From contig JACIWQ010000006.1 of the NCBI GenBank assembly GCA_014360895.1, positions 1 through 53,544 on the forward strand: DNA of 53,544 nucleotides, in the 5' to 3' direction. Source of the DNA: Thermoflexales bacterium (GTDB lineage: Bacteria > Chloroflexota > Anaerolineae > B4-G1 > DUEL01). The position numbers and the translations under genes were made by a program. Shown here one piece after another: positions 1 through 53,544 of the stretch (positions are counted from its first letter, which is position 1; each line of letters begins with the position of its first letter). Below the pieces are notes generated by a model, which was given only the letters and a program-made list of their open reading frames with translations, made no database searches and was not told the DNA's origin.

Positions 1-130
1 CTTGTTGCTTGGGCTGTTGGGGGTGAGAGCGCTTTCTCCTCTTCATACCCCCAATCATACCCTTTTCCCGTCATTTGTCCAGATTTGTGCACCAAAGCCT
101 TGCCGGGGGATAAAGGAGGTCCGCAGAAAG

Positions 131-171
131 AAAAAAAACCCCTGCCAGTGATCGACTGGCAGGGGCTTTTT
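131..171 (-). terminator. Rho-independent terminator of gdhA (bidirectional shape)
   Basis: A perfect 11-bp stem (arms 139-149 and 155-165, 5-nt loop) is followed on the minus strand by a run of eight T (A-run at 131-138) and on the plus strand by five T. It lies about 35 bp beyond the gdhA stop, so it most likely ends that transcript. Positions 1-130 show no gene. Confidence 0.9.
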
Positions 172-205
172 CGGAAAGGCGGTTGCTGGTCAGGCCCAGT
201 CTGGA

Positions 206-1519
206 TCAGGGGAAGATTCCCCGGGAACGGACCGCTTCGGCGACTCTGGACACGGCCAGCATGTACGCCCCCAGTCGCAGCGGGACCCTGTGCTCTTGGC
301 AGAAATCCCAAACCTCGGCGAAGGCGCGCCTCATGATTGTCTCAAGATTCCGGTTTACTTCTGCTTCGTCCCAGAAGAAGTATTGCAGGTCCTGTACCCA
401 TTCAAAGTAACTGACCACGACGCCTCCGGCGTTGGCCAGGATGTCAGGTACCACAATGGTGCCCCGTTCCTGCAAGATTTGGTCGGCCTCGCGGGTGGTG
501 GGGCCGTTGGCCCCTTCAACGATCATTCGCGCCCGGATGTGGGGGGCATTGTCGGCGCGAATCTGGTGTTCCAGCGCCGCTGGTATTAGCACGTCAACGT
601 CGCTAACCAGTAGTTCGTCGTTGGTGATATGGTCTACTCCGGGTGCCTGATAGCCCTCCAGTAAGTGCTGGGGATGGTTGGCTACGTGTCGGTTGATGTC
701 GGGTATATCCAGGCCGGCCGGGTTGTATAGCCCACCGCTGATGTCGCTTACAGCCACAATCTTACAGCCCATCTGATGCAGGATAGTCGCCGCAAAGGAG
801 CCAACATTGCCATACCCCTGCACGGCTACGGTCGTGTCGGCAAGTCTGCGGTTTTGCCGCTTCAACAGTTCGGAGGTAACAATCGCCACGCCGCGACCAG
901 TTGCTTCTCTCCGGCCAAGCGACCCTCCCAGCGGGATCGGCTTGCCGGTGACAATCTCCATGACCGCCTTGCCTTCCAGCATGCTGACTGTATCAGCGAT
1001 CCAGGCCATTACCTGCGGGTTGGTATTGACATCGGGCGCGGGAATGTCTCGCCGGGGACCCAAGATGGGCATAATGGCGGCGGTGAACCGCCTCGTCAAG
1101 CGGCATAGTTCGTCTGGGGACATCTGGCTCGGATCGCACTGCACCCCGCCTTTGGCCCCACCGTATGGGATTCCCACCACAGCACATTTCCAAGTCATCA
1201 ACGCTGCCAGCGCCCGAACCTCGTTGAGGTTCACTTCGGGATGGTAGCGGATGCCACCTTTGCAAGGCCCTCGGGCGCTGGAATGCTGCACCCGATAGCC
1301 AGTAAACACCTCTATATGACCGTCATCCATCACGACGGGAATAGAGACGGTCAACTCTCGCTCTGGCCGGCGCAGGATTTTATGGATATCCGGGTCCAGA
1401 TTTAGCCTCTGGGCCACATCATCTAACTGGGATAACACTGTGTCCCATAGGTCCTGATGGGGGGACCGAATTGGTCCGGAAGATGTCATTACAGGTGGTG
1501 CTTCCAGACGGTGTTCCAT
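206..1519 (-). CDS. gdhA: Glu/Leu/Phe/Val-type glutamate dehydrogenase
   Basis: Cytosolic NAD(P)-dependent dehydrogenase interconverting glutamate and 2-oxoglutarate plus ammonia, linking nitrogen and carbon metabolism. The 437-residue length is normal for the hexameric family. Visible motifs are the catalytic MTWK (Lys111), the glycine-rich PYGGAKGG at 118-125, the PAPDV segment at 160-164 that contains the catalytic Asp, and the Rossmann GYGNVG at 235-240. The ATG at 1519 has an AGAGGAGAG ribosome site just upstream. It lies 12 bp downstream of the 182-aa gene and is probably co-transcribed with it. Whether it uses NAD or NADP, or prefers another amino acid such as leucine, cannot be decided from the sequence alone. 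Confidence 0.93.
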   Translation of the reverse strand: MEHRLEAPPVMTSSGPIRSPHQDLWDTVLSQLDDVAQRLNLDPDIHKILRRPERELTVSIPVVMDDGHIEVFTGYRVQHSSARGPCKGGIRYHPEVNLNEVRALAALMTWKCAVVGIPYGGAKGGVQCDPSQMSPDELCRLTRRFTAAIMPILGPRRDIPAPDVNTNPQVMAWIADTVSMLEGKAVMEIVTGKPIPLGGSLGRREATGRGVAIVTSELLKRQNRRLADTTVAVQGYGNVGSFAATILHQMGCKIVAVSDISGGLYNPAGLDIPDINRHVANHPQHLLEGYQAPGVDHITNDELLVSDVDVLIPAALEHQIRADNAPHIRARMIVEGANGPTTREADQILQERGTIVVPDILANAGGVVVSYFEWVQDLQYFFWDEAEVNRNLETIMRRAFAEVWDFCQEHRVPLRLGAYMLAVSRVAEAVRSRGIFP

Positions 1520-1531
1520 AGCTACTCTCCT

Positions 1532-2080
1532 CTATGCCCGCTTCCATACTTCCAGGGGTCGGTGGTGGAGAGAGGAGAGAAGGGCTCCGAAGCCAGTGCG
1601 GCTCTCCACTTCTATATCCTCTACCACCTGGCAGTCCAGCGCATGCGAGAACTGTGGGTAACCCAAGAGTCTTCCTAACATCTCAGCCAGTGCCCGATCT
1701 AACCCTGTCAGCAGGGAGTTCAGAGCGGCGGTCTTCTGGTGGGTTCGGATGATCAGGTGGGTCAACGGGAGCCTTTTGGCCGTACCCAGGGCGGCATCCT
1801 CCGGGGTAGCCTCTTCTTCATAAAGGTAGACTGCTTTGATCCCCTCATCCAGCTCTCCCAGGCACTCGGCCACTTTCTTGGCCAGCCCATACTGGAAATA
1901 GCCATAGACGTGGCTATCGCCCCGTCGCAAGCAGTCTACCACGGCATCCGAGTTACCCAGCGCCATCTTCTGCGCGCAGAACTCCAGTGCCCAGGTGAGG
2001 GCGGCCTCAGCGACTTTCGCCACTTCGCGAGAAGGGGTTTGCATGGTCATTATCACATTGCTGCTCGTTGTGGCTGTCAT
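1532..2080 (-). CDS. conserved-looking hypothetical protein upstream of gdhA
   Basis: A 182-residue soluble protein that I do not recognise. It starts at an ATG preceded by GGGAGGT with good spacing and ends 12 bp before gdhA, so the two probably form an operon. The composition is mostly helical (Ala, Leu, Glu rich). There is no signal peptide, membrane segment or obvious catalytic motif. The central part contains RTHQKTAALNSLLTGLDRAL, which looks like a long amphipathic helix. A regulatory or accessory role for glutamate dehydrogenase is possible but rests only on gene order. Confidence 0.75.
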   Translation of the reverse strand: MTATTSSNVIMTMQTPSREVAKVAEAALTWALEFCAQKMALGNSDAVVDCLRRGDSHVYGYFQYGLAKKVAECLGELDEGIKAVYLYEEEATPEDAALGTAKRLPLTHLIIRTHQKTAALNSLLTGLDRALAEMLGRLLGYPQFSHALDCQVVEDIEVESRTGFGALLSSLHHRPLEVWKRA

Positions 2081-2140
2081 CTTTACCTCCCTTGTTCAGA
2101 AATTTTGGGCATCTCCTGGTGTCTCAACTTCACCCTGCAC

Positions 2141-2149
2141 ATCATAGCA
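2141..2149 (-). promoter_or_regulatory. candidate extended -10 promoter for the gdhA operon
   Basis: On the minus strand the sequence reads TGCTATGAT, an extended -10 element. No good -35 hexamer is visible at 17 bp. The predicted start of transcription is near 2134, about 55 bp before the ATG at 2080. An inverted repeat lies just upstream at 2163-2189. Confidence 0.4.
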
Positions 2150-2162
2150 TAGGAGGGATAAG

Positions 2163-2189
2163 AAGGTCATAAAAAACGCAGCTGACCTT
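2163..2189. promoter_or_regulatory. inverted repeat AAGGTCA-N13-TGACCTT, possible operator
   Basis: Perfect 7-bp arms (2163-2169 and 2183-2189) are centred 20 bp apart, about two helical turns. They sit just upstream of the candidate gdhA-operon -10 and could be a repressor or activator site. The regulator is unknown. Confidence 0.35.
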
Positions 2190-2202
2190 ATGAAAAATGC
2201 AT

Positions 2203-2240
2203 AAAAAAACGGCGGCCTCTGTATCGGCGGGGCCGCCGTT
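2203..2240 (-). terminator. terminator of the kinase/regulator operon
   Basis: On the minus strand a 10-bp perfect stem (arms 2208-2217 and 2231-2240, 13-nt loop) is followed by a run of seven T. It starts about 28 bp after the response-regulator stop codon. Confidence 0.9.
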
Positions 2241-2267
2241 CATACCTGCACCCCAAGCGTTTCAGTC

Positions 2268-2987
2268 TCACTCCTCTATCTCTTCCGCTACCTCTCCTTC
2301 CGGGCAGGCCAGCATGTATCCGACCCCAGGGGAAGTGAGAATCAGGCGCGGATGGGAAGGATCCTCCTCCAGTTTGCGGCGCAGGTAGCGGATATAGGCC
2401 CGCAGATAATCCACATCGTTCCGATACTCGGGCCCCCATACGGCGGTCAGCAATTCCTCGTGCAGGATCACGCAGTTGGGGTGAAGGGCCAAGTATCGTA
2501 GCAGGTCGTATTCTGTACGGGTGAGGGGAACCCGCTCGCCGCGCACCCGGACAACGCGTCGGGCAAAATCTATTTCCAGGTCCCCGCAGGTCAAGCGGAT
2601 CGGCCGCAACTCTTCTGGCCGCTGCGCCCTTCTCAATACGGCTCTTACCCGGGCGACCAGTTCCCTGGCGCTGAAGGGCTTTGTCAGGTAATCATCCGCT
2701 CCCACATCAAAACCGCGCAGGATGTCGCTCTCCTGGGCTTTGGCGGTGAGCATAATCACGGGGACGTCCGAGAACTCCCGGATGCGCGAGCAGACCTCGT
2801 ACCCGTCGGGGCCGGGTGGGAGCAGGACATCCAGCAGCACCAAATCGGGTTGCTCAAGGACAATCATCTTAAGGGCCGATTCGCCGCTGGCCGCCGCGAC
2901 GACTTGGTAGCCCATTGCCCTGAGCACTTCACTGACCAGCCGAACCACTCGTGGTTCGTCGTCAACGACCAGAATCTTTTCTGCCAT
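2268..2987 (-). CDS. OmpR/PhoB-family response regulator
   Basis: A 239-residue DNA-binding response regulator. The receiver domain spans about residues 1-118, with acidic residues DDE at 9-11, phospho-acceptor Asp53 and conserved Lys103 in LTKPF. The winged-helix effector covers about 125-228. A small insertion (LPPGPDG) follows the phosphorylation site. I place the start at 2987 because GGGAGG lies just upstream; a longer frame from 3011 would put that ribosome site inside the gene. It begins 13 bp after the histidine kinase gene, its evident partner. The target genes are unknown. The C-terminal tail is acidic (EEIEE). Confidence 0.92.
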   Translation of the reverse strand: MAEKILVVDDEPRVVRLVSEVLRAMGYQVVAAASGESALKMIVLEQPDLVLLDVLLPPGPDGYEVCSRIREFSDVPVIMLTAKAQESDILRGFDVGADDYLTKPFSARELVARVRAVLRRAQRPEELRPIRLTCGDLEIDFARRVVRVRGERVPLTRTEYDLLRYLALHPNCVILHEELLTAVWGPEYRNDVDYLRAYIRYLRRKLEEDPSHPRLILTSPGVGYMLACPEGEVAEEIEE

Positions 2988-3000
2988 GCGGTTGTCCTCC

Positions 3001-4296
3001 CTATTCTTCATCTGTCCTATCCAAATTGGGCTCGCTCAGGGGAAGAGTAAAGTAGAATGTGCTTCCCTGGTCCACCTGGCTTTCAGCCCAGATTTGACCG
3101 CCGTGGCTTTCCACGATGGTGCGGGCGATGGGCAGGCCCAATCCTGAGCCGACCACGTGACGGCCCAGGCCTGATCGGATGCGGAAGAATTTTTCAAACA
3201 GGCGGTTCAGGTGCTCTGGGGCGATACCAACTCCCTGATCGGCCACGCTGATGACCACATGATCTGGGCGAACTTCACCTCGCACCACTACCAACCCGCC
3301 GTTGGGAGAATACTTGATCGCATTGTCCAGCAAGTTGCGCAGAACCTGCATAATTCGATCCGGATCAGCCTCCACCAGGGGAAAATCTTCCGGAAAGTCC
3401 ACTACCAGTCGGTGTCGACGGCTGCGACGGGCCATATCGTCCACTACCATCTTAACCAGACGGGGAAGCAGAACCGGTTGAACCTCCAATTTAAGGAAGC
3501 CAGCATCAATGATAGACGACTCCAGCAGGTCATGAATGAGGTCTTGGAGGACATCGCACTCCTGGTCAATGATCTCCAGGAACTCCCGTTGTGTCTCGGG
3601 GCTGAAGGAGGCCTCTTCCATTAGCAAAGCGGTGGAGTAACCTTTGATGGAGGTCAGGGGAGTTCGCATTTCGTGGGCCAGGGTGGAGATGAGTTCCGCC
3701 TTGAGGCGGTTAGCTTCGCTGAGGGCCTGGGCCGCTTGCAGTTCTTCTCTGAGGCGAAAATTCTCAACGGATAGTGCGATTAGATCGGCAACGTGCTGAA
3801 AGAAGGTCAGGTCCGATGGCCCAAAGGCGTGTGGTTCTCTCCAGTTCTCTAAGAGCAGCACTCCCAATTTGGACTGACCAGTGATGAGTGGCACAGAGAG
3901 GGCGCTCTGGACCTGTGGCAGGCCCAAAGTCGCCCTGGCAAATCGCTCGCGATTATCTGGACTCATGTTCTCTCGCGCGGCCGCAATGGCCTCGGGAGTT
4001 GTGTACAATTGTGTCTGGCCATTCTCAAAAGCTATTCCGCTGACGGCCTCGCCGGGTGCAAGGCGGATATGCTGCAGTAAAGCGAAATCATACCCCTGTG
4101 CCGCTTTGACTGTCAGCCGGCCATCTGTCGGGTCGTAGATCAGCAGGACACCAGCATCTATTACATCCAATCTTTCAACAAGGCAACGGAGCAGTCCCTG
4201 TATCATTCTGTCCAAGTCCCGTTCCATAGCCACGATCTTGGCGATTTCCAAGATGGTCAACAGTTGTTGCTCTTTATCCATCCTTGCTGCCCTCAT
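3001..4296 (-). CDS. soluble GAF-type sensor histidine kinase
   Basis: A 431-residue cytosolic histidine kinase. It has one GAF sensor domain (about residues 20-180), a coiled linker, a HisKA dimerisation domain with AHEMRTPL (phospho-His near residue 209), and a HATPase_c domain with N, G1 (DQGVGI) and G2 (GSGLGLPIA) boxes at about 315-425. No membrane segment or signal peptide is present, so it senses an internal cue. The start at 4296 follows GGAGGAGAAAAGGA. An in-frame ATG at 4314 is possible but has no ribosome site. It is cotranscribed with the response regulator 13 bp downstream, forming a standard two-component pair. Confidence 0.92.
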   Translation of the reverse strand: MRAARMDKEQQLLTILEIAKIVAMERDLDRMIQGLLRCLVERLDVIDAGVLLIYDPTDGRLTVKAAQGYDFALLQHIRLAPGEAVSGIAFENGQTQLYTTPEAIAAARENMSPDNRERFARATLGLPQVQSALSVPLITGQSKLGVLLLENWREPHAFGPSDLTFFQHVADLIALSVENFRLREELQAAQALSEANRLKAELISTLAHEMRTPLTSIKGYSTALLMEEASFSPETQREFLEIIDQECDVLQDLIHDLLESSIIDAGFLKLEVQPVLLPRLVKMVVDDMARRSRRHRLVVDFPEDFPLVEADPDRIMQVLRNLLDNAIKYSPNGGLVVVRGEVRPDHVVISVADQGVGIAPEHLNRLFEKFFRIRSGLGRHVVGSGLGLPIARTIVESHGGQIWAESQVDQGSTFYFTLPLSEPNLDRTDEE

Positions 4297-4309
4297 TCCT
4301 TTTCTCCTC

Positions 4310-4327
4310 CACACATGTCACACATGT
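4310..4327. repeat. two tandem copies of CACACATGT
   Basis: A 9-bp direct repeat lies immediately upstream of the histidine kinase start, in its leader or promoter region. It may be a binding site, but two copies could also be chance. Confidence 0.35.
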
Positions 4328-4354
4328 ATTGCCACTGGGGAAGAGCGAGTAGGG

Positions 4355-4383
4355 TTTTGTGGCAGCCAGAGGCTACCGCAAAA
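4355..4383. promoter_or_regulatory. imperfect 13-bp inverted repeat upstream of the kinase operon
   Basis: Arms 4355-4367 and 4371-4383 are separated by 3 nt, with one mismatch and one G-T pair. It lies about 60 bp upstream of the kinase start and could form a leader hairpin or an operator. I could not find a convincing promoter next to it. Confidence 0.35.
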
Positions 4384-4470
4384 TCTGATGTCCCCTCCCG
4401 TATATGTGAGATGGAGCAGAGTTGTGCCCTCACATGACTTTCAGGAGAAACTCTCAGGCGCGAGTGAGCC

Positions 4471-4498
4471 AAATAAAAGCCCGGCTCTTGGACCGGGC
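4471..4498 (-). terminator. terminator of the LysM gene
   Basis: On the minus strand GCCCGG and CCGGGC arms (493-498 pairing with 479-484 of the 4000s) are followed by TTTTATTT. It lies about 30 bp beyond the LysM stop codon. Confidence 0.7.
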
Positions 4499-4529
4499 CG
4501 GGCCAGTGGCAGCGTTGAAAGGGCAGGGT

Positions 4530-4988
4530 TTATGGATTGGGAATACATAGCGTATCGCCAGCGCGAATGTAGTTCATATTGTAGATGCCGTTGCACTCAG
4601 CGATCCGCCAGGGGCTTACCCCGAATCGGATGCCGATACGGGTGAGGGTATCCCCAATCTGAATCGTGTAGTATGTTGCGCAGGTGCAGGGCGATGGAAC
4701 GGGAGGGCCGAACTGGGGAGTGCAGCGCGGGCCGGGCGGTAGGGCCCGGTACGCATCCGGGATGGCCAGGCTCATCCCTGCATAGATGCGGCTGGGGTTC
4801 ACAATGCTGTTCTGAGCGGCAATGGCCCATGGGTCTACCCCATACGCCCGACCGATGCAGAAGAGGGTCTCCCCGGGCCGAACCACGTGATACCCCAGGA
4901 TGGCCCATCGGGCCGGTGCTGCCGAGGCGGCCTGGGCGGTCAGTACCAGAAGCAGCAGCACAATGATGAACGCAGATGCTCTTCGCAT
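4530..4988 (-). CDS. secreted protein with two LysM domains
   Basis: A 152-residue exported protein. Residues 1-22 form a Sec signal peptide (MRRAS, a hydrophobic FIIVLLLLVL core, then AQAASA). Two LysM peptidoglycan-binding modules follow, at about 32-77 (begins YHVVRPGETL) and 103-150 (begins YYTIQIGDTL), joined by a proline-rich linker. No hydrolase domain is attached, so it probably binds cell-wall glycan or has a structural role. Four cysteines in the second half (two of them in CTCATYY) could form disulfides. The start at 4988 has AAAGGAGGT in the ideal position. It has its own promoter and terminator and is monocistronic. Confidence 0.9.
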   Translation of the reverse strand: MRRASAFIIVLLLLVLTAQAASAAPARWAILGYHVVRPGETLFCIGRAYGVDPWAIAAQNSIVNPSRIYAGMSLAIPDAYRALPPGPRCTPQFGPPVPSPCTCATYYTIQIGDTLTRIGIRFGVSPWRIAECNGIYNMNYIRAGDTLCIPNP

Positions 4989-5040
4989 GGCACACCTCCT
5001 TTCGGAAGAGCAGGGAAAAGGGGGCAATTAATACGTTTTC

Positions 5041-5069
5041 ATTGTACTGTATTTTTGCCGAAAACGCAA
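5041..5069 (-). promoter_or_regulatory. sigma-70-type promoter of the LysM gene
   Basis: The minus strand has TTGCGT (5064-5069), a 17-bp spacer and TACAAT (5041-5046). Transcription would start near 5034, 46 nt before the ATG at 4988. Confidence 0.8.
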
Positions 5070-5142
5070 ATCGGGGGTGTTTCAGATGCGTTGCAATTTC
5101 GTGGCGAGTTGGCCCGGGGAGAAGACAAAATATATTTTCTTA

Positions 5143-5164
5143 CCTGGCTGACAAAACAGCCAGG
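5143..5164 (-). terminator. likely terminator of the rplY-PAP2 operon
   Basis: A perfect 8-bp stem (5143-5150 with 5157-5164, 6-nt loop) lies 33 bp past the PAP2 stop. The minus-strand continuation is A/T-rich (TAAGAAAATATATTTT) rather than a pure T-run, so confidence is moderate. Confidence 0.5.
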
Positions 5165-5196
5165 CTTCAGAGGGAAGGGAGGCGGGAGGGGAATCC

Positions 5197-5730
5197 CTAC
5201 ATTACCCGAATGACCGCCAGTCCCACCAGCGCGCCGACGGCCATCCCCAGCAGAATGTCCAGCAGATAGTGAATCTGAAGGGCGACGCGGGAGAGGGAGA
5301 CCAGCGCGGCCCACAGGCCCAGCAGGGCGCTGGCCCACCAGGCAGGGAGAACCGGGCTGAGCACCACCATGATGCAGGCGACGCGCGTGGCATGTCCAGA
5401 GGGCAGGGCATGGCGGTCCAGGTGGAAATAGAGCCCGGATGAGGGCCCCGGTGGCCGCTGACGGCGAAACGTCCATTTCAGCGCGGTGGAGGCGACGCCT
5501 CCCGCGGTCATCGCCGTGATGATGCGCAGGGCCAGTTCGCGCCAGAAGGTGGCCTCCCCCAGAAAGAAGAGCGTCCCGGCGCCTGCCAGCCAGATGGCGG
5601 CGTCGCCGGTGTGGGCGAAGAAGGTAGCCAGCCAGCGCGGGAAGCGGGCCCGCAGCGCCAGACGGGCCGAAAGGCGCGCGTCCAGATGAAACAGCCGTTC
5701 CCAGAACGATGATGGGCCCTGCTCATCCAT
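5197..5730 (-). CDS. PAP2-family membrane phosphatase
   Basis: A 177-residue integral membrane phosphatase of the PAP2 superfamily, which acts on lipid phosphates such as phosphatidic acid or undecaprenyl diphosphate. All three signature motifs are present: KWTFRRQRP (85-93), PSGH (110-113) and SRVALQIHYLLD (147-158), giving the catalytic His113 and His154. About five hydrophobic segments are visible. The start at 5730 overlaps the stop of the upstream nucleotidyltransferase gene by 8 bp, which indicates translational coupling; a longer frame from 5835 would overlap that gene more. The substrate is unknown. Confidence 0.88.
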   Translation of the reverse strand: MDEQGPSSFWERLFHLDARLSARLALRARFPRWLATFFAHTGDAAIWLAGAGTLFFLGEATFWRELALRIITAMTAGGVASTALKWTFRRQRPPGPSSGLYFHLDRHALPSGHATRVACIMVVLSPVLPAWWASALLGLWAALVSLSRVALQIHYLLDILLGMAVGALVGLAVIRVM

Positions 5731-6520
5731 ACCGGCGCTCCTCCAGTTCGGCCCGTACAATATCCAGTTGAAACGGCTTATCCACGTCCATACCGACCTC
5801 GGGGTCTCTACAGATAACGGCCCGCCCCCGTACATTCAGTGCCCGACTGGCCCGCTGTTCCGCCTCGGCCAGACTCATCCGCCGGGCCAGCAGGCGCAAT
5901 ACCGGCCAGATCCCCCCCAGAATTCGCGCCTGGGAAAGCGCGCTCTTGCGAGCATCCGCGACCTGCCGCCAGAGGTCCCGATTCGCCCGCATCGCACCTG
6001 GTCGTACCATAAACATATCCCCTCCGGCGAAATCCCCCTCCCGGAGATGGACATAAGAACGCCGGGAGGTAGGGAAACGGCTTTCCATCACCGACCGTTC
6101 CACCACCCCGTAGTACACGTCGTGGTCGGTGCACAGGCACTCCTCTATAAACCGGTCCACAATCTCTGGAGTCACCAGAGGGATGTCGGCGCTGCTGACC
6201 ACGATGCCGTCCAGGTCCGGGTTGACCGTCATGGCATGGTTGATTCCCGCCTCGGCGTTGCTGAACAGGTCGCCGTGGGCCGGGAGGTGAGTGACGGGGA
6301 CCGAAAGCGGCGGGCGGTCCTCCGGCGGCAGACCGACCACGATGATTTTCTGGATATACCGGGAGCCGGCCAGGGCCTCCACCACGTAGGCAATCATGGG
6401 ACGGCCGGCAATCGGCAGAAGTCCTTTAGGTCGGCCCAGGGTGTGCTCGGCCAGAGGATCATTCTCTTTGGGCGAACTTCCGGCCAGAACGACGGCAGCG
6501 ATCTGCGGTACCACCTTCAT
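5723..6520 (-). CDS. MobA/GlmU-type nucleotidyltransferase family protein
   Basis: A 265-residue GT-A-fold NTP transferase. The N-terminal nucleotide-binding segment reads AAVVLAGSSPKE, followed by GRPKGLLPI with the conserved Lys. A later SSADIPLV supplies the metal-binding Asp. The usual LAGG signature is altered to LAGS. Enzymes of this fold transfer a nucleotide to a sugar phosphate, molybdopterin or a similar cofactor; the substrate here is not deducible. The start at 6520 follows GGGAGAGG. It lies 22 bp after the quinate-dehydrogenase-like gene and overlaps the PAP2 gene, so all four genes of this operon are probably coexpressed. Confidence 0.8.
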   Translation of the reverse strand: MKVVPQIAAVVLAGSSPKENDPLAEHTLGRPKGLLPIAGRPMIAYVVEALAGSRYIQKIIVVGLPPEDRPPLSVPVTHLPAHGDLFSNAEAGINHAMTVNPDLDGIVVSSADIPLVTPEIVDRFIEECLCTDHDVYYGVVERSVMESRFPTSRRSYVHLREGDFAGGDMFMVRPGAMRANRDLWRQVADARKSALSQARILGGIWPVLRLLARRMSLAEAEQRASRALNVRGRAVICRDPEVGMDVDKPFQLDIVRAELEERRYG

Positions 6521-6542
6521 GACCCTCTCCCTTCCTGCGGCG

Positions 6543-7445
6543 CTATGGGTTCAACGGCTGGAGAGTGGGCTCCATCCCCATCCGGCGGACCATCTCCTCC
6601 AGTTCCGACGGGGTCAGCGGGCGGCCCTTCCCCGCCACTGCCACCAGGGCGGCCTCCATGACGTTGGTGCCAAAAGAACGCCCCTCTATGCGGGGGGTGG
6701 AAGTGACCAGATAGCGCACGCCCCGCTGGCGGAATGTCTCCACATCCGCTTCGGTGGTGGTGTTGGTGGCGATGATTTTGCCGTCCAGACGCTCCGGCAT
6801 ATGCCGTTTGATGTAGAGACAGTCCCCGGCGATGACGGTGGCCCACTCGTACCATTGGGGAAATTTGGGTTTGACGGTCTCTTGCTTCTCGCCAGTGGGG
6901 TAGAGCCACTCAAAGGGCATCCGCAACAGAATCGGGAGCAGGATTCGGGCCAGGAGGTGGAGGGACGGGATGGAACGGATGGGAATCGGCAGCCCCAGGG
7001 CAAATCCCAGGTCGCCGAACAGGAGGTCGTATCCGGCTTCGGCGAAAGAGAGCGCCAGGTCGTACCGGTCCACCGCCGAGGGAATCAGCACCCGCTTCGG
7101 GCTCACCTCGGGGCCGATGGTCTTCTCTATGAATTGGGCAATCCGGCGTTCCAGGGTCTGGCGCAGGCCGCTGCCGTCCACCATCGGGGTCTGGCGGACC
7201 CCGGCGACGATTTTCTGGACGCTGTAGATGGGGTAATATCGTCCGGCGACGGTGAGCCCCAGGTCAAATCCGCCTACGCCAAACGCGTCTACCCGGCCGT
7301 CCAATTCGCGGTACAATTGGGCGGCCCGGTCGGCGTCACCGTTTGTGCCGATTCGTTCCATCAGCACCGGTTCGCCGCCCAGCGTGACGGTCACCCGCTT
7401 ATCGCGGGTAGAACTGCCCAAGCTGATGCTGACGACGTGTTTCAC
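6543..7445 (-). CDS. quinate 5-dehydrogenase-like protein (annotation by family only)
   Basis: A 300-residue protein resembling a family that databases label quinate 5-dehydrogenase. The N terminus (VSISLGSSTRDK), the GVGGFDLGL segment, WLYPTGEKQE and TNTTTEADVE match my memory of that family. No classical shikimate-dehydrogenase glycine motif is clear, so the enzymatic label is weak. I chose the GTG at 7445, preceded by GGAAAGGGA; the open frame extends to 7625 but would then overlap the L25 gene, and its first 60 codons look non-coding. It sits between L25 and the nucleotidyltransferase in one operon. Confidence 0.7.
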   Translation of the reverse strand: MKHVVSISLGSSTRDKRVTVTLGGEPVLMERIGTNGDADRAAQLYRELDGRVDAFGVGGFDLGLTVAGRYYPIYSVQKIVAGVRQTPMVDGSGLRQTLERRIAQFIEKTIGPEVSPKRVLIPSAVDRYDLALSFAEAGYDLLFGDLGFALGLPIPIRSIPSLHLLARILLPILLRMPFEWLYPTGEKQETVKPKFPQWYEWATVIAGDCLYIKRHMPERLDGKIIATNTTTEADVETFRQRGVRYLVTSTPRIEGRSFGTNVMEAALVAVAGKGRPLTPSELEEMVRRMGMEPTLQPLNP

Positions 7446-7485
7446 CAGATGTTCCCTTTCCAGGGCATCCCGGTTGCCGTCGCCT

Positions 7486-8142
7486 CTATTCCTCTTCTTC
7501 CTCCTCCACTGCCTTCCGGCGACGGACCAGTTCGGGTTCCGCCTCCGATGGGGCGGGAGCTTCCTCTTCCACCTCTTCAGCAACCTCCAGCGGGGTAACC
7601 CGCACCACCATCTCCTCCGGGTCATCCAGAACCCGAATAGTGGAAGGAAGCACCAGGTCCCCTACGGTAATCTGCTGGTCTACCTCGGTCAGGCTGCTCA
7701 GATCCACCTCCACCGCCTCTATCAGGTCGCGGGGGAGACACTCAATCTCCAACGTCTGCTTCCCCTGCAGCAGGATGCCCTCCCGCCGCTCCACGACCGG
7801 GGAGGAACCAACCAGAACGATGGGGATGGCCATCGTGATCGGTTTATCCATCTCCACCCGGTAGAAATCCACATGGAGCAGGGTCCGCCGAATCGGGTCC
7901 CTCTGCAACCCCCGTACCAGCACCTGAAGGGCGGACGGCTCGCCGCTGATGGAAAGCGCGATCAGATGGCTGGTGCCGGCCTGACCGATAACCGTTTCCG
8001 CTTCCGCAGCCGGAATCTGCAGCGGCTGACTCTTTGCGTCTGGGCCGTATAGAACGGCTGGAATCCACCCCTCCCTTCGCAAACGGCGCACCTGCTTGCC
8101 GACCAACGTGCGCGCCTGGGCGCTCAGTTCCAGTTGTGCCAT
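7486..8142 (-). CDS. rplY: 50S ribosomal protein L25 (TL5/Ctc type)
   Basis: A 218-residue, two-domain L25 of the long TL5/Ctc form that binds 5S rRNA. The N-terminal L25 domain (about residues 1-92) contains VRRLRREGWIPAVLYG, and the C-terminal beta domain extends to about 190. A charged tail ends in six glutamates. The ATG at 8142 is preceded by GGGAGGT. A TTG 12 bases further upstream is unlikely. It is the first gene of a four-gene minus-strand operon with a strong promoter and an unusual leader hairpin. Confidence 0.92.
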   Translation of the reverse strand: MAQLELSAQARTLVGKQVRRLRREGWIPAVLYGPDAKSQPLQIPAAEAETVIGQAGTSHLIALSISGEPSALQVLVRGLQRDPIRRTLLHVDFYRVEMDKPITMAIPIVLVGSSPVVERREGILLQGKQTLEIECLPRDLIEAVEVDLSSLTEVDQQITVGDLVLPSTIRVLDDPEEMVVRVTPLEVAEEVEEEAPAPSEAEPELVRRRKAVEEEEEE

Positions 8143-8193
8143 CGTACCTCCCAATCCCGGTAAGTGTTGTGCGCAGAGATCAAATCCGTAACG

Positions 8194-8215
8194 AAAAAGG
8201 CGGGCAAGGCCCGCC
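8194..8215 (-). terminator. terminator-like hairpin in the rplY leader
   Basis: On the minus strand GGCGGGC, loop CTT and GCCCGCC (8215-8199) are followed by five T. The predicted transcription start is at about 8222, so the hairpin begins only about 7 nt into the transcript and lies 50 nt before the start codon. No upstream gene on this strand needs a terminator here, which suggests attenuation or a leader-stability function. Confidence 0.65.
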
Positions 8216-8228
8216 TGGCCACGGCCAT

Positions 8229-8257
8229 ATTTTAACCCAATTCATATCTTTCGTCAA
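8229..8257 (-). promoter_or_regulatory. promoter of the rplY operon
   Basis: The minus strand has TTGACG (8252-8257), a 17-bp spacer and TAAAAT (8229-8234), a near-consensus sigma-70 promoter. It is divergent from the yvcK promoter, with 23 bp between the two -35 boxes. Confidence 0.88.
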
Positions 8258-8280
8258 GGCTACAGAACCGGTTAACCCGT

Positions 8281-8309
8281 TTGACAAACCGGCCTGTTTG
8301 TAGTACAAA
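8281..8309 (+). promoter_or_regulatory. promoter of the yvcK-pgk gene chain
   Basis: A perfect TTGACA (8281-8286), a 17-bp spacer and TACAAA (8304-8309). It lies about 48 bp upstream of the yvcK start codon and is the only strong plus-strand promoter I see before gap and pgk. Confidence 0.88.
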
Positions 8310-8356
8310 AGGGGGAAGCCAGAGAGCAGATAGTTTTGGGATACAGGGATTGAACG

Positions 8357-9646
8357 ATGGCTTTGCCGGAACCGGTTCGCTCATCCATCAAATGGCTTCT
8401 ACCCGGCATCGGTGTCAAGCGCTGGCTGTTGATTATGGCGCTGGGCATCGTCCTGATCGGCCTGGGGGCGGGCTTCTTATTCCGGCAATCCCACCTGTTG
8501 ATGGGAATCTATCGGTATCTGTCCCTGGCCTTCCTGCCCCCTTGGGTCCGGAGTCTGCTCTTGATTCTAATCGGCCTGGGGCTGATGACGGCGGGGCTGA
8601 TCGGCCTGAACCGGGCCTTGCTTTCTCCCTTCGTCCGGGACGGCCACGAAGTAGTGGAGGCGCTGTACCGCCACCGGCAGGGCAGTCAGGGGCCCAAAAT
8701 CGTTGCCATCGGCGGGGGGCACGGCCTGGCGACGCTCCTGCGGGGGCTCAAGGCCTACACGTCCAACATCACCGCCATTGTCACCGTCGCCGATGATGGC
8801 GGCAGTTCCGGCCGCCTGCGGCGGGCCCTGGGGGTCCTTCCCCCCGGCGACTTCCGGAACTGCATCGCGGCGCTGGCGGACGATGAAGGGCTCATCACCC
8901 AACTCTTTCAGTACCGCTTCCCTTCGGTGGACGCGGATGCAGGGCTGGACGGCCACAGTTTCGGCAACCTTTTCATCACCGCGATGGCCGAGGTGACCGG
9001 GTCGTTTGAGCGGGCGCTTCTGGAATCCAGCCGCGTCTTGGCGATTCGGGGGGAGGTTCTGCCCAGCACGCTGTGCAGCGTGACCCTGATGGGCGACCTG
9101 CGGGAGGAAATGGCCGAGGCCGGGGTACGGCGGGTGGCAGGGGAATCCACCATCACCCGGACGGGCGGGGCCATTGAACGGGTCTATCTGGAACCCGACA
9201 ACGTACCCGCCTATCCCCCGGCAGTGCGAGCCATTCTGGACGCCGATATGGTGGTCGCAGGGCCCGGCTCCCTGTATACCAGCGTCCTGCCCAACCTGCT
9301 GGTGCGGGAGATTGCCCAGGCCGTCGCGGCCACCCGCGCCGTCCGGGTCTACGTCTGCAACGTGGCGACTCAGCGGGGAGAGACCGACGGCTACACCGTG
9401 GGCGACCACGTGGCCGCGCTGGAGCGGCATGTAGGCCCCGGCCTCTTCCCCATTGTCCTGGCCAACGACAACTTCGCCTATGCCGACCGGCTGCCGCAGG
9501 GGGTGGAGCATCCCGCGCTGGAGGTCCCGGCAGGCGCTCCGTACACCCTCCACACCGCGGACCTGGTGGACCCGGTCCACCCCTGGCGGCACGACAGCGA
9601 GAAACTGGCCCGCGCGCTGATGCGGCTTCTGGAGAAACGCCGGTGA
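8357..9646 (+). CDS. yvcK: YvcK/CofD-family UDP-GlcNAc-binding protein, membrane-anchored form
   Basis: A 429-residue YvcK-type protein (gluconeogenesis factor family), which in other bacteria binds UDP-N-acetylglucosamine and affects carbon use and cell-wall synthesis. The first 100 residues hold two hydrophobic segments (about 23-43 and 70-90). These are absent from the short Bacillus form and suggest membrane anchoring. The core has AIGGGHGLATLL (about 116-127), VADDGGSSGRLR, PPGDFRNC, HSFGNLF and GPGSLYTS, all family signatures. The stop overlaps the GTG start of the next gene, so it is translationally coupled to the downstream MNT gene. It leads the chain that continues to gap and pgk. 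Confidence 0.92.
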   Translation: MALPEPVRSSIKWLLPGIGVKRWLLIMALGIVLIGLGAGFLFRQSHLLMGIYRYLSLAFLPPWVRSLLLILIGLGLMTAGLIGLNRALLSPFVRDGHEVVEALYRHRQGSQGPKIVAIGGGHGLATLLRGLKAYTSNITAIVTVADDGGSSGRLRRALGVLPPGDFRNCIAALADDEGLITQLFQYRFPSVDADAGLDGHSFGNLFITAMAEVTGSFERALLESSRVLAIRGEVLPSTLCSVTLMGDLREEMAEAGVRRVAGESTITRTGGAIERVYLEPDNVPAYPPAVRAILDADMVVAGPGSLYTSVLPNLLVREIAQAVAATRAVRVYVCNVATQRGETDGYTVGDHVAALERHVGPGLFPIVLANDNFAYADRLPQGVEHPALEVPAGAPYTLHTADLVDPVHPWRHDSEKLARALMRLLEKRR

Positions 9647-10101
9647 AGGAAGAGACGCTGGCTCCGGTGGTCAGGGCTCTTTATCATGGCCTGGGTAACC
9701 GCCTGGTGGCGGTGGTTCTTTTTGGCTCCCGGGCGCGAGGCGATGCCAGCCCGGAGAGCGACTGGGACCTGCTGGTTGTTGCCCGGGACTTGCCCCAGAG
9801 GCCGTTCCAGCGACATTTGTTCTTGAAGCGGTTGCTTCCGGCGGAATGGCGGGGGCGGGTGGCGATTCTCGCCAGAACCCCTGAGGAGTTTGAGGCTCGT
9901 TTGCCCGCGCTGTTTCTGGACATTGCACTGGATGGGATTATCCTGTACGACCCACAGGACTATATGGCGAAACGGCTGGCAGAATTGCGTCGCCTGATAC
10001 AGGAGTATGGGTTGCGGCGGGTCCAGAGAGGGCGGGACCTGGTCTGGAACTGGGACCGACCACCGGGTCCAGACTGGTCAGTAGAGTGGGGTGCTGGATG
10101 A
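9643..10101 (+). CDS. MNT-type nucleotidyltransferase (unit 1)
   Basis: A 152-residue minimal nucleotidyltransferase of the pol-beta superfamily. The active-site signature is present: GSRARGD followed by SDWDLL, giving the GS and DxD metal ligands at about residues 28-42. In MNT-HEPN toxin-antitoxin systems this protein usually neutralises the HEPN partner, in some cases by AMP transfer to it. The GTG start at 9643 overlaps the yvcK stop (GTGA), with GGAG upstream. Its own stop overlaps the ATG of the HEPN gene. The tight coupling on both sides ties it to the yvcK transcript. Confidence 0.88.
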   Translation: MKEETLAPVVRALYHGLGNRLVAVVLFGSRARGDASPESDWDLLVVARDLPQRPFQRHLFLKRLLPAEWRGRVAILARTPEEFEARLPALFLDIALDGIILYDPQDYMAKRLAELRRLIQEYGLRRVQRGRDLVWNWDRPPGPDWSVEWGAG

Positions 10102-10547
10102 GAGGCTCGGATAGCGCCCTTTACCGACTCCGGGTTGCCAGGGGGTTCTTGGAAGAGGCGCGCCAGGACCTGTCCTTGAAGCGTTGGCGTTCAGTGATGG
10201 ACAACGCACAACTGGCGGTAGAGAATGCCGCTAAAGCGGTTCTGGCCCTGTTCGGACCGGTAGGACGGACGCACAACCCGGCCCCTCTGCTCCGGCAGGC
10301 TCTGGAGGATTCCCGGCTGTACGGGATTGATGCAGAAAAAGTCCAGCGACTGGCCGAACTGGCTGAATTGTTGGGCTTTGATGTTCACGTGCAGACCGAC
10401 TATGGCGATGAATTCGCCGGGCTAACGCCCTGGGAACTGTTCGACAAGACGGACGCTGCCCAAGCGCTGGAGATGGCGGAGGAGGCTATTGCCCTGGCAC
10501 GAGCAATTGTGGGAGAATGGGAGGCCTCCAAAGGAGGCCAACAGTGA
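10098..10547 (+). CDS. HEPN-domain protein (unit 1)
   Basis: A 149-residue all-helical HEPN protein (PF05168-like), partner of the nucleotidyltransferase just upstream. Features are the N-terminal helix ARGFLEEARQDL, AVENAAKAVLALFG and the C-terminal AAQALEMAEEAIALARAIV. The canonical R-x4-6-H ribonuclease motif is not obvious; the histidine in GRTHNPAPLL lies too close to an Arg. This form may therefore be a binding rather than a cleaving HEPN. The ATG at 10098 overlaps the previous stop (ATGA). A GTG at 10086 is an alternative. The stop overlaps the GTG of the next gene. Confidence 0.82.
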   Translation: MRGSDSALYRLRVARGFLEEARQDLSLKRWRSVMDNAQLAVENAAKAVLALFGPVGRTHNPAPLLRQALEDSRLYGIDAEKVQRLAELAELLGFDVHVQTDYGDEFAGLTPWELFDKTDAAQALEMAEEAIALARAIVGEWEASKGGQQ

Positions 10548-10942
10548 GGGCCTGGTCTCCCGAAGAGATCGCCGCGGCGCGGGAGAATTTGCGGCGCCGG
10601 CGGGAAGCCGAGTACCGGGCTCGCGAGGAACGGCGGCAGCAGGCCCTGCGGGACGCCGCCCTCCGGGTCTTCCCCCGGTTCCCCGCCGTCCGGCGGGCCC
10701 ACCTCTTCGGCTCCGTCACCCGTCCCGGGGAGATGGGGCGCCGGTCCGACGTGGATGTAGCGGTGGAGGGGAAACTGAGCGCGGAGGACTACTTCGCTCT
10801 CTGGCGGGCGCTGGAGGAGGCCACCGGGCAGCCGGTAGACCTGGTGGAACTGACCGATGATGTCCCCTTCGCCCGTCGGGTGCGGGAGTCTGGCGAGGTC
10901 GTCTATGAACGGCGAACTCCGGACGCTGAAGGCAGAGATTGA
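10544..10942 (+). CDS. MNT-type nucleotidyltransferase (unit 2)
   Basis: A 132-residue nucleotidyltransferase. An Arg/Glu-rich helical leader (RRRREAEYRAREERRQQ) precedes the pol-beta core with LFGSVTRPGEMGRRSDVDV, which contains GS and DVD. The GTG at 10544 is preceded by AAAGGAGG, and its GTGA overlaps the HEPN-1 stop. It overlaps the next gene by 38 bp. Together with the downstream HepT-like gene it forms a second toxin-antitoxin-like pair in the same transcript. Confidence 0.85.
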   Translation: MRAWSPEEIAAARENLRRRREAEYRAREERRQQALRDAALRVFPRFPAVRRAHLFGSVTRPGEMGRRSDVDVAVEGKLSAEDYFALWRALEEATGQPVDLVELTDDVPFARRVRESGEVVYERRTPDAEGRD

Positions 10943-11387
10943 GGCCGACCTGGAGGCCATCGCGGAAATCTACGCCGCGCTGGACCGGTACAGCAACCGG
11001 TTGGATACTGAGGCCGGACAGATTGCGGCGGCGTACTACCTGCATAACCTCTACAACGCCTTTGAGAACATCTTCCGGCGGATAGCGAAGACGTTCGGGA
11101 ACGCTATCGCCGACGAGTCCGGCCGGTATGCCGATCTTCTGCGGCGGATGCGGCTGGAGATTCCCGGCGTGCGCCCCCGCCTGGTCAGCGCAACAGCTTA
11201 CGATGGTCTGGATGAACTGCGTCGCTTCCGGCACATCTTCCGAAGCGCCTACCGGGTGGAACTGGACGCAGACCGCCTGGCGCTGGTCCTGCGCAAAGCT
11301 CAGACGTTGCGAGAAATCTACCGCGCGGAGATGGAACAGTTTCTGTCCTTCTTGGACGGACTGCTCTCCGCCGACAGGTTACCATAA
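10905..11387 (+). CDS. HepT-like HEPN protein (unit 2), catalytic His apparently replaced
   Basis: A 160-residue helical protein of the HepT-like type. The C-terminal third contains LRRFRHIFRSAYRVELD. As I remember the family, the corresponding segment reads FRHxxRHxY, in which Arg-x4-His forms the ribonuclease site. Here the His is Ser while the Tyr that can be AMPylated remains. If so, the protein would lack HEPN nuclease activity. The start at 10905 has GAGG upstream and lies inside the end of the nucleotidyltransferase gene. It ends 36 bp before gap. Confidence 0.75.
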   Translation: MNGELRTLKAEIEADLEAIAEIYAALDRYSNRLDTEAGQIAAAYYLHNLYNAFENIFRRIAKTFGNAIADESGRYADLLRRMRLEIPGVRPRLVSATAYDGLDELRRFRHIFRSAYRVELDADRLALVLRKAQTLREIYRAEMEQFLSFLDGLLSADRLP

Positions 11388-12431
<1,044 letters not shown>

Positions 12432-12436
12432 CGATG

Positions 12437-12471
12437 TAGGTGACCGTCACCTCAAAGGTGACGGTCACCTA
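12437..12471. repeat. perfect 16-bp palindrome made of nested GGTGAC/GTCACC dyads
   Basis: Arms 12437-12452 and 12456-12471 are perfectly complementary around CAA. Each arm itself contains the dyad GGTGAC-N-GTCACC. It fills the spacer between gap and the MNT-HEPN fusion gene. There is no T-run, so it is not a standard terminator. It could be an operator, an RNA-processing hairpin or a dispersed palindromic element. Confidence 0.85.
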
Positions 12472-12481
12472 AACTGATACG

Positions 12482-13291
12482 ATGAGCACTCCCTGGCCCC
12501 CTGTCCGGGTGAACGGCACCGAACTGCAGGCCACCAGCGAGGCCCATTACCGCAAACTGCTGGCCCTGCAGCGCTTTGTGGACCGAGTGCTCTCCAGCCC
12601 GGTCCGGCCCTACGTCGCAAAAGTTGTCCTTTTTGGAAGCGTCGCTACAGGGGACCCTCATCCCGATAGCGATGTGGACATCCTGCTGGTGGGGACTGAG
12701 CGCATCCGGGACATAGAGTTCCACAGTAGCGAGGCCGCCTACAGCGTGCTGCTGGAGACCGGAGAAGTATGCCAGCCTGTCGTATCCAGCATGGGGCGGT
12801 GGCAGGTCGGCGATTCCTGTTTCCTGAGGGAAGTTTCTCAGACCGGAAAGGAAGTTTACACAATGGACGCCGAACAACTGGCGTATCGCACCGCCCAGAA
12901 CCTCTATCTTCTGGCCGGTGAGTACCTTCAGGTGGCCGAGCGCCTCCTGGCGGAAGGCGCGGTCCGGGTGGCGGTGGACGTCGCCTACAATGCCGCCGAG
13001 TTGTGTGCCAAGGCGTTCCTGATGGGCAAGGTGGAGCGCACGCCATCCCGCCACGGCAGCATCGTGCAGAAGTTCAGCGAAATCTACATCCTCAGAGAAC
13101 AGCGCTTCCCTCCTACCCTGGGGCACCGGCTCCATCAAGCCCTGAATTATCGGCATGACGCCCGTTACATTTACGAAGCCATCGTCACCGACGAGATGGC
13201 CCGGGAAGTGCTCACACTGGCTCGCGAAATGCACGAGCATCTGCGGCAGTATCTCTTGGAGGTTGCCGATGAACAAGAAGACCGTCCGTGA
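12482..13291 (+). CDS. fused nucleotidyltransferase-HEPN protein (unit 3)
   Basis: A 269-residue protein combining an N-terminal MNT domain (about residues 25-125; [20 protein letters not shown]) with a C-terminal HEPN domain (about 135-260; [13 protein letters not shown], then [10 protein letters not shown] and a final amphipathic helix). It joins in one chain what units 1 and 2 encode as two genes. It starts 50 bp after gap, right after the palindrome, and overlaps the start of pgk by 23 bp. It is thus lodged between two consecutive glycolytic genes. Whether it acts as a toxin-antitoxin, a regulator or something else is unknown. Confidence 0.88.
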
Positions 13292-14456
13292 CGTAGATGT
13301 TTCCGGCCAGCGGGTGCTGATGCGGGTGGACTTCAACGTCCCGGTCAAGGAGGGCCGGGTGACCGACGACACCCGCATCCGCGCGTCGCTGCCGACGATT
13401 CAGTACTTGCTGGGACACGGCGCCGCCGTCATCCTGATGTCCCATCTGGGCCGGCCCAAAGGGAAGCCCAACCCCGAATACTCTCTGGCCCCGGTGGCGG
13501 CGCGCCTTTCGGAACTCCTGGGCCGCCCGGTCCGCCAACTGAGCGATTGCGTCGGCCCCGAGGTGGAGGCGGCCTGCGCGGCGCTCCAGCCCGGCAATGT
13601 GGTCCTTCTGGAAAATCTCCGCTTCCATCCCGAAGAGGAGGCCAACGACCCGGCCTTCGCCGCGAGACTCGCGGCCCTGGGCGACTTGTATGTCAACGAT
13701 GCCTTCGGGACGGCCCACCGGGCCCACGCGTCCACCGAAGGGGTGGCGCGGGTCGTCCGGGAGCGGGGCGGTGAGGCCGTGGCCGGCTTTCTGATGGAAA
13801 AGGAACTGGAATTCCTGGGGCGGGCGGTGGAGGAGCCCCAGCGGCCCTTTGTCGCCATCCTGGGCGGCGCCAAAATCTCCGATAAAATCGGGGTGATAGA
13901 GCGGTTGCTGGAGAAATGTGACCGCCTGCTCATCGGCGGCGGGATGGCCAACACCTTCTTCAAGGCCATGGGCTTTGAGATGGGGGACTCGCTGGTGGAG
14001 ACGGAGGCAGTGGAGACGGCCCGGTCGCTCCTGGAGCGGGGCAAAAGCCGCCTGGTCCTGCCGGTGGATGTGGTCATCGCCGACGCTTTTGACAACGAGG
14101 CGCAGACCCGCGTCGTGGCCCCCAATGAAGTGCCGCCAGGCTGGCGGGTGCTGGATGTGGGGCCCAAGACCATCTCCACCTTTGAATCCGCGCTGAGCGG
14201 CGCGCGCACCGTCCTCTGGAACGGCCCGCTGGGCGTCTTTGAGATGCCGCGCTTCGCCCAGGGGACCTTCGCGCTGGCGAAGGTACTGGCGGACCTGGGG
14301 GCGGTCACCATTGTCGGCGGCGGGGATTCGGCGGCGGCCGTCCAGCAGAGCGGCCTGGCCGACCGCTTCAGCCACATCTCCACCGGCGGCGGGGCCAGCC
14401 TGGAGTTTCTGGAGGGGCGGACGCTCCCCGGCGTGGCCGTACTGAGCGACCGTTAG
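13269..14456 (+). CDS. pgk: phosphoglycerate kinase
   Basis: A 395-residue enzyme interconverting 1,3-bisphosphoglycerate plus ADP with 3-phosphoglycerate plus ATP. Motifs are MRVDFNVP near residue 18, HLGRPKG, the ADP-binding [10 protein letters not shown], and the C-terminal GGGDSAAA with [13 protein letters not shown]. The ATG at 13269 is preceded by GGAGG. The gene lies inside the last 23 bases of the MNT-HEPN gene, so it is translationally coupled to it. A terminator follows 12 bp after the stop, ending the yvcK-pgk chain. Confidence 0.96.
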
Positions 14457-14467
14457 GTCAAAGACCC

Positions 14468-14512
14468 GGGGGCATTGCGGGGAGTTCGCCGCCGCAATGC
14501 TCCCCGTTCTTT
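14468..14512 (+). terminator. terminator after pgk
   Basis: A GGGGGCATTGCGG arm pairs with CCGCAATGC-CCCC (one bulged T) and is followed by TTCTTT. The end of the T-stretch overlaps the -35 box of the tRNA promoter. Confidence 0.7.
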
Positions 14513-14539
14513 GCCATCTCGCCGAAAATGGGTTATAAT
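14511..14539 (+). promoter_or_regulatory. promoter of tRNA-Arg
   Basis: TTGCCA (14511-14516), a 17-bp spacer and a perfect TATAAT (14534-14539). The predicted start is around 14546, a few bases before the mature tRNA 5' end. Confidence 0.9.
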
Positions 14540-14549
14540 TCAAGAGCCT

Positions 14550-14623
14550 GCCCCTGTAGCTCAGAAGGATAGAGCAGGAACCTCCTAAGTTCTTGGCCGC
14601 GCGTTCGAGTCGCGCCAGGGGCA
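14550..14623 (+). tRNA. tRNA-Arg (anticodon CCT)
   Basis: A full cloverleaf can be drawn by hand. The acceptor stem is GCCCCTG/CAGGGGC, the D-stem GCTC/GAGC, the anticodon stem GGAAC/GTTCT with loop CTCCTAA (anticodon CCT at 14584-14586), and there is a 5-nt variable loop. The T-stem is GCGCG/CGCGC with loop TTCGAGT, and the discriminator is A. CC but not CCA follows the discriminator, so the terminal A is probably added after transcription. It reads the AGG codon. Confidence 0.95.
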
Positions 14624-14694
14624 CCTTCCCATCCGACCCGGAACGGCCAGGGGGAATCCCCGGCCGTTTTCCGTTCAACCCTTCGGAGTACAGG

Positions 14695-15525
14695 ATGCGC
14701 GTCTTCATCACCGGAAATCGGGGACAACTGGGACGGGCGCTGAACAGAGCACTGGCAGGGGAGACCGTCACCGGGTGCGACCTCCCGGAAGTGGACATCA
14801 CCGACCGGGCCGCCATCCGGGCCGCCATCGCGGCCTGCGCGCCCGAGGTGGTCATCCACGCCGCCGCCTGGACCGACGTGGACGGGTGTGCCCGGGACCC
14901 GGAGCGGGCCTATCGGGTCAACGCCATCGGCACCCAGAACGTCGCTCTGGCCTGCGCGGAGATCGGCGCCGCCATGGTCTACATCAGCACCAACGAGGTC
15001 TTTGATGGCACGGCGACGGAGCCGTATCGGGAGTGGGACCCCCTCCGTCCGATCAATCCCTACGGGCGTTCCAAAGCGGCGGGCGAATGGCTGGTATCCC
15101 ACCTGCTGACTCGCTTCTACATTGTTCGGACGGCCTGGCTCTATGCCTCCGGGGGACGGAACTTCCCCCACCGCATCATCCAGTTGGCCGACGAGCGGGG
15201 CGCCCTGCGCGTCGTGGTGGACGAGGTCAGCAACCCCACCTACGCGCCCGACCTGGCGGCCGCGCTGGCCGCGCTGATTCGCACCGGCGCCTACGGCATC
15301 TATCACCTGACCAATAGCGGCTACTGTTCCCGCTACGAGTTCGCGCGGGCCATCCTCCGCCGGACCGGGCGGGAGCACATTCCCGTAGAGCCGATCTCGC
15401 TGGACCAGTTCCGGCGGGATTCCACTCCGCCGCGCTTTGCGCCGCTGGCCAACACCGCCGCCGCCGCCCTGGGCATCACCCTGCGGCCCTGGGAGGAAGC
15501 ACTGGCAGAGTTTCTGGCTACCTGA
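14695..15525 (+). CDS. rfbD: dTDP-4-dehydrorhamnose reductase-like sugar-nucleotide reductase
   Basis: A 276-residue short-chain dehydrogenase of the RmlD type, which reduces dTDP-4-dehydrorhamnose to dTDP-rhamnose with NAD(P)H. It has the nucleotide-binding FITGNRGQLG near residue 4, the catalytic pair Tyr-x3-Lys in NPYGRSKAAGE, STNEVFDG and RTAWLYA, all typical of the family. No other rhamnose genes are nearby, so a related nucleotide-sugar or cofactor reductase (for example a MAT2B-like role) remains possible. The ATG at 14695 is preceded by GGAG. Confidence 0.85.
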   Translation: MRVFITGNRGQLGRALNRALAGETVTGCDLPEVDITDRAAIRAAIAACAPEVVIHAAAWTDVDGCARDPERAYRVNAIGTQNVALACAEIGAAMVYISTNEVFDGTATEPYREWDPLRPINPYGRSKAAGEWLVSHLLTRFYIVRTAWLYASGGRNFPHRIIQLADERGALRVVVDEVSNPTYAPDLAAALAALIRTGAYGIYHLTNSGYCSRYEFARAILRRTGREHIPVEPISLDQFRRDSTPPRFAPLANTAAAALGITLRPWEEALAEFLAT

Positions 15526-15866
15526 CACTTTTTTCTGCGCTTCCCGAACATCTCTTGGGGATGTTATTGCGAGCCGCGCAGCGGCGAAGCAATCCCCCCG
15601 GATACCCGACCGGAGATCGCTTCGCCCTTCGGGCTCGCGATGACCCGTGGCCGTCATTGCGAGCCGCCCCCTCATTGCACCCGGGGCAGGCTCCGGCGGC
15701 GAAGGGCCTCGGCCCGAGCTTTCGGCCCCGAAGGGCCACGGCCCGAGGGGCCTCGCCCCGTGGGGCCTCAGCCCGAGGGGGCTATTTCGCCCCGGGGTCG
15801 CTTCGCTCCGCTTGCGATGACATTGCTCGCCCGAGGCGCGATCCCCCGACACTATAGGCACTACCC
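15526..15866. repeat. gene-free spacer filled with GC-rich dispersed and tandem repeats
   Basis: No gene is seen in this 341-bp spacer. It contains several copies of a palindromic element of the form (GTC)ATTGCGAGC...GAAGCAATC: around 15564-15596, 15615-15645 (inverse orientation), 15653-15665 and 15795-15826. Between 15703 and 15782 short units such as GGCCCGAGGGGCC are repeated. Similar partial copies occur near 16510 and 46098. Elements of this form are common between genes in many bacteria; their function is unknown. Confidence 0.75.
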
Positions 15867-16478
15867 ATGCTGGCAGAAATGGGAAAGTGGCTGATCGCTC
15901 TGATAGCGGGCTACCTCCTGGGCTCCATCCCGGTGGGGTTTCTGGTCGTCCGGCTCTCCCGGGGAGTGGACGTGCGGCGGGTCGGGAGCGGGCGGACGGG
16001 CGGGACCAACGTCCTGCGGGCGGCCGGCTGGGGAGCCGCCGTCGCCACCGGCCTGGGCGACGCGCTGAAGGGCGCGGCCGCCGTCTATCTGGCGCGGGCG
16101 CTGAATGGGCCGCCGCTGATGCAGGCGCTGGCCGGCTTCGCCGCCGTGGTGGGCCACAACTACTCCTGCTTCCTGCGCCTGCGGGGCGGAGCTGGAACAG
16201 CGACCTCCGTCGGTGGGGCCATCGCCCTCTGGCCCATCGGAGGCCTGCTGGCGGTCCCGGCCCTGCTGGCGGCCGCCTTCCTCTCCCGACACGCGTCCGT
16301 CGGCTCCATCTCCGTCGCCCTGTTCCTCCCGCTGGCCTTCGCGGTGGGAGCCATTCTGGGCACCGTTCCCTGGGCATACGAGACCCATGCGCTGCTGACC
16401 TCCGCTCTGACCCTCTGGGCTCTACGTCCCAACATCCGCCGCCTGGCGCGCGGCGAGGAGCGGCGAATCCCGAAATAG
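15867..16478 (+). CDS. plsY: glycerol-3-phosphate acyltransferase PlsY
   Basis: A 203-residue integral membrane enzyme that transfers an acyl group from acyl-phosphate to glycerol 3-phosphate, the first step of phospholipid synthesis. About five membrane segments are visible. Motif 1 reads GSGRTGGTNVLR and motif 2 GHNYSCF, followed by RGGAGTATSVGG. The Gly-Gly-Lys-Gly of classical PlsY is Gly-Gly-Ala-Gly here, and Asn of motif 1 is Arg. I believe this is a lineage variant rather than a defect, because the flanking motif residues are intact. The start at 15867 has no clear ribosome site, and the ATG at 15879 is an alternative. Confidence 0.88.
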   Translation: MLAEMGKWLIALIAGYLLGSIPVGFLVVRLSRGVDVRRVGSGRTGGTNVLRAAGWGAAVATGLGDALKGAAAVYLARALNGPPLMQALAGFAAVVGHNYSCFLRLRGGAGTATSVGGAIALWPIGGLLAVPALLAAAFLSRHASVGSISVALFLPLAFAVGAILGTVPWAYETHALLTSALTLWALRPNIRRLARGEERRIPK

Positions 16479-16571
16479 ACGGCATTGCGCCGACGGGAAA
16501 ACGAAGAAGGTCATCGCGAGCGGAGCGACGCGCCCCCTCGGCGTGGCCCGTCCGCCGGCGACCTGGGGCTC

Positions 16572-16613
16572 TGCGACTTGCGACCTACGACTTGCGACCT
16601 GCGACTTGCGACC
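16572..16613. repeat. six tandem heptads TGCGAC(T/C) in front of mutL
   Basis: Six consecutive 7-bp units (effectively three 14-bp units TGCGACT-TGCGACC, one with a TACGACT variant) end 6 bp before the mutL ATG, where a ribosome-binding site would be expected. Confidence 0.9.
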
Positions 16614-16619
16614 TGGGCC

Positions 16620-18347
16620 ATGATCCGAGTCCTTCCCCCCGAAATCGTCGCTCAGATTGCCGCCGGTGAGGTGGTGGGGCGGCCCGCGTCCGTCATCAAA
16701 GAACTGGTGGAGAACAGCATAGATGCGGGCGCGCGGGAAATCCGCATAGAGGTCGCCGACGGCGGCAAGCGGATGATGCGCGTCGCCGATGACGGTTGTG
16801 GCATCCCCGCCGCCGAGGTGGAACTGGCCTTCCAGCGCCACGCCACCAGCAAACTGGCCTCTGCTGAGGACCTGAACCGCATCGCCACCCTGGGTTTCCG
16901 GGGGGAGGCGCTGGCCTCCATCGCCGCCGTCAGCCGGGTGATCTGCGCCACGCGCGCGGCGGAGGAGGAAACGGGAACTCTCATCCGGCTGGAGGGGGGC
17001 GAAGTGGTCAGCCGCCGCCCCATCGGCCGCCCACCCGGAACGACGGTCACCGTGGAGGACATCTTCTACAACGTCCCTGCGCGCCGCAAATTCCTGCGCT
17101 CTTCCGCTACCGAACGGCGCCACATAGACGCCTGGATCACCCGCTACGCGATGGCCTACCCCACCCTCCGCTTCGCCCTGGTCCACGACGGGCGGGAGGT
17201 CTTCCGGTCGCCCGGGACCGGGCGGATGCGGGACGTGCTGGTGGCCGTCTACGGCGTGGAGGTGGGGAGCGCGCTGCTGGAGATTCCCCCCGAAGAGGGC
17301 GCGACGGTCCGGGTGGAGGGTTTTGTCAGCCCGCCGTACTTCCATCGGGCCGACCGGGGGGAAATCACCCTCTTTGTCAACGGCCGCTGGGTCCAGGACG
17401 CGCGCCTGACCTACGCCGTCATCCAGGCCTACCATACCCTCATCCCCACCGGGCGGTATCCGCTGGCCGTCGTCATGGTGACCCTCCCGCCGGAGGACGT
17501 GGATGTGAATGTCCACCCCGCCAAAGCGGAGGTCCGCTTCCGGGATGGAGACGGGGTCTTCCGGGCCGTCCAGCGGGCCGTTCGGCAGGCAGTGACCGAG
17601 GAGGCCGGGGTTCCGAGGATGCAGGCCATCTCCGGCCCCGCTCCCCCTGCCCATCCCCCGGAACTTCGGTTCCCGGAGGCGCCGCGCGGGGAACCGGTTC
17701 GGCCGACTCCGATGCCCATGTTGGTGCCGCCTGTCGCTCCGGCGGCCAGGTTGCCAGTGTTGCGGGTGATCGGACAGGTCGCCGCGACGTACATCATCGC
17801 CGAGGGGCCGGACGGCCTCTATCTGATAGACCAGCACGCGGCCCACGAGCGGGTGCTCTACGAGCGGATGATGGCCCAGCGCTCCGGCGGGATACCGGTC
17901 CAATCCCTGTTGGAGCCGGTGGCGGTGGACCTGCCGCCCGAATGGGCAGGACTGGTGGAAGCCCACCAGGAGACGCTGCACCGTCTGGGCGTGGAAGTGG
18001 AACCTTTCGGGGGCAACACCTTCCTGATCCGGGCGCTACCGGTGGCGCTCACATCGGCCCACCCCCGGGACGTCCTGACCGAAGTGGCCCAGGGGCTGGC
18101 GGAAGAGGGCGGAGAAGCGAGGAGGCAGCAGAACGGGGGAGCGGCAGAGGAAGAGATAGAAAGGGCGATCATCCGGCGAGTCTGTAAACAGGGGGCGATC
18201 AAGGCCGGGCAGGTCCTCTCCCGGGAAGAAATGGAGGAACTGCTGCGGGCGTTGGAAAGATGTGAGAACCCGCGCACCTGCCCTCACGGCCGCCCGACGA
18301 TGATCCACATTAGCACCGCCCAACTGGCGCGGGAGTTCCAGAGGTGA
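16620..18347 (+). CDS. mutL: DNA mismatch repair endonuclease MutL
   Basis: A 575-residue MutL. The N-terminal GHKL ATPase (about 1-330) shows IAAGEVV, ENSIDAGA, DDGCGI, the GFRGEAL box and PGTTV. The C-terminal dimerisation/nuclease domain carries DQHAAHERVLYE, the metal-binding signature of nicking MutL proteins, plus CKQGAIKAG and CPHGRP. It is therefore predicted to nick DNA, as in bacteria without MutH. A proline-rich linker separates the domains. MutS is not in the window. The ATG at 16620 opens the conserved N terminus (MIRVLPPEIVAQIAAGEVV) and comes straight after the tandem heptads, with no standard ribosome site. Confidence 0.95.
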   Translation: MIRVLPPEIVAQIAAGEVVGRPASVIKELVENSIDAGAREIRIEVADGGKRMMRVADDGCGIPAAEVELAFQRHATSKLASAEDLNRIATLGFRGEALASIAAVSRVICATRAAEEETGTLIRLEGGEVVSRRPIGRPPGTTVTVEDIFYNVPARRKFLRSSATERRHIDAWITRYAMAYPTLRFALVHDGREVFRSPGTGRMRDVLVAVYGVEVGSALLEIPPEEGATVRVEGFVSPPYFHRADRGEITLFVNGRWVQDARLTYAVIQAYHTLIPTGRYPLAVVMVTLPPEDVDVNVHPAKAEVRFRDGDGVFRAVQRAVRQAVTEEAGVPRMQAISGPAPPAHPPELRFPEAPRGEPVRPTPMPMLVPPVAPAARLPVLRVIGQVAATYIIAEGPDGLYLIDQHAAHERVLYERMMAQRSGGIPVQSLLEPVAVDLPPEWAGLVEAHQETLHRLGVEVEPFGGNTFLIRALPVALTSAHPRDVLTEVAQGLAEEGGEARRQQNGGAAEEEIERAIIRRVCKQGAIKAGQVLSREEMEELLRALERCENPRTCPHGRPTMIHISTAQLAREFQR

Positions 18348-18353
18348 ACAGCT

Positions 18354-19016
18354 ATGGCTCCACTATTCTACCCTTCATTTCAGGCCCTGCGCCTGGCGGA
18401 CGTCATCTTTGAGGAAATCGCTCGGCGCGTGCCCGGGTACGTCGGGCGGCTGGGGGCGGCATGGTACTGGCGACTGGCGGGCGGAACCCTGGTCACCTTC
18501 TGGCTGGATTACACCGTCACCGAGGAGCGGTGGGATGTGATTCGCGCCCAGGCCAGCAACGGCCGGGCCGGGGTATTCAACCGGGCGGATTTCCCCTTCG
18601 CGGCCTATGGCACGCTGCTCACCTCCCCGCCGTACATTCACGACCTGCAGGGAGTGGCGGAATGGGCGAACCGGCTCTACTTCAACATGGGCCACCTGAT
18701 TGCGGAGGCTGCCCAGTGGTTGCAGATGTTGCAGGCGTCCGCCATCGCCCCTCAGGTCAGCCCACCGGCCTCTTTCCCGACCCTGAATCCGCTGGAACAG
18801 GAACTGGTCCGCTATACCCTGGAGCACCTGGATGGGCGGTTTGACCTGGTCCGCCTGCGGAATGCGTTCCAGGGGCGGGTCTCCATGCGCCGCCTGCAGC
18901 GGCTGGCCCAGGAATGGGAGTCCATGGGGTTGCTCACCCCCCGTCCCCGCCGGGTGACCTACGCGCTGCGCGCGCTGATGGAGGCGGAAATAGAAAGCGG
19001 CCCCCCTGAGGGGTGA
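18354..19016 (+). CDS. hypothetical protein with C-terminal winged-helix-like region
   Basis: A 220-residue protein that I do not recognise. The ATG at 18354 has GAGGTG upstream and lies only 6 bp after mutL, so the two are cotranscribed. Residues 1-135 are rich in aromatic residues (WYWRLAGG, FNMGHL). Residues 145-210 look like a small winged helix: helix LEQELVRYTLEHLDG, recognition-like helix SMRRLQRLAQEWESMG, then a basic PRPRRVTYALRALM. A DNA-binding regulator is one possibility. A terminator with a 13-bp stem follows. Confidence 0.7.
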   Translation: MAPLFYPSFQALRLADVIFEEIARRVPGYVGRLGAAWYWRLAGGTLVTFWLDYTVTEERWDVIRAQASNGRAGVFNRADFPFAAYGTLLTSPPYIHDLQGVAEWANRLYFNMGHLIAEAAQWLQMLQASAIAPQVSPPASFPTLNPLEQELVRYTLEHLDGRFDLVRLRNAFQGRVSMRRLQRLAQEWESMGLLTPRPRRVTYALRALMEAEIESGPPEG

Positions 19017-19041
19017 CCGCCTTCATTTTGTTGATAATGAA

Positions 19042-19079
19042 CGTGCCAGGCACTTCCGGGAGTGCCTGGCACGCTTTTT
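19042..19079 (+). terminator. terminator hairpin built from a GTGCCAGGCAC palindrome
   Basis: A perfect 13-bp stem (19042-19054 with 19061-19073) and five T at 19075-19079 end the mutL operon. The T-stretch overlaps the stop codon of the convergent giant kinase gene by two bases. A close copy of the same palindrome lies at 25129-25164. Confidence 0.88.
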
Positions 19080-22000
19080 ACCGGATGGCTCGCTCCAGTT
19101 TGCGCAGCGCCGCCGCGACGTCCTCCAGCAACTCCTCCCTCTGCAGAACCCCTTTCTGAATCAACGCCTCAATCCGATTATTAAGCACCTGACGGTCTCG
19201 CTCCGTCAGCTCTTTGGCCGTGACGACGATGATGGGAATGGCACGGGTGGATTCGTCCGCCTTCAGCGCTTCCAGCACCGCGAACCCGTCCATCTCCGGC
19301 ATCAGCAGGTCCAGGATGATGATGTGCGGGCGCCGCTGATGGACCAGCAGGATGGCCTCCTGCCCGCTGGCCGCCTCCATCACCTCGTACCCCTCCTGGG
19401 TCTCTATCATCCGCCGCAGGAGGTTGCGGTCATCCGGCTGGTCGTCCACCACCAGTACCCGATGGCGGCCTTCCTCCCGGTCCAGGCGATCCAGCGCGGC
19501 CAGCAGGTCCTGCTCCAAGATGGGCTTGACCAGATAATCAGCGGCCCCCAAGCTCAGTCCTCGCCCCTTCTCGGCAACGATGGTGCACATAATGACCGGA
19601 ATGTCCCGGGTTTCGGGGTCCGCCTTCAGTTCCTGGATGACCTGCCAGCCATCCTTGCCGGGCATCATCACATCCAGGGTGATGGCAAAGGGTCGGATTC
19701 GCCGGGCCTCCTCCACCACCCGGAACGGGTCGCTCAGGCCCACCACCCGATAACCCTGTTTATCCAGGTACCGGCGGAAGAGGGTGATGACCCCCTCATC
19801 GTCGTCCACGCAGAGGACAACCCGCCCCGGTTGTTCGGGAGCCGGAGACGTCGCCTCCGCCGGCGGCGGCACCTCCTCCGGCTTCGCCTCCGCCTTCGCG
19901 GGCGGCCCCTGGATGGGCAGGGTGAAGGTGAAGGTGGACCCCTTGCCCAGTTCGCTCTCCACCCATATCTTCCCACCGTGGAGTTCTATGAAGGACTTGC
20001 TGATGGTCAGCCCCAGGCCCGTGCCGCCGTATTTGCGGGATGGGGACGCGTCCACCTGGGTGAAGGCTTCAAAGATGTTGGGCAGTTTCTCCGGCGGAAT
20101 GCCGATGCCGCTATCCGAGACCGAGATGACGACGTAATCCCCATCCACCCGGGCCTCCACCCGAATGAAGCCCTGATCGGTGAACTTGGCCGCGTTGGAG
20201 ACCAGGTTGAGGAGGACCTGCCGCACCCGACGGCTGTCGGCGGTGATAGTGGGTAGGTCAGCTGGGACCGACTGCTGGAGTTCTATGGGCTTATCCTTGA
20301 CCAGGGCGACCGCGGTGGACATCACACCCCGGATAATCTCCTGCAGGTCGGTGGGTTCAAAGGCCAGTTCCATCTTGCCGGCCTCAATCTTGGAGATGTC
20401 CAGGATGTCGTTGATGAGGCCGAGCAGGTGCTGACCGCTATTGAAGATGGCCTCCAGGTCCTGCCGTTGCTGTTCGGTAATGGGCCCGTCAATTCCCTTG
20501 AGAATGACGCGGGAGAAGCCGATGATGGAGTTGAGAGGCGTCCGCAGTTCGTGGGACATGTTGGCCAGGAACTGGGACTTGAGCCGGTCCACCTCCTTGA
20601 GCCGTTCCGCCGTCTCCACCGCCTCCTGGTAGAGGCGGGCATTCTCCCAGGCAACGCTCAGGTTGGCCGCGATGATGCGCAGGAACTCCAGTTCGCCCTC
20701 ATCAATGGGCGGATGTCCCGGCTGCCGGGCCAGGACTAACAGCCCCAACGGCTGTCCACGGATGACCAGGGGGGCCAGAGCCGCATCCAGCAGGCCCAAC
20801 TCGCGCGCGACCGCCGTCATCCGTCCACCTGCTGCGATGCGCGGAATATCCCGCAGCACAGTCACGTCGGGGCTGAAGAGGGCGTCCACCAGTGGCTTAG
20901 CTCGCTGCCGATCCATAACAAGCGCTGATGGGGGCGGCAGCGGGAACCCGGCCCCCAGGTGGTTCACCGCGGCGGCCACCCGTAGCCCATCGGCCGCAGC
21001 GTCCCATTCCAGGATGGCCACCGGCATCTCCAGCCGCTGGGCGACAACCGCGGCAGCCCGGCGGAGCAATTCGTAGGGATCCATCGTCGCGGCGGCCACC
21101 TGGAGCACCTCGCTGATGAGGGCCCGGCGGCGGGCCTCCGCCTCTGTCTCGGCGAAGAGTCGGGCGTTCTCCAGCGCGACCCCGGCCTGACTGGCCAGAG
21201 AGGTCAGCAGGAGCACATCGGCCGGGGTGAAGGCACCGGCCCGGTCGCTCTGGACGTCCAGCACGCCGATGACTCGCCCTTTGACCTCAATCGGCACAAC
21301 CAGTTCCGCGCGGGTAGCCGACAGTTCCGGGACGGTGATGAACCGGGGATCGCTCATCACGTCGTTGACCAGCACGGGTTGCCCGAGCCGCGCGGCATCG
21401 GTTGCGATACCGGGCCGGTTTATATCCAGCGTAAGACTGCGGGGTGGAAGACGGCGGTCGGTGTTCCCGATGGTGCTTCCGTCCTCAAAGACCAGATGGC
21501 GGTCCTCCGCCAGTAAAATGCCAATAAAGTAGTAGCCGAAGCGGGATTTGGTGATGTCCACAATTTGCCGGACCAGGGCCTGGGGGTCCAGAACCGAACT
21601 GATGGTGCGGCCGATTTCGTTGATGGCCTCCAGTTCCCGGGCCCGGCGGCGGGTCTCCTCCAGCAGGCGCAGGTTTTCCATCGCGATGGCGGCCTGACCA
21701 CAGAGGGTCCACAGGTTGCGGAGCAGCCGCTCGGGGTAGGTGGAAGGAGTATCCCGCCCGATCAGGAGCGCGCCCAGAATCCGCCCACCGATGGAGATGG
21801 GCACCAGGGCAAAAGAGCGCAACCGCACAACCTCCAGGAGAGTCCGGGCCTGGGCGTCCATGCGCGGGTCGGCGTAGATGTCCTCCACTGCGAAGGTCTC
21901 GGTGGGCTGAACGAACGGGCGCAGGCCGAAATCGGCCAGGGGGATACGGGTACCGTATGGATGGACCGGACGGCCATCCACAGCCCAATGCTCGCCCATC

Positions 22001-25000
22001 ACGACGTGCGTGGGTTTCTCCGGCGTATCTATGAGCAGAATTCGGGCCAGGTCTAGGCCGGCGCGGGCGGCGTACCCGATCAGCGCCTGGGCCACCTCTG
22101 TCTGGGAGGTCGCCGCGCCGATGGCCCGGCTGGCCTCAAAGAGTTCGCGGGTCTCCGTCAGGCTCTGGCTGGTCTCGGCGAAGAGCCGGGCGTTCTCAAT
22201 GGCTGTCGCCAATTGGTCGGCCATCGTCTGCAGAGCCGTGATGTCCTCCTCGGTGAAGGCAGCGGGACGGTCGGACTGAATGGTCATCGCGCCGATGACC
22301 CGGCCCCGGGAGATGAGCGGCAGGGCCATCTCGGAGCGGGTGTGCGGGAGGAGAGGGTTGTCAAACCGGATAGCTTCCACCCCCACGTCCAGCGCGATGC
22401 GGGCCTTCGCGTTGGCCGTGCACCAGCCGATCATAGAGCGGCCGCCGACCTCCAGTTTATGGCCCATCTCCAGCATCTGTTTCCCGGCCTCGCCCGTGCC
22501 GGCCCGCAGGACGGCCCAGCGGCCCGCCTCGTCCAGCAGGAAAATACCGACGTAGTAGAGGTCAAACCGCTGACGGATCAGTTCGGCCGCCTGCGGGAGA
22601 AGTTCTTCCAGGCTCAGGATGGAGGATGCGGCGGCGGAGACCTCGGCAGCGGTAGCCAGTTGGGCAGCCCGACGGGTCGTCTCTTCCAGCAGGCGGCGGT
22701 TCTCCAGCGCCACCGCCACCTGGTCGGCGATGGTGCGGACCCGGCGGATGTGCTCTTCGGAGAGGCCCGTGACCGGATTGGGGCTGATGAAACTCAGGAA
22801 ACCCAGGGCCCGCCCGAAGAGGCTCACCCCGGCGGTGACCATCCCGCGCATGCCCATGTTGCGGGTGGTCTCCCGGACTTCGTCGGGGATGTCCGCACTG
22901 GGGTCCTCCACGTCGGGGTAGACCAGGATGAAGTCCGGCTCATCCAGGACCCGGCGGGCGGCCTTCCGGTCGGCGATGGGGAAAGCTTGCATAGACGGGA
23001 GGGCCATCCATTCCTCACCGGCTGCCACCACCGGGTAGATGTCGCCGTGGGTGGGAATTCCGTCCGGGTCGGTCAGGGTGGCGACGGTCAGGGAGCAGGC
23101 CGTAAAGCCCAGGAGTCCCGCCACTTCGGCAGCGCCGCGCACGATACCTTCCACGGAGGTCGCCTCGCTGATGGCCCGGGCGGCCCGGTAGAGGGCCTCG
23201 GTCTCAGAGAGGGCCTGGCGCACCTCCTCCAGACGGCGGATGGATTGGACGGCGACGGCGGCCTGGCCGGCCAGACTCATCAGGCGGCGCACATCCGCCT
23301 CGGGGAACTCGCGCGGCTGGCTGTAAATGGCATTGACGTACCCGATCCACTGCCCGGCCACCACCAGGGGCACAAAAATGGTGCTCCCGGCCTGGAAGCG
23401 GTCCCGATAGAGGGCCCGCGCTCGCTCATCCATCCGGGGATCGGTCACCACATCGGAGATGATGGTCGGCGCATCGGGCCGGAGCAGGCGGGTCGCAGAA
23501 GGAAAGGCACGCAGGGGATACCGGTCGCCCAAAGCTTCCGACGGCAGCCGGGTCCAGCGGGCCACCGGGATGCTCCACTCCGGCACATCCTCGCCCACCC
23601 AGGGCCGATTGTAGAGGTTCAGGCTTACGTTACGGTCGGCCTCGCCCACCAGGGTGTATTTCTGCAGGACGGCCAGGATTTCATCGTAGGACTGGGCGGC
23701 GTTCAGTTCCGCGCTGGCCTGGTAGAGCATCTCCGTCTCGGCCAGGGCCTGCTGGGTCTGCTCAAAGAGACGCCGGTTCTCCAGCGCCAGCGCCAGTCCT
23801 TCCTGGACCGTCGTGATCAGGGCCAGTTCGTCCTCCGTCCAGGCCCGCGGGCCGGTTTCCTCCAGCCCCAACCAGCCAACAGGTTGTCTACCCACCATCA
23901 CAGGGGCCAGGAGAAGGGAACGCCCATCATGCTCCATAATCACCGGACGGTCCGGAGGCATATCCACGACCGGTATGGGAAGGGGATGGGAAAGCGGCGA
24001 GAGGGTCTCCAGGTCGTAGAGGTATCCGAGGGGCTCCTCCGGCCGACGGCTGAGGTAGGCCCCCCATTCCTGCCGGATATAACGGCTCTGGATAGCCTCC
24101 ATCTGCCGGAGGTTCTCCCGGAACTGCTCAAAGAGCCGGGCGTTCTGGATCGCGATGGCCAGTTGGTCTGCGACAATCTCAAAGGTGGTGATGTCCTCTG
24201 GGGAAAAAGCGGCCTCGCGATCGCTCTGGACCGTCAGCGCACCGATGACGGCGTCGCCCGCGATCAGGGGAATGGCCAGTTCGGACCGGGTGTTCGGGAG
24301 GAGAGGGTTCTCAAAGCGGACAGCCTCCGCGCCCACATCCAGGGCAATGCGCGGCTGGCGGTTGGCGATACACCAGCCGATCATGGAATGGCCACCGACC
24401 TCCAGCCGATACCCCTCCTCCACCATCTTACGCCCCGCCTCACCGGTGCCCGCCTTCAGAACGGCGTACCGGCCCGCTTCATCCACCAGGAAGAGACCCA
24501 CGTAATAGAGACCGAACTCCCGGAGGAGTACATCCACGGAAGTCTGGAGGAGAGTGGGTAAGTCCAGGATGGAAGTTGCTGCCCGAGCGACTTCGGCGGC
24601 CGCTTGAAGTTGAGTCTGGCGCCGCTGTAGCGCGGCCAGGGCCTCTTGCTCCCGTTGGACCTGTTCCTCCAAGGCAGCTCCCAGAACCCGATAGGTCCGT
24701 TCCAACTCGGTGATTGCGTCCTTTGTGCGGACATCCACCAGGGTCAAGAACCATCGGGAGCGATATGCTTCCAGGTGGGAGGCAACGGCCTTAAAGGCCC
24801 CCTCATCCAGGCTCTCCAGCAGAGTCTGGGAGAGCGCGCCCAATGCCTCTACCGCTGCCTGGGGGCTCAGGCCCATCCGAACCCACTCCCCTATGCGGTG
24901 AGAGCAATCCTCTTCCTGAAGGGTGCCAGCGGCCTGCTGGAGAAACATCTCCACCAGTTGCCGGCTGACCTCCGGGACGGGGCGAACAGAGGCCATGCGG

Positions 25001-25116
25001 CCGGTATTGTGAAATACGTTCCGGCGCAGAGCCTCTGCGACTCGCTCCTGCAAAACCGGTCGTTGGTCCTCCAGTGTCCTCAGAAGTTCAAGACGGTCCA
25101 TTCCCCACTCTTCCAT
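19078..25116 (-). CDS. giant soluble multi-GAF hybrid histidine kinase with two receivers
   Basis: A 2012-residue intact frame. Residues 1-150 form a helical domain also found in the 153-aa and 686-aa neighbours (RsbRD_N-like by my reading). About eight GAF units follow, spanning roughly 170-1505; the second (345-455) is a short form. HisKA has SHELRTPL (phospho-His near 1522). HATPase_c is at about 1625-1745 ([16 protein letters not shown]). A Pro/Glu-rich linker leads to receiver 1 (about 1765-1880, [10 protein letters not shown]) and receiver 2 (about 1885-2005, [10 protein letters not shown]). No membrane segment is present, so it is cytosolic. It is the last gene of the sensor cluster and probably its integration hub. 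The start could be 25116 or the ATG at 25101; neither has a strong ribosome site. Confidence 0.93.
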
Positions 25117-25128
25117 CGTTCAGGTGTG

Positions 25129-25164
25129 AACGTGCCAGGCACTTTCGGAAGTACCTGGCACGTT
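25129..25164. repeat. GTGCCAGGCAC-type palindrome
   Basis: 16-bp arms (25129-25144 and 25149-25164, one mismatch, loop TCGG). It is nearly the same sequence as the terminator stem at 19042-19073. The two copies lie just outside the two ends of the giant kinase gene. Confidence 0.85.
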
Positions 25165-25172
25165 CCTATTTA

Positions 25173-25967
25173 TCACCGCTTGACCAGGATGGCCCCGTAG
25201 AACTCCAGGCCCACCCCCTCCCGGTCCGCCTCGGTAATCTGGTCCTGAAGCCCCAGCCACTCCGCCAGGGGCCGGAACCCGGGTTCGTCGGCCTCCCACG
25301 GTTTCATCCATTCTATGGACTGCTCCAGAGTCAGGAAGTGATAGGGGCTCCCCATCCGGTCAAACATATCCAAGAACTGCTGCATTTGCGGGGTCATCAG
25401 ATGGGGGTCCTTAGTCTCAAATGTGCCAAACATCCTGCTTCCCGGAGCAGCCCATTCGTAGAGCGCCCGGGCAATCCGCTTAACCTCCTCCTCGGTCAGA
25501 AAACAGGTCACCGCATTGAAACCAATAGCGATTTTCCGGTTGTCCCCAAAGAGCTCCCCGATCACTGGGGAGCGCAAAAGGGAGTCTATATCCCGAATGT
25601 CCGCCTCAATATAGCGAACCCGGGGGTTCCCCTCCAGCAATTGGGTGCCATAAGCGACAACAACCGGGTCGTTGTCTACATAAATGACTTTGGCATGAGG
25701 AACGACCTGGTGGATGTGCTCCACCGTCGGCAACCCGGATGCGAGGTCCAGAAAGCAGTCAAACCCTTCCTCGCTGAGCTGGAGCACCGCCTCGTGGAGG
25801 AACATCCGGAGCATCCGGACCCACTTGCGGGTGGAAGGAACCAGGCTGATCATATACTCGGCGGCCTGGCGGTCCGCCTCAAAGTTGTGTGTACCGCCGA
25901 GGACGTAGTCGTAGACTCGCCCGGCGTTGGGGATATTGGGATCCATAGCAGCGACGCGGCGTTCCAT
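25173..25967 (-). CDS. DUF574-family SAM-dependent methyltransferase (copy 2)
   Basis: A 264-residue protein of the DUF574/Methyltransf_19 type. The family's N-terminal signature is clear: PNAGRVYDYVLGGTHNFEAD near residue 13, followed by DLASGLPT as the SAM-binding loop and VIYVDNDPVV as the acidic end of the second strand. The substrate of this family is not known to me. It is paralogous to the gene at 28756-29550 (same length). The ATG at 25967 follows AGGAGG. It lies between the 686-aa GAF protein and the giant kinase, both of which carry the same N-terminal helical domain. Confidence 0.85.
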   Translation of the reverse strand: MERRVAAMDPNIPNAGRVYDYVLGGTHNFEADRQAAEYMISLVPSTRKWVRMLRMFLHEAVLQLSEEGFDCFLDLASGLPTVEHIHQVVPHAKVIYVDNDPVVVAYGTQLLEGNPRVRYIEADIRDIDSLLRSPVIGELFGDNRKIAIGFNAVTCFLTEEEVKRIARALYEWAAPGSRMFGTFETKDPHLMTPQMQQFLDMFDRMGSPYHFLTLEQSIEWMKPWEADEPGFRPLAEWLGLQDQITEADREGVGLEFYGAILVKR

Positions 25968-26012
25968 GAGATTCCTCCTGAAGATAGATTTGCAATTCTC
26001 CCAAGGGCGGCC

Positions 26013-28073
26013 TCACATTCCAGCCGACGGAGCGTGGTCGTCACCCCCTTCGGGAATGCCCAGTTGGATAAAGGTTCGGGGAACCCGGAGCGCACGGCCC
26101 AGTTCCCGAGTAGCAACCTGAAGCACACCTTGCACATCCGGAGCGGATTCAATTTGCTCCAGAATCTGACGAGCCAGCCGCTCCCGCTCTGCCCGCTGCT
26201 GGGCCTCCTTGTAGGAGCGCGCGTTCTGCAGGGCAATCGCCACCTGGCTGGCAATGGCTGTCATCAGGTCCAGGTCGTGCTGGCCGTACGCCCGCGGCGT
26301 CGTGTAACTCTGCACCGCCATGACACCCAAGACCTGCTCGCCCACTATCAGCGGTACGCCCAGCCAGGATTGGGCTATCCGCCCAATCTGATCCACCCCC
26401 ATCTCCTGCAGGTGGGCCGGGATGTCCTCTTCTATCAACACCGGCTTCTTGTTCCGGATGATGTATTCGGTCAGGCCGTTGGCAAAGGGACGGGTTCGGT
26501 AAGGCTGCCGCTCATTCTCTTCTACAAACAACGGGAAAATCACCTCTTCCCGCTGGAGGTCGTAAAGGGCGATGTAAAAGTTGGTGGCATCCAACAGGCG
26601 GCTGGCACCCCGGTAAGCTTCCTCCAACACCTGCTGCACGTCCAGTTGGGCCGCGAGGGCCTGGCCCAGTTCGTTCAGGACGGCCAGTTCCTCCGCCCGC
26701 AGGCGGGCCTCCTCAAAGAGACGGGCATTCTCAACCGCCATCGCCACCTGGGCCGAGATGGCCTCCACCAGGGCGATTTCTTCGGCGGACCAGGACCGCT
26801 CCCGTTCCACCTCGTAGAGACCCAGCGCACCGACGACCTCTCCACGCACAACCAGGGGCACCGCCAGGGCAGCTTTCGGGGCTATTCCTGTATCTGCGGG
26901 CAGAGCGGTCGGGGCGGCACCGGAGAGGGCAACAGCCGTGCCCTTCTGTACCACTTCGTCCATCGCCGGCCACCAGCCATCCGTCAGCGGAGAGAGGGAG
27001 GCCGAGGGCCCTTCGTAGGCATACCCCACCGGCCGATGCTCCCTCCACGTGGAGATGAATTGCGACCACTCCTCCCGCAAATAGCGGCGGTGGACGGCCT
27101 CTATTTCCCGTACCCGTGCCTGAACCTCGGCGAACAGTCGGGCATTCTCCAACGCCGAGGCAACCTGGGAGGCGAGAACCTGAAAGGCCGTCACGTCCTC
27201 GGGGGTAAATCCTGGCGTCCGGCGACTGCAGAGCACCAGGGCCCCTGCGGCGCGGCCGCGCGCGACCAGAGGCAAAATCGCCTCCGCCCGGGTCTCCGGG
27301 AGCAATGGGGTCCAGCGAGTAGTACGTTCGCCCACCTCGTAAAAAACAAGGGGCTCAGACCGGGCAATACACTGCCCGATAGATGACTCGTCTCCCACCT
27401 GCAGTTTGAGGCCCGGGGCAAGGGTTTCCGTCCCCTCCTCTCCCTCGCCGGCCCGCAGGACGGCCCATTGGCCATACTCGTCCGTCAGGAAAATGCCCGC
27501 ATAGTAGAGGTTGAAGCGCTCCCGGATCAGGCGAGCGGCCATCTGGAGCAGTTCTTCCGGGTCCACAACCCCGGAGAGCGCCTGGGCGACCTCCGTGGCA
27601 ACCTCCAGCCGATGGGAAGCGGCGCGGAGTGCCCGCTCAAGGGCGGTGCGGATTTTTTCCTGTTCCTCCAGCACCAGCGCTTCCCGGGCCCCCAGGTACC
27701 CTTCCATAAAGGCCGCCGTGTAGGTATCGGTGGCCCGCAGGCCTTCCAGGAGCAAGTCGCTCGTCAGATGGGCCGCGCAGAAGAGCCGGAGGGTAGTTGC
27801 CAAATCCAGGACGGCCCGCTCCGAGAGCCCGTCCCGCAGCCGCCGGGCTCCCCGCTCCCGAACCGGGGCCAGGTCGCCGTCCTCCAGGAAAGCCAGGAAG
27901 GCCTCCGCCTCCTCCTGGGCTATCTGCCGCAGGTGGGCCGGTCGGATGGTGACGCGGTTAGTAAAGAGCGTCGCCTGGAGCGATTCCCAGAGCCGGGCTA
28001 CCAGTTCCTCACGCTGAGCTGCCAGTTGTTGGTTGAGTGTGGCCTGAGGTTTCTCCATAGCCTGAAAAGTCAT
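26013..28073 (-). CDS. soluble GAF sensor without output domain (helical N-domain + 3 GAF)
   Basis: A 686-residue cytosolic protein. Residues 15-150 are the helical domain shared with the giant kinase and the 153-aa protein. GAF A follows at about 155-315, then a short-form GAF at 316-455 (with YLREEW and GYAYEG) and GAF C at 456-625. Residues 625-686 are the half-GAF tail seen in all the kinase-less sensors. No HisKA, HATPase, GGDEF, EAL or phosphatase domain is present, so signalling must go through a partner. GAF C is almost identical to GAF 6 of the 1349-aa protein. The ATG at 28073 lacks a clear ribosome site, and the one at 28058 is an alternative. Confidence 0.88.
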   Translation of the reverse strand: MTFQAMEKPQATLNQQLAAQREELVARLWESLQATLFTNRVTIRPAHLRQIAQEEAEAFLAFLEDGDLAPVRERGARRLRDGLSERAVLDLATTLRLFCAAHLTSDLLLEGLRATDTYTAAFMEGYLGAREALVLEEQEKIRTALERALRAASHRLEVATEVAQALSGVVDPEELLQMAARLIRERFNLYYAGIFLTDEYGQWAVLRAGEGEEGTETLAPGLKLQVGDESSIGQCIARSEPLVFYEVGERTTRWTPLLPETRAEAILPLVARGRAAGALVLCSRRTPGFTPEDVTAFQVLASQVASALENARLFAEVQARVREIEAVHRRYLREEWSQFISTWREHRPVGYAYEGPSASLSPLTDGWWPAMDEVVQKGTAVALSGAAPTALPADTGIAPKAALAVPLVVRGEVVGALGLYEVERERSWSAEEIALVEAISAQVAMAVENARLFEEARLRAEELAVLNELGQALAAQLDVQQVLEEAYRGASRLLDATNFYIALYDLQREEVIFPLFVEENERQPYRTRPFANGLTEYIIRNKKPVLIEEDIPAHLQEMGVDQIGRIAQSWLGVPLIVGEQVLGVMAVQSYTTPRAYGQHDLDLMTAIASQVAIALQNARSYKEAQQRAERERLARQILEQIESAPDVQGVLQVATRELGRALRVPRTFIQLGIPEGGDDHAPSAGM

Positions 28074-28115
28074 TTTCCAAGAGTTACGCCTGCTCTATCT
28101 TGATAAGAATGGGGC

Positions 28116-28186
28116 GTAGCGCAGGCCGTTTCGCCTGCAAAAGACCGCCACTCGCCCGCCTTTACAGGCCTGGCGGCCTGCGCTAC
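28116..28186. repeat. inverted repeat GTAGCGCAGGCCG ... CGGCCTGCGCTAC
   Basis: Perfect 13-bp arms at 28116-28128 and 28174-28186 with a 45-bp interior, in the 211-bp spacer between two sensor-cluster genes. It looks like a dispersed palindromic element. Confidence 0.8.
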
Positions 28187-28205
28187 GTTCTTCGGTCCTC
28201 TCATT

Positions 28206-28280
28206 TCACCGCAGAGACGCAGAGGCACGCAGAGCAATAGCTCAGAGAAAACCCGGCGCCCTCCGCGTTCTCTGCGGTGA
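28206..28280. repeat. inverted repeat TCACCGCAGAGA ... TCTCTGCGGTGA
   Basis: Perfect 12-bp arms at 28206-28217 and 28269-28280. Its outer sequence (CACCGCAGAGACGCAGAG) resembles a palindrome seen between genes in many bacteria. The right arm ends a few bases before the stop codon of the 153-aa gene. Confidence 0.8.
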
Positions 28281-28284
28281 TTGC

Positions 28285-28746
28285 TCACTGGCCTTCCCTC
28301 TGCAGGGCCCGCAGGAGTGCCTGGCGGGTCTTCTCCTGCTGCTCCAGAATGCTTTCCTCCCGGGCCACCATATACCCTTCCAGGAAGGCGCGGGTGTAGC
28401 GGCCGATGGCCCCCTGGAGCGACGGCCAGAGTTCCACCTCGGGGTTGGCGCTCTCCCAACCCACCTCCTGGAGGGCCTGGACCAGAGCCAGGACCGAACG
28501 ATGGCTCAGGCCCTGCTGGGCCAGGGCGCGGCCCCGCTCCCGCACCACCCCTTCATCCCCATCGCTCAGGAAGGCCAGGAACGCCTCCGCCTCCTGGCGC
28601 GCGAACTCGGCCAGTTGCCGGGGGGGGAAAAGCGCGCGGTTGGTGAAGGCGTGCTCCTCCAGCGCCGCGCGCATCCGGGCGGCGAGGGCTTCCCGGCGAG
28701 TTTCTACGCGCTTCCGCAGTTCCTCCATGCCGACCTCGCTGCCCAT
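28285..28746 (-). CDS. stand-alone helical sensor-type domain protein
   Basis: A 153-residue all-helical protein that consists of only the domain found at the N terminus of the 686-aa GAF protein and, more divergently, of the giant kinase. Shared features are the HAFTNR/LFTNR turn, RQEAEAFLAFL followed by DGD and VRERG, and a final charged helix EEQEK/EQQEKT. I compare it to the RsbRD N-terminal domain family, but this is from memory of fold and pattern only. It starts 9 bp after the methyltransferase gene. The start at 28746 has AGGGGG upstream; 28728 is an alternative with GAGGT. Confidence 0.75.
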   Translation of the reverse strand: MGSEVGMEELRKRVETRREALAARMRAALEEHAFTNRALFPPRQLAEFARQEAEAFLAFLSDGDEGVVRERGRALAQQGLSHRSVLALVQALQEVGWESANPEVELWPSLQGAIGRYTRAFLEGYMVAREESILEQQEKTRQALLRALQREGQ

Positions 28747-28755
28747 AGCGTCCCC

Positions 28756-29550
28756 CTACTTGACCAGATAGACCCCGTAGCCGCCACCACCAGCAGCGAT
28801 GAACTGTTTATCGTCTTCGGTCATTGTGTCTTGCAGGCCATGCCATTCCTCCAGTGTACGAAATCCCAACTCATCAGGCTGCCAGGGCTGGACCAACTCC
28901 CGAAATACAGCCAGAGGGCGGTAATAAACCGGTTCTCCAATCTGGCGGTAGAAATCCAAAATCCTTTTAGCAGTAGGATGCTCGGGATTGCCCTCCATCA
29001 AAAAGACCGCCCAACAGCTGCCCTCGTCAGACCAGTCATAGAGAACACGAGCCACGTTGGCGATTTCCTCATCTGTCATAAACCCCGTAATCGCCCAATA
29101 GACAAAAGCTACACGCCGATTGCCCCCCAGGATGGCCTCCACCTCGGGGCGGTTCAGGAGTTCCTCCGGGCGGCGGCAATCGGCCTGGAAGTAGTAGACG
29201 TTGGGAGTATCGCCCAGAATCTCCCTGGAGTACTCCACGCAGATCGGGTCCCGGTCGGAGTAGATGACGACGGTGCCGGGCGCCACCGCCGTGTGAAGAT
29301 GCCCCATCGTCGGCAATCCGGAGGCGAAATCTATGATACACCGGTAGCCTCGCTCGTAAGTCAGTGTCCGGGCGATGTCTTGCAGACACCAGCGAGTCAG
29401 GCGCACCATCTTCGGCACAAAGGGAGCAAGCGATTTTATAAAGTCTCCAGCGCGCCGATCCACCTCAAAGTTGTGGTGGCCGCCCAGGAGATAGTCGTAG
29501 ATACGGCCGGGGTTGGGCTTGGTAGTATCCAGAAGGCTTTTCTCGGACAT
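28756..29550 (-). CDS. DUF574-family SAM-dependent methyltransferase (copy 1)
   Basis: A 264-residue paralogue of the protein at 25173-25967, with PNPGRIYDYLLGGHHNFEVD near residue 12, the DFASGLPT SAM loop and VVIYSDRDPI. The ATG at 29550 is preceded by GGAGGT. It follows the 1349-aa sensor after a 121-bp spacer with tandem heptads and is directly followed by the 153-aa helical-domain gene. In both copies the methyltransferase sits next to genes encoding that helical domain, so the two may work together. The substrate is unknown. Confidence 0.85.
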   Translation of the reverse strand: MSEKSLLDTTKPNPGRIYDYLLGGHHNFEVDRRAGDFIKSLAPFVPKMVRLTRWCLQDIARTLTYERGYRCIIDFASGLPTMGHLHTAVAPGTVVIYSDRDPICVEYSREILGDTPNVYYFQADCRRPEELLNRPEVEAILGGNRRVAFVYWAITGFMTDEEIANVARVLYDWSDEGSCWAVFLMEGNPEHPTAKRILDFYRQIGEPVYYRPLAVFRELVQPWQPDELGFRTLEEWHGLQDTMTEDDKQFIAAGGGGYGVYLVK

Positions 29551-29569
29551 TGGGTACCTCCTTTGTGAG

Positions 29570-29597
29570 TGTTGCGTGTTGCGTATTGCGTAATGTT
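29570..29597. repeat. tandem heptads TGTTGCG/TATTGCG
   Basis: Three clear 7-bp units (29570-29590) and one decayed unit lie about 20 bp upstream of the methyltransferase start, in its likely leader. They resemble the heptad array in front of mutL in unit length but not in sequence. Confidence 0.75.
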
Positions 29598-29671
29598 GTG
29601 GGCAACGTGAGGGCTGCGATGAACGTTCTCCCAGCTCACCTCCTTAATCAATACGGAATACGAAGTACAGA

Positions 29672-32600
29672 CTACGGCTTCCCCAGCCGCACCACAGCGT
29701 GGGAGGTGCCCAGGGCCTGGCCCAGTTCCCGGACGGCGGTCTGGAGGACGGTCTCCAGGTCGGGGGAAGCCCATACCCTGGCCGTGACCTCACGGATGAC
29801 GCGCTCCCGCTCGGCCCGCCGCTGGGCCTCCTCGTAGGAGCGGGCGTTCTGTAGGGCAATCGCCACCTGGCTGGCGATGGCGGTGAGGAGGTCCTGGTCG
29901 TGGCGGTCATAGGCGCGTGGGGTGGTGTAACTCTGCACCGCCATCACGCCCAGAACCCGATCCCCCACCATCAGCGGTACACCCAGCCATGAGAGCGCCG
30001 TCCGCCCAACCTGTTCTATCCCCATCTCCTGCAGGTGGGCCGGGACGTCCTCTTCTATCAACACCGGCTTCTTGTTCCGGATGACGTATTCCGTCAGGCC
30101 GTTAGCGAAGGGACGGCTGCGGTAGTGCCGCCGTTGGTTTTCTTCTATCGCCAGCGGGAAACTCACGATTCCTTGCTGGAGATCATAGAGCGCAATATAG
30201 AAGTTGGTGGTGTCCAGCAGGCGGCTGGCACCCCGGTAAGCTTCCTCCAACACCTGCTGCACGTCCAGTTGAGCCGTGAGGGCCTGGCCCAGTTCGTTCA
30301 GGACGGCCAGTTCCTCCGCCCGCAGGCGGGCCTCCTCAAAGAGGCGGGCATTGGCCAGGGCGTTGGCGATGTAGCCCGCGACCGCCCGGGCCAGGCGGAC
30401 CTCGTCGTGCCCGAAACCGCGTGGGCGGTTGACGAAATAGAGTTCGCCAATGCTCTGGTCCCGGACGCGCAGGGCCACGCCGCAGAAGTTACGGCCTCCC
30501 AGTCGTTCCAGATATGGGAGGTAGGCCGGAATCAAGTCGGGGTCCGCCGAACCCAGGTTGGAATAATAGGCACCACCCCGAGCAAAGATGCCCTGCTCCA
30601 TCCCCGGTGCGTCCACCGGCACCTCCCAACTCTGGGTTTCCCGAAGGAGCTCGCCCCGATGCAACACCAGCCGGGCCTGTAATGCCCGGGCGTCCTCGTC
30701 GTACATAAACAGCACAGCGCTTTCGGCCTCCAAGAGAGGGACGGCCTCCCGCAATACGCTCTCCAGGAGCGGCTCCAGTTCCAGGGTGGAGACAGCCAGG
30801 GCGGCAATGCGGGCCAGACCCTCCTGCTCCATCGCCCGCTCCTGGGCTTCGGAGTACAGCCGCGCATTCTGAATGGCGATAGCAGCCTGATCCATCAGCG
30901 TGGAGAGAAGCCGCAGTTCCTCCTCCGTCACCCGGTCCTTCCGGCTCCGGTCCCAACTGACCTCCACCACGCCAATGTTGCGTTCCTGGAAACGGAGGGG
31001 CGTAAAGACCCGCAGGTAGCGCTCGTGGCCGTACTTCTCCCAAATTTCCCGGTTGAAGCGGTCATCCCACCCAACGATGACCTCTGTGCGGCCCGTCCGA
31101 TAGACATCGGCGACGATGTCCGGATGGTCCAGGGGGTAGCGGGTCTTATCCAGCCACTCCGGATAGCGGTCCAACTCACCCTCCCAGATGCCATGGTTGA
31201 AGCCAATGGTTCCTGCACTCTCATCCACGAGAGAGACGATGGCAAACTCACAGCCCAGGAGCCGGTAAATCCTCTCCAGAATAGCCCGTATGACCTGATC
31301 TTCCTCCAGAGTAGAGGAGAGAGTACGGCCAGTCTCGTAGAGGACCTGCATCTGCTCGGCGGTCCGGCGGGCCTCCTCGTAGAGGCGGGCGTTCTGAACG
31401 GCGACGGCGGCCTGGGCCGCCACGGCCGTCGCCAGCGCGGCCGTCTCCTCGTTGTACAGTCCCGGCTGGCGATGGTCCATCAGCAGGAAGCCGATGACCT
31501 CCTCGCCTAGGACCATCGGGACGGCCATGCCGGAGCGGGCCCCGCGCCGCTTCCAGCGCGGGTCGGTGCGGGCATCGGCGATGACCACGGGCGCGCGGGT
31601 CCGGATGACCTCCGCCAGCAGCGGGTCCTGGGAAACGGGCGGCTGCTTCTCCAGCCATCGCCGCATAGCGTCCAGTTCTATCCCCCGCCCGCCGATAATC
31701 TCCCGCCGCTCTCCCCGCAGCAGGTGAATGACGGCGACGTCAAAGGGGATGAGCCGCTCCAGTTGGTCCAGCAGCCGGTGAGTCACCTCCTCCAGGTCCA
31801 GGGTGGAGCCGACAAGGCGAGCGATTTCCTGGAGGGTGTCGGCGACGAAGCGGCGGCGCTGCTCCATCTGGTAGAGGCGAGCGCTCTCCAGGGCCAGGGC
31901 CACCTGTTCGCTGACGGCCTGGACGAGCGCGATTTCGTCCTCCGTCCAAGGGCGGGCCTCATCGGTCTCTTCCAGAGCGATGGCGCCGATGACCTCGTCG
32001 TACAGGCGGAGGGGGGCCGCCAGGACGGCCCGGCCATTATCCAGTTCATGGAGGGCAACGACCCGTCCCTGCCGCAGCGCCTCTTCCACCGCCGGGACCG
32101 GCGGCGGCACCTCCACCGGGGTGATCGCTACCCGGTCGTAGACCAGGGCAGGCGGAAGGCCCTCCATCCGTCCCCAGGCCTCGCGGACCCGCTCCCCGTA
32201 GAGGGCACGGAGTTCTTCCAGCGCGCGGCGGCTTTCCTCCAGCAGGCGCGCATTCTCAATGGCCACCGCAATCTGGTCGGCCATCGTCTGTAGGACGGCC
32301 ACGTCCTCCTCGGTAAAGGCGGCGGGCTCTTCGGACTGCACATCCAGCACGCCGATGACCCGATCCCCCACCTTCAGCGGCAGGGCCATCTCCGAGCGGG
32401 TGAGCGGCAGGTCAGGGTTGTCAAAAAAGACGGCGTCCTTCCCCACATCCAGCGCGATGCGGGGCTTCCCCGTCCCCGCCACGTAGCCGACGATGCCCAC
32501 CCTTCCCACGGCCAGCCGGTGGCCCCGGGCCAGCATTCGCCGCCCACCCTCCGAGGAGGCCGCCCGCAGGACGGCGTACTCTCCGGCCTCGTCCACCAGG

Positions 32601-33721
32601 AAAATGCCCGCGTGGTAGAAGCCGAAGCGCTCGGAGATGAGGCGGACCGTCTCGTCCAGAAGGATGTCCACATCACGGATTTCGGCGGCGCTGCGGGCAA
32701 CATAGGCCGCCGCCTCCAGTTGGGCTGTCCGGCGGGCCAGGTCGGCGGTGCGCTCGTTGACCCGCTGCTCCAGGGTGTCAATGGCCTCGCGGATTCGCAG
32801 CGAAGCCTCCAGGAAGGCCCGCGCCAGAACGCCGATTTCGTCCGGCCGGGCCAGCGAAGTCTGCAACTCTCCCCTCTCCACAACTCCGCCCTTCTCCATC
32901 TCCGCCGCCGCGTCGGAGAGACCCTGAATCGGGCGGATGACGCGCCGGCCCACCTCCCGGTTCAGCCAGAAGAACCCGAAAGCGGCCAGCCCAACGAAGA
33001 GGGCAATGACGCCAGCCCCATAAACACCCTGGCGGAGAATCTGATTCCGATAAGACCGGCGGATAGCTTCCGCCTGTTCCTGCATCTGCACTACCGGGCG
33101 GGAGAACTCGTCAATGTAGGTGGTGGCGGCGATCATCAGTGTCTGGCCATGGAAGGGAACCCGCACCGGGGTCATCGTCATATACTTCTGGCGAATGGAC
33201 CCGTCGGGCTCCACCCAGTCATAGTACCCGGAGACTTCCACTCCCGCCAGGCTTGGCTCAAAGATGGCCCACCAGGAGGGAAGCTGGTCCTTCAGGAACT
33301 CCATCTTCTGGTCAATCAGCGCTGGGTTCGGGTGGATGCGCATGATGCCGGTTCCAGCTTCGTAGAGGCAGGCATACCCGGTTTCTCCGACCGGCTGCAT
33401 CGCGATCCGGACAAATTCCGGGTCCGATTGGAGGTCCCGCATGGTCGCCTCGGGATGGGCAGCCAGGTAAATTTCCACCTGGGTGGCCACATCCCGGGCA
33501 ACGGTCTGGATATACTGCTCGCCCAATCGCCGGAGGGACTCTTCGGCCTGCGTGGCTATCTCCTGGGTCACGACGTCCATCATCCGGGCCGTATAGCGAT
33601 ACACATAGACCAGGGTCGCGACCAGAAACAGAAGGGCCAGAAGGTATGGAACGGTCCCTAACCCATATATTCTCCGGAATTGCTGGGCAATGGAATGTGC
33701 ACGCTGATTAAATGACTTCAT
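29672..33721 (-). CDS. membrane Cache-HAMP sensor with six GAF units and no output domain
   Basis: A 1349-residue receptor. A membrane segment at about 24-44 and an extracellular Cache-like domain at 45-230 (contains TGYACLYEAGTGIMRIHPN and SGYYDWVEPDG) are followed by a second membrane segment at about 236-256 and HAMP at 257-310. Six GAF units come next: GAF 1 at 335-495, a short form at 496-625 (REAWGRM), then GAF 3-6 up to about 1290. The half-GAF tail fills the last 55 residues. No kinase, cyclase or methyl-accepting domain is present. GAF 1 is almost identical to GAF 1 of three neighbours. The ATG at 33721 follows AAGGGA. The ligand is unknown; Cache domains usually bind small organic molecules. 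Confidence 0.9.
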   Translation of the reverse strand: MKSFNQRAHSIAQQFRRIYGLGTVPYLLALLFLVATLVYVYRYTARMMDVVTQEIATQAEESLRRLGEQYIQTVARDVATQVEIYLAAHPEATMRDLQSDPEFVRIAMQPVGETGYACLYEAGTGIMRIHPNPALIDQKMEFLKDQLPSWWAIFEPSLAGVEVSGYYDWVEPDGSIRQKYMTMTPVRVPFHGQTLMIAATTYIDEFSRPVVQMQEQAEAIRRSYRNQILRQGVYGAGVIALFVGLAAFGFFWLNREVGRRVIRPIQGLSDAAAEMEKGGVVERGELQTSLARPDEIGVLARAFLEASLRIREAIDTLEQRVNERTADLARRTAQLEAAAYVARSAAEIRDVDILLDETVRLISERFGFYHAGIFLVDEAGEYAVLRAASSEGGRRMLARGHRLAVGRVGIVGYVAGTGKPRIALDVGKDAVFFDNPDLPLTRSEMALPLKVGDRVIGVLDVQSEEPAAFTEEDVAVLQTMADQIAVAIENARLLEESRRALEELRALYGERVREAWGRMEGLPPALVYDRVAITPVEVPPPVPAVEEALRQGRVVALHELDNGRAVLAAPLRLYDEVIGAIALEETDEARPWTEDEIALVQAVSEQVALALESARLYQMEQRRRFVADTLQEIARLVGSTLDLEEVTHRLLDQLERLIPFDVAVIHLLRGERREIIGGRGIELDAMRRWLEKQPPVSQDPLLAEVIRTRAPVVIADARTDPRWKRRGARSGMAVPMVLGEEVIGFLLMDHRQPGLYNEETAALATAVAAQAAVAVQNARLYEEARRTAEQMQVLYETGRTLSSTLEEDQVIRAILERIYRLLGCEFAIVSLVDESAGTIGFNHGIWEGELDRYPEWLDKTRYPLDHPDIVADVYRTGRTEVIVGWDDRFNREIWEKYGHERYLRVFTPLRFQERNIGVVEVSWDRSRKDRVTEEELRLLSTLMDQAAIAIQNARLYSEAQERAMEQEGLARIAALAVSTLELEPLLESVLREAVPLLEAESAVLFMYDEDARALQARLVLHRGELLRETQSWEVPVDAPGMEQGIFARGGAYYSNLGSADPDLIPAYLPYLERLGGRNFCGVALRVRDQSIGELYFVNRPRGFGHDEVRLARAVAGYIANALANARLFEEARLRAEELAVLNELGQALTAQLDVQQVLEEAYRGASRLLDTTNFYIALYDLQQGIVSFPLAIEENQRRHYRSRPFANGLTEYVIRNKKPVLIEEDVPAHLQEMGIEQVGRTALSWLGVPLMVGDRVLGVMAVQSYTTPRAYDRHDQDLLTAIASQVAIALQNARSYEEAQRRAERERVIREVTARVWASPDLETVLQTAVRELGQALGTSHAVVRLGKP

Positions 33722-33741
33722 TCCCTTACCCCTCCACTGGG

Positions 33742-35805
33742 CTACTCCGGTTGGGCCGGCGGTTCTCCGGCAATCCGTGTACCAGGAATCATCTGCACCA
33801 CCACCCGGTCCACCCCCAGGACAGCTCCCAGTTCGCGCGCGGCGGTGCGCAGGACCGCCTCCGGGTCCATAGAGGCGCGCACCCGGGCCGTGATTTCGGC
33901 GATCCGGCGGTCCCGCTCCGCGTGGCGGCGGGTCTCCTCCAGCAGGCGGGCGTTCTCCAGCGCCAGGGCCAGCCGGTCGGCGATCTCCTCCACCATCCGC
34001 ACCGCCTCCGGCGGGACCTCCGGGGTCGCGAAGCGCAGATTCAGCGCGCCAATCACCTGGCCACGCAGTTTCACCGGGACGGCCAGAAGGGTGCCGACGG
34101 CCCGACCATCCCCCTCCGCGTAAACGGGCTGCAGGACCGGACGGCCCTCAGCGAGGGCGCGGCGGGCTTCCTCCGGCAGTTCCTCCGCCGGTTCGGGAGC
34201 CAGGCGACGGTAGCGGCGGCCCACCCAGCGACGGGCCCGCCGCACAGCCTGCCAGGCCTCGCGGGTGTACTCGCCGTAGACCCGCTCCAGTTCCCGCACC
34301 GTTCGCTCCATCTGTTCCAGGGTGCGAGCATTCTCCACCGCCAGGGCAATCTGGTCGGCCATCGTCTGCAGAACCGCCACGTCTTCCTGAGTAAACGCAG
34401 CCGGTTCCTCCGACTGCACGTCCAGTACACCGATGATCCGCTCCCCCACCTTCAGCGGCAGGGCCATCTCCGAACGGGTCAGCGGCAGGTCGGGGTTGTC
34501 AAAGAAGACGGCGTCCTCTCCCACATCCAGCGCAATCCGCGGCTCCCCTATCCCCGCCACGTAGCCGACGATGCCGACCTGGCCCACTTTCAACCGGTGG
34601 CCCCGGGTCAGCATCCGCTGCCCACCCTCGGAGGAGGCGGCCTGGAGAACGGCATATTCCCCCCGCTCATCCAGCAGGAAGATGCCCGCGTGATAGAAAC
34701 CAAAACGGTCGGAGATGAGGCGCACCGCCTCGTTCAACAGGGCATCCACATCGCGGAATTCAGCGGCGCGGCGGGCCACATAGGCCGCCGCCTCCAGTTG
34801 GGCCGTCCGGCGGGCCAGTTCTGCCGTCCGCGCGGCAACCTGGTCCTCCAGGCCCGTGTGGAGTGCCTGCAGCCGGCTCACCATCTCGTTGAAAGCAATC
34901 GTCAGGCGGCCCGTCTCATCGGTGGAGACCAGTTCCCCTCGGCGGCTCAGGTCTCCCCGCTCCACCTCGGCCATCGTGGCTGTGAGACGCTGGATGGGGT
35001 TAGCAATCAGGCGGGCCAGGAGAACGGAGAATCCCACACTGATGAATAGGCTCACCAGACTCAGAAGCAGGATGTGGCGATGCATCTCCTGGAGGACCAG
35101 AACCGGATTAGCCCCCGGTGCCAGCGCCTGCTCGCTCTTCCGATAGGCGAGCGTTCCAATCATCAGGAGCGTCGTCAAAGCCAGAGCAGCATAGACAAAC
35201 AGCATTCGGGTCTGGATTCCCGGGCCCGCCAGGTACCGATGGTGGACAGAAGAGGAGCGAATAAGGACCTCTTGGCGCACCGGCCAGAGGAGCCATTCTA
35301 GTGCGAAGTAATAGTAGACGGCAATCCAGGTTGTGGCGACCAGGCCTCCTATCAGGAAGTAAGGAATGTTGGAGGACCGGATGCCGATAACCGCATAACC
35401 CAGTACAATGCCAGGCACCACCACAATCAGAACTGTGTTGACAAAGGCAAAACGAGCGAAACGCCAGGGGAAAGCCGTTGCCTCATGCCAGATGGCCTCC
35501 TCTTTTTCGGCTGGCAAGCCGTCTTTGCGCCACAAGGCCTCCCGCAGAAGACGGGTGCTCCGCCAGGCGTAAAGGAGCCCGGAAAGATTGGCAGCGATCA
35601 CAAGCACGGCAACCAAGGCAATCAGGGCAAGGGTTTGCTCTGCGGTCAGCACGGCCGTGGCCGCAATGTAGTAGAAGCCCAGGGCTGCAGCGGGCACCGA
35701 GGCCATCTCGGCCAGTGCTGCCACACGCCAGATGTAATGCTCCCTCCAGCGGGAAAGGAGCCGGCTCAAGAACAACAGGTCCGGACGGATTCCTTGTCTT
35801 GGCAT
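33742..35805 (-). CDS. six-TM HAMP sensor with two GAF units and no output domain
   Basis: A 687-residue membrane protein. Six hydrophobic segments occupy about residues 25-280, the last leading into a HAMP domain (ANPIQRLTATMAEVERGDLS). A coiled coil, GAF 1 (about 345-505) and a short-form GAF (about 506-635; TREAWQAV) follow, then the half-GAF tail. The 6TM-HAMP layout recalls mycobacterial Rv1318c-type cyclases, but the cyclase is missing. I set the start at 35805 (MPRQGIRPD), 16 bp after the Uma2 stop. The open frame extends to 36129, but that extension is antisense-like sequence across the Uma2 gene and lacks a ribosome site. Confidence 0.88.
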   Translation of the reverse strand: MPRQGIRPDLLFLSRLLSRWREHYIWRVAALAEMASVPAAALGFYYIAATAVLTAEQTLALIALVAVLVIAANLSGLLYAWRSTRLLREALWRKDGLPAEKEEAIWHEATAFPWRFARFAFVNTVLIVVVPGIVLGYAVIGIRSSNIPYFLIGGLVATTWIAVYYYFALEWLLWPVRQEVLIRSSSVHHRYLAGPGIQTRMLFVYAALALTTLLMIGTLAYRKSEQALAPGANPVLVLQEMHRHILLLSLVSLFISVGFSVLLARLIANPIQRLTATMAEVERGDLSRRGELVSTDETGRLTIAFNEMVSRLQALHTGLEDQVAARTAELARRTAQLEAAAYVARRAAEFRDVDALLNEAVRLISDRFGFYHAGIFLLDERGEYAVLQAASSEGGQRMLTRGHRLKVGQVGIVGYVAGIGEPRIALDVGEDAVFFDNPDLPLTRSEMALPLKVGERIIGVLDVQSEEPAAFTQEDVAVLQTMADQIALAVENARTLEQMERTVRELERVYGEYTREAWQAVRRARRWVGRRYRRLAPEPAEELPEEARRALAEGRPVLQPVYAEGDGRAVGTLLAVPVKLRGQVIGALNLRFATPEVPPEAVRMVEEIADRLALALENARLLEETRRHAERDRRIAEITARVRASMDPEAVLRTAARELGAVLGVDRVVVQMIPGTRIAGEPPAQPE

Positions 35806-35821
35806 ATCTTCCGTATCTCCA

Positions 35822-36427
35822 CTACGGTTCCCAGAGTTCGTCCACTTCCAGCGAAAAGCCAGGCAGGGTCTGTGCCGCCACTCGCTGGTCGGCGCTATAC
35901 TCCCCGGCCAGGCGGTAAGCCGTCCCCTCCAGAACGTAGATGGCAACGGTCCGGCGCTCGGGATCAACGAGCCAGTATTCGGGAATGCCCGCCAGGGCGT
36001 ATTCCAACATCTTCGGGCCCGTGTCCAGCATCTGGGTTGAAGGAGAGAGAACCTCCGCCACGAAATCCGGTATTCCGCTGACCTGTTCACCCACCCGGTC
36101 CAGGTGCTCGGCTTTATAGTAGGCCACATCGGGCTCCCGAATTTTCAGGGGCCAGAGACGGATCGGCGCTGGGGCAATCAGCACCCGGCCCGGCGCCGGC
36201 AGAGCACGGGCATACGTTCGGAGAGCCGAGGCCAGGTTCAGGACAACGGTCTGATGGGAGACGGTCGGCATCATATGGAAAACAACCCTTCCATTATCCA
36301 GTTCCACGTAGGCATTTCCCCGGTTCGCCAGGTCCAGATACACATCTTCTCCCCAGACCCTTTCGGCGAACCACTCATAGAGCGTCTGCTCCGGCGTTTT
36401 TACCTCCGGGTAAGTTAGAACCCTCAT
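35822..36427 (-). CDS. Uma2-family PD-(D/E)XK endonuclease-like protein
   Basis: A 201-residue protein of the Uma2 (DUF820) family, with the restriction-endonuclease-like fold. Signature segments are EPDVAYYK, then DFVAEVLSPST, and KMLEYALAGIPEYWLVDPE. The likely metal ligands are the Asp of EPDV and the Glu of AEVLSP. The family is abundant in Cyanobacteria and Chloroflexota and its biological role is unsettled. The ATG at 36427 has GAGGAAG upstream. It lies in the sensor operon between two GAF sensors (43 and 16 bp gaps). Confidence 0.88.
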   Translation of the reverse strand: MRVLTYPEVKTPEQTLYEWFAERVWGEDVYLDLANRGNAYVELDNGRVVFHMMPTVSHQTVVLNLASALRTYARALPAPGRVLIAPAPIRLWPLKIREPDVAYYKAEHLDRVGEQVSGIPDFVAEVLSPSTQMLDTGPKMLEYALAGIPEYWLVDPERRTVAIYVLEGTAYRLAGEYSADQRVAAQTLPGFSLEVDELWEP

Positions 36428-36470
36428 GGCTTCCTCTATAGAACTCGCCGCAGTGCCCCCGGGCTTTTGC

Positions 36471-38351
36471 TCATCCCGTTCTCCTACCCCGGCGTCGGGA
36501 TGGCGATGCCATCTCATCCGCTCCGCCCACGTAGAGAGCTACTTCCGCGACCTCCGGCAACCGGGCCAGTTCCCGGACCGCCGTATCCAGCAAGGCATCC
36601 AGGTCCAGCGAGCGGGTCAGGCGGGCCGTCATCTCGGCCAGCATCCGCTCCCGGGCAGCCCGCTCCTCCGTCTCTGCCAGCAAGCGGGCGTTCTCCAGCG
36701 CCAGGGCGATTTGCTCGCCGATCTCCTCCGCCAGCCGCTGTTCCTCCGGCGACCACGGGGGTTGTTCCTCCCTGCGCTGGAGCAGAATGGACCCGATCGC
36801 CTGTCCCCAGAGGCGGATGGGCACAGTCAGCCGACGGCCGTCCTCCTCGCCTGCCAGCGGGACCGGCGCCGGGAGCGGCTCCACATCCGCTCCAGTATAG
36901 CGGTAAGCCGCCGGGCGAGAGGATGCTACCGTCCGCCAGGCCTCCCGTGCCCGCTCCCCGTACAGCCGCTCCAATTCCTCCAGGGCCCGACGGCTCTCTT
37001 CCAGAAGGCGCGCGTTCTCTATCGCCAGCGCAATCTGGTCGGCCATCGTCTGAAGAACCGAAACATCCTCCTCGGTAAAGGCTTCCGGCTCCACGGACTG
37101 AACGTCCAGCACGCCGATGACTCGGTCCCCCACCTTCAGTGGCACGGCCATCTCCGAACGGGTCAGTGGCAGGTCGGGGTTATCAAAGAAGACGGCGTCA
37201 GCGCCCACGTCCAGCGCGATGCGGGGCTTCCCCGTCCCCGCCACGTAGCCGACGATGCCCACCCTCCCCACGGCCAGCCGGTGGCCCCGGGCCAGCATCC
37301 GCTGCCCGCCCTCCGAGGAGGCCGCCCGCAGGACGGCATACTCTCCGGCCTCATCCACCAGGAAAATGCCCGCGTGGTAGAAGCCAAAGCGGTCGGAAAT
37401 CAGGCGGACCGTCTCGTTCAGAAGGGTATCCAGGTCGCGAATCTCGGCGGCCTTCCGGGCGACATGGGCCGCCGCCTCCAGTTGGGCCGTCCGGCGGGCC
37501 AGTTCGGCCGTCCGCTGGGCCACCAGCCGCTCCAGGCCGGCGTAGAGCCCCTGAAGTTCAGAGGCCATATTGTTGAACGTCCGGGCCAGAAAGCGGAACT
37601 CCTCCAGGCCCTGGACCGGGATCCGTTCCTCCAGATGGCCCGCCGCCAGCCGCCCGGCAGAATCGGAAAGGAGGCGGATTCCGGTGACTACTCCCCTCAG
37701 AATCAGGACCGCCGCGCCAGCTGCGGTCAAGATGACCGCTATCGTCACCAACGGGACAACGATGAGCAACCGCCCGGCTGCCAGCCGAGCCTCCGCCACA
37801 GCCTGACTGTGGCGCTCCCGAGCCAGCGTGACCATCCTTCCCAGTTCCTGCTCCAGCAACCGATGGTTGACGCCCAGGGTGTTGAGCAGGTACCGGGTCC
37901 AATCCTGATAGCCCTCCTCTGTCGCCTGAAGAATCTGGTGAGTCACCCGCGTGACATTGACAATGGTGCTGGCCGATAGGCTCATACTCTTGCGAAGTTC
38001 GCTCTCCGGAGGAAGGGACTGAGCCTGCTCCAGCAAGACCCGCTGGTACATCTCCAGCGTGGTCAGGGCAGGAGATACGTCCCGGCGCAGTTGCTCCCGG
38101 GTCACTCCACCCATCACGTCTTCCTGGACCACCAAGACCAGGCTCGTCGTCTGGTGAGCGACGGAAAGGGCCGTCTCCAGATAAGTGGTCGCTTCTCCCA
38201 TCACGGCCACGGCATTGCGGATGCGGAGCAATTGCACACCCACAACAGTCCCGCCAATGATCGTCACCACCACCAAGAAGAACGCCAGGACCGCCAGCCG
38301 TCCGCCCAGAGTGTTCAGAAATCGCCGGAAAGAAAACCGTTCCATAGCCAT
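36471..38351 (-). CDS. HAMP sensor with two GAF units and no output domain
   Basis: A 626-residue membrane receptor. A membrane segment at about 15-40 is followed by a helical extracellular domain at 40-180 (four-helix-bundle type), a second segment at about 190-212, HAMP at 213-265 and a coiled coil. GAF 1 (about 285-445), a short-form GAF (446-575; REAWRTV and AYRYTG) and the half-GAF tail complete it. The very C terminus is basic (SRRRGRRTG). No catalytic domain is present. The start is at 38351, or 6 bases further in at 38345, which fits the GAGG site slightly better. It begins 7 bp after the coiled-coil gene. Confidence 0.88.
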   Translation of the reverse strand: MAMERFSFRRFLNTLGGRLAVLAFFLVVVTIIGGTVVGVQLLRIRNAVAVMGEATTYLETALSVAHQTTSLVLVVQEDVMGGVTREQLRRDVSPALTTLEMYQRVLLEQAQSLPPESELRKSMSLSASTIVNVTRVTHQILQATEEGYQDWTRYLLNTLGVNHRLLEQELGRMVTLARERHSQAVAEARLAAGRLLIVVPLVTIAVILTAAGAAVLILRGVVTGIRLLSDSAGRLAAGHLEERIPVQGLEEFRFLARTFNNMASELQGLYAGLERLVAQRTAELARRTAQLEAAAHVARKAAEIRDLDTLLNETVRLISDRFGFYHAGIFLVDEAGEYAVLRAASSEGGQRMLARGHRLAVGRVGIVGYVAGTGKPRIALDVGADAVFFDNPDLPLTRSEMAVPLKVGDRVIGVLDVQSVEPEAFTEEDVSVLQTMADQIALAIENARLLEESRRALEELERLYGERAREAWRTVASSRPAAYRYTGADVEPLPAPVPLAGEEDGRRLTVPIRLWGQAIGSILLQRREEQPPWSPEEQRLAEEIGEQIALALENARLLAETEERAARERMLAEMTARLTRSLDLDALLDTAVRELARLPEVAEVALYVGGADEMASPSRRRGRRTG

Positions 38352-38358
38352 TACCTCG

Positions 38359-38718
38359 TCACAACGATACCTCGTCAGCGTGCGTGTAGACCTCAATGCC
38401 CAGTTCCCGGGCCACCCGCATCGCCCGCTCCTCCACTATCTCCTCCCAGCGCCGCTCCGATTCCGCCCGCTGTTCCTCCCAACGGCGATTCCACTCCGCC
38501 CGCTGCTCCTCCCAGCGGCGGTTCCACTCCTCCCGGTCCCGGCGCAGTTCTTCCAGCAGTTGCTCAAAGCGGCTCTCCGTCTGAGCCCGGTCGGCGAAGC
38601 GCTCCTCCGCAATCTGGAGAACCCAGGCCCGAATTTCCGGATCCTGGCGCACCAGTTCCGGCAGTTCCTGACGGATAAGGGCTATAACATCCTGGTCTCC
38701 CTTAATCGCCATGGCCAT
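38359..38718 (-). CDS. short coiled-coil protein, DUF3782-like N-terminal part only
   Basis: A 119-residue charged protein. Residues 1-40 (ELPELVRQDPEIRAWVLQI) match the pattern I remember for DUF3782-type proteins, which are common in Cyanobacteria and Chloroflexota and usually continue into a nuclease-like domain. Here a coiled coil of repeated RRWEEQRAEWN units (about 55-90) is followed by only 25 more residues, so the nuclease-like part is missing. It may be a truncated remnant or a free-standing coil. The start overlaps the end of the upstream sensor gene by 17 bp. Confidence 0.65.
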   Translation of the reverse strand: MAMAIKGDQDVIALIRQELPELVRQDPEIRAWVLQIAEERFADRAQTESRFEQLLEELRRDREEWNRRWEEQRAEWNRRWEEQRAESERRWEEIVEERAMRVARELGIEVYTHADEVSL

Positions 38719-40936
38719 CGCCTCCGCCCAGCTGGATGATGCCTTCGGATGCCCGCAAAGCTCGTCCCATTTCCCGGACCGCAGTGCGCAGGATGGTCTC
38801 CATATCGGTGGAGGCGCGGACCCGGGCAGCGACCTCGGCACGAATGCGTTCCCACTCGGCCCGGCGGCGGGTCTCCTCAAAGAGGCGCATCCGCTCCAGC
38901 GCGACCGCCGCCTGGTCGGCCAGGGTCCGGTAGAGACGGATTTCCCGGTCGGTGAAGGGATAGGGTCCGGAAAGAGATTCCACCAGCAGCCAACCCAGCA
39001 GGCGCTGTCCAGCCATCAGGGGGACAGCCAGAAATGCCCGAATGCCCAGAATGTTCAGAGCAACATACCGGGATGCATCATCCACCTTGGGGTCATTGGC
39101 CACGTCGGATACGACCACCGGGTCAGTGGTCAAACGGGAGAGGAACGGAATCTGAGCCACGCCCCAACGGCGGCCCACAACGGGAGACCGTTCTTTTCCG
39201 CGATCCCAGGCGGCCACCAGTTCTATAGTCGGTTCTTCGGAGCTCTCGGGATCCAGGAGCGCCAGGATGCAGCGGTCCACCTGGGCCGGGATAACGTGGT
39301 CCACAAAGGCATGCAGGATCTCGTCGGGGCTCCCCGCGGTACTGATGACCCGGCTGGCCTGGTAGAGAGCCTCCATCTCCGAGAGGGTCTGGCGGGTCTC
39401 CTGGAAGAGGCGGGCGCTCTCCAGCGCCAGCGCCGCCTGCTGGGCCACGGCCTGGACCAGGGCAACATCCTCATCGGCGGGAGGCCGGTCGGGGAGGGCC
39501 AGCGCCACACGCCCGATGGTCTCGCCAGAGGCCAGTTGCAGGGGGACCGTAAGGCCAGATGAAATCCCTTCAGGGGGAGAGGCCTGTTCCCTGGGCCTCA
39601 CCTCTACACCGTCGTAAACGTAGCCCCAGCCAGGCCGCTCCGAAACCATCTGCGCCCATTCCCGGCGGGCGTACTCCCGGCTCAGGGCCTCCACCTCGCG
39701 CAGGCGGTCCTGGACTTCAGAGAGCAGACGGGCGTTCTCAATGGCCAGCGTGATCTGGTCGGCCATCGTCTGCAGAACGGCCACGTCCTCATCGGTGAAC
39801 GCGGAAGGCTCTACCGACTGGACATCCAGGACGCCGATCACCCGGTCGCCCACTTTCAGCGGCAAGGCCATCTCCGAATGGGTGTGAGGGAGGTCAGGGT
39901 TGCTGAAGAAGACCGCATCCGCGCCCACATCCAGCGCGATGCGGGGCTTCCCGGTCCCCGCCACGTAGCCGACAATCCCCATCTCGCCGACGGCGAGCCG
40001 GTGGCCCCGGGCCAGCATCCGCTTGCCGCCCTCCGACGACGCGGCTCTCAGAACAGCGTACTCTCCGGCCTCGTCTATCAGGAAAATCCCGGCGTGGTAG
40101 AAGCCGAACTGCTCCGAGATGAGCCGAACGGTCTCGTTCAGCAGGTCGTCCACATCGCGGATTTCGGCCGCGCGGCGAGCGACGGCAGAGGCCGCCTCCA
40201 GTTGGGCTGTCCGGCGGGCCAGGTCGGCGGTCCGCTCCGCCACCCGCTTCTCCAGGGTCCGGCGCTGCTCCTCCAGTTCCCGGGTGGCTGCCCGCAGGCG
40301 CCCCAGGGCCTCCCGAAGGCTGCGCATGTTCAGATAGGTCACCCCTCCCACTGTGGAAACCAGAATAATCAGCGTGAAAGCAACAAGCGTGAAAAGGTCC
40401 CCGTAGAGGCTCAGTCCCATAAGCGGCCTGTACCAGCCAACCGCCCCCAACACCGAAAGCAGCAAATAATACCCCAGCACTATCCCCATCATCCCCAATG
40501 CATAACCGGGAGCGATCAGCGTACCCGCGATGGTGACAGTCCAGATATATAGAGACCACGCGGGAGAGGTCAATCCATCAAAAACGAAAATCGCCAGAGC
40601 AATTCCGATAAAGTTGGTCCAGACGTACAGGGTCACTGCGCGCCGAACCCAGCCCCGCCGGGCAATCCACCAACAAAAGATAGAAAATGGTATGAAGAGC
40701 AAAGGGAAAGGTAGCGCAATCAACGTAACCTGGAGCGGCATAATCCCCAGAATCCACTCCAGGACAAAAACCGCGGCAATAGCGCTCACAATCCCGATGC
40801 TGATCAGCATCAAGATACTGAAGACCCGCCCGACCCTGACAGTTTCTTCATCCTGTGCTTTTACCTGAGTCCATCGTTCCCACCATCGTTCCCATCGGCT
40901 TCGTAACCTGAATGCTCGCTCAGAACGACCTTCCAT
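38702..40936 (-). CDS. six-TM sensor with three GAF units and no output domain
   Basis: A 744-residue membrane protein. About six hydrophobic helices fill residues 38-200 with short loops, forming a MASE-like sensor without HAMP. A coiled coil (RELEEQRRTLEKRVAERTAD) leads to GAF 1 (about 255-415), a short-form GAF (416-525; RREWAQMV, GYVYDG) and GAF 3 (about 530-690). The half-GAF tail ends in GGGDGHGD. No kinase or other output domain is visible. The ATG at 40936 follows AGGAGGAG; the upstream extension to 41017 overlaps the flavoprotein gene and looks non-coding. Confidence 0.88.
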   Translation of the reverse strand: MEGRSERAFRLRSRWERWWERWTQVKAQDEETVRVGRVFSILMLISIGIVSAIAAVFVLEWILGIMPLQVTLIALPFPLLFIPFSIFCWWIARRGWVRRAVTLYVWTNFIGIALAIFVFDGLTSPAWSLYIWTVTIAGTLIAPGYALGMMGIVLGYYLLLSVLGAVGWYRPLMGLSLYGDLFTLVAFTLIILVSTVGGVTYLNMRSLREALGRLRAATRELEEQRRTLEKRVAERTADLARRTAQLEAASAVARRAAEIRDVDDLLNETVRLISEQFGFYHAGIFLIDEAGEYAVLRAASSEGGKRMLARGHRLAVGEMGIVGYVAGTGKPRIALDVGADAVFFSNPDLPHTHSEMALPLKVGDRVIGVLDVQSVEPSAFTDEDVAVLQTMADQITLAIENARLLSEVQDRLREVEALSREYARREWAQMVSERPGWGYVYDGVEVRPREQASPPEGISSGLTVPLQLASGETIGRVALALPDRPPADEDVALVQAVAQQAALALESARLFQETRQTLSEMEALYQASRVISTAGSPDEILHAFVDHVIPAQVDRCILALLDPESSEEPTIELVAAWDRGKERSPVVGRRWGVAQIPFLSRLTTDPVVVSDVANDPKVDDASRYVALNILGIRAFLAVPLMAGQRLLGWLLVESLSGPYPFTDREIRLYRTLADQAAVALERMRLFEETRRRAEWERIRAEVAARVRASTDMETILRTAVREMGRALRASEGIIQLGGGDGHGD

Positions 40937-40961
40937 ATCTCCTCCTGAAAACGGAGCCACC

Positions 40962-42110
40962 TTAGGACGACCTCCGTCCTTTTCCACGTTGGGCCCAACC
41001 GGTGAACAAGTGCTCAACGGCCCAATTAATTAGGCTACCTGACCGCCACCAGATCAAGCGCTGGACCCCCGGCAGGGGAAATCGGTAAACGGTTCGCGTT
41101 GCCAGAAGACGCCAGCGGAGCATCTTGCCCAGTTCGCTTTCCAGCAAGCGGTGCCGATAACCCTGGAAGGAAAAATCACCGCGAGCGAATGCATCCGCAA
41201 TCGCGGCCGCGGCCAGTTGACCGTAGCCCAAAGCCGGGGCAATTCCCTCACCATAAAAGGGGTCTACGCCCGCCGCATCGCCCACCAGCAAGGCCCGAGA
41301 CGCAGCAAAAGGCCCTTCGGGAGCAAACTGTGGGATGATCCCTCCATACAGGCGATAGTCCTCCAGCCGATAACCGTGTTGGGCCATGACATCCCGCAGG
41401 ATATCCCGCATCCCACCGGCAGACTGGTTCACAGTATAGATCCCCCAGCACCGCATCGGGCGCCCATCAATTTCCACTGGAAAGTCCCAGACATATCCGG
41501 GCACCCCTTTCGTGATACACGAAAACTCAAAATAGGCCTGGTCTGGCCGATAGGGGGAACGGGAGGAAGGCGGAACCCAAAGTAGGAGCGTCCGAGCGAA
41601 TCGGGGATGAACGCGGCCCACCGCTCGCCGCACCACACTGTGAGCTCCATCCGCACCGACCACCACCTGAGCCCGATACGTATGTCCGGGAGTAACGACT
41701 TCCACCCCGTCCTTCCCAAACAGAACCTGCTGAACAGGGGTATCTTCCCGAATACTCAGACCGCGCTCTCGCGCCTTCTGAGCCAGCCAGGCATCCAGTT
41801 CCGGTCGGTAGACAACGATGAAGGCGAGATTTTCGTCCCGCGCAGTTGCGGCAACTCCCCGGCCCTCAAACTGGAAATTGGCGACCATAGCCTTAACGTG
41901 CGGCACCTCGTCACAATTCAATCCGAGGTCTCGCAAGATATTGACTCCATCGGGGAGCACACCGCCTGCACACGGCTTTGGGCGCGGATGGCGGGCCTTT
42001 TCCAGCACCAGCGTCCGGGAAGCCAGGTCGGGAGCGATCTGTTGCAGATGTAGAGCAGTGGAGATGCCAGCCGGGCCAGCGCCAACGATGATGACGTCGT
42101 AGTGCTCCAT
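40962..42110 (-). CDS. geranylgeranyl reductase-family FAD-dependent oxidoreductase
   Basis: A 382-residue flavoprotein. The FAD-binding IIVGAGPAGISTALHL is at residue 7, the PCAGGVLPDGV segment near 55, the ADGAHSVVRRAV motif follows and GDAAGVDPFYGEGI completes the FAD site near 280. Family members reduce isoprenoid double bonds of chlorophyll, quinone or archaeal lipids; the substrate here cannot be told. No chlorophyll genes are nearby. The ATG at 42110 has GGAGG upstream. It sits in the sensor operon with gaps of 25 bp on each side, so a link to redox or quinone sensing is conceivable. Confidence 0.85.
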   Translation of the reverse strand: MEHYDVIIVGAGPAGISTALHLQQIAPDLASRTLVLEKARHPRPKPCAGGVLPDGVNILRDLGLNCDEVPHVKAMVANFQFEGRGVAATARDENLAFIVVYRPELDAWLAQKARERGLSIREDTPVQQVLFGKDGVEVVTPGHTYRAQVVVGADGAHSVVRRAVGRVHPRFARTLLLWVPPSSRSPYRPDQAYFEFSCITKGVPGYVWDFPVEIDGRPMRCWGIYTVNQSAGGMRDILRDVMAQHGYRLEDYRLYGGIIPQFAPEGPFAASRALLVGDAAGVDPFYGEGIAPALGYGQLAAAAIADAFARGDFSFQGYRHRLLESELGKMLRWRLLATRTVYRFPLPGVQRLIWWRSGSLINWAVEHLFTGWAQRGKGRRSS

Positions 42111-42135
42111 TGCAACCTCCGAGAACGCGGCGATG

Positions 42136-43776
42136 TCAGGTCTCTGAAGACTCTGAAGGTCCCTCCGATGGGCCCGTGACTTCTACCGCCGCCCAGTGGG
42201 CCCGCAGGGCCCGCCCCAGTTCCCGAACCATGGTCTTGAGAACCGTATCCGGGTCCAGAGAAGCCCGGATGCGGGCGGTGATCTCCGCGGCCAACCGCTC
42301 CCGAGCCGCCCGACGCTGCGCCTCCTCCAGCAGACGGGCGTTCTCCACGGCCAATGCCAGCCGTTCCGCCACCGTCTCCGCCGCCGCAATCTCCTCCGGG
42401 CGCCACCGGCCCGCCTCCTGCTCCCGGTGGAATCCCAACACGCCGATTGCCACGCCCCGCAGTTTCACCGGCACGGCCAGCAGGTACCGGGAGTCCTCCT
42501 CGCCCACCGCGACCGAGCCGGAGGCACGGGCCCGCTCAAAGAGGCCCTGCCAGACCCCCTCCGGAACCTCCTCCGGCCCCGTCCACAGGCGGACAGTCTC
42601 CGGAGATTCCCGGACAAACCGCTCCCACGCCTGGGTCGTATATTGGCGATAAAGGGCTTCCAATTCCCGCAGGTTGGCCCGGGTTTCGGAGAAGAGGCGA
42701 GCGTTCTCCAGGGCCACCGCCAGTTGGTCCGCGATCAACCCCAGGACGGTAGCCTCTGTTCCATCTATCCGGATTTCCGTGGGGAAACGAACCACCATCA
42801 CCCCCAGCGTCCGTTCCTGAAGCCGCAGGGGGAAGGCCACTTCGTACAGGCCGCCCCACCACCCGGATTGGACCGAGCCGCTCTGGAAGGCCTCCCGAGC
42901 CAGCGGCGATACGCCTGAGGGCGCAATATCCACAGGCGCGATCCGTCGGCTCTCCGCCATCGCCCGGGCGACCAGTTCTCCCTCTGGGCCTGCAGTGTAG
43001 AATATTGCCTCCTCCAGATCCATCCGGCGGGCCAGTTCTTCCGCCACGCGAGATAGCAGAGTGTCCGGCTCTTCCAGCGTAGCGGCCTCCCGGGCGGCGT
43101 ACGTCGCGGCCTCCAGCCAGCGGGCTCGCCGCTCCAGTTCCCGGGTCTGGCCCTCCAGCAACTGATAGGTAGATGCCAGTTCCTGGGCCGATTGTCGGGC
43201 CGATCGCAACGCCTGAACGAGCGAACGGTTGGAAAGCCCTACAATCACCAGCAGGCCCGCCAGCAACATCAGGAATACGGCGGTGGCCGCGAACCAATCG
43301 CTGAGGGCCATCGGATTTTCCTTGACCACCACCCATTCGGAGAGCCATCCCAGATAGGCAAACGCCATAAAAGCTAGATGGATCAGCAAACTGACGCCAC
43401 CCGTCACCAGACCCATCCGCAGGTCGGAGAGGGCCAGTGCCAGCAGGGGGAGAATCATTAGGTAGAGGCGACCATCCCCGACCAGTCCACCCCGCAGAAA
43501 GGCCGTCACCGCCACAGCATAGCCCACCAGCAAGAAACCGATGAGCCGCGCCCGGTAGGGGATCCGGCGAAGCAACGTCAGAAGGAGCAAAAGGATGTAC
43601 AGGGCACCAAACAGGGGAACCGCTGCGCCTCGCTCCGGATAGCGAATTGCCTCTATCACTGTGGAGACGACCACCACAGTCGCCGCGAGCGTTAACACAG
43701 AGAGGAGAGCGTTCAGTGTGCGGGCCTGCCAGGCCTGAAATTCGGTGATGGTACTCTGCTCTCGGGTATCGGGCAT
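42136..43776 (-). CDS. multi-TM sensor with two GAF units and no output domain
   Basis: A 546-residue membrane protein with about six hydrophobic helices (residues 20-190) and no HAMP. A coiled coil follows, then GAF 1 (about 218-365), a short-form GAF (366-485; TTQAWERFV) and the half-GAF tail (486-546, ending GPSEGPSESSET). GAF 1 is more divergent than in the neighbours and lacks the FYHAGIFL segment. No output domain is present. The ATG at 43776 follows AGGAGG. Confidence 0.88.
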   Translation of the reverse strand: MPDTREQSTITEFQAWQARTLNALLSVLTLAATVVVVSTVIEAIRYPERGAAVPLFGALYILLLLLTLLRRIPYRARLIGFLLVGYAVAVTAFLRGGLVGDGRLYLMILPLLALALSDLRMGLVTGGVSLLIHLAFMAFAYLGWLSEWVVVKENPMALSDWFAATAVFLMLLAGLLVIVGLSNRSLVQALRSARQSAQELASTYQLLEGQTRELERRARWLEAATYAAREAATLEEPDTLLSRVAEELARRMDLEEAIFYTAGPEGELVARAMAESRRIAPVDIAPSGVSPLAREAFQSGSVQSGWWGGLYEVAFPLRLQERTLGVMVVRFPTEIRIDGTEATVLGLIADQLAVALENARLFSETRANLRELEALYRQYTTQAWERFVRESPETVRLWTGPEEVPEGVWQGLFERARASGSVAVGEEDSRYLLAVPVKLRGVAIGVLGFHREQEAGRWRPEEIAAAETVAERLALAVENARLLEEAQRRAARERLAAEITARIRASLDPDTVLKTMVRELGRALRAHWAAVEVTGPSEGPSESSET

Positions 43777-43792
43777 CCGGTCTGCCTCCTTG

Positions 43793-43810
43793 CACAGGCT
43801 GAAGCCTGTG
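43793..43810. repeat. palindrome CACAGGCT-GA-AGCCTGTG
   Basis: Perfect 8-bp arms directly after the stop codon of the upstream sensor gene, inside the 34-bp spacer. The sequence resembles a common dispersed palindrome and could form an intercistronic hairpin. Confidence 0.75.
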
Positions 43811-46027
43811 TTACCTCACTCCCAGTTCCGCGTAGCCGCCACGGGCGTCCAGCACCCGCCCCAGTTGCTGCAGCGTCGTCTGGAGGGCTGTCCGCAGGTC
43901 AAAAGTGGCCGTAATCTGGTCGGCGATGCTCCGCAGGGCCTCCTCCTGCTCCGCTCGCTGCCGCATATTCTCCAGCAGGCGGGCCCGCTCCAGCGCAACG
44001 GCGGCCTGGTCGCTGATGACCTCATAGAGCCGCAGCGCGGCAGGGGAAAAGGGGCCCGGTGAGGAGCGCACCACCAGCACCTCGCCGACCACCCGTTCGC
44101 CGACCCGGAGGGGAATATTCACCAGCGCGCCGACATTCGTGGCCCGGAAGAGTTCTCGGGTCGGAGGAGGCACTTCGGCATCCTGCTGGGCATTCTCACT
44201 GATCCATAACCGCTGCAGAACCGTCACCGGCAGAGGCGCCTCGGCGGTTCTCAGCCGCATTCCGGCCCGGAAAGCCGGCGTCCGCTCCCGCCGCCAGGCG
44301 CCCAAGATGTCCAGGGCTTCAGGAACTCCATCGGAGGACTCAAACTCCACCACAAAGCAACCATCCGCCTCGGTCTCCGAGATGGCTTCAATGATGACGT
44401 CCGCCACATCCTTCGCGGTGGTTGCGGTGCTCAGCCGACGGCTGAAGCGGTAGACGGGACTGGTCGCTTCCAGCAGCATCGCCTCTTCGGAAAGCCGCCG
44501 GGCGTTCTCTATGGCGATGGCCAACTGGTCGGCCATACTCTGAAGCGCGCGAATGTCGTCCTCGTCAAAAGCGGCTTCTTCGGCGGATTGGACGTTCAGC
44601 ACGCCCAGGAGGCGGTCACCGACCATCAGAGGGAGGGTCATCTCCGAACGGGTATGCGGGAGGAGCGGGTTGGCAAAGCGGACCGCGTCTTTGCCCACAT
44701 CCAGCGCGATGCGGGGCTTCCGGTGCAGGGCGGTCCAACCGACCATGCTGGTCTCGGCGACCCGAAGGCGATGGCCCTGGGCTTTCATTTGGGCACCAGC
44801 TTCGCCAGTAGCCTCCCGCAACACGGCCCACTCCCCGGTTTCGTCTATCAGGAAGATGCCTGCGTGGTAGAAGCCGAAGCGGTCCCGGATCAGGTTCACG
44901 GCCTGACGCAGCAATTCGTCTATGTTGAAGATGGACGTGATGGCCCGGCTGACCTCCGCGCTGGCCTCCAGTTGAATGGCCCGCCGCTGGAGGGCGTAGT
45001 TGGCTTCCTGGAGAGCGCGAGTCCGCTCCTGCACCCGGTCTTCCAACTCGTTGTAGAGGGTTTGCAGGCGGTCGGCCATCTCATTGAATGCCTGGGCCAG
45101 ACGGCCAAACTCATCGGCCCGGCCTATCGCGACGCGCGTCTCCAGACGGCCCGCCGCCAATTGCGCCGTCGCCCCGGTGAGCCGCTCCAGAGGGTCTGCA
45201 ATACTGCGGAAAAGGGCCGCGTTCACCCCCAGAACGACCAGGAACAGCACAATCCCCCAGGCGATGGACACGTTGCGGAGCATTTCCCGTGCGGCCGCCG
45301 CCTCTTCGTTCGCTCTCGCCAGCCGCTCCCCGGTCAACCGCTCTGTTTGCGCTGCCGCCTCAGCAATTTCATCCTGGTAGTAGGCAACCAAATGTACCTG
45401 CAACTCCCGAAGATGGGCCCAGCGGTTGGACTTCGCCTGTTCTATCAGATAGGTGGTCCAATTATCCACCTGGGCGACCGACGCCCGCAGACGGGCCAGT
45501 TCCGCCCAGAGGGGGTCCTGCGACGGCAAAGGGGCCGCGCTCGCCAATAGGCGGTCCTGGGCCTCCTTCAGCCGCTCCCGCGCGGTGGCCACGCTCTCCA
45601 CGAACAACTGCGGGTCCTCCGCCAGCGTCCCCTGCCCGATGGCGGTAAAGAGGTCCGAGGCCACCCGGCTCGCCAACAGCGCCGCGTTGGCCCGCTGGGT
45701 CTCCTCCCCGACCTGTACTAGTGCCCGGTTCACCCGGACCATCGCGCTGCCGATGAGAAAAGCGGTCCAGAGAATGACCGTCAGAACAATCAGCGCGTTC
45801 CCCAAAAGTTGCGCGCGAATATTGCGGACATGGGCCCCCATCAGCGGGACCTCGGGCCCAATCCGCCCGACCCCTTCTCCCCCGGACAGCATAACCTCCG
45901 CTGGCGGGCGCGGAGCCGGGGTGGGTGCCGGCGGTCTTTCCTCTTCAGGCGCAGGAGAAACACCCTCTGGAGCGGGCGGGGTGAAATCCGAAAACAGTTC
46001 TTCCAGCGACCGCTTGAATGACTCCAT
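43811..46027 (-). CDS. HAMP sensor with two GAF units, no output domain, long cytoplasmic N terminus
   Basis: A 738-residue receptor. It begins with a short amphipathic peptide (MESFKRSLEELFSDF) and a proline-rich stretch to about residue 45, unique among the sensors here. A membrane segment at about 73-95, a helical extracellular domain with many Ala/Arg/Glu at 96-250 and a second segment at about 252-272 follow. HAMP is at 273-330, GAF 1 at about 365-525, GAF 2 at 530-690 and the half-GAF tail at 695-738. No catalytic output is present. The gene follows the ParA gene by 25 bp. Confidence 0.88.
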   Translation of the reverse strand: MESFKRSLEELFSDFTPPAPEGVSPAPEEERPPAPTPAPRPPAEVMLSGGEGVGRIGPEVPLMGAHVRNIRAQLLGNALIVLTVILWTAFLIGSAMVRVNRALVQVGEETQRANAALLASRVASDLFTAIGQGTLAEDPQLFVESVATARERLKEAQDRLLASAAPLPSQDPLWAELARLRASVAQVDNWTTYLIEQAKSNRWAHLRELQVHLVAYYQDEIAEAAAQTERLTGERLARANEEAAAAREMLRNVSIAWGIVLFLVVLGVNAALFRSIADPLERLTGATAQLAAGRLETRVAIGRADEFGRLAQAFNEMADRLQTLYNELEDRVQERTRALQEANYALQRRAIQLEASAEVSRAITSIFNIDELLRQAVNLIRDRFGFYHAGIFLIDETGEWAVLREATGEAGAQMKAQGHRLRVAETSMVGWTALHRKPRIALDVGKDAVRFANPLLPHTRSEMTLPLMVGDRLLGVLNVQSAEEAAFDEDDIRALQSMADQLAIAIENARRLSEEAMLLEATSPVYRFSRRLSTATTAKDVADVIIEAISETEADGCFVVEFESSDGVPEALDILGAWRRERTPAFRAGMRLRTAEAPLPVTVLQRLWISENAQQDAEVPPPTRELFRATNVGALVNIPLRVGERVVGEVLVVRSSPGPFSPAALRLYEVISDQAAVALERARLLENMRQRAEQEEALRSIADQITATFDLRTALQTTLQQLGRVLDARGGYAELGVR

Positions 46028-46052
46028 AGTCTCTGTTCCTCGCTCTGGCTAC

Positions 46053-46877
46053 CTACGCGCTCGCGACAGAATGCCCCACAGGCCACACCTTCCGCTGGCT
46101 CGCAATGACCGTCGGCGCAGGGGGGAAGCAGGCCACAATCTCCTGTGCGACCGCCCGATACTGCTCGGCGGCCCGTGTGCGCGGGGCGTACTGGGTCACC
46201 GGCAGGCCATGAACCGGGCTTTCCCGCAGGCGAGTATCCACCTGGATGAGCGTCCGGAAAGTGGCCTGGGGGAAAAAGCGATGAATCTGCTCCAGAATGA
46301 GCCGGTGAATGCGGCTCCGCACATCGTACATGGTCACCAGAAGACGGTAGCGGAGGGCCGGGTTGGTTTTCTGCCGGACAACCGTCACCAGTTCCATCAT
46401 CGGGCGGAGGGAACGCCAGGCATAGTATTCGCACTGCACCGGGATGATGAGCATATCAGCGGCGGTGAGCGCATTGAGCGTCAGCGTGCCGAAAGAAGGG
46501 GGACAGTCCATCAGGACAAAGTCGTAGGCGACCGACATTCGCCCCAACGCCTCCCGGAGCCGGTACTCGTAGCCGGGTCGGCCATAGAGAGCTTTGTCCA
46601 GGACCACCAGTTCGCCGCTGGCTGGCGCCAGGTCCAGGCCCGCCACCGACGTCTCCCGGCTGACCGCAACGATGGATTGCTGCTCCAGCAACGCCTCCGC
46701 GATGGTATGACGGAGTTCCTCAGGCCGAAGCCCCAGGGAGAGGGTCAGATGCGCCTGCGGGTCCAGGTCTACCAGCAATACCTGGAATCCCTGCTCCGCC
46801 AGGCTTCCGCCCAGGGAGAGACAGGTGGTGGTTTTGGCCACTCCGCCCTTGTGGTTGGCAATTGCAATCACCGCCAT
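46053..46877 (-). CDS. orphan ParA/MinD-type ATPase
   Basis: A 274-residue ParA-family ATPase. The deviant Walker A is NHKGGVAKTTT at about residue 8 (Ala in place of the usual Gly), Walker A' is LLVDLDPQAHLT and Walker B is FVLMDCPPS. It has no N-terminal DNA-binding helix-turn-helix, so it is of the short Soj type. There is no parB gene and no parS-like site in the window. The last 20 residues are encoded by a piece of the ATTGCGAGC dispersed repeat. I chose 46877 because the frame from 46961 overlaps the kinase gene. It lies between the kinase (31-bp gap) and a receptor, suggesting a role in positioning the sensory proteins, as ParC-type ATPases do for chemoreceptors. Confidence 0.88.
   Translation of the reverse strand: MAVIAIANHKGGVAKTTTCLSLGGSLAEQGFQVLLVDLDPQAHLTLSLGLRPEELRHTIAEALLEQQSIVAVSRETSVAGLDLAPASGELVVLDKALYGRPGYEYRLREALGRMSVAYDFVLMDCPPSFGTLTLNALTAADMLIIPVQCEYYAWRSLRPMMELVTVVRQKTNPALRYRLLVTMYDVRSRIHRLILEQIHRFFPQATFRTLIQVDTRLRESPVHGLPVTQYAPRTRAAEQYRAVAQEIVACFPPAPTVIASQRKVWPVGHSVASA
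46098..46109. repeat. partial GTCATTGCGAGC dispersed repeat inside the parA 3' end
   Basis: GCTCGCAATGAC on the plus strand matches the element repeated at 15.56-15.83 kb. It is translated as part of the ParA C terminus (VIASQ). Confidence 0.7.
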
Positions 46878-46908
46878 AGTCGCCCACCCGTGTCGGCCAA
46901 CAATCCCT

Positions 46909-49224
46909 TCAACTCTGCAAGGGCAGAGTGAAGGTGAAGGTGGAGCCTTTCCCGACCTCACTCTCCACCCAAATCCGCCCGCCGTGCATCTCCACGAACT
47001 CTTTGCTCAGCGCCAGCCCCAGGCCGGCCCCATCGGGGCGACGGCCGTTTTCCGTTATGCCCTGTTCAAACCGTTCAAAGATTCGCTCCAGATACTCCGG
47101 AGCAATGCCCATCCCGGTATCGCTGACGCTGATCCGAACTTCACCATCTACCGGCCACGCCCGGACGGTGATCGTGCCCTGGTCGGTGAACTTGGCCGCG
47201 TTGGCCAGAATTCGCAACAGCACCTGCCGGATGCGCGCCGGGTCGGCCCGCACCCGGGGCAGGTCTGGAGCGATCACCTCCCGCATCACGACCGGCTTTC
47301 CCCGCAGCAGCGCGCTGGCCGTCGCCATCACGCTGCGGATGAGGTCGCCCAGGTCCACCTCCCGGAACTCCAGTTCCATCAGCCCGGCCTCAATCTGGGA
47401 GATGTCCAGAAGGTCGTTGATGAGGCCCAGGAGATGTTCGCCGTTGTGGTAGATAATCTCCAGGTCGTGGCGTTGCTGGTCGGTCAGCGGGCCGTCTATC
47501 TCTTTCAGCATCAGGCGGGCGAAGCCGATGATGTTGGTCAACGGCGTGCGCAGTTCATGGGACATGTTCGCCAGGAACCGCCGCTTGGAGCGGTCCAGTT
47601 CCCGCAGTCGCTCGGCGGCTTCCCGCTCCAGCGCGTAGGCCCGGGCGTTCTCCAGGGCGATGGCGACCTGATTGGCGACATTCTGGAGGACAGAGACGTC
47701 ATCCTGGTCAAAGGCTTCGGGTTGGGTGCTCTGGACGTCCATCACCCCCAGCACCCGGTCCCCCAGACGGAGGGGGAGTGCGGCCTCGGCCCGGGCGTAG
47801 GAGAGGGGCGGCCCCACTTTGATGGAGACGGGTCGGCTTTCCAGAACCGCCCGGCCGTCCCGGAATGCCCGCCCCACCGTGCCGGGGGATTCACCGGTCA
47901 CGCGCGCGCCATGAAACGGGTCTGCCTCTCCGGCGGAGGCCCGCAGGACCAACCCGTCGCCCGATTCGTCGGTGGTGTAGAGGGCGACGTAGGAATAATA
48001 GAAGCAATCCCGCACCACGCGCACCACGTGGTCCAGCAATGCGTCCGGGTCCAGGATAGACGTAACGGCCTGTCCGACCTCCAAGCTGGCCTGCAGTTGA
48101 ATGGCGCGGCGCTGAATCTGGTAGTTGGCCTGCTGGAGAAGGCGGGTTCGCTCCGCGACTTTGGCCTCCAAGTCGTTGTACAGGGCCTCCAATTCCGTCG
48201 CCATCTGATTGAAGACCCGGGCCAGGATGCCGATTTCGTCCCGGGAGGCGACGTCCACCCGCTGGGAGAGGTCTCCGGCGGCAATCCGCAGGGCGGACTC
48301 CGTCAGCCGGACAACGGGCCGGGTGATCTGGCGGGTGACGACGGCAGCGATGGCCGCCGTGGCAATCGCGACGCCCAGGGTGGCCGCGATGACGGCGGTG
48401 GTCACCGCCTCGTTGCCCGCGAAGGCCTCCTCCTGCGTCTGCTCCACGACCAGGGCCAGACCCAGAGCGGGAAGCCATCGGTAAACACCGATGACGGGCG
48501 TGCCCGCATAGTTCTCATAAAGACCCTGGCCACTCTGTTCGGAGAGCGCCGCGACAATGGCAGGGCTGGTGATCCGGCGATTCTGCGGACAGGCGAATCC
48601 CCACCGGTCCACCAAATAAGCCTCTCCGGTATGGCCCAGACCGGCGCGTTCCTCCAGGATATGGACCAGGCCCTCTCCGGTCAGCCGGGCCGCGATGTAC
48701 GGCCATCGGGCCGAATCCAGGGGCCGTACCAGGACAATACCTTCCCCTCTGGAAGGATTCAGAGATGCCTGCAGAGCAAAGGAATCGGGGTTAAGGGGCA
48801 GGATGACCGCCGCATTCTCCCAGGTAGCATCTCCGGCCCATTCCACCCGCCCCTGAGGGCCAACCAAAGCCAGGTCCTCAAAGCCCTTTTGCGAGGCGAG
48901 GGTGGTCAGGAGAGAGCGGATTTCCTCGGGGCTCGTTCCGGCGGCATGGAGGACCGCATCCTGCAATTCCGGGTCATCCAGGGTGACGGACTGCTCTTCC
49001 AGCCAGCGGGTAATCTGCGCCTCTTTCAGGGCGGCAATGGTGACCAGTTTTCCCGTCACCTCCTCCTGGATATTCTGGCGGTGACGGGTAGAGGCGTACC
49101 AACTGACCACACTGAGGGGCACAATCGCCAGGACCAGAAAGGCGGTCAGAATCGTCCGCCCCAACCCACCCCGCATCCCTACGCCGGGCACTTCCAGACC
49201 AGCGGCCCCTTGAAAGGCCTCCAT
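46909..49224 (-). CDS. membrane Cache-HAMP-GAF histidine kinase
   Basis: A 771-residue sensor kinase, the only membrane kinase in the cluster. It has a membrane segment at about 24-44, an extracellular Cache-type domain at 45-268 (GHTGEAYLVDRWG), a second segment at about 275-300, HAMP to about 350 and a coiled coil. GAF is at about 365-525, HisKA at 540-605 (SHELRTPL, phospho-His near 555) and HATPase_c at about 650-768 (DTGMGIAPEY, GAGLGLALS). No receiver is attached, so it probably phosphorylates the two stand-alone receivers encoded just upstream. The start at 49224 has GAGG upstream and lies 28 bp after the second receiver gene. Confidence 0.93.
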   Translation of the reverse strand: MEAFQGAAGLEVPGVGMRGGLGRTILTAFLVLAIVPLSVVSWYASTRHRQNIQEEVTGKLVTIAALKEAQITRWLEEQSVTLDDPELQDAVLHAAGTSPEEIRSLLTTLASQKGFEDLALVGPQGRVEWAGDATWENAAVILPLNPDSFALQASLNPSRGEGIVLVRPLDSARWPYIAARLTGEGLVHILEERAGLGHTGEAYLVDRWGFACPQNRRITSPAIVAALSEQSGQGLYENYAGTPVIGVYRWLPALGLALVVEQTQEEAFAGNEAVTTAVIAATLGVAIATAAIAAVVTRQITRPVVRLTESALRIAAGDLSQRVDVASRDEIGILARVFNQMATELEALYNDLEAKVAERTRLLQQANYQIQRRAIQLQASLEVGQAVTSILDPDALLDHVVRVVRDCFYYSYVALYTTDESGDGLVLRASAGEADPFHGARVTGESPGTVGRAFRDGRAVLESRPVSIKVGPPLSYARAEAALPLRLGDRVLGVMDVQSTQPEAFDQDDVSVLQNVANQVAIALENARAYALEREAAERLRELDRSKRRFLANMSHELRTPLTNIIGFARLMLKEIDGPLTDQQRHDLEIIYHNGEHLLGLINDLLDISQIEAGLMELEFREVDLGDLIRSVMATASALLRGKPVVMREVIAPDLPRVRADPARIRQVLLRILANAAKFTDQGTITVRAWPVDGEVRISVSDTGMGIAPEYLERIFERFEQGITENGRRPDGAGLGLALSKEFVEMHGGRIWVESEVGKGSTFTFTLPLQS

Positions 49225-49252
49225 CCCCAGCCTCTAACCATCCAAAAACAAA

Positions 49253-49669
49253 CTACATACCCGGGTCCCAGACGGGCTCGCCGCGCAGGATGCGCCGGAT
49301 TTGCTCCGGAAACCGGTCCGGGTCTATCGGCTTGCCGATGAAACCGTTAAATCCGGCCTGACGAGCCCGCTCCATACTCTCCACACTGGCATCCGCCGTA
49401 ATCGCAATAACTGGAATATCCTTAAAACGGGGATCAGAACGCAGCAAGCTTAATGCCTCGTACCCATCCCGTTCCGGGAGGAAAATGTCCATCAGAATCA
49501 GGTCTATATGCGGCAACGTCTCGGCATATTCCAGCACCTGCCAGCCGGAAGCCTTCCATTCGCAGCGCCCCACCCCAACGAAAGCCAGCAGGCGGGCCAT
49601 GAGCAGGAAGTTGTTCAGGTTGTCCTCAATCACCAGAACGGTGACATCCTGCGGATTGACCGGCGGCAT
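49253..49669 (-). CDS. stand-alone receiver-domain response regulator (second)
   Basis: A 138-residue CheY-like receiver with no output domain. Acidic residues IEDN are near 14, the phospho-acceptor Asp is in LILMDIFLPERDG near 61, and GKPIDP carries the conserved Lys near 113. The ATG at 49669 follows GGGAGG. It lies 15 bp after another receiver gene and 28 bp before the kinase. Without an effector it must act by protein-protein contact or pass the phosphate on. Confidence 0.92.
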   Translation of the reverse strand: MPPVNPQDVTVLVIEDNLNNFLLMARLLAFVGVGRCEWKASGWQVLEYAETLPHIDLILMDIFLPERDGYEALSLLRSDPRFKDIPVIAITADASVESMERARQAGFNGFIGKPIDPDRFPEQIRRILRGEPVWDPGM

Positions 49670-49684
49670 AGGTGCCTCCCATTC

Positions 49685-50065
49685 TCAGCCGGTCCGTTTC
49701 TTCAGAAATGAGGCCACCTGGACCGGCAGACTATCCACATCTATCGGCTTCTGAATGTATCCATCGCAACCGGCAGCGAGAATGCGCTCCCGGTCTCCCC
49801 TCAGCGCGTAGGCTGTCAGCGCAATAATGGGGGTGGTCGCCAGACCCGGTATCTGGCGCAACCTCCCCACCAGTTCATACCCGTCCATCTCCGGCAGGTT
49901 GATGTCCAGGAGAATCAGGTCGGGCGGAGAAGCCGCTGCCGCTTCCAACCCAGAAGGGCCATCTATGGCCTCCACTATAGTGTATCCCTCTGCCTCCAGA
50001 ATCCGCCGGACCAGCAAGCGATTCTCCGGGTTGTCCTCAATATATAAAATCTTCGGACCGTTCAT
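49685..50065 (-). CDS. stand-alone receiver-domain response regulator (first)
   Basis: A 126-residue CheY-like receiver: YIEDNPEN near residue 8, the phospho-acceptor in LILLDINLPEMDG near residue 53, ALTAYA and QKPIDV with the conserved Lys. No output domain is present. It resembles the DivK type of single-domain regulator in pattern. It is the first gene of the sensor operon; the ATG at 50065 has AGGAGA upstream at a long spacing. A leader of about 190 nt separates it from the promoter. Confidence 0.92.
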   Translation of the reverse strand: MNGPKILYIEDNPENRLLVRRILEAEGYTIVEAIDGPSGLEAAAASPPDLILLDINLPEMDGYELVGRLRQIPGLATTPIIALTAYALRGDRERILAAGCDGYIQKPIDVDSLPVQVASFLKKRTG

Positions 50066-50156
50066 GTCCAGACCATCTCCTGTGCAGACGCTGTGTAAAA
50101 CAACCTTCCCAGATCAGCGGGGAAGAGAAAGGTCAACGTGAGTCGCGTTAAGAAAA

Positions 50157-50211
50157 GGGAAAAAGAGGTTTTGGGACGGATGCTCTCCGCCGCAAAATCC
50201 CCCTTTTCCCC
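50157..50211 (-). promoter_or_regulatory. long imperfect leader hairpin of the sensor operon
   Basis: The arm at 50193-50211 pairs imperfectly with 50157-50173 on the minus transcript, with a small inner hairpin (CGGA/TCCG) in the loop, and is followed by CCCTTTTC. It lies about 45-100 nt into the predicted leader and could be an attenuator or a protein/ligand-binding element. No known riboswitch consensus is recognisable. Confidence 0.45.
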
Positions 50212-50260
50212 GCCCGGCAACAAGCCATCATGTCATGTAAGGTAAAACTGGAACGCCTAA

Positions 50261-50269
50261 ATTATAGCA
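50261..50269 (-). promoter_or_regulatory. extended -10 promoter of the sensor operon
   Basis: The minus strand reads TGCTATAAT, a perfect extended -10. The position 17 bp upstream has only a poor -35 (AGTGCA). It lies between the glyQS stop and the first receiver gene, with the predicted start near 50254. Confidence 0.65.
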
Positions 50270-50342
50270 CAACTCTTAATTTATGCACTTCTTCTAACGG
50301 TTACAAAACAGTTAGGGAAGCGTTACTACACCCTGCGGCCTG

Positions 50343-53300
50343 TCAGAACCCCTCCATCCGGCTCAGGTCCACAATGCCCTCGGCCAGGGCGGCAATGTGC
50401 TGCAAGAGGGCCAGACGGTTCTCCCGCAGGGCCAAGTCCTCCGCCATCACCAGCACGCCCGTCTCCCGCGCGAAGAAGCGGTCAATCACATCCACCAGCG
50501 GCAGGAAGGCGGCAAAGAAATCATCCACAGAACTATCGGGCCGGACCTTCTCCCGGGCCTCCTGCCAGGCGTCGTAGAGTTCCCGCTCTATGGAATGGAC
50601 GAAGCGGGCCGGGTCCAGGGGGAACCGTTCGGGAACGTCGCGGGTGATGCGGACACAGCGGGCGTAGTTATCCAGGATGCGCGGCCAGTCGTCGCGGGCG
50701 ACCCACCGGCTCAGTTCCTCCACCGTCTGCAGGGCCCGATAGGGATCGTCGCCCCGGGCGGCCAGGACGGCCTCCACCACATCGTGGCGGAATCCCTGCT
50801 CCCGCAGGTAGACCCGCAGCCGCCCGACGACGAAGTCCAGTGCGGCCTCCAGCGCGGCCGGGTCGGCCTGGACGGGGAGGAGACGGGCCGCCGCCGCCAG
50901 CCCCGCGCGGAGGGAGAAGGGCCGCCGCGCGCCGACCAGCGCCAGGACCATCCCCAGCGCGTCCCGGCGCAGGCCGTAGGGGTCGGCGGAGCTGGTGGGG
51001 ACCAGGCCAACGGCGAAGAGGCCCGCCAGACTGTCCAGCCGGTCCGCCAGGCCCAGGGCCAGCCCCGGCAGGCTTTGAGGCAGGGCATCCCCGGCGAAGC
51101 GGGGCAGGTAGTGCTCAAAGATGGCCTGGGCCACCTCCGGCGACTCGCCGGATTTCCGCGCGTACTCCCGACCCATCACCCCCTGCAAGCTGGTGAACTC
51201 CACCACCATCTGGGTCGCCAGGTCGGCCTTGCAGAGGTGCGCCGCGCGCCGCGCGACCGTCGTCTCCGCCTCCGTCAGCCCCAGCATGCGGGCCACCTCC
51301 GGTACCAGCGCCTCCAGACGGCGGGCCTTATCCAACATAGAGCCCAGTTGCTCTTGAAAGGTAAGGGTCGCCAGGCGGGGCAGGAACGACTCCAGCGGCC
51401 GCTCCGTGTCCTCCCGATAGAAATAGTCGGCGTCGGCGAAGCGGGCCCGCAGGACCTCTTCGTTGCCCCGCCGGACCACGTCCAGGTGCTCCTCCCCGCC
51501 GTTGCGGACGGCGACGAAGTACGGCAGCAACCGCCCGTCGCCGTCCAGGACCGGGAAGTAGCGCTGGTGTTTCTTCATCACGGCGACCAGGACCTCGGCG
51601 GGAAGGCGGAGGTAGTCCTCCTCAAACCGTCCCAGGAAGGCGGTGGGTTGCTCCACCAGGTGGGTGACCTCCTCCAGGAGGGCCGGGTCTTCCGGCACCC
51701 GGCCGCCCACTTCGGCGGCCCGGGCGGCGGCCTGCGCCGCCACGGCGGCGCGTCGCTCCTCAGGGTCAACCAGAATCCCGTGCGCCCGCATCTGGTCCAG
51801 ATACTCCTCCGCGCGCGCCAGGGAGATATCCGGCGACCCCTCGGGCCGAGAGCCCCGGCTCGTGCGGCCGCTGTAGAGGCCGGCGTAGTCAAAGGGAATC
51901 ACCGCATCCCCCAGAAGGGCCACCAGCCAGCGGACCGGGCGGGAGAAGGCGACGCCGGTCTCGTTCCAGCGCATGCTCATCGGGAAGCGCAGGCCGGAGA
52001 CCAGTTGGGGCAGGAGGTCCATCAGCACTTCCGGGGCCGGGCGGCCCTCCACCCGCCGAACGGCGACGACGTACTGGCCGCCGTCCATCTCCCGGACCTG
52101 GAGGTCGGCGACGGCCACGCCCTGGCGACGGGCGAAGCCTTCGGCGGCCGGCGTGGGGCGGCCTTCGGCGTCAAAGGCGGCGCGGGCGGGCGGCCCCTTG
52201 ACCAGTTCCTCCAGCGGGCGCTGGCGGGGCGCCAGGCCCTCCACCAGCAGGGCCAACCGTCGGGGCGTGCCCAGAACGCGCAGGTCCTCGTAGTCCAGCC
52301 GGGCCTCCGCCAGGAGCGCCGGGGCCTGCTCCCGCAGTTGGCTCAGGGCCAGGGAGAGGTCCCCTGCCGGGAGCTCTTCGGTGCCGACTTCCAGGAGGAG
52401 CGTCGCCGGGCCGGGGGGCGCCGGGGGCGGCGGGGTGCCCTCGGGCTGAGCCTCCCGTCGGGGTGTGCGCGCCAGCCAGGGGAAACCGGCCCGCTCCCGC
52501 TGGGCCACGTAGGCCTGGGCGACCTGCCGGGCGAGGTCCCGCATCCGGCGGAAGAAGACGGCCCGCTCTGTCACGCCGACCGCGCCCCGAGAGTCCAGCA
52601 GGTTGAAGGTGTGGGAACACCGGAGAATGTAATCGTGTGCCGGAATCACCAGCCCGGCTTCCAGGCAGCGACGGGCCTCGCCCTCAAAGAGGTCGTACAT
52701 CCGGCGCAGCGTCTCTATGTCCGCCACCTCAAAATCGTAGCGGCAGTGCTCTATCTCCGGGGTGAGGAGGACATCTCCGTAGGTGTGGACGCCATCCCAG
52801 TCAATTTCCCAGACGGACCGGACCCGCTGGAGGAACATCGTGATGCGCTCCAGGCCGTAGGTGATTTCCACAGCGGGCGGCTCCAGCGTGATGCCTCCGG
52901 CCTGCTGGAAATAGGTGAACTGGGTGATCTCCAGGCCGTCCAGCCAGACCTCCCAGCCCAGGCCCCAGGCGCCCAGGGCAGGGCTTTCCCAGTTGTCTTC
53001 CACAAAACGGATGTCGTGCTCCTCCCGACGGATGCCCAGGGCCTCCAAGCTCTGGAGGTAGATTTCCTGGGGGTTGCCCGGGTCGGGCTTGAGGATGACC
53101 TGGAACTGGATGTGCATCTGCATCCGGTTGGGGTTTTCGCCGTAGCGGCCGTCGTCGGGGCGGTAGGAGGGCTCCACGTAGGCGACGTTCCAGGGCTCCG
53201 GCCCCAGGACGCGCAGGACGGTGGCGGGATTCATCGTCCCGGCGCCGACTTTTTCGCTATACGGCTGCCAGAGGAGACACCCCCTCTCGGCCCAGAACTG

Positions 53301-53345
53301 TTGCAGGCGCAGGATGACTTCCTGAAAGGTCAGCGGACGCTCCAT
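50343..53345 (-). CDS. glyQS: glycyl-tRNA synthetase, fused alpha and beta subunits
   Basis: A 1000-residue enzyme that charges tRNA-Gly. Residues 1-295 are the alpha (GlyQ) part: [40 protein letters not shown] and [13 protein letters not shown]. After a proline-rich linker the beta (GlyS) part starts near 320 ([12 protein letters not shown]), with the [10 protein letters not shown] and GRTSRGSR segments, an HD-type region ([20 protein letters not shown]) and a C-terminal anticodon-binding DALR-like domain. In most bacteria these are two genes, but fusions are known. The ATG at 53345 opens the conserved N terminus ([14 protein letters not shown]); the extension to 53420 runs through the promoter and is excluded. 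Confidence 0.95.
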
Positions 53346-53410
53346 AATCGTGGCGGCCTCCAGACAGGATTTGGGGCAGCAGTTTCGCCGCTCTCCGAGA
53401 ACTCCCTTCC

Positions 53411-53439
53411 ATTGTAACACAAGCGGAGAAAAGAGACAA
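53411..53439 (-). promoter_or_regulatory. promoter of glyQS
   Basis: The minus strand has TTGTCT (53434-53439), a 17-bp spacer and TACAAT (53411-53416). The predicted start is near 53404, giving a leader of about 60 nt, too short for a T-box element. Confidence 0.85.
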
Positions 53440-53509
53440 CACGGTGGGCTACCTGAGGTTCGGACAAAGTTGAGACAGGCTCGTCCTCACCCCTCCCCCG
53501 GCCCCACGG

Positions 53510-53536
53510 CCACGCCGCGAGCGGCTCGCCGCGTGG
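53510..53536. repeat. GC-rich inverted repeat at the window edge
   Basis: 12-bp arms (53510-53521 and 53525-53536, one mismatch) around CGG, upstream of glyQS. It may be a terminator stem or dispersed repeat of the next gene outside the window. Confidence 0.6.
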
Positions 53537-53544
53537 CGGGGCGA

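Follow-up and report, generated by a model that had tools for sequence, protein, structure and literature searches.

DUF574 methyltransferases encoded beside a predicted non-haem globin-fold sensor domain in Chloroflexota and Streptomyces

Why do two methyltransferase genes alternate with three copies of one helical domain in a Thermoflexales bacterium, and what could the enzymes do for the domain? The window analysed here, a stretch of 53,544 nucleotides, carries such an arrangement, and we found no substrate assigned to DUF574 enzymes in the literature searched: among 5.4 million papers, two named the family, and neither dealt with its function. All window features described below lie on the minus strand. 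In order of transcription, the genes are M29 (28756..29550), predicted to encode a DUF574 (Methyltransf_19) SAM methyltransferase of 264 aa; H153 (28285..28746), a stand-alone globin-like sensor domain of 153 aa; GAF686 (26013..28073; 686 aa), which joins a globin-like domain to three GAF domains, recognized by Pfam in three stretches; M25 (25173..25967), a second predicted DUF574 SAM methyltransferase of 264 aa; and HK2012 (19078..25116; 2012 aa), to which Pfam assigns multiple GAF, HisKA, HATPase, and two receiver domains in addition to its globin-like domain. This was the order proposed by the first-pass annotation, and it held; HK2012 runs past the interval 25173-29550. The gaps are 9 bp between M29 and H153, 45 bp between GAF686 and M25, and 56 bp between M25 and HK2012.

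The two DUF574 enzymes

The paralogues M25 and M29 matched PF04672 with 164.9 and 150.8 bits (cut-off 26), and the source genome has no other DUF574 gene. They are 41% identical to each other, and M25 is 63-68% identical to homologues of other Anaerolineae. Sequence comparison thus places them in two older subfamilies, with no recent tandem duplication. The DUF574 N-terminal signature YDYxLGGxxNFExDR and the class I SAM-binding motifs were conserved in both. SAM motif I (D74-T81) reads DFASGLPT in M29 (29308..29331), where D74 and S77-T81 are invariant in alignment A2, and DLASGLPT in M25 (25725..25748), again on invariant columns; M29 also retains YSDRDP and QAD. Neither copy has therefore lost its SAM-binding residues, and the family alignment showed conserved motifs outside SAM binding as well.

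The nearest solved chain to M29 was the DUF574 structure 3giw (E 2e-25), which contains an unknown phenylalanine-like ligand (PMC2954221). A structural search with the AlphaFold2 model of M25 (pLDDT 86) placed the DUF574 structures 3giw and 2qe6 on top at Z 26, followed by LCMT1/PPM1 (Z 18.5-19.3) and by mycobacterial PPM-type proteins and TYW4 (Z 18-19). The LCMT/PPM matches spanned ~240 residues with an rmsd of 3.1-3.6 and 8-12% identity, that is, a common fold that by itself says nothing on function. Matches to Pfam LCM (PF04072; 17.6 vs 22.3 bits, E 0.004) and to TIGR00027 (19.1 vs 93.55 bits) were sub-threshold, and neither enzyme matched the CheR family in Pfam. Because the modelled fold is, after DUF574 itself, nearest to LCMT1/PPM1, DUF574 enzymes are most likely carboxyl O-methyltransferases. 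They differ from LCMT1/PPM1, which act on a C-terminal leucine; methylation of a PP2A-like C-terminal carboxyl was rejected, as stand-alone partners end in the unrelated REGQ, QRSE, GQA, and DQR.

A predicted globin fold shared by three proteins

The first-pass annotation had also read H153 and the N-termini of GAF686 and HK2012 as three copies of one domain. Between H153 and the GAF686 N-terminus (27597..28064; 153 bits with an iterated profile), identity is 45% (E 3e-30). The HK2012 copy (24640..25116) is a divergent subtype, with only 27% identity to H153 (E 0.03). Nevertheless, a profile built without HK2012-type rows found HK2012 residues 3-154 with 25.9 bits, against 10.4 for the best of 200 shuffles, and when profiles were compared with each other, the HK2012-type group was matched with a probability of 97.5%. 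Given these two matches, the reading of three copies is right.

The domain is absent from Pfam, and sequence searches of solved structures with H153 or a wide profile gave no believable match. The AlphaFold2 model of H153 (pLDDT 87) was entirely helical, and its structural matches were globin-fold proteins, with a best Z of 14.1. No His-rich column was found among 103 aligned domains, nor any conserved Cys column. According to the model and the alignment, the sensor domain is a globin fold in which neither His nor Cys is conserved. A haem globin-coupled sensor was ruled out by the lack of a conserved proximal histidine column. Bilin-binding globins (photoglobins) were likewise rejected: these have a conserved Cys motif, CXQD or CXRD (PMC10151467), to which no column corresponds here, and no B12-binding domain scored above cut-off in the partners scanned.

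Two known non-haem globin systems resembled the domain. The N-terminal domain of RsbR, from the stressosome, shares the globin fold (H153 against 2bnl_B, Z 13.2), the lack of a conserved haem ligand, and a helix leading into the output. Some relatives are in fact globin-STAS proteins of 271-296 aa; a C-terminal STAS domain was found in relatives L109, L114, L118, and L130 and is absent from all window copies. Unlike RsbR, the domains studied here have mostly kinases as outputs and are paired with a DUF574 methyltransferase, an enzyme that is not known to us from stressosome operons. Pfam RsbRD_N (PF14361) matched one of 39 domains, at E 0.035 and not above cut-off. The second system comprises the plasmid-encoded stand-alone sensor domains pXO1-118 and pXO2-61/SkiA and the kinase BA2291, in which a non-haem globin sensor occurs both alone and as the N-terminus of a histidine kinase, as here. 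We know of no methyltransferase in that system, and found no sequence match; in the structural comparison, the H153 model matched 3pmd over 142 residues (Z 12.1). In that system the stand-alone copy exerts its inhibition via BA2291 (PMC5862856).

Conserved pairing in Chloroflexota and Streptomyces

Co-occurrence of DUF574 with the domain, which the first-pass annotation had proposed to look for genome-wide, was strong and extended well outside the source genome. Across 396 Anaerolineae genomes the Fisher p was ~5e-26, computed on genomes left out of profile building. In those genomes the domain lay within 3 kb of 38 of the 57 DUF574 matches, where ~0.13 would be expected by chance; all 38 adjacent pairs were on the same strand, with the domain downstream in 37. 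Homologues of H153 adjoin DUF574 genes in other genomes, and at loci L027-L029 M25-type enzymes adjoin the HK2012-type subtype. Adjacency in 32 held-out genomes ruled out chance or local duplication as the source of the pairing. No methyltransferase-domain fusion protein was found among the loci searched. Enzyme and domain divergence were correlated (r 0.72, n=53, 0/2000 permutations), a figure that ignores species descent. The output varied while the domain stayed constant: none, STAS, a GAF/PAS histidine kinase that may or may not carry a receiver, or PAS-GGDEF-EAL. DUF574 occurred with no detected domain in 11 Anaerolineae genomes, and the domain without DUF574 in 23. Some DUF574 genes adjoin GAF/PAS kinases devoid of the domain, and at locus G146 a single kinase follows three methyltransferases in tandem.

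In Streptomyces, all 22 orthologues overlap a gene for a domain-PAS-GGDEF-EAL protein by 4 bp; the genus assignment is backed by a record of Streptomyces sp. NBC_01237, which covers the two genes to 99%. Direct comparison of the window-type profile with the Streptomyces domains gave no match (probability 5%). However, a Chloroflexota group, g4, bridged the two, with 96% to the window type and 99% to Streptomyces (reversed decoy, 0.2%), and the two domains are linked because both match this intermediate. The Streptomyces partner gene is probably rmdA. RmdA (SCO0928) is a PAS-PAC-GGDEF-EAL phosphodiesterase of 714 aa, against 711 aa for the output protein of the pair, and both the output domains and the upstream partner gene are alike: published work places rmdA and vnz33670 in one operon (PMC6205966, PMC7911125), and the SCO0929 product is described as a SAM-dependent methyltransferase (PMC13170358). 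A difference is that the globin-like domain is not listed for RmdA in the literature searched. In several actinobacteria searched, DUF574 is multi-copy, and most paralogues have no adjacent domain.

Co-occurrence, adjacency in both Chloroflexota and Streptomyces, and a constant domain with varying output together make it very probable that a DUF574 enzyme and a non-haem globin-fold sensor form a conserved two-gene signalling module with exchangeable outputs. The first-pass annotation had suggested that the enzymes modify, or signal with, the domain proteins, possibly as an adaptation mechanism. That suggestion is partly supported. The functional link is well supported, since repeated side-by-side coding in two phyla indicates that the two probably work together; modification of the domain as adaptation is a conjecture, with a strong rival in a small-molecule substrate.

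What the enzyme may do for the sensor

In the module, the methyltransferase would set the input state of the neighbour's sensor domain. We lean, tentatively and at a little less than even confidence, towards a ligand mechanism, in which the enzyme makes or removes a small molecule, possibly a small carboxylate or hydrophobic ligand, that would bind the globin-like pocket. The long C-terminal linker helix would then relay binding to whatever output follows, a kinase or another. Having no output, H153 may serve to buffer, or compete for, ligand or dimerization, and both pairings of enzyme and domain at this locus, of M29 with H153 and of M25 with the HK2012 N-terminus, could feed one large hybrid kinase. 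A small-molecule substrate is favoured because of the 3giw ligand, the DUF574 genes beside kinases without the domain, and the tandem methyltransferases of G146. A model for such a role is PhcB-PhcS quorum sensing, where a SAM methyltransferase makes a methyl ester that a histidine kinase senses (PMC8578825). We note that strict, translationally coupled pairing fits a protein substrate equally well, that LCMT1 and PPM1, the nearest characterized fold relatives, methylate protein, and that the genomes with only one partner and the mostly unpaired actinobacterial paralogues also speak against this reading.

Alternatively, the enzyme could methylate the domain itself, likeliest at a glutamate of the conserved [E/Q]-Q-E motif in the linker helix, and tune signalling as CheR does in adaptation, which we consider rather unlikely. 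The constancy of the domain while outputs vary and the cis pairing with its 4-bp overlap would suit such a role, as would fold relatives acting on protein carboxylates. In H153 the conserved motif lies in LEQQEKTRQA (L134-A143; 28318..28347): E138 sits on the helix leaving the globin core, E and Q alternate two positions before it, and the E138 column is acidic in 97% of 86 DUF574-linked domains. Yet that column is acidic in all unlinked domains too, and no methylatable glutamate conserved differently in DUF574-linked domains was found. As DUF574 genes also adjoin GAF/PAS kinases lacking the domain, the domain is an unlikely fit as sole substrate, and no CheB-like methylesterase was recognized in a non-systematic scan of neighbouring genes. 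It is improbable that the enzyme is instead a non-catalytic or slow partner reporting SAM or SAH level, and hence metabolic state, through direct binding to the sensor domain. Tight pairing, correlated divergence, and retained SAM motifs would agree with this, but the family also conserves motifs beyond SAM binding. Equally hard to credit is an enzyme that acts on an unrelated substrate and is tied to the sensor only by shared regulation, as one output of that pathway: the 11 genomes without detected domain and the many solitary actinobacterial copies would fit, but the adjacency holds in different orders and phyla and with different output types, and what stays constant is the sensor domain.

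Returning to the ligand mechanism, a bolder and unlikely extension would make DUF574 with its globin-like partner a methyl-based signalling module of general use. Its signal would probably be a methyl ester, either diffusible or metabolic, and the module would plug into outputs of the two-component, stressosome-like, and cyclic-di-GMP kinds and control RmdA, the developmental phosphodiesterase of Streptomyces. For DUF574, a family with solved structures and many copies in several actinobacteria searched, the conserved partner offers a first tangible lead. Should the Streptomyces genes prove to be vnz33670 and rmdA, the idea would be testable at once in a genetically tractable model with a clear rmdA developmental phenotype.

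The DUF574 locus and a globin-like domain

The source genome (262 contigs, 96% complete; the window is its contig C219) encodes only two DUF574 proteins, M29 (28756-29550) and M25 (25173-25967). Both scored well over the Pfam cut-off and retained the D-x-x-SGLPT motif, the Y-x-D-x-DP motif and the AD that follows it. Among named relatives, the closest M25 homologues came from Chloroflexi/Anaerolineae MAGs. The gene order claimed in the first-pass annotation was borne out: on the minus strand, M29 is followed by H153 (28285-28746; the helical domain alone), GAF686 (26013-28073; domain and GAFs), M25 and the kinase HK2012 (19078-25116). These genes continue an upstream array on the same strand (29672-38396) of large, mutually very similar GAF-domain proteins with predicted membrane segments. 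At 35822-36517, a 231-aa ORF, Uma2-type nuclease-like by eye, overlaps the called start of a 795-aa GAF protein; translation of the latter probably begins downstream of the called position.

Three copies of one domain had also been claimed. H153 and GAF686 were indeed close (45% identity); the HK2012 copy was divergent, its homology being backed by profiles built without it. No Pfam family was found for the domain. An AlphaFold2 model of H153 (six sequences, mean pLDDT 87) matched mainly globins, some of them of phycobiliprotein type, in Foldseek searches of the PDB, albeit weakly (best E 0.07, probability 1.00). By VIA-align, the best match was a globin-coupled sensor (Z 14.1), along with the globin domain of a phycobilisome linker (Z 14.0), the RsbR N-terminal domain (Z 13.2) and pXO1-118 (Z 12.1 over 142 residues); as these values are tied within about 1-2 units, they single out no exact globin family. 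A Z of ~13-14 is by itself marginal for a helical protein. The globin fold is backed by the fact that nearly all structural matches listed were globin-superfamily proteins, and by relatives fused to STAS (271-296 aa), which is the RsbR architecture. An alignment of 103 domains contained no His- or Cys-rich column.

Association in Chloroflexota and Streptomyces

With H153 as the sole query, 60 relatives yielded matches in seven genomes, and a DUF574 gene adjoined the match in G006, G016, G021 and G030. A 15-row domain profile searched against 400 Chloroflexota genomes matched 14 others, several weakly (E 1e-4 to 1e-8); 10 of the 14 carried DUF574, at less than 200 bp in every case (10/10). A wider 39-row profile, searched against 396 Anaerolineae, found both partners in 49 genomes, the domain only in 23, DUF574 only in 11 and neither in 313, counts that take in a few fragmentary matches. 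This profile was trained partly on domains beside DUF574 and is biased to that subfamily, a bias to which the 15-row search is less exposed. Excluding training genomes left 36, 21, 11 and 313, respectively (Fisher p 5e-26, in genomes that are non-independent by descent). In this held-out set, the domain lay within 3 kb of 38 of the 57 DUF574 matches, against about 0.13 expected by chance, always on the same strand (38/38) and downstream in 37. The co-occurrence that the first-pass annotation had set as a check is thus borne out beyond the source genome.

In actinobacteria, the domain was adjacent in two of about 30 DUF574 loci examined. Searching 40 relatives of one gave a group of 22 orthologues including itself (at least 75% identity), all 22 with a 4-bp overlap onto a gene beginning with the domain; the DUF574 paralogues examined (~50% identical) mostly lacked such an overlap. 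In L234 (3829-6764; also L238-L259), the overlapped gene encodes a 711-aa globin-like-PAS-GGDEF-EAL protein. The same pair occurs in Streptomyces sp. NBC_01237 (79% DNA identity over 99%), which identifies the genus. In the literature, rmdA encodes PAS-PAC-GGDEF-EAL and is presumed to share an operon with vnz33670 (PMC6205966); S. ghanaensis RmdA has 714 aa, its S. coelicolor orthologue being SCO0928 (PMC7911125). SCO0929, described as a SAM-dependent methyltransferase (PMC13170358), is probably among the targets of AdpA (PMC4021200). The pair is probably SCO0929-SCO0928, and the domain-PAS-GGDEF-EAL gene rmdA. The literature found on RmdA does not list an N-terminal globin-like domain.

Partner outputs and probable joint inheritance

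The sensor domain is constant and the attached output varies: none, STAS, GAF or PAS with histidine kinase (receiver present or absent) or, in actinobacteria, PAS-GGDEF-EAL. No fusion to the methyltransferase occurred among the loci searched. Enzyme and domain distances were correlated (r 0.72, 53 pairs). At L093 (6558-9144, genome G146), one globin-like-domain kinase lies directly downstream of three tandem DUF574 genes, and at L237 (1-950) and L236 (396-2092) domain genes stand in tandem, a stand-alone copy lying beside another domain gene, with DUF574 also adjacent.

In the congener G006, the kinase is encoded by a single gene. Its product shares 70-72% identity with GAF686 over residues 1-330 and 75-89% with HK2012 over residues 481-2013. 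The N-terminal domain of HK2012 is instead similar to the kinases that adjoin M25-type enzymes at L027-L029 (E 1e-16 to 1e-20). This suggests a single event that involved M25 together with an M25-type sensor domain, either a gain at this locus or a loss in G006. A deletion through recombination between GAF repeats would look no different, so the comparison supports only joint travel of the two.

Predicted reaction and substrate

The structures nearest to the M25 model (pLDDT 86) were those of DUF574 (Z 26). LCMT1, PPM1, mycobacterial PPM-type proteins and TYW4 followed at Z 18-19, ahead of general class I enzymes at Z of about 16-17. Since LCMT1, PPM1 and TYW4 methylate carboxylates, our best guess for the reaction is carboxyl methylation.

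The sensor domain itself might be the substrate, and this reading holds a real share of probability: an [E/Q]-Q-E motif in the linker helix is a candidate site, but it is conserved equally in domains without DUF574. DUF574 genes also adjoin GAF/PAS kinases that do not carry the domain (L219, L226). Such domain-less DUF574 genes belong to signaling operons, in which they either precede GAF/PAS histidine kinases accompanied by OmpR-type regulators (L219, L221, L226) or overlap a LuxR-type response regulator (L218). The signaling context without the domain (L219, L226, L218) slightly favors a small molecule, rather than the domain itself, as the putative substrate. A DUF574 structure contains a phenylalanine-like ligand of uncertain identity (PMC2954221), and PhcB-PhcS is a known example of a methyltransferase with a kinase (PMC8578825).

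Collectively, DUF574 and the globin-like sensor domain form a real module, undescribed as far as the literature found shows; the adaptation mechanism suggested in the first-pass annotation is hypothetical.
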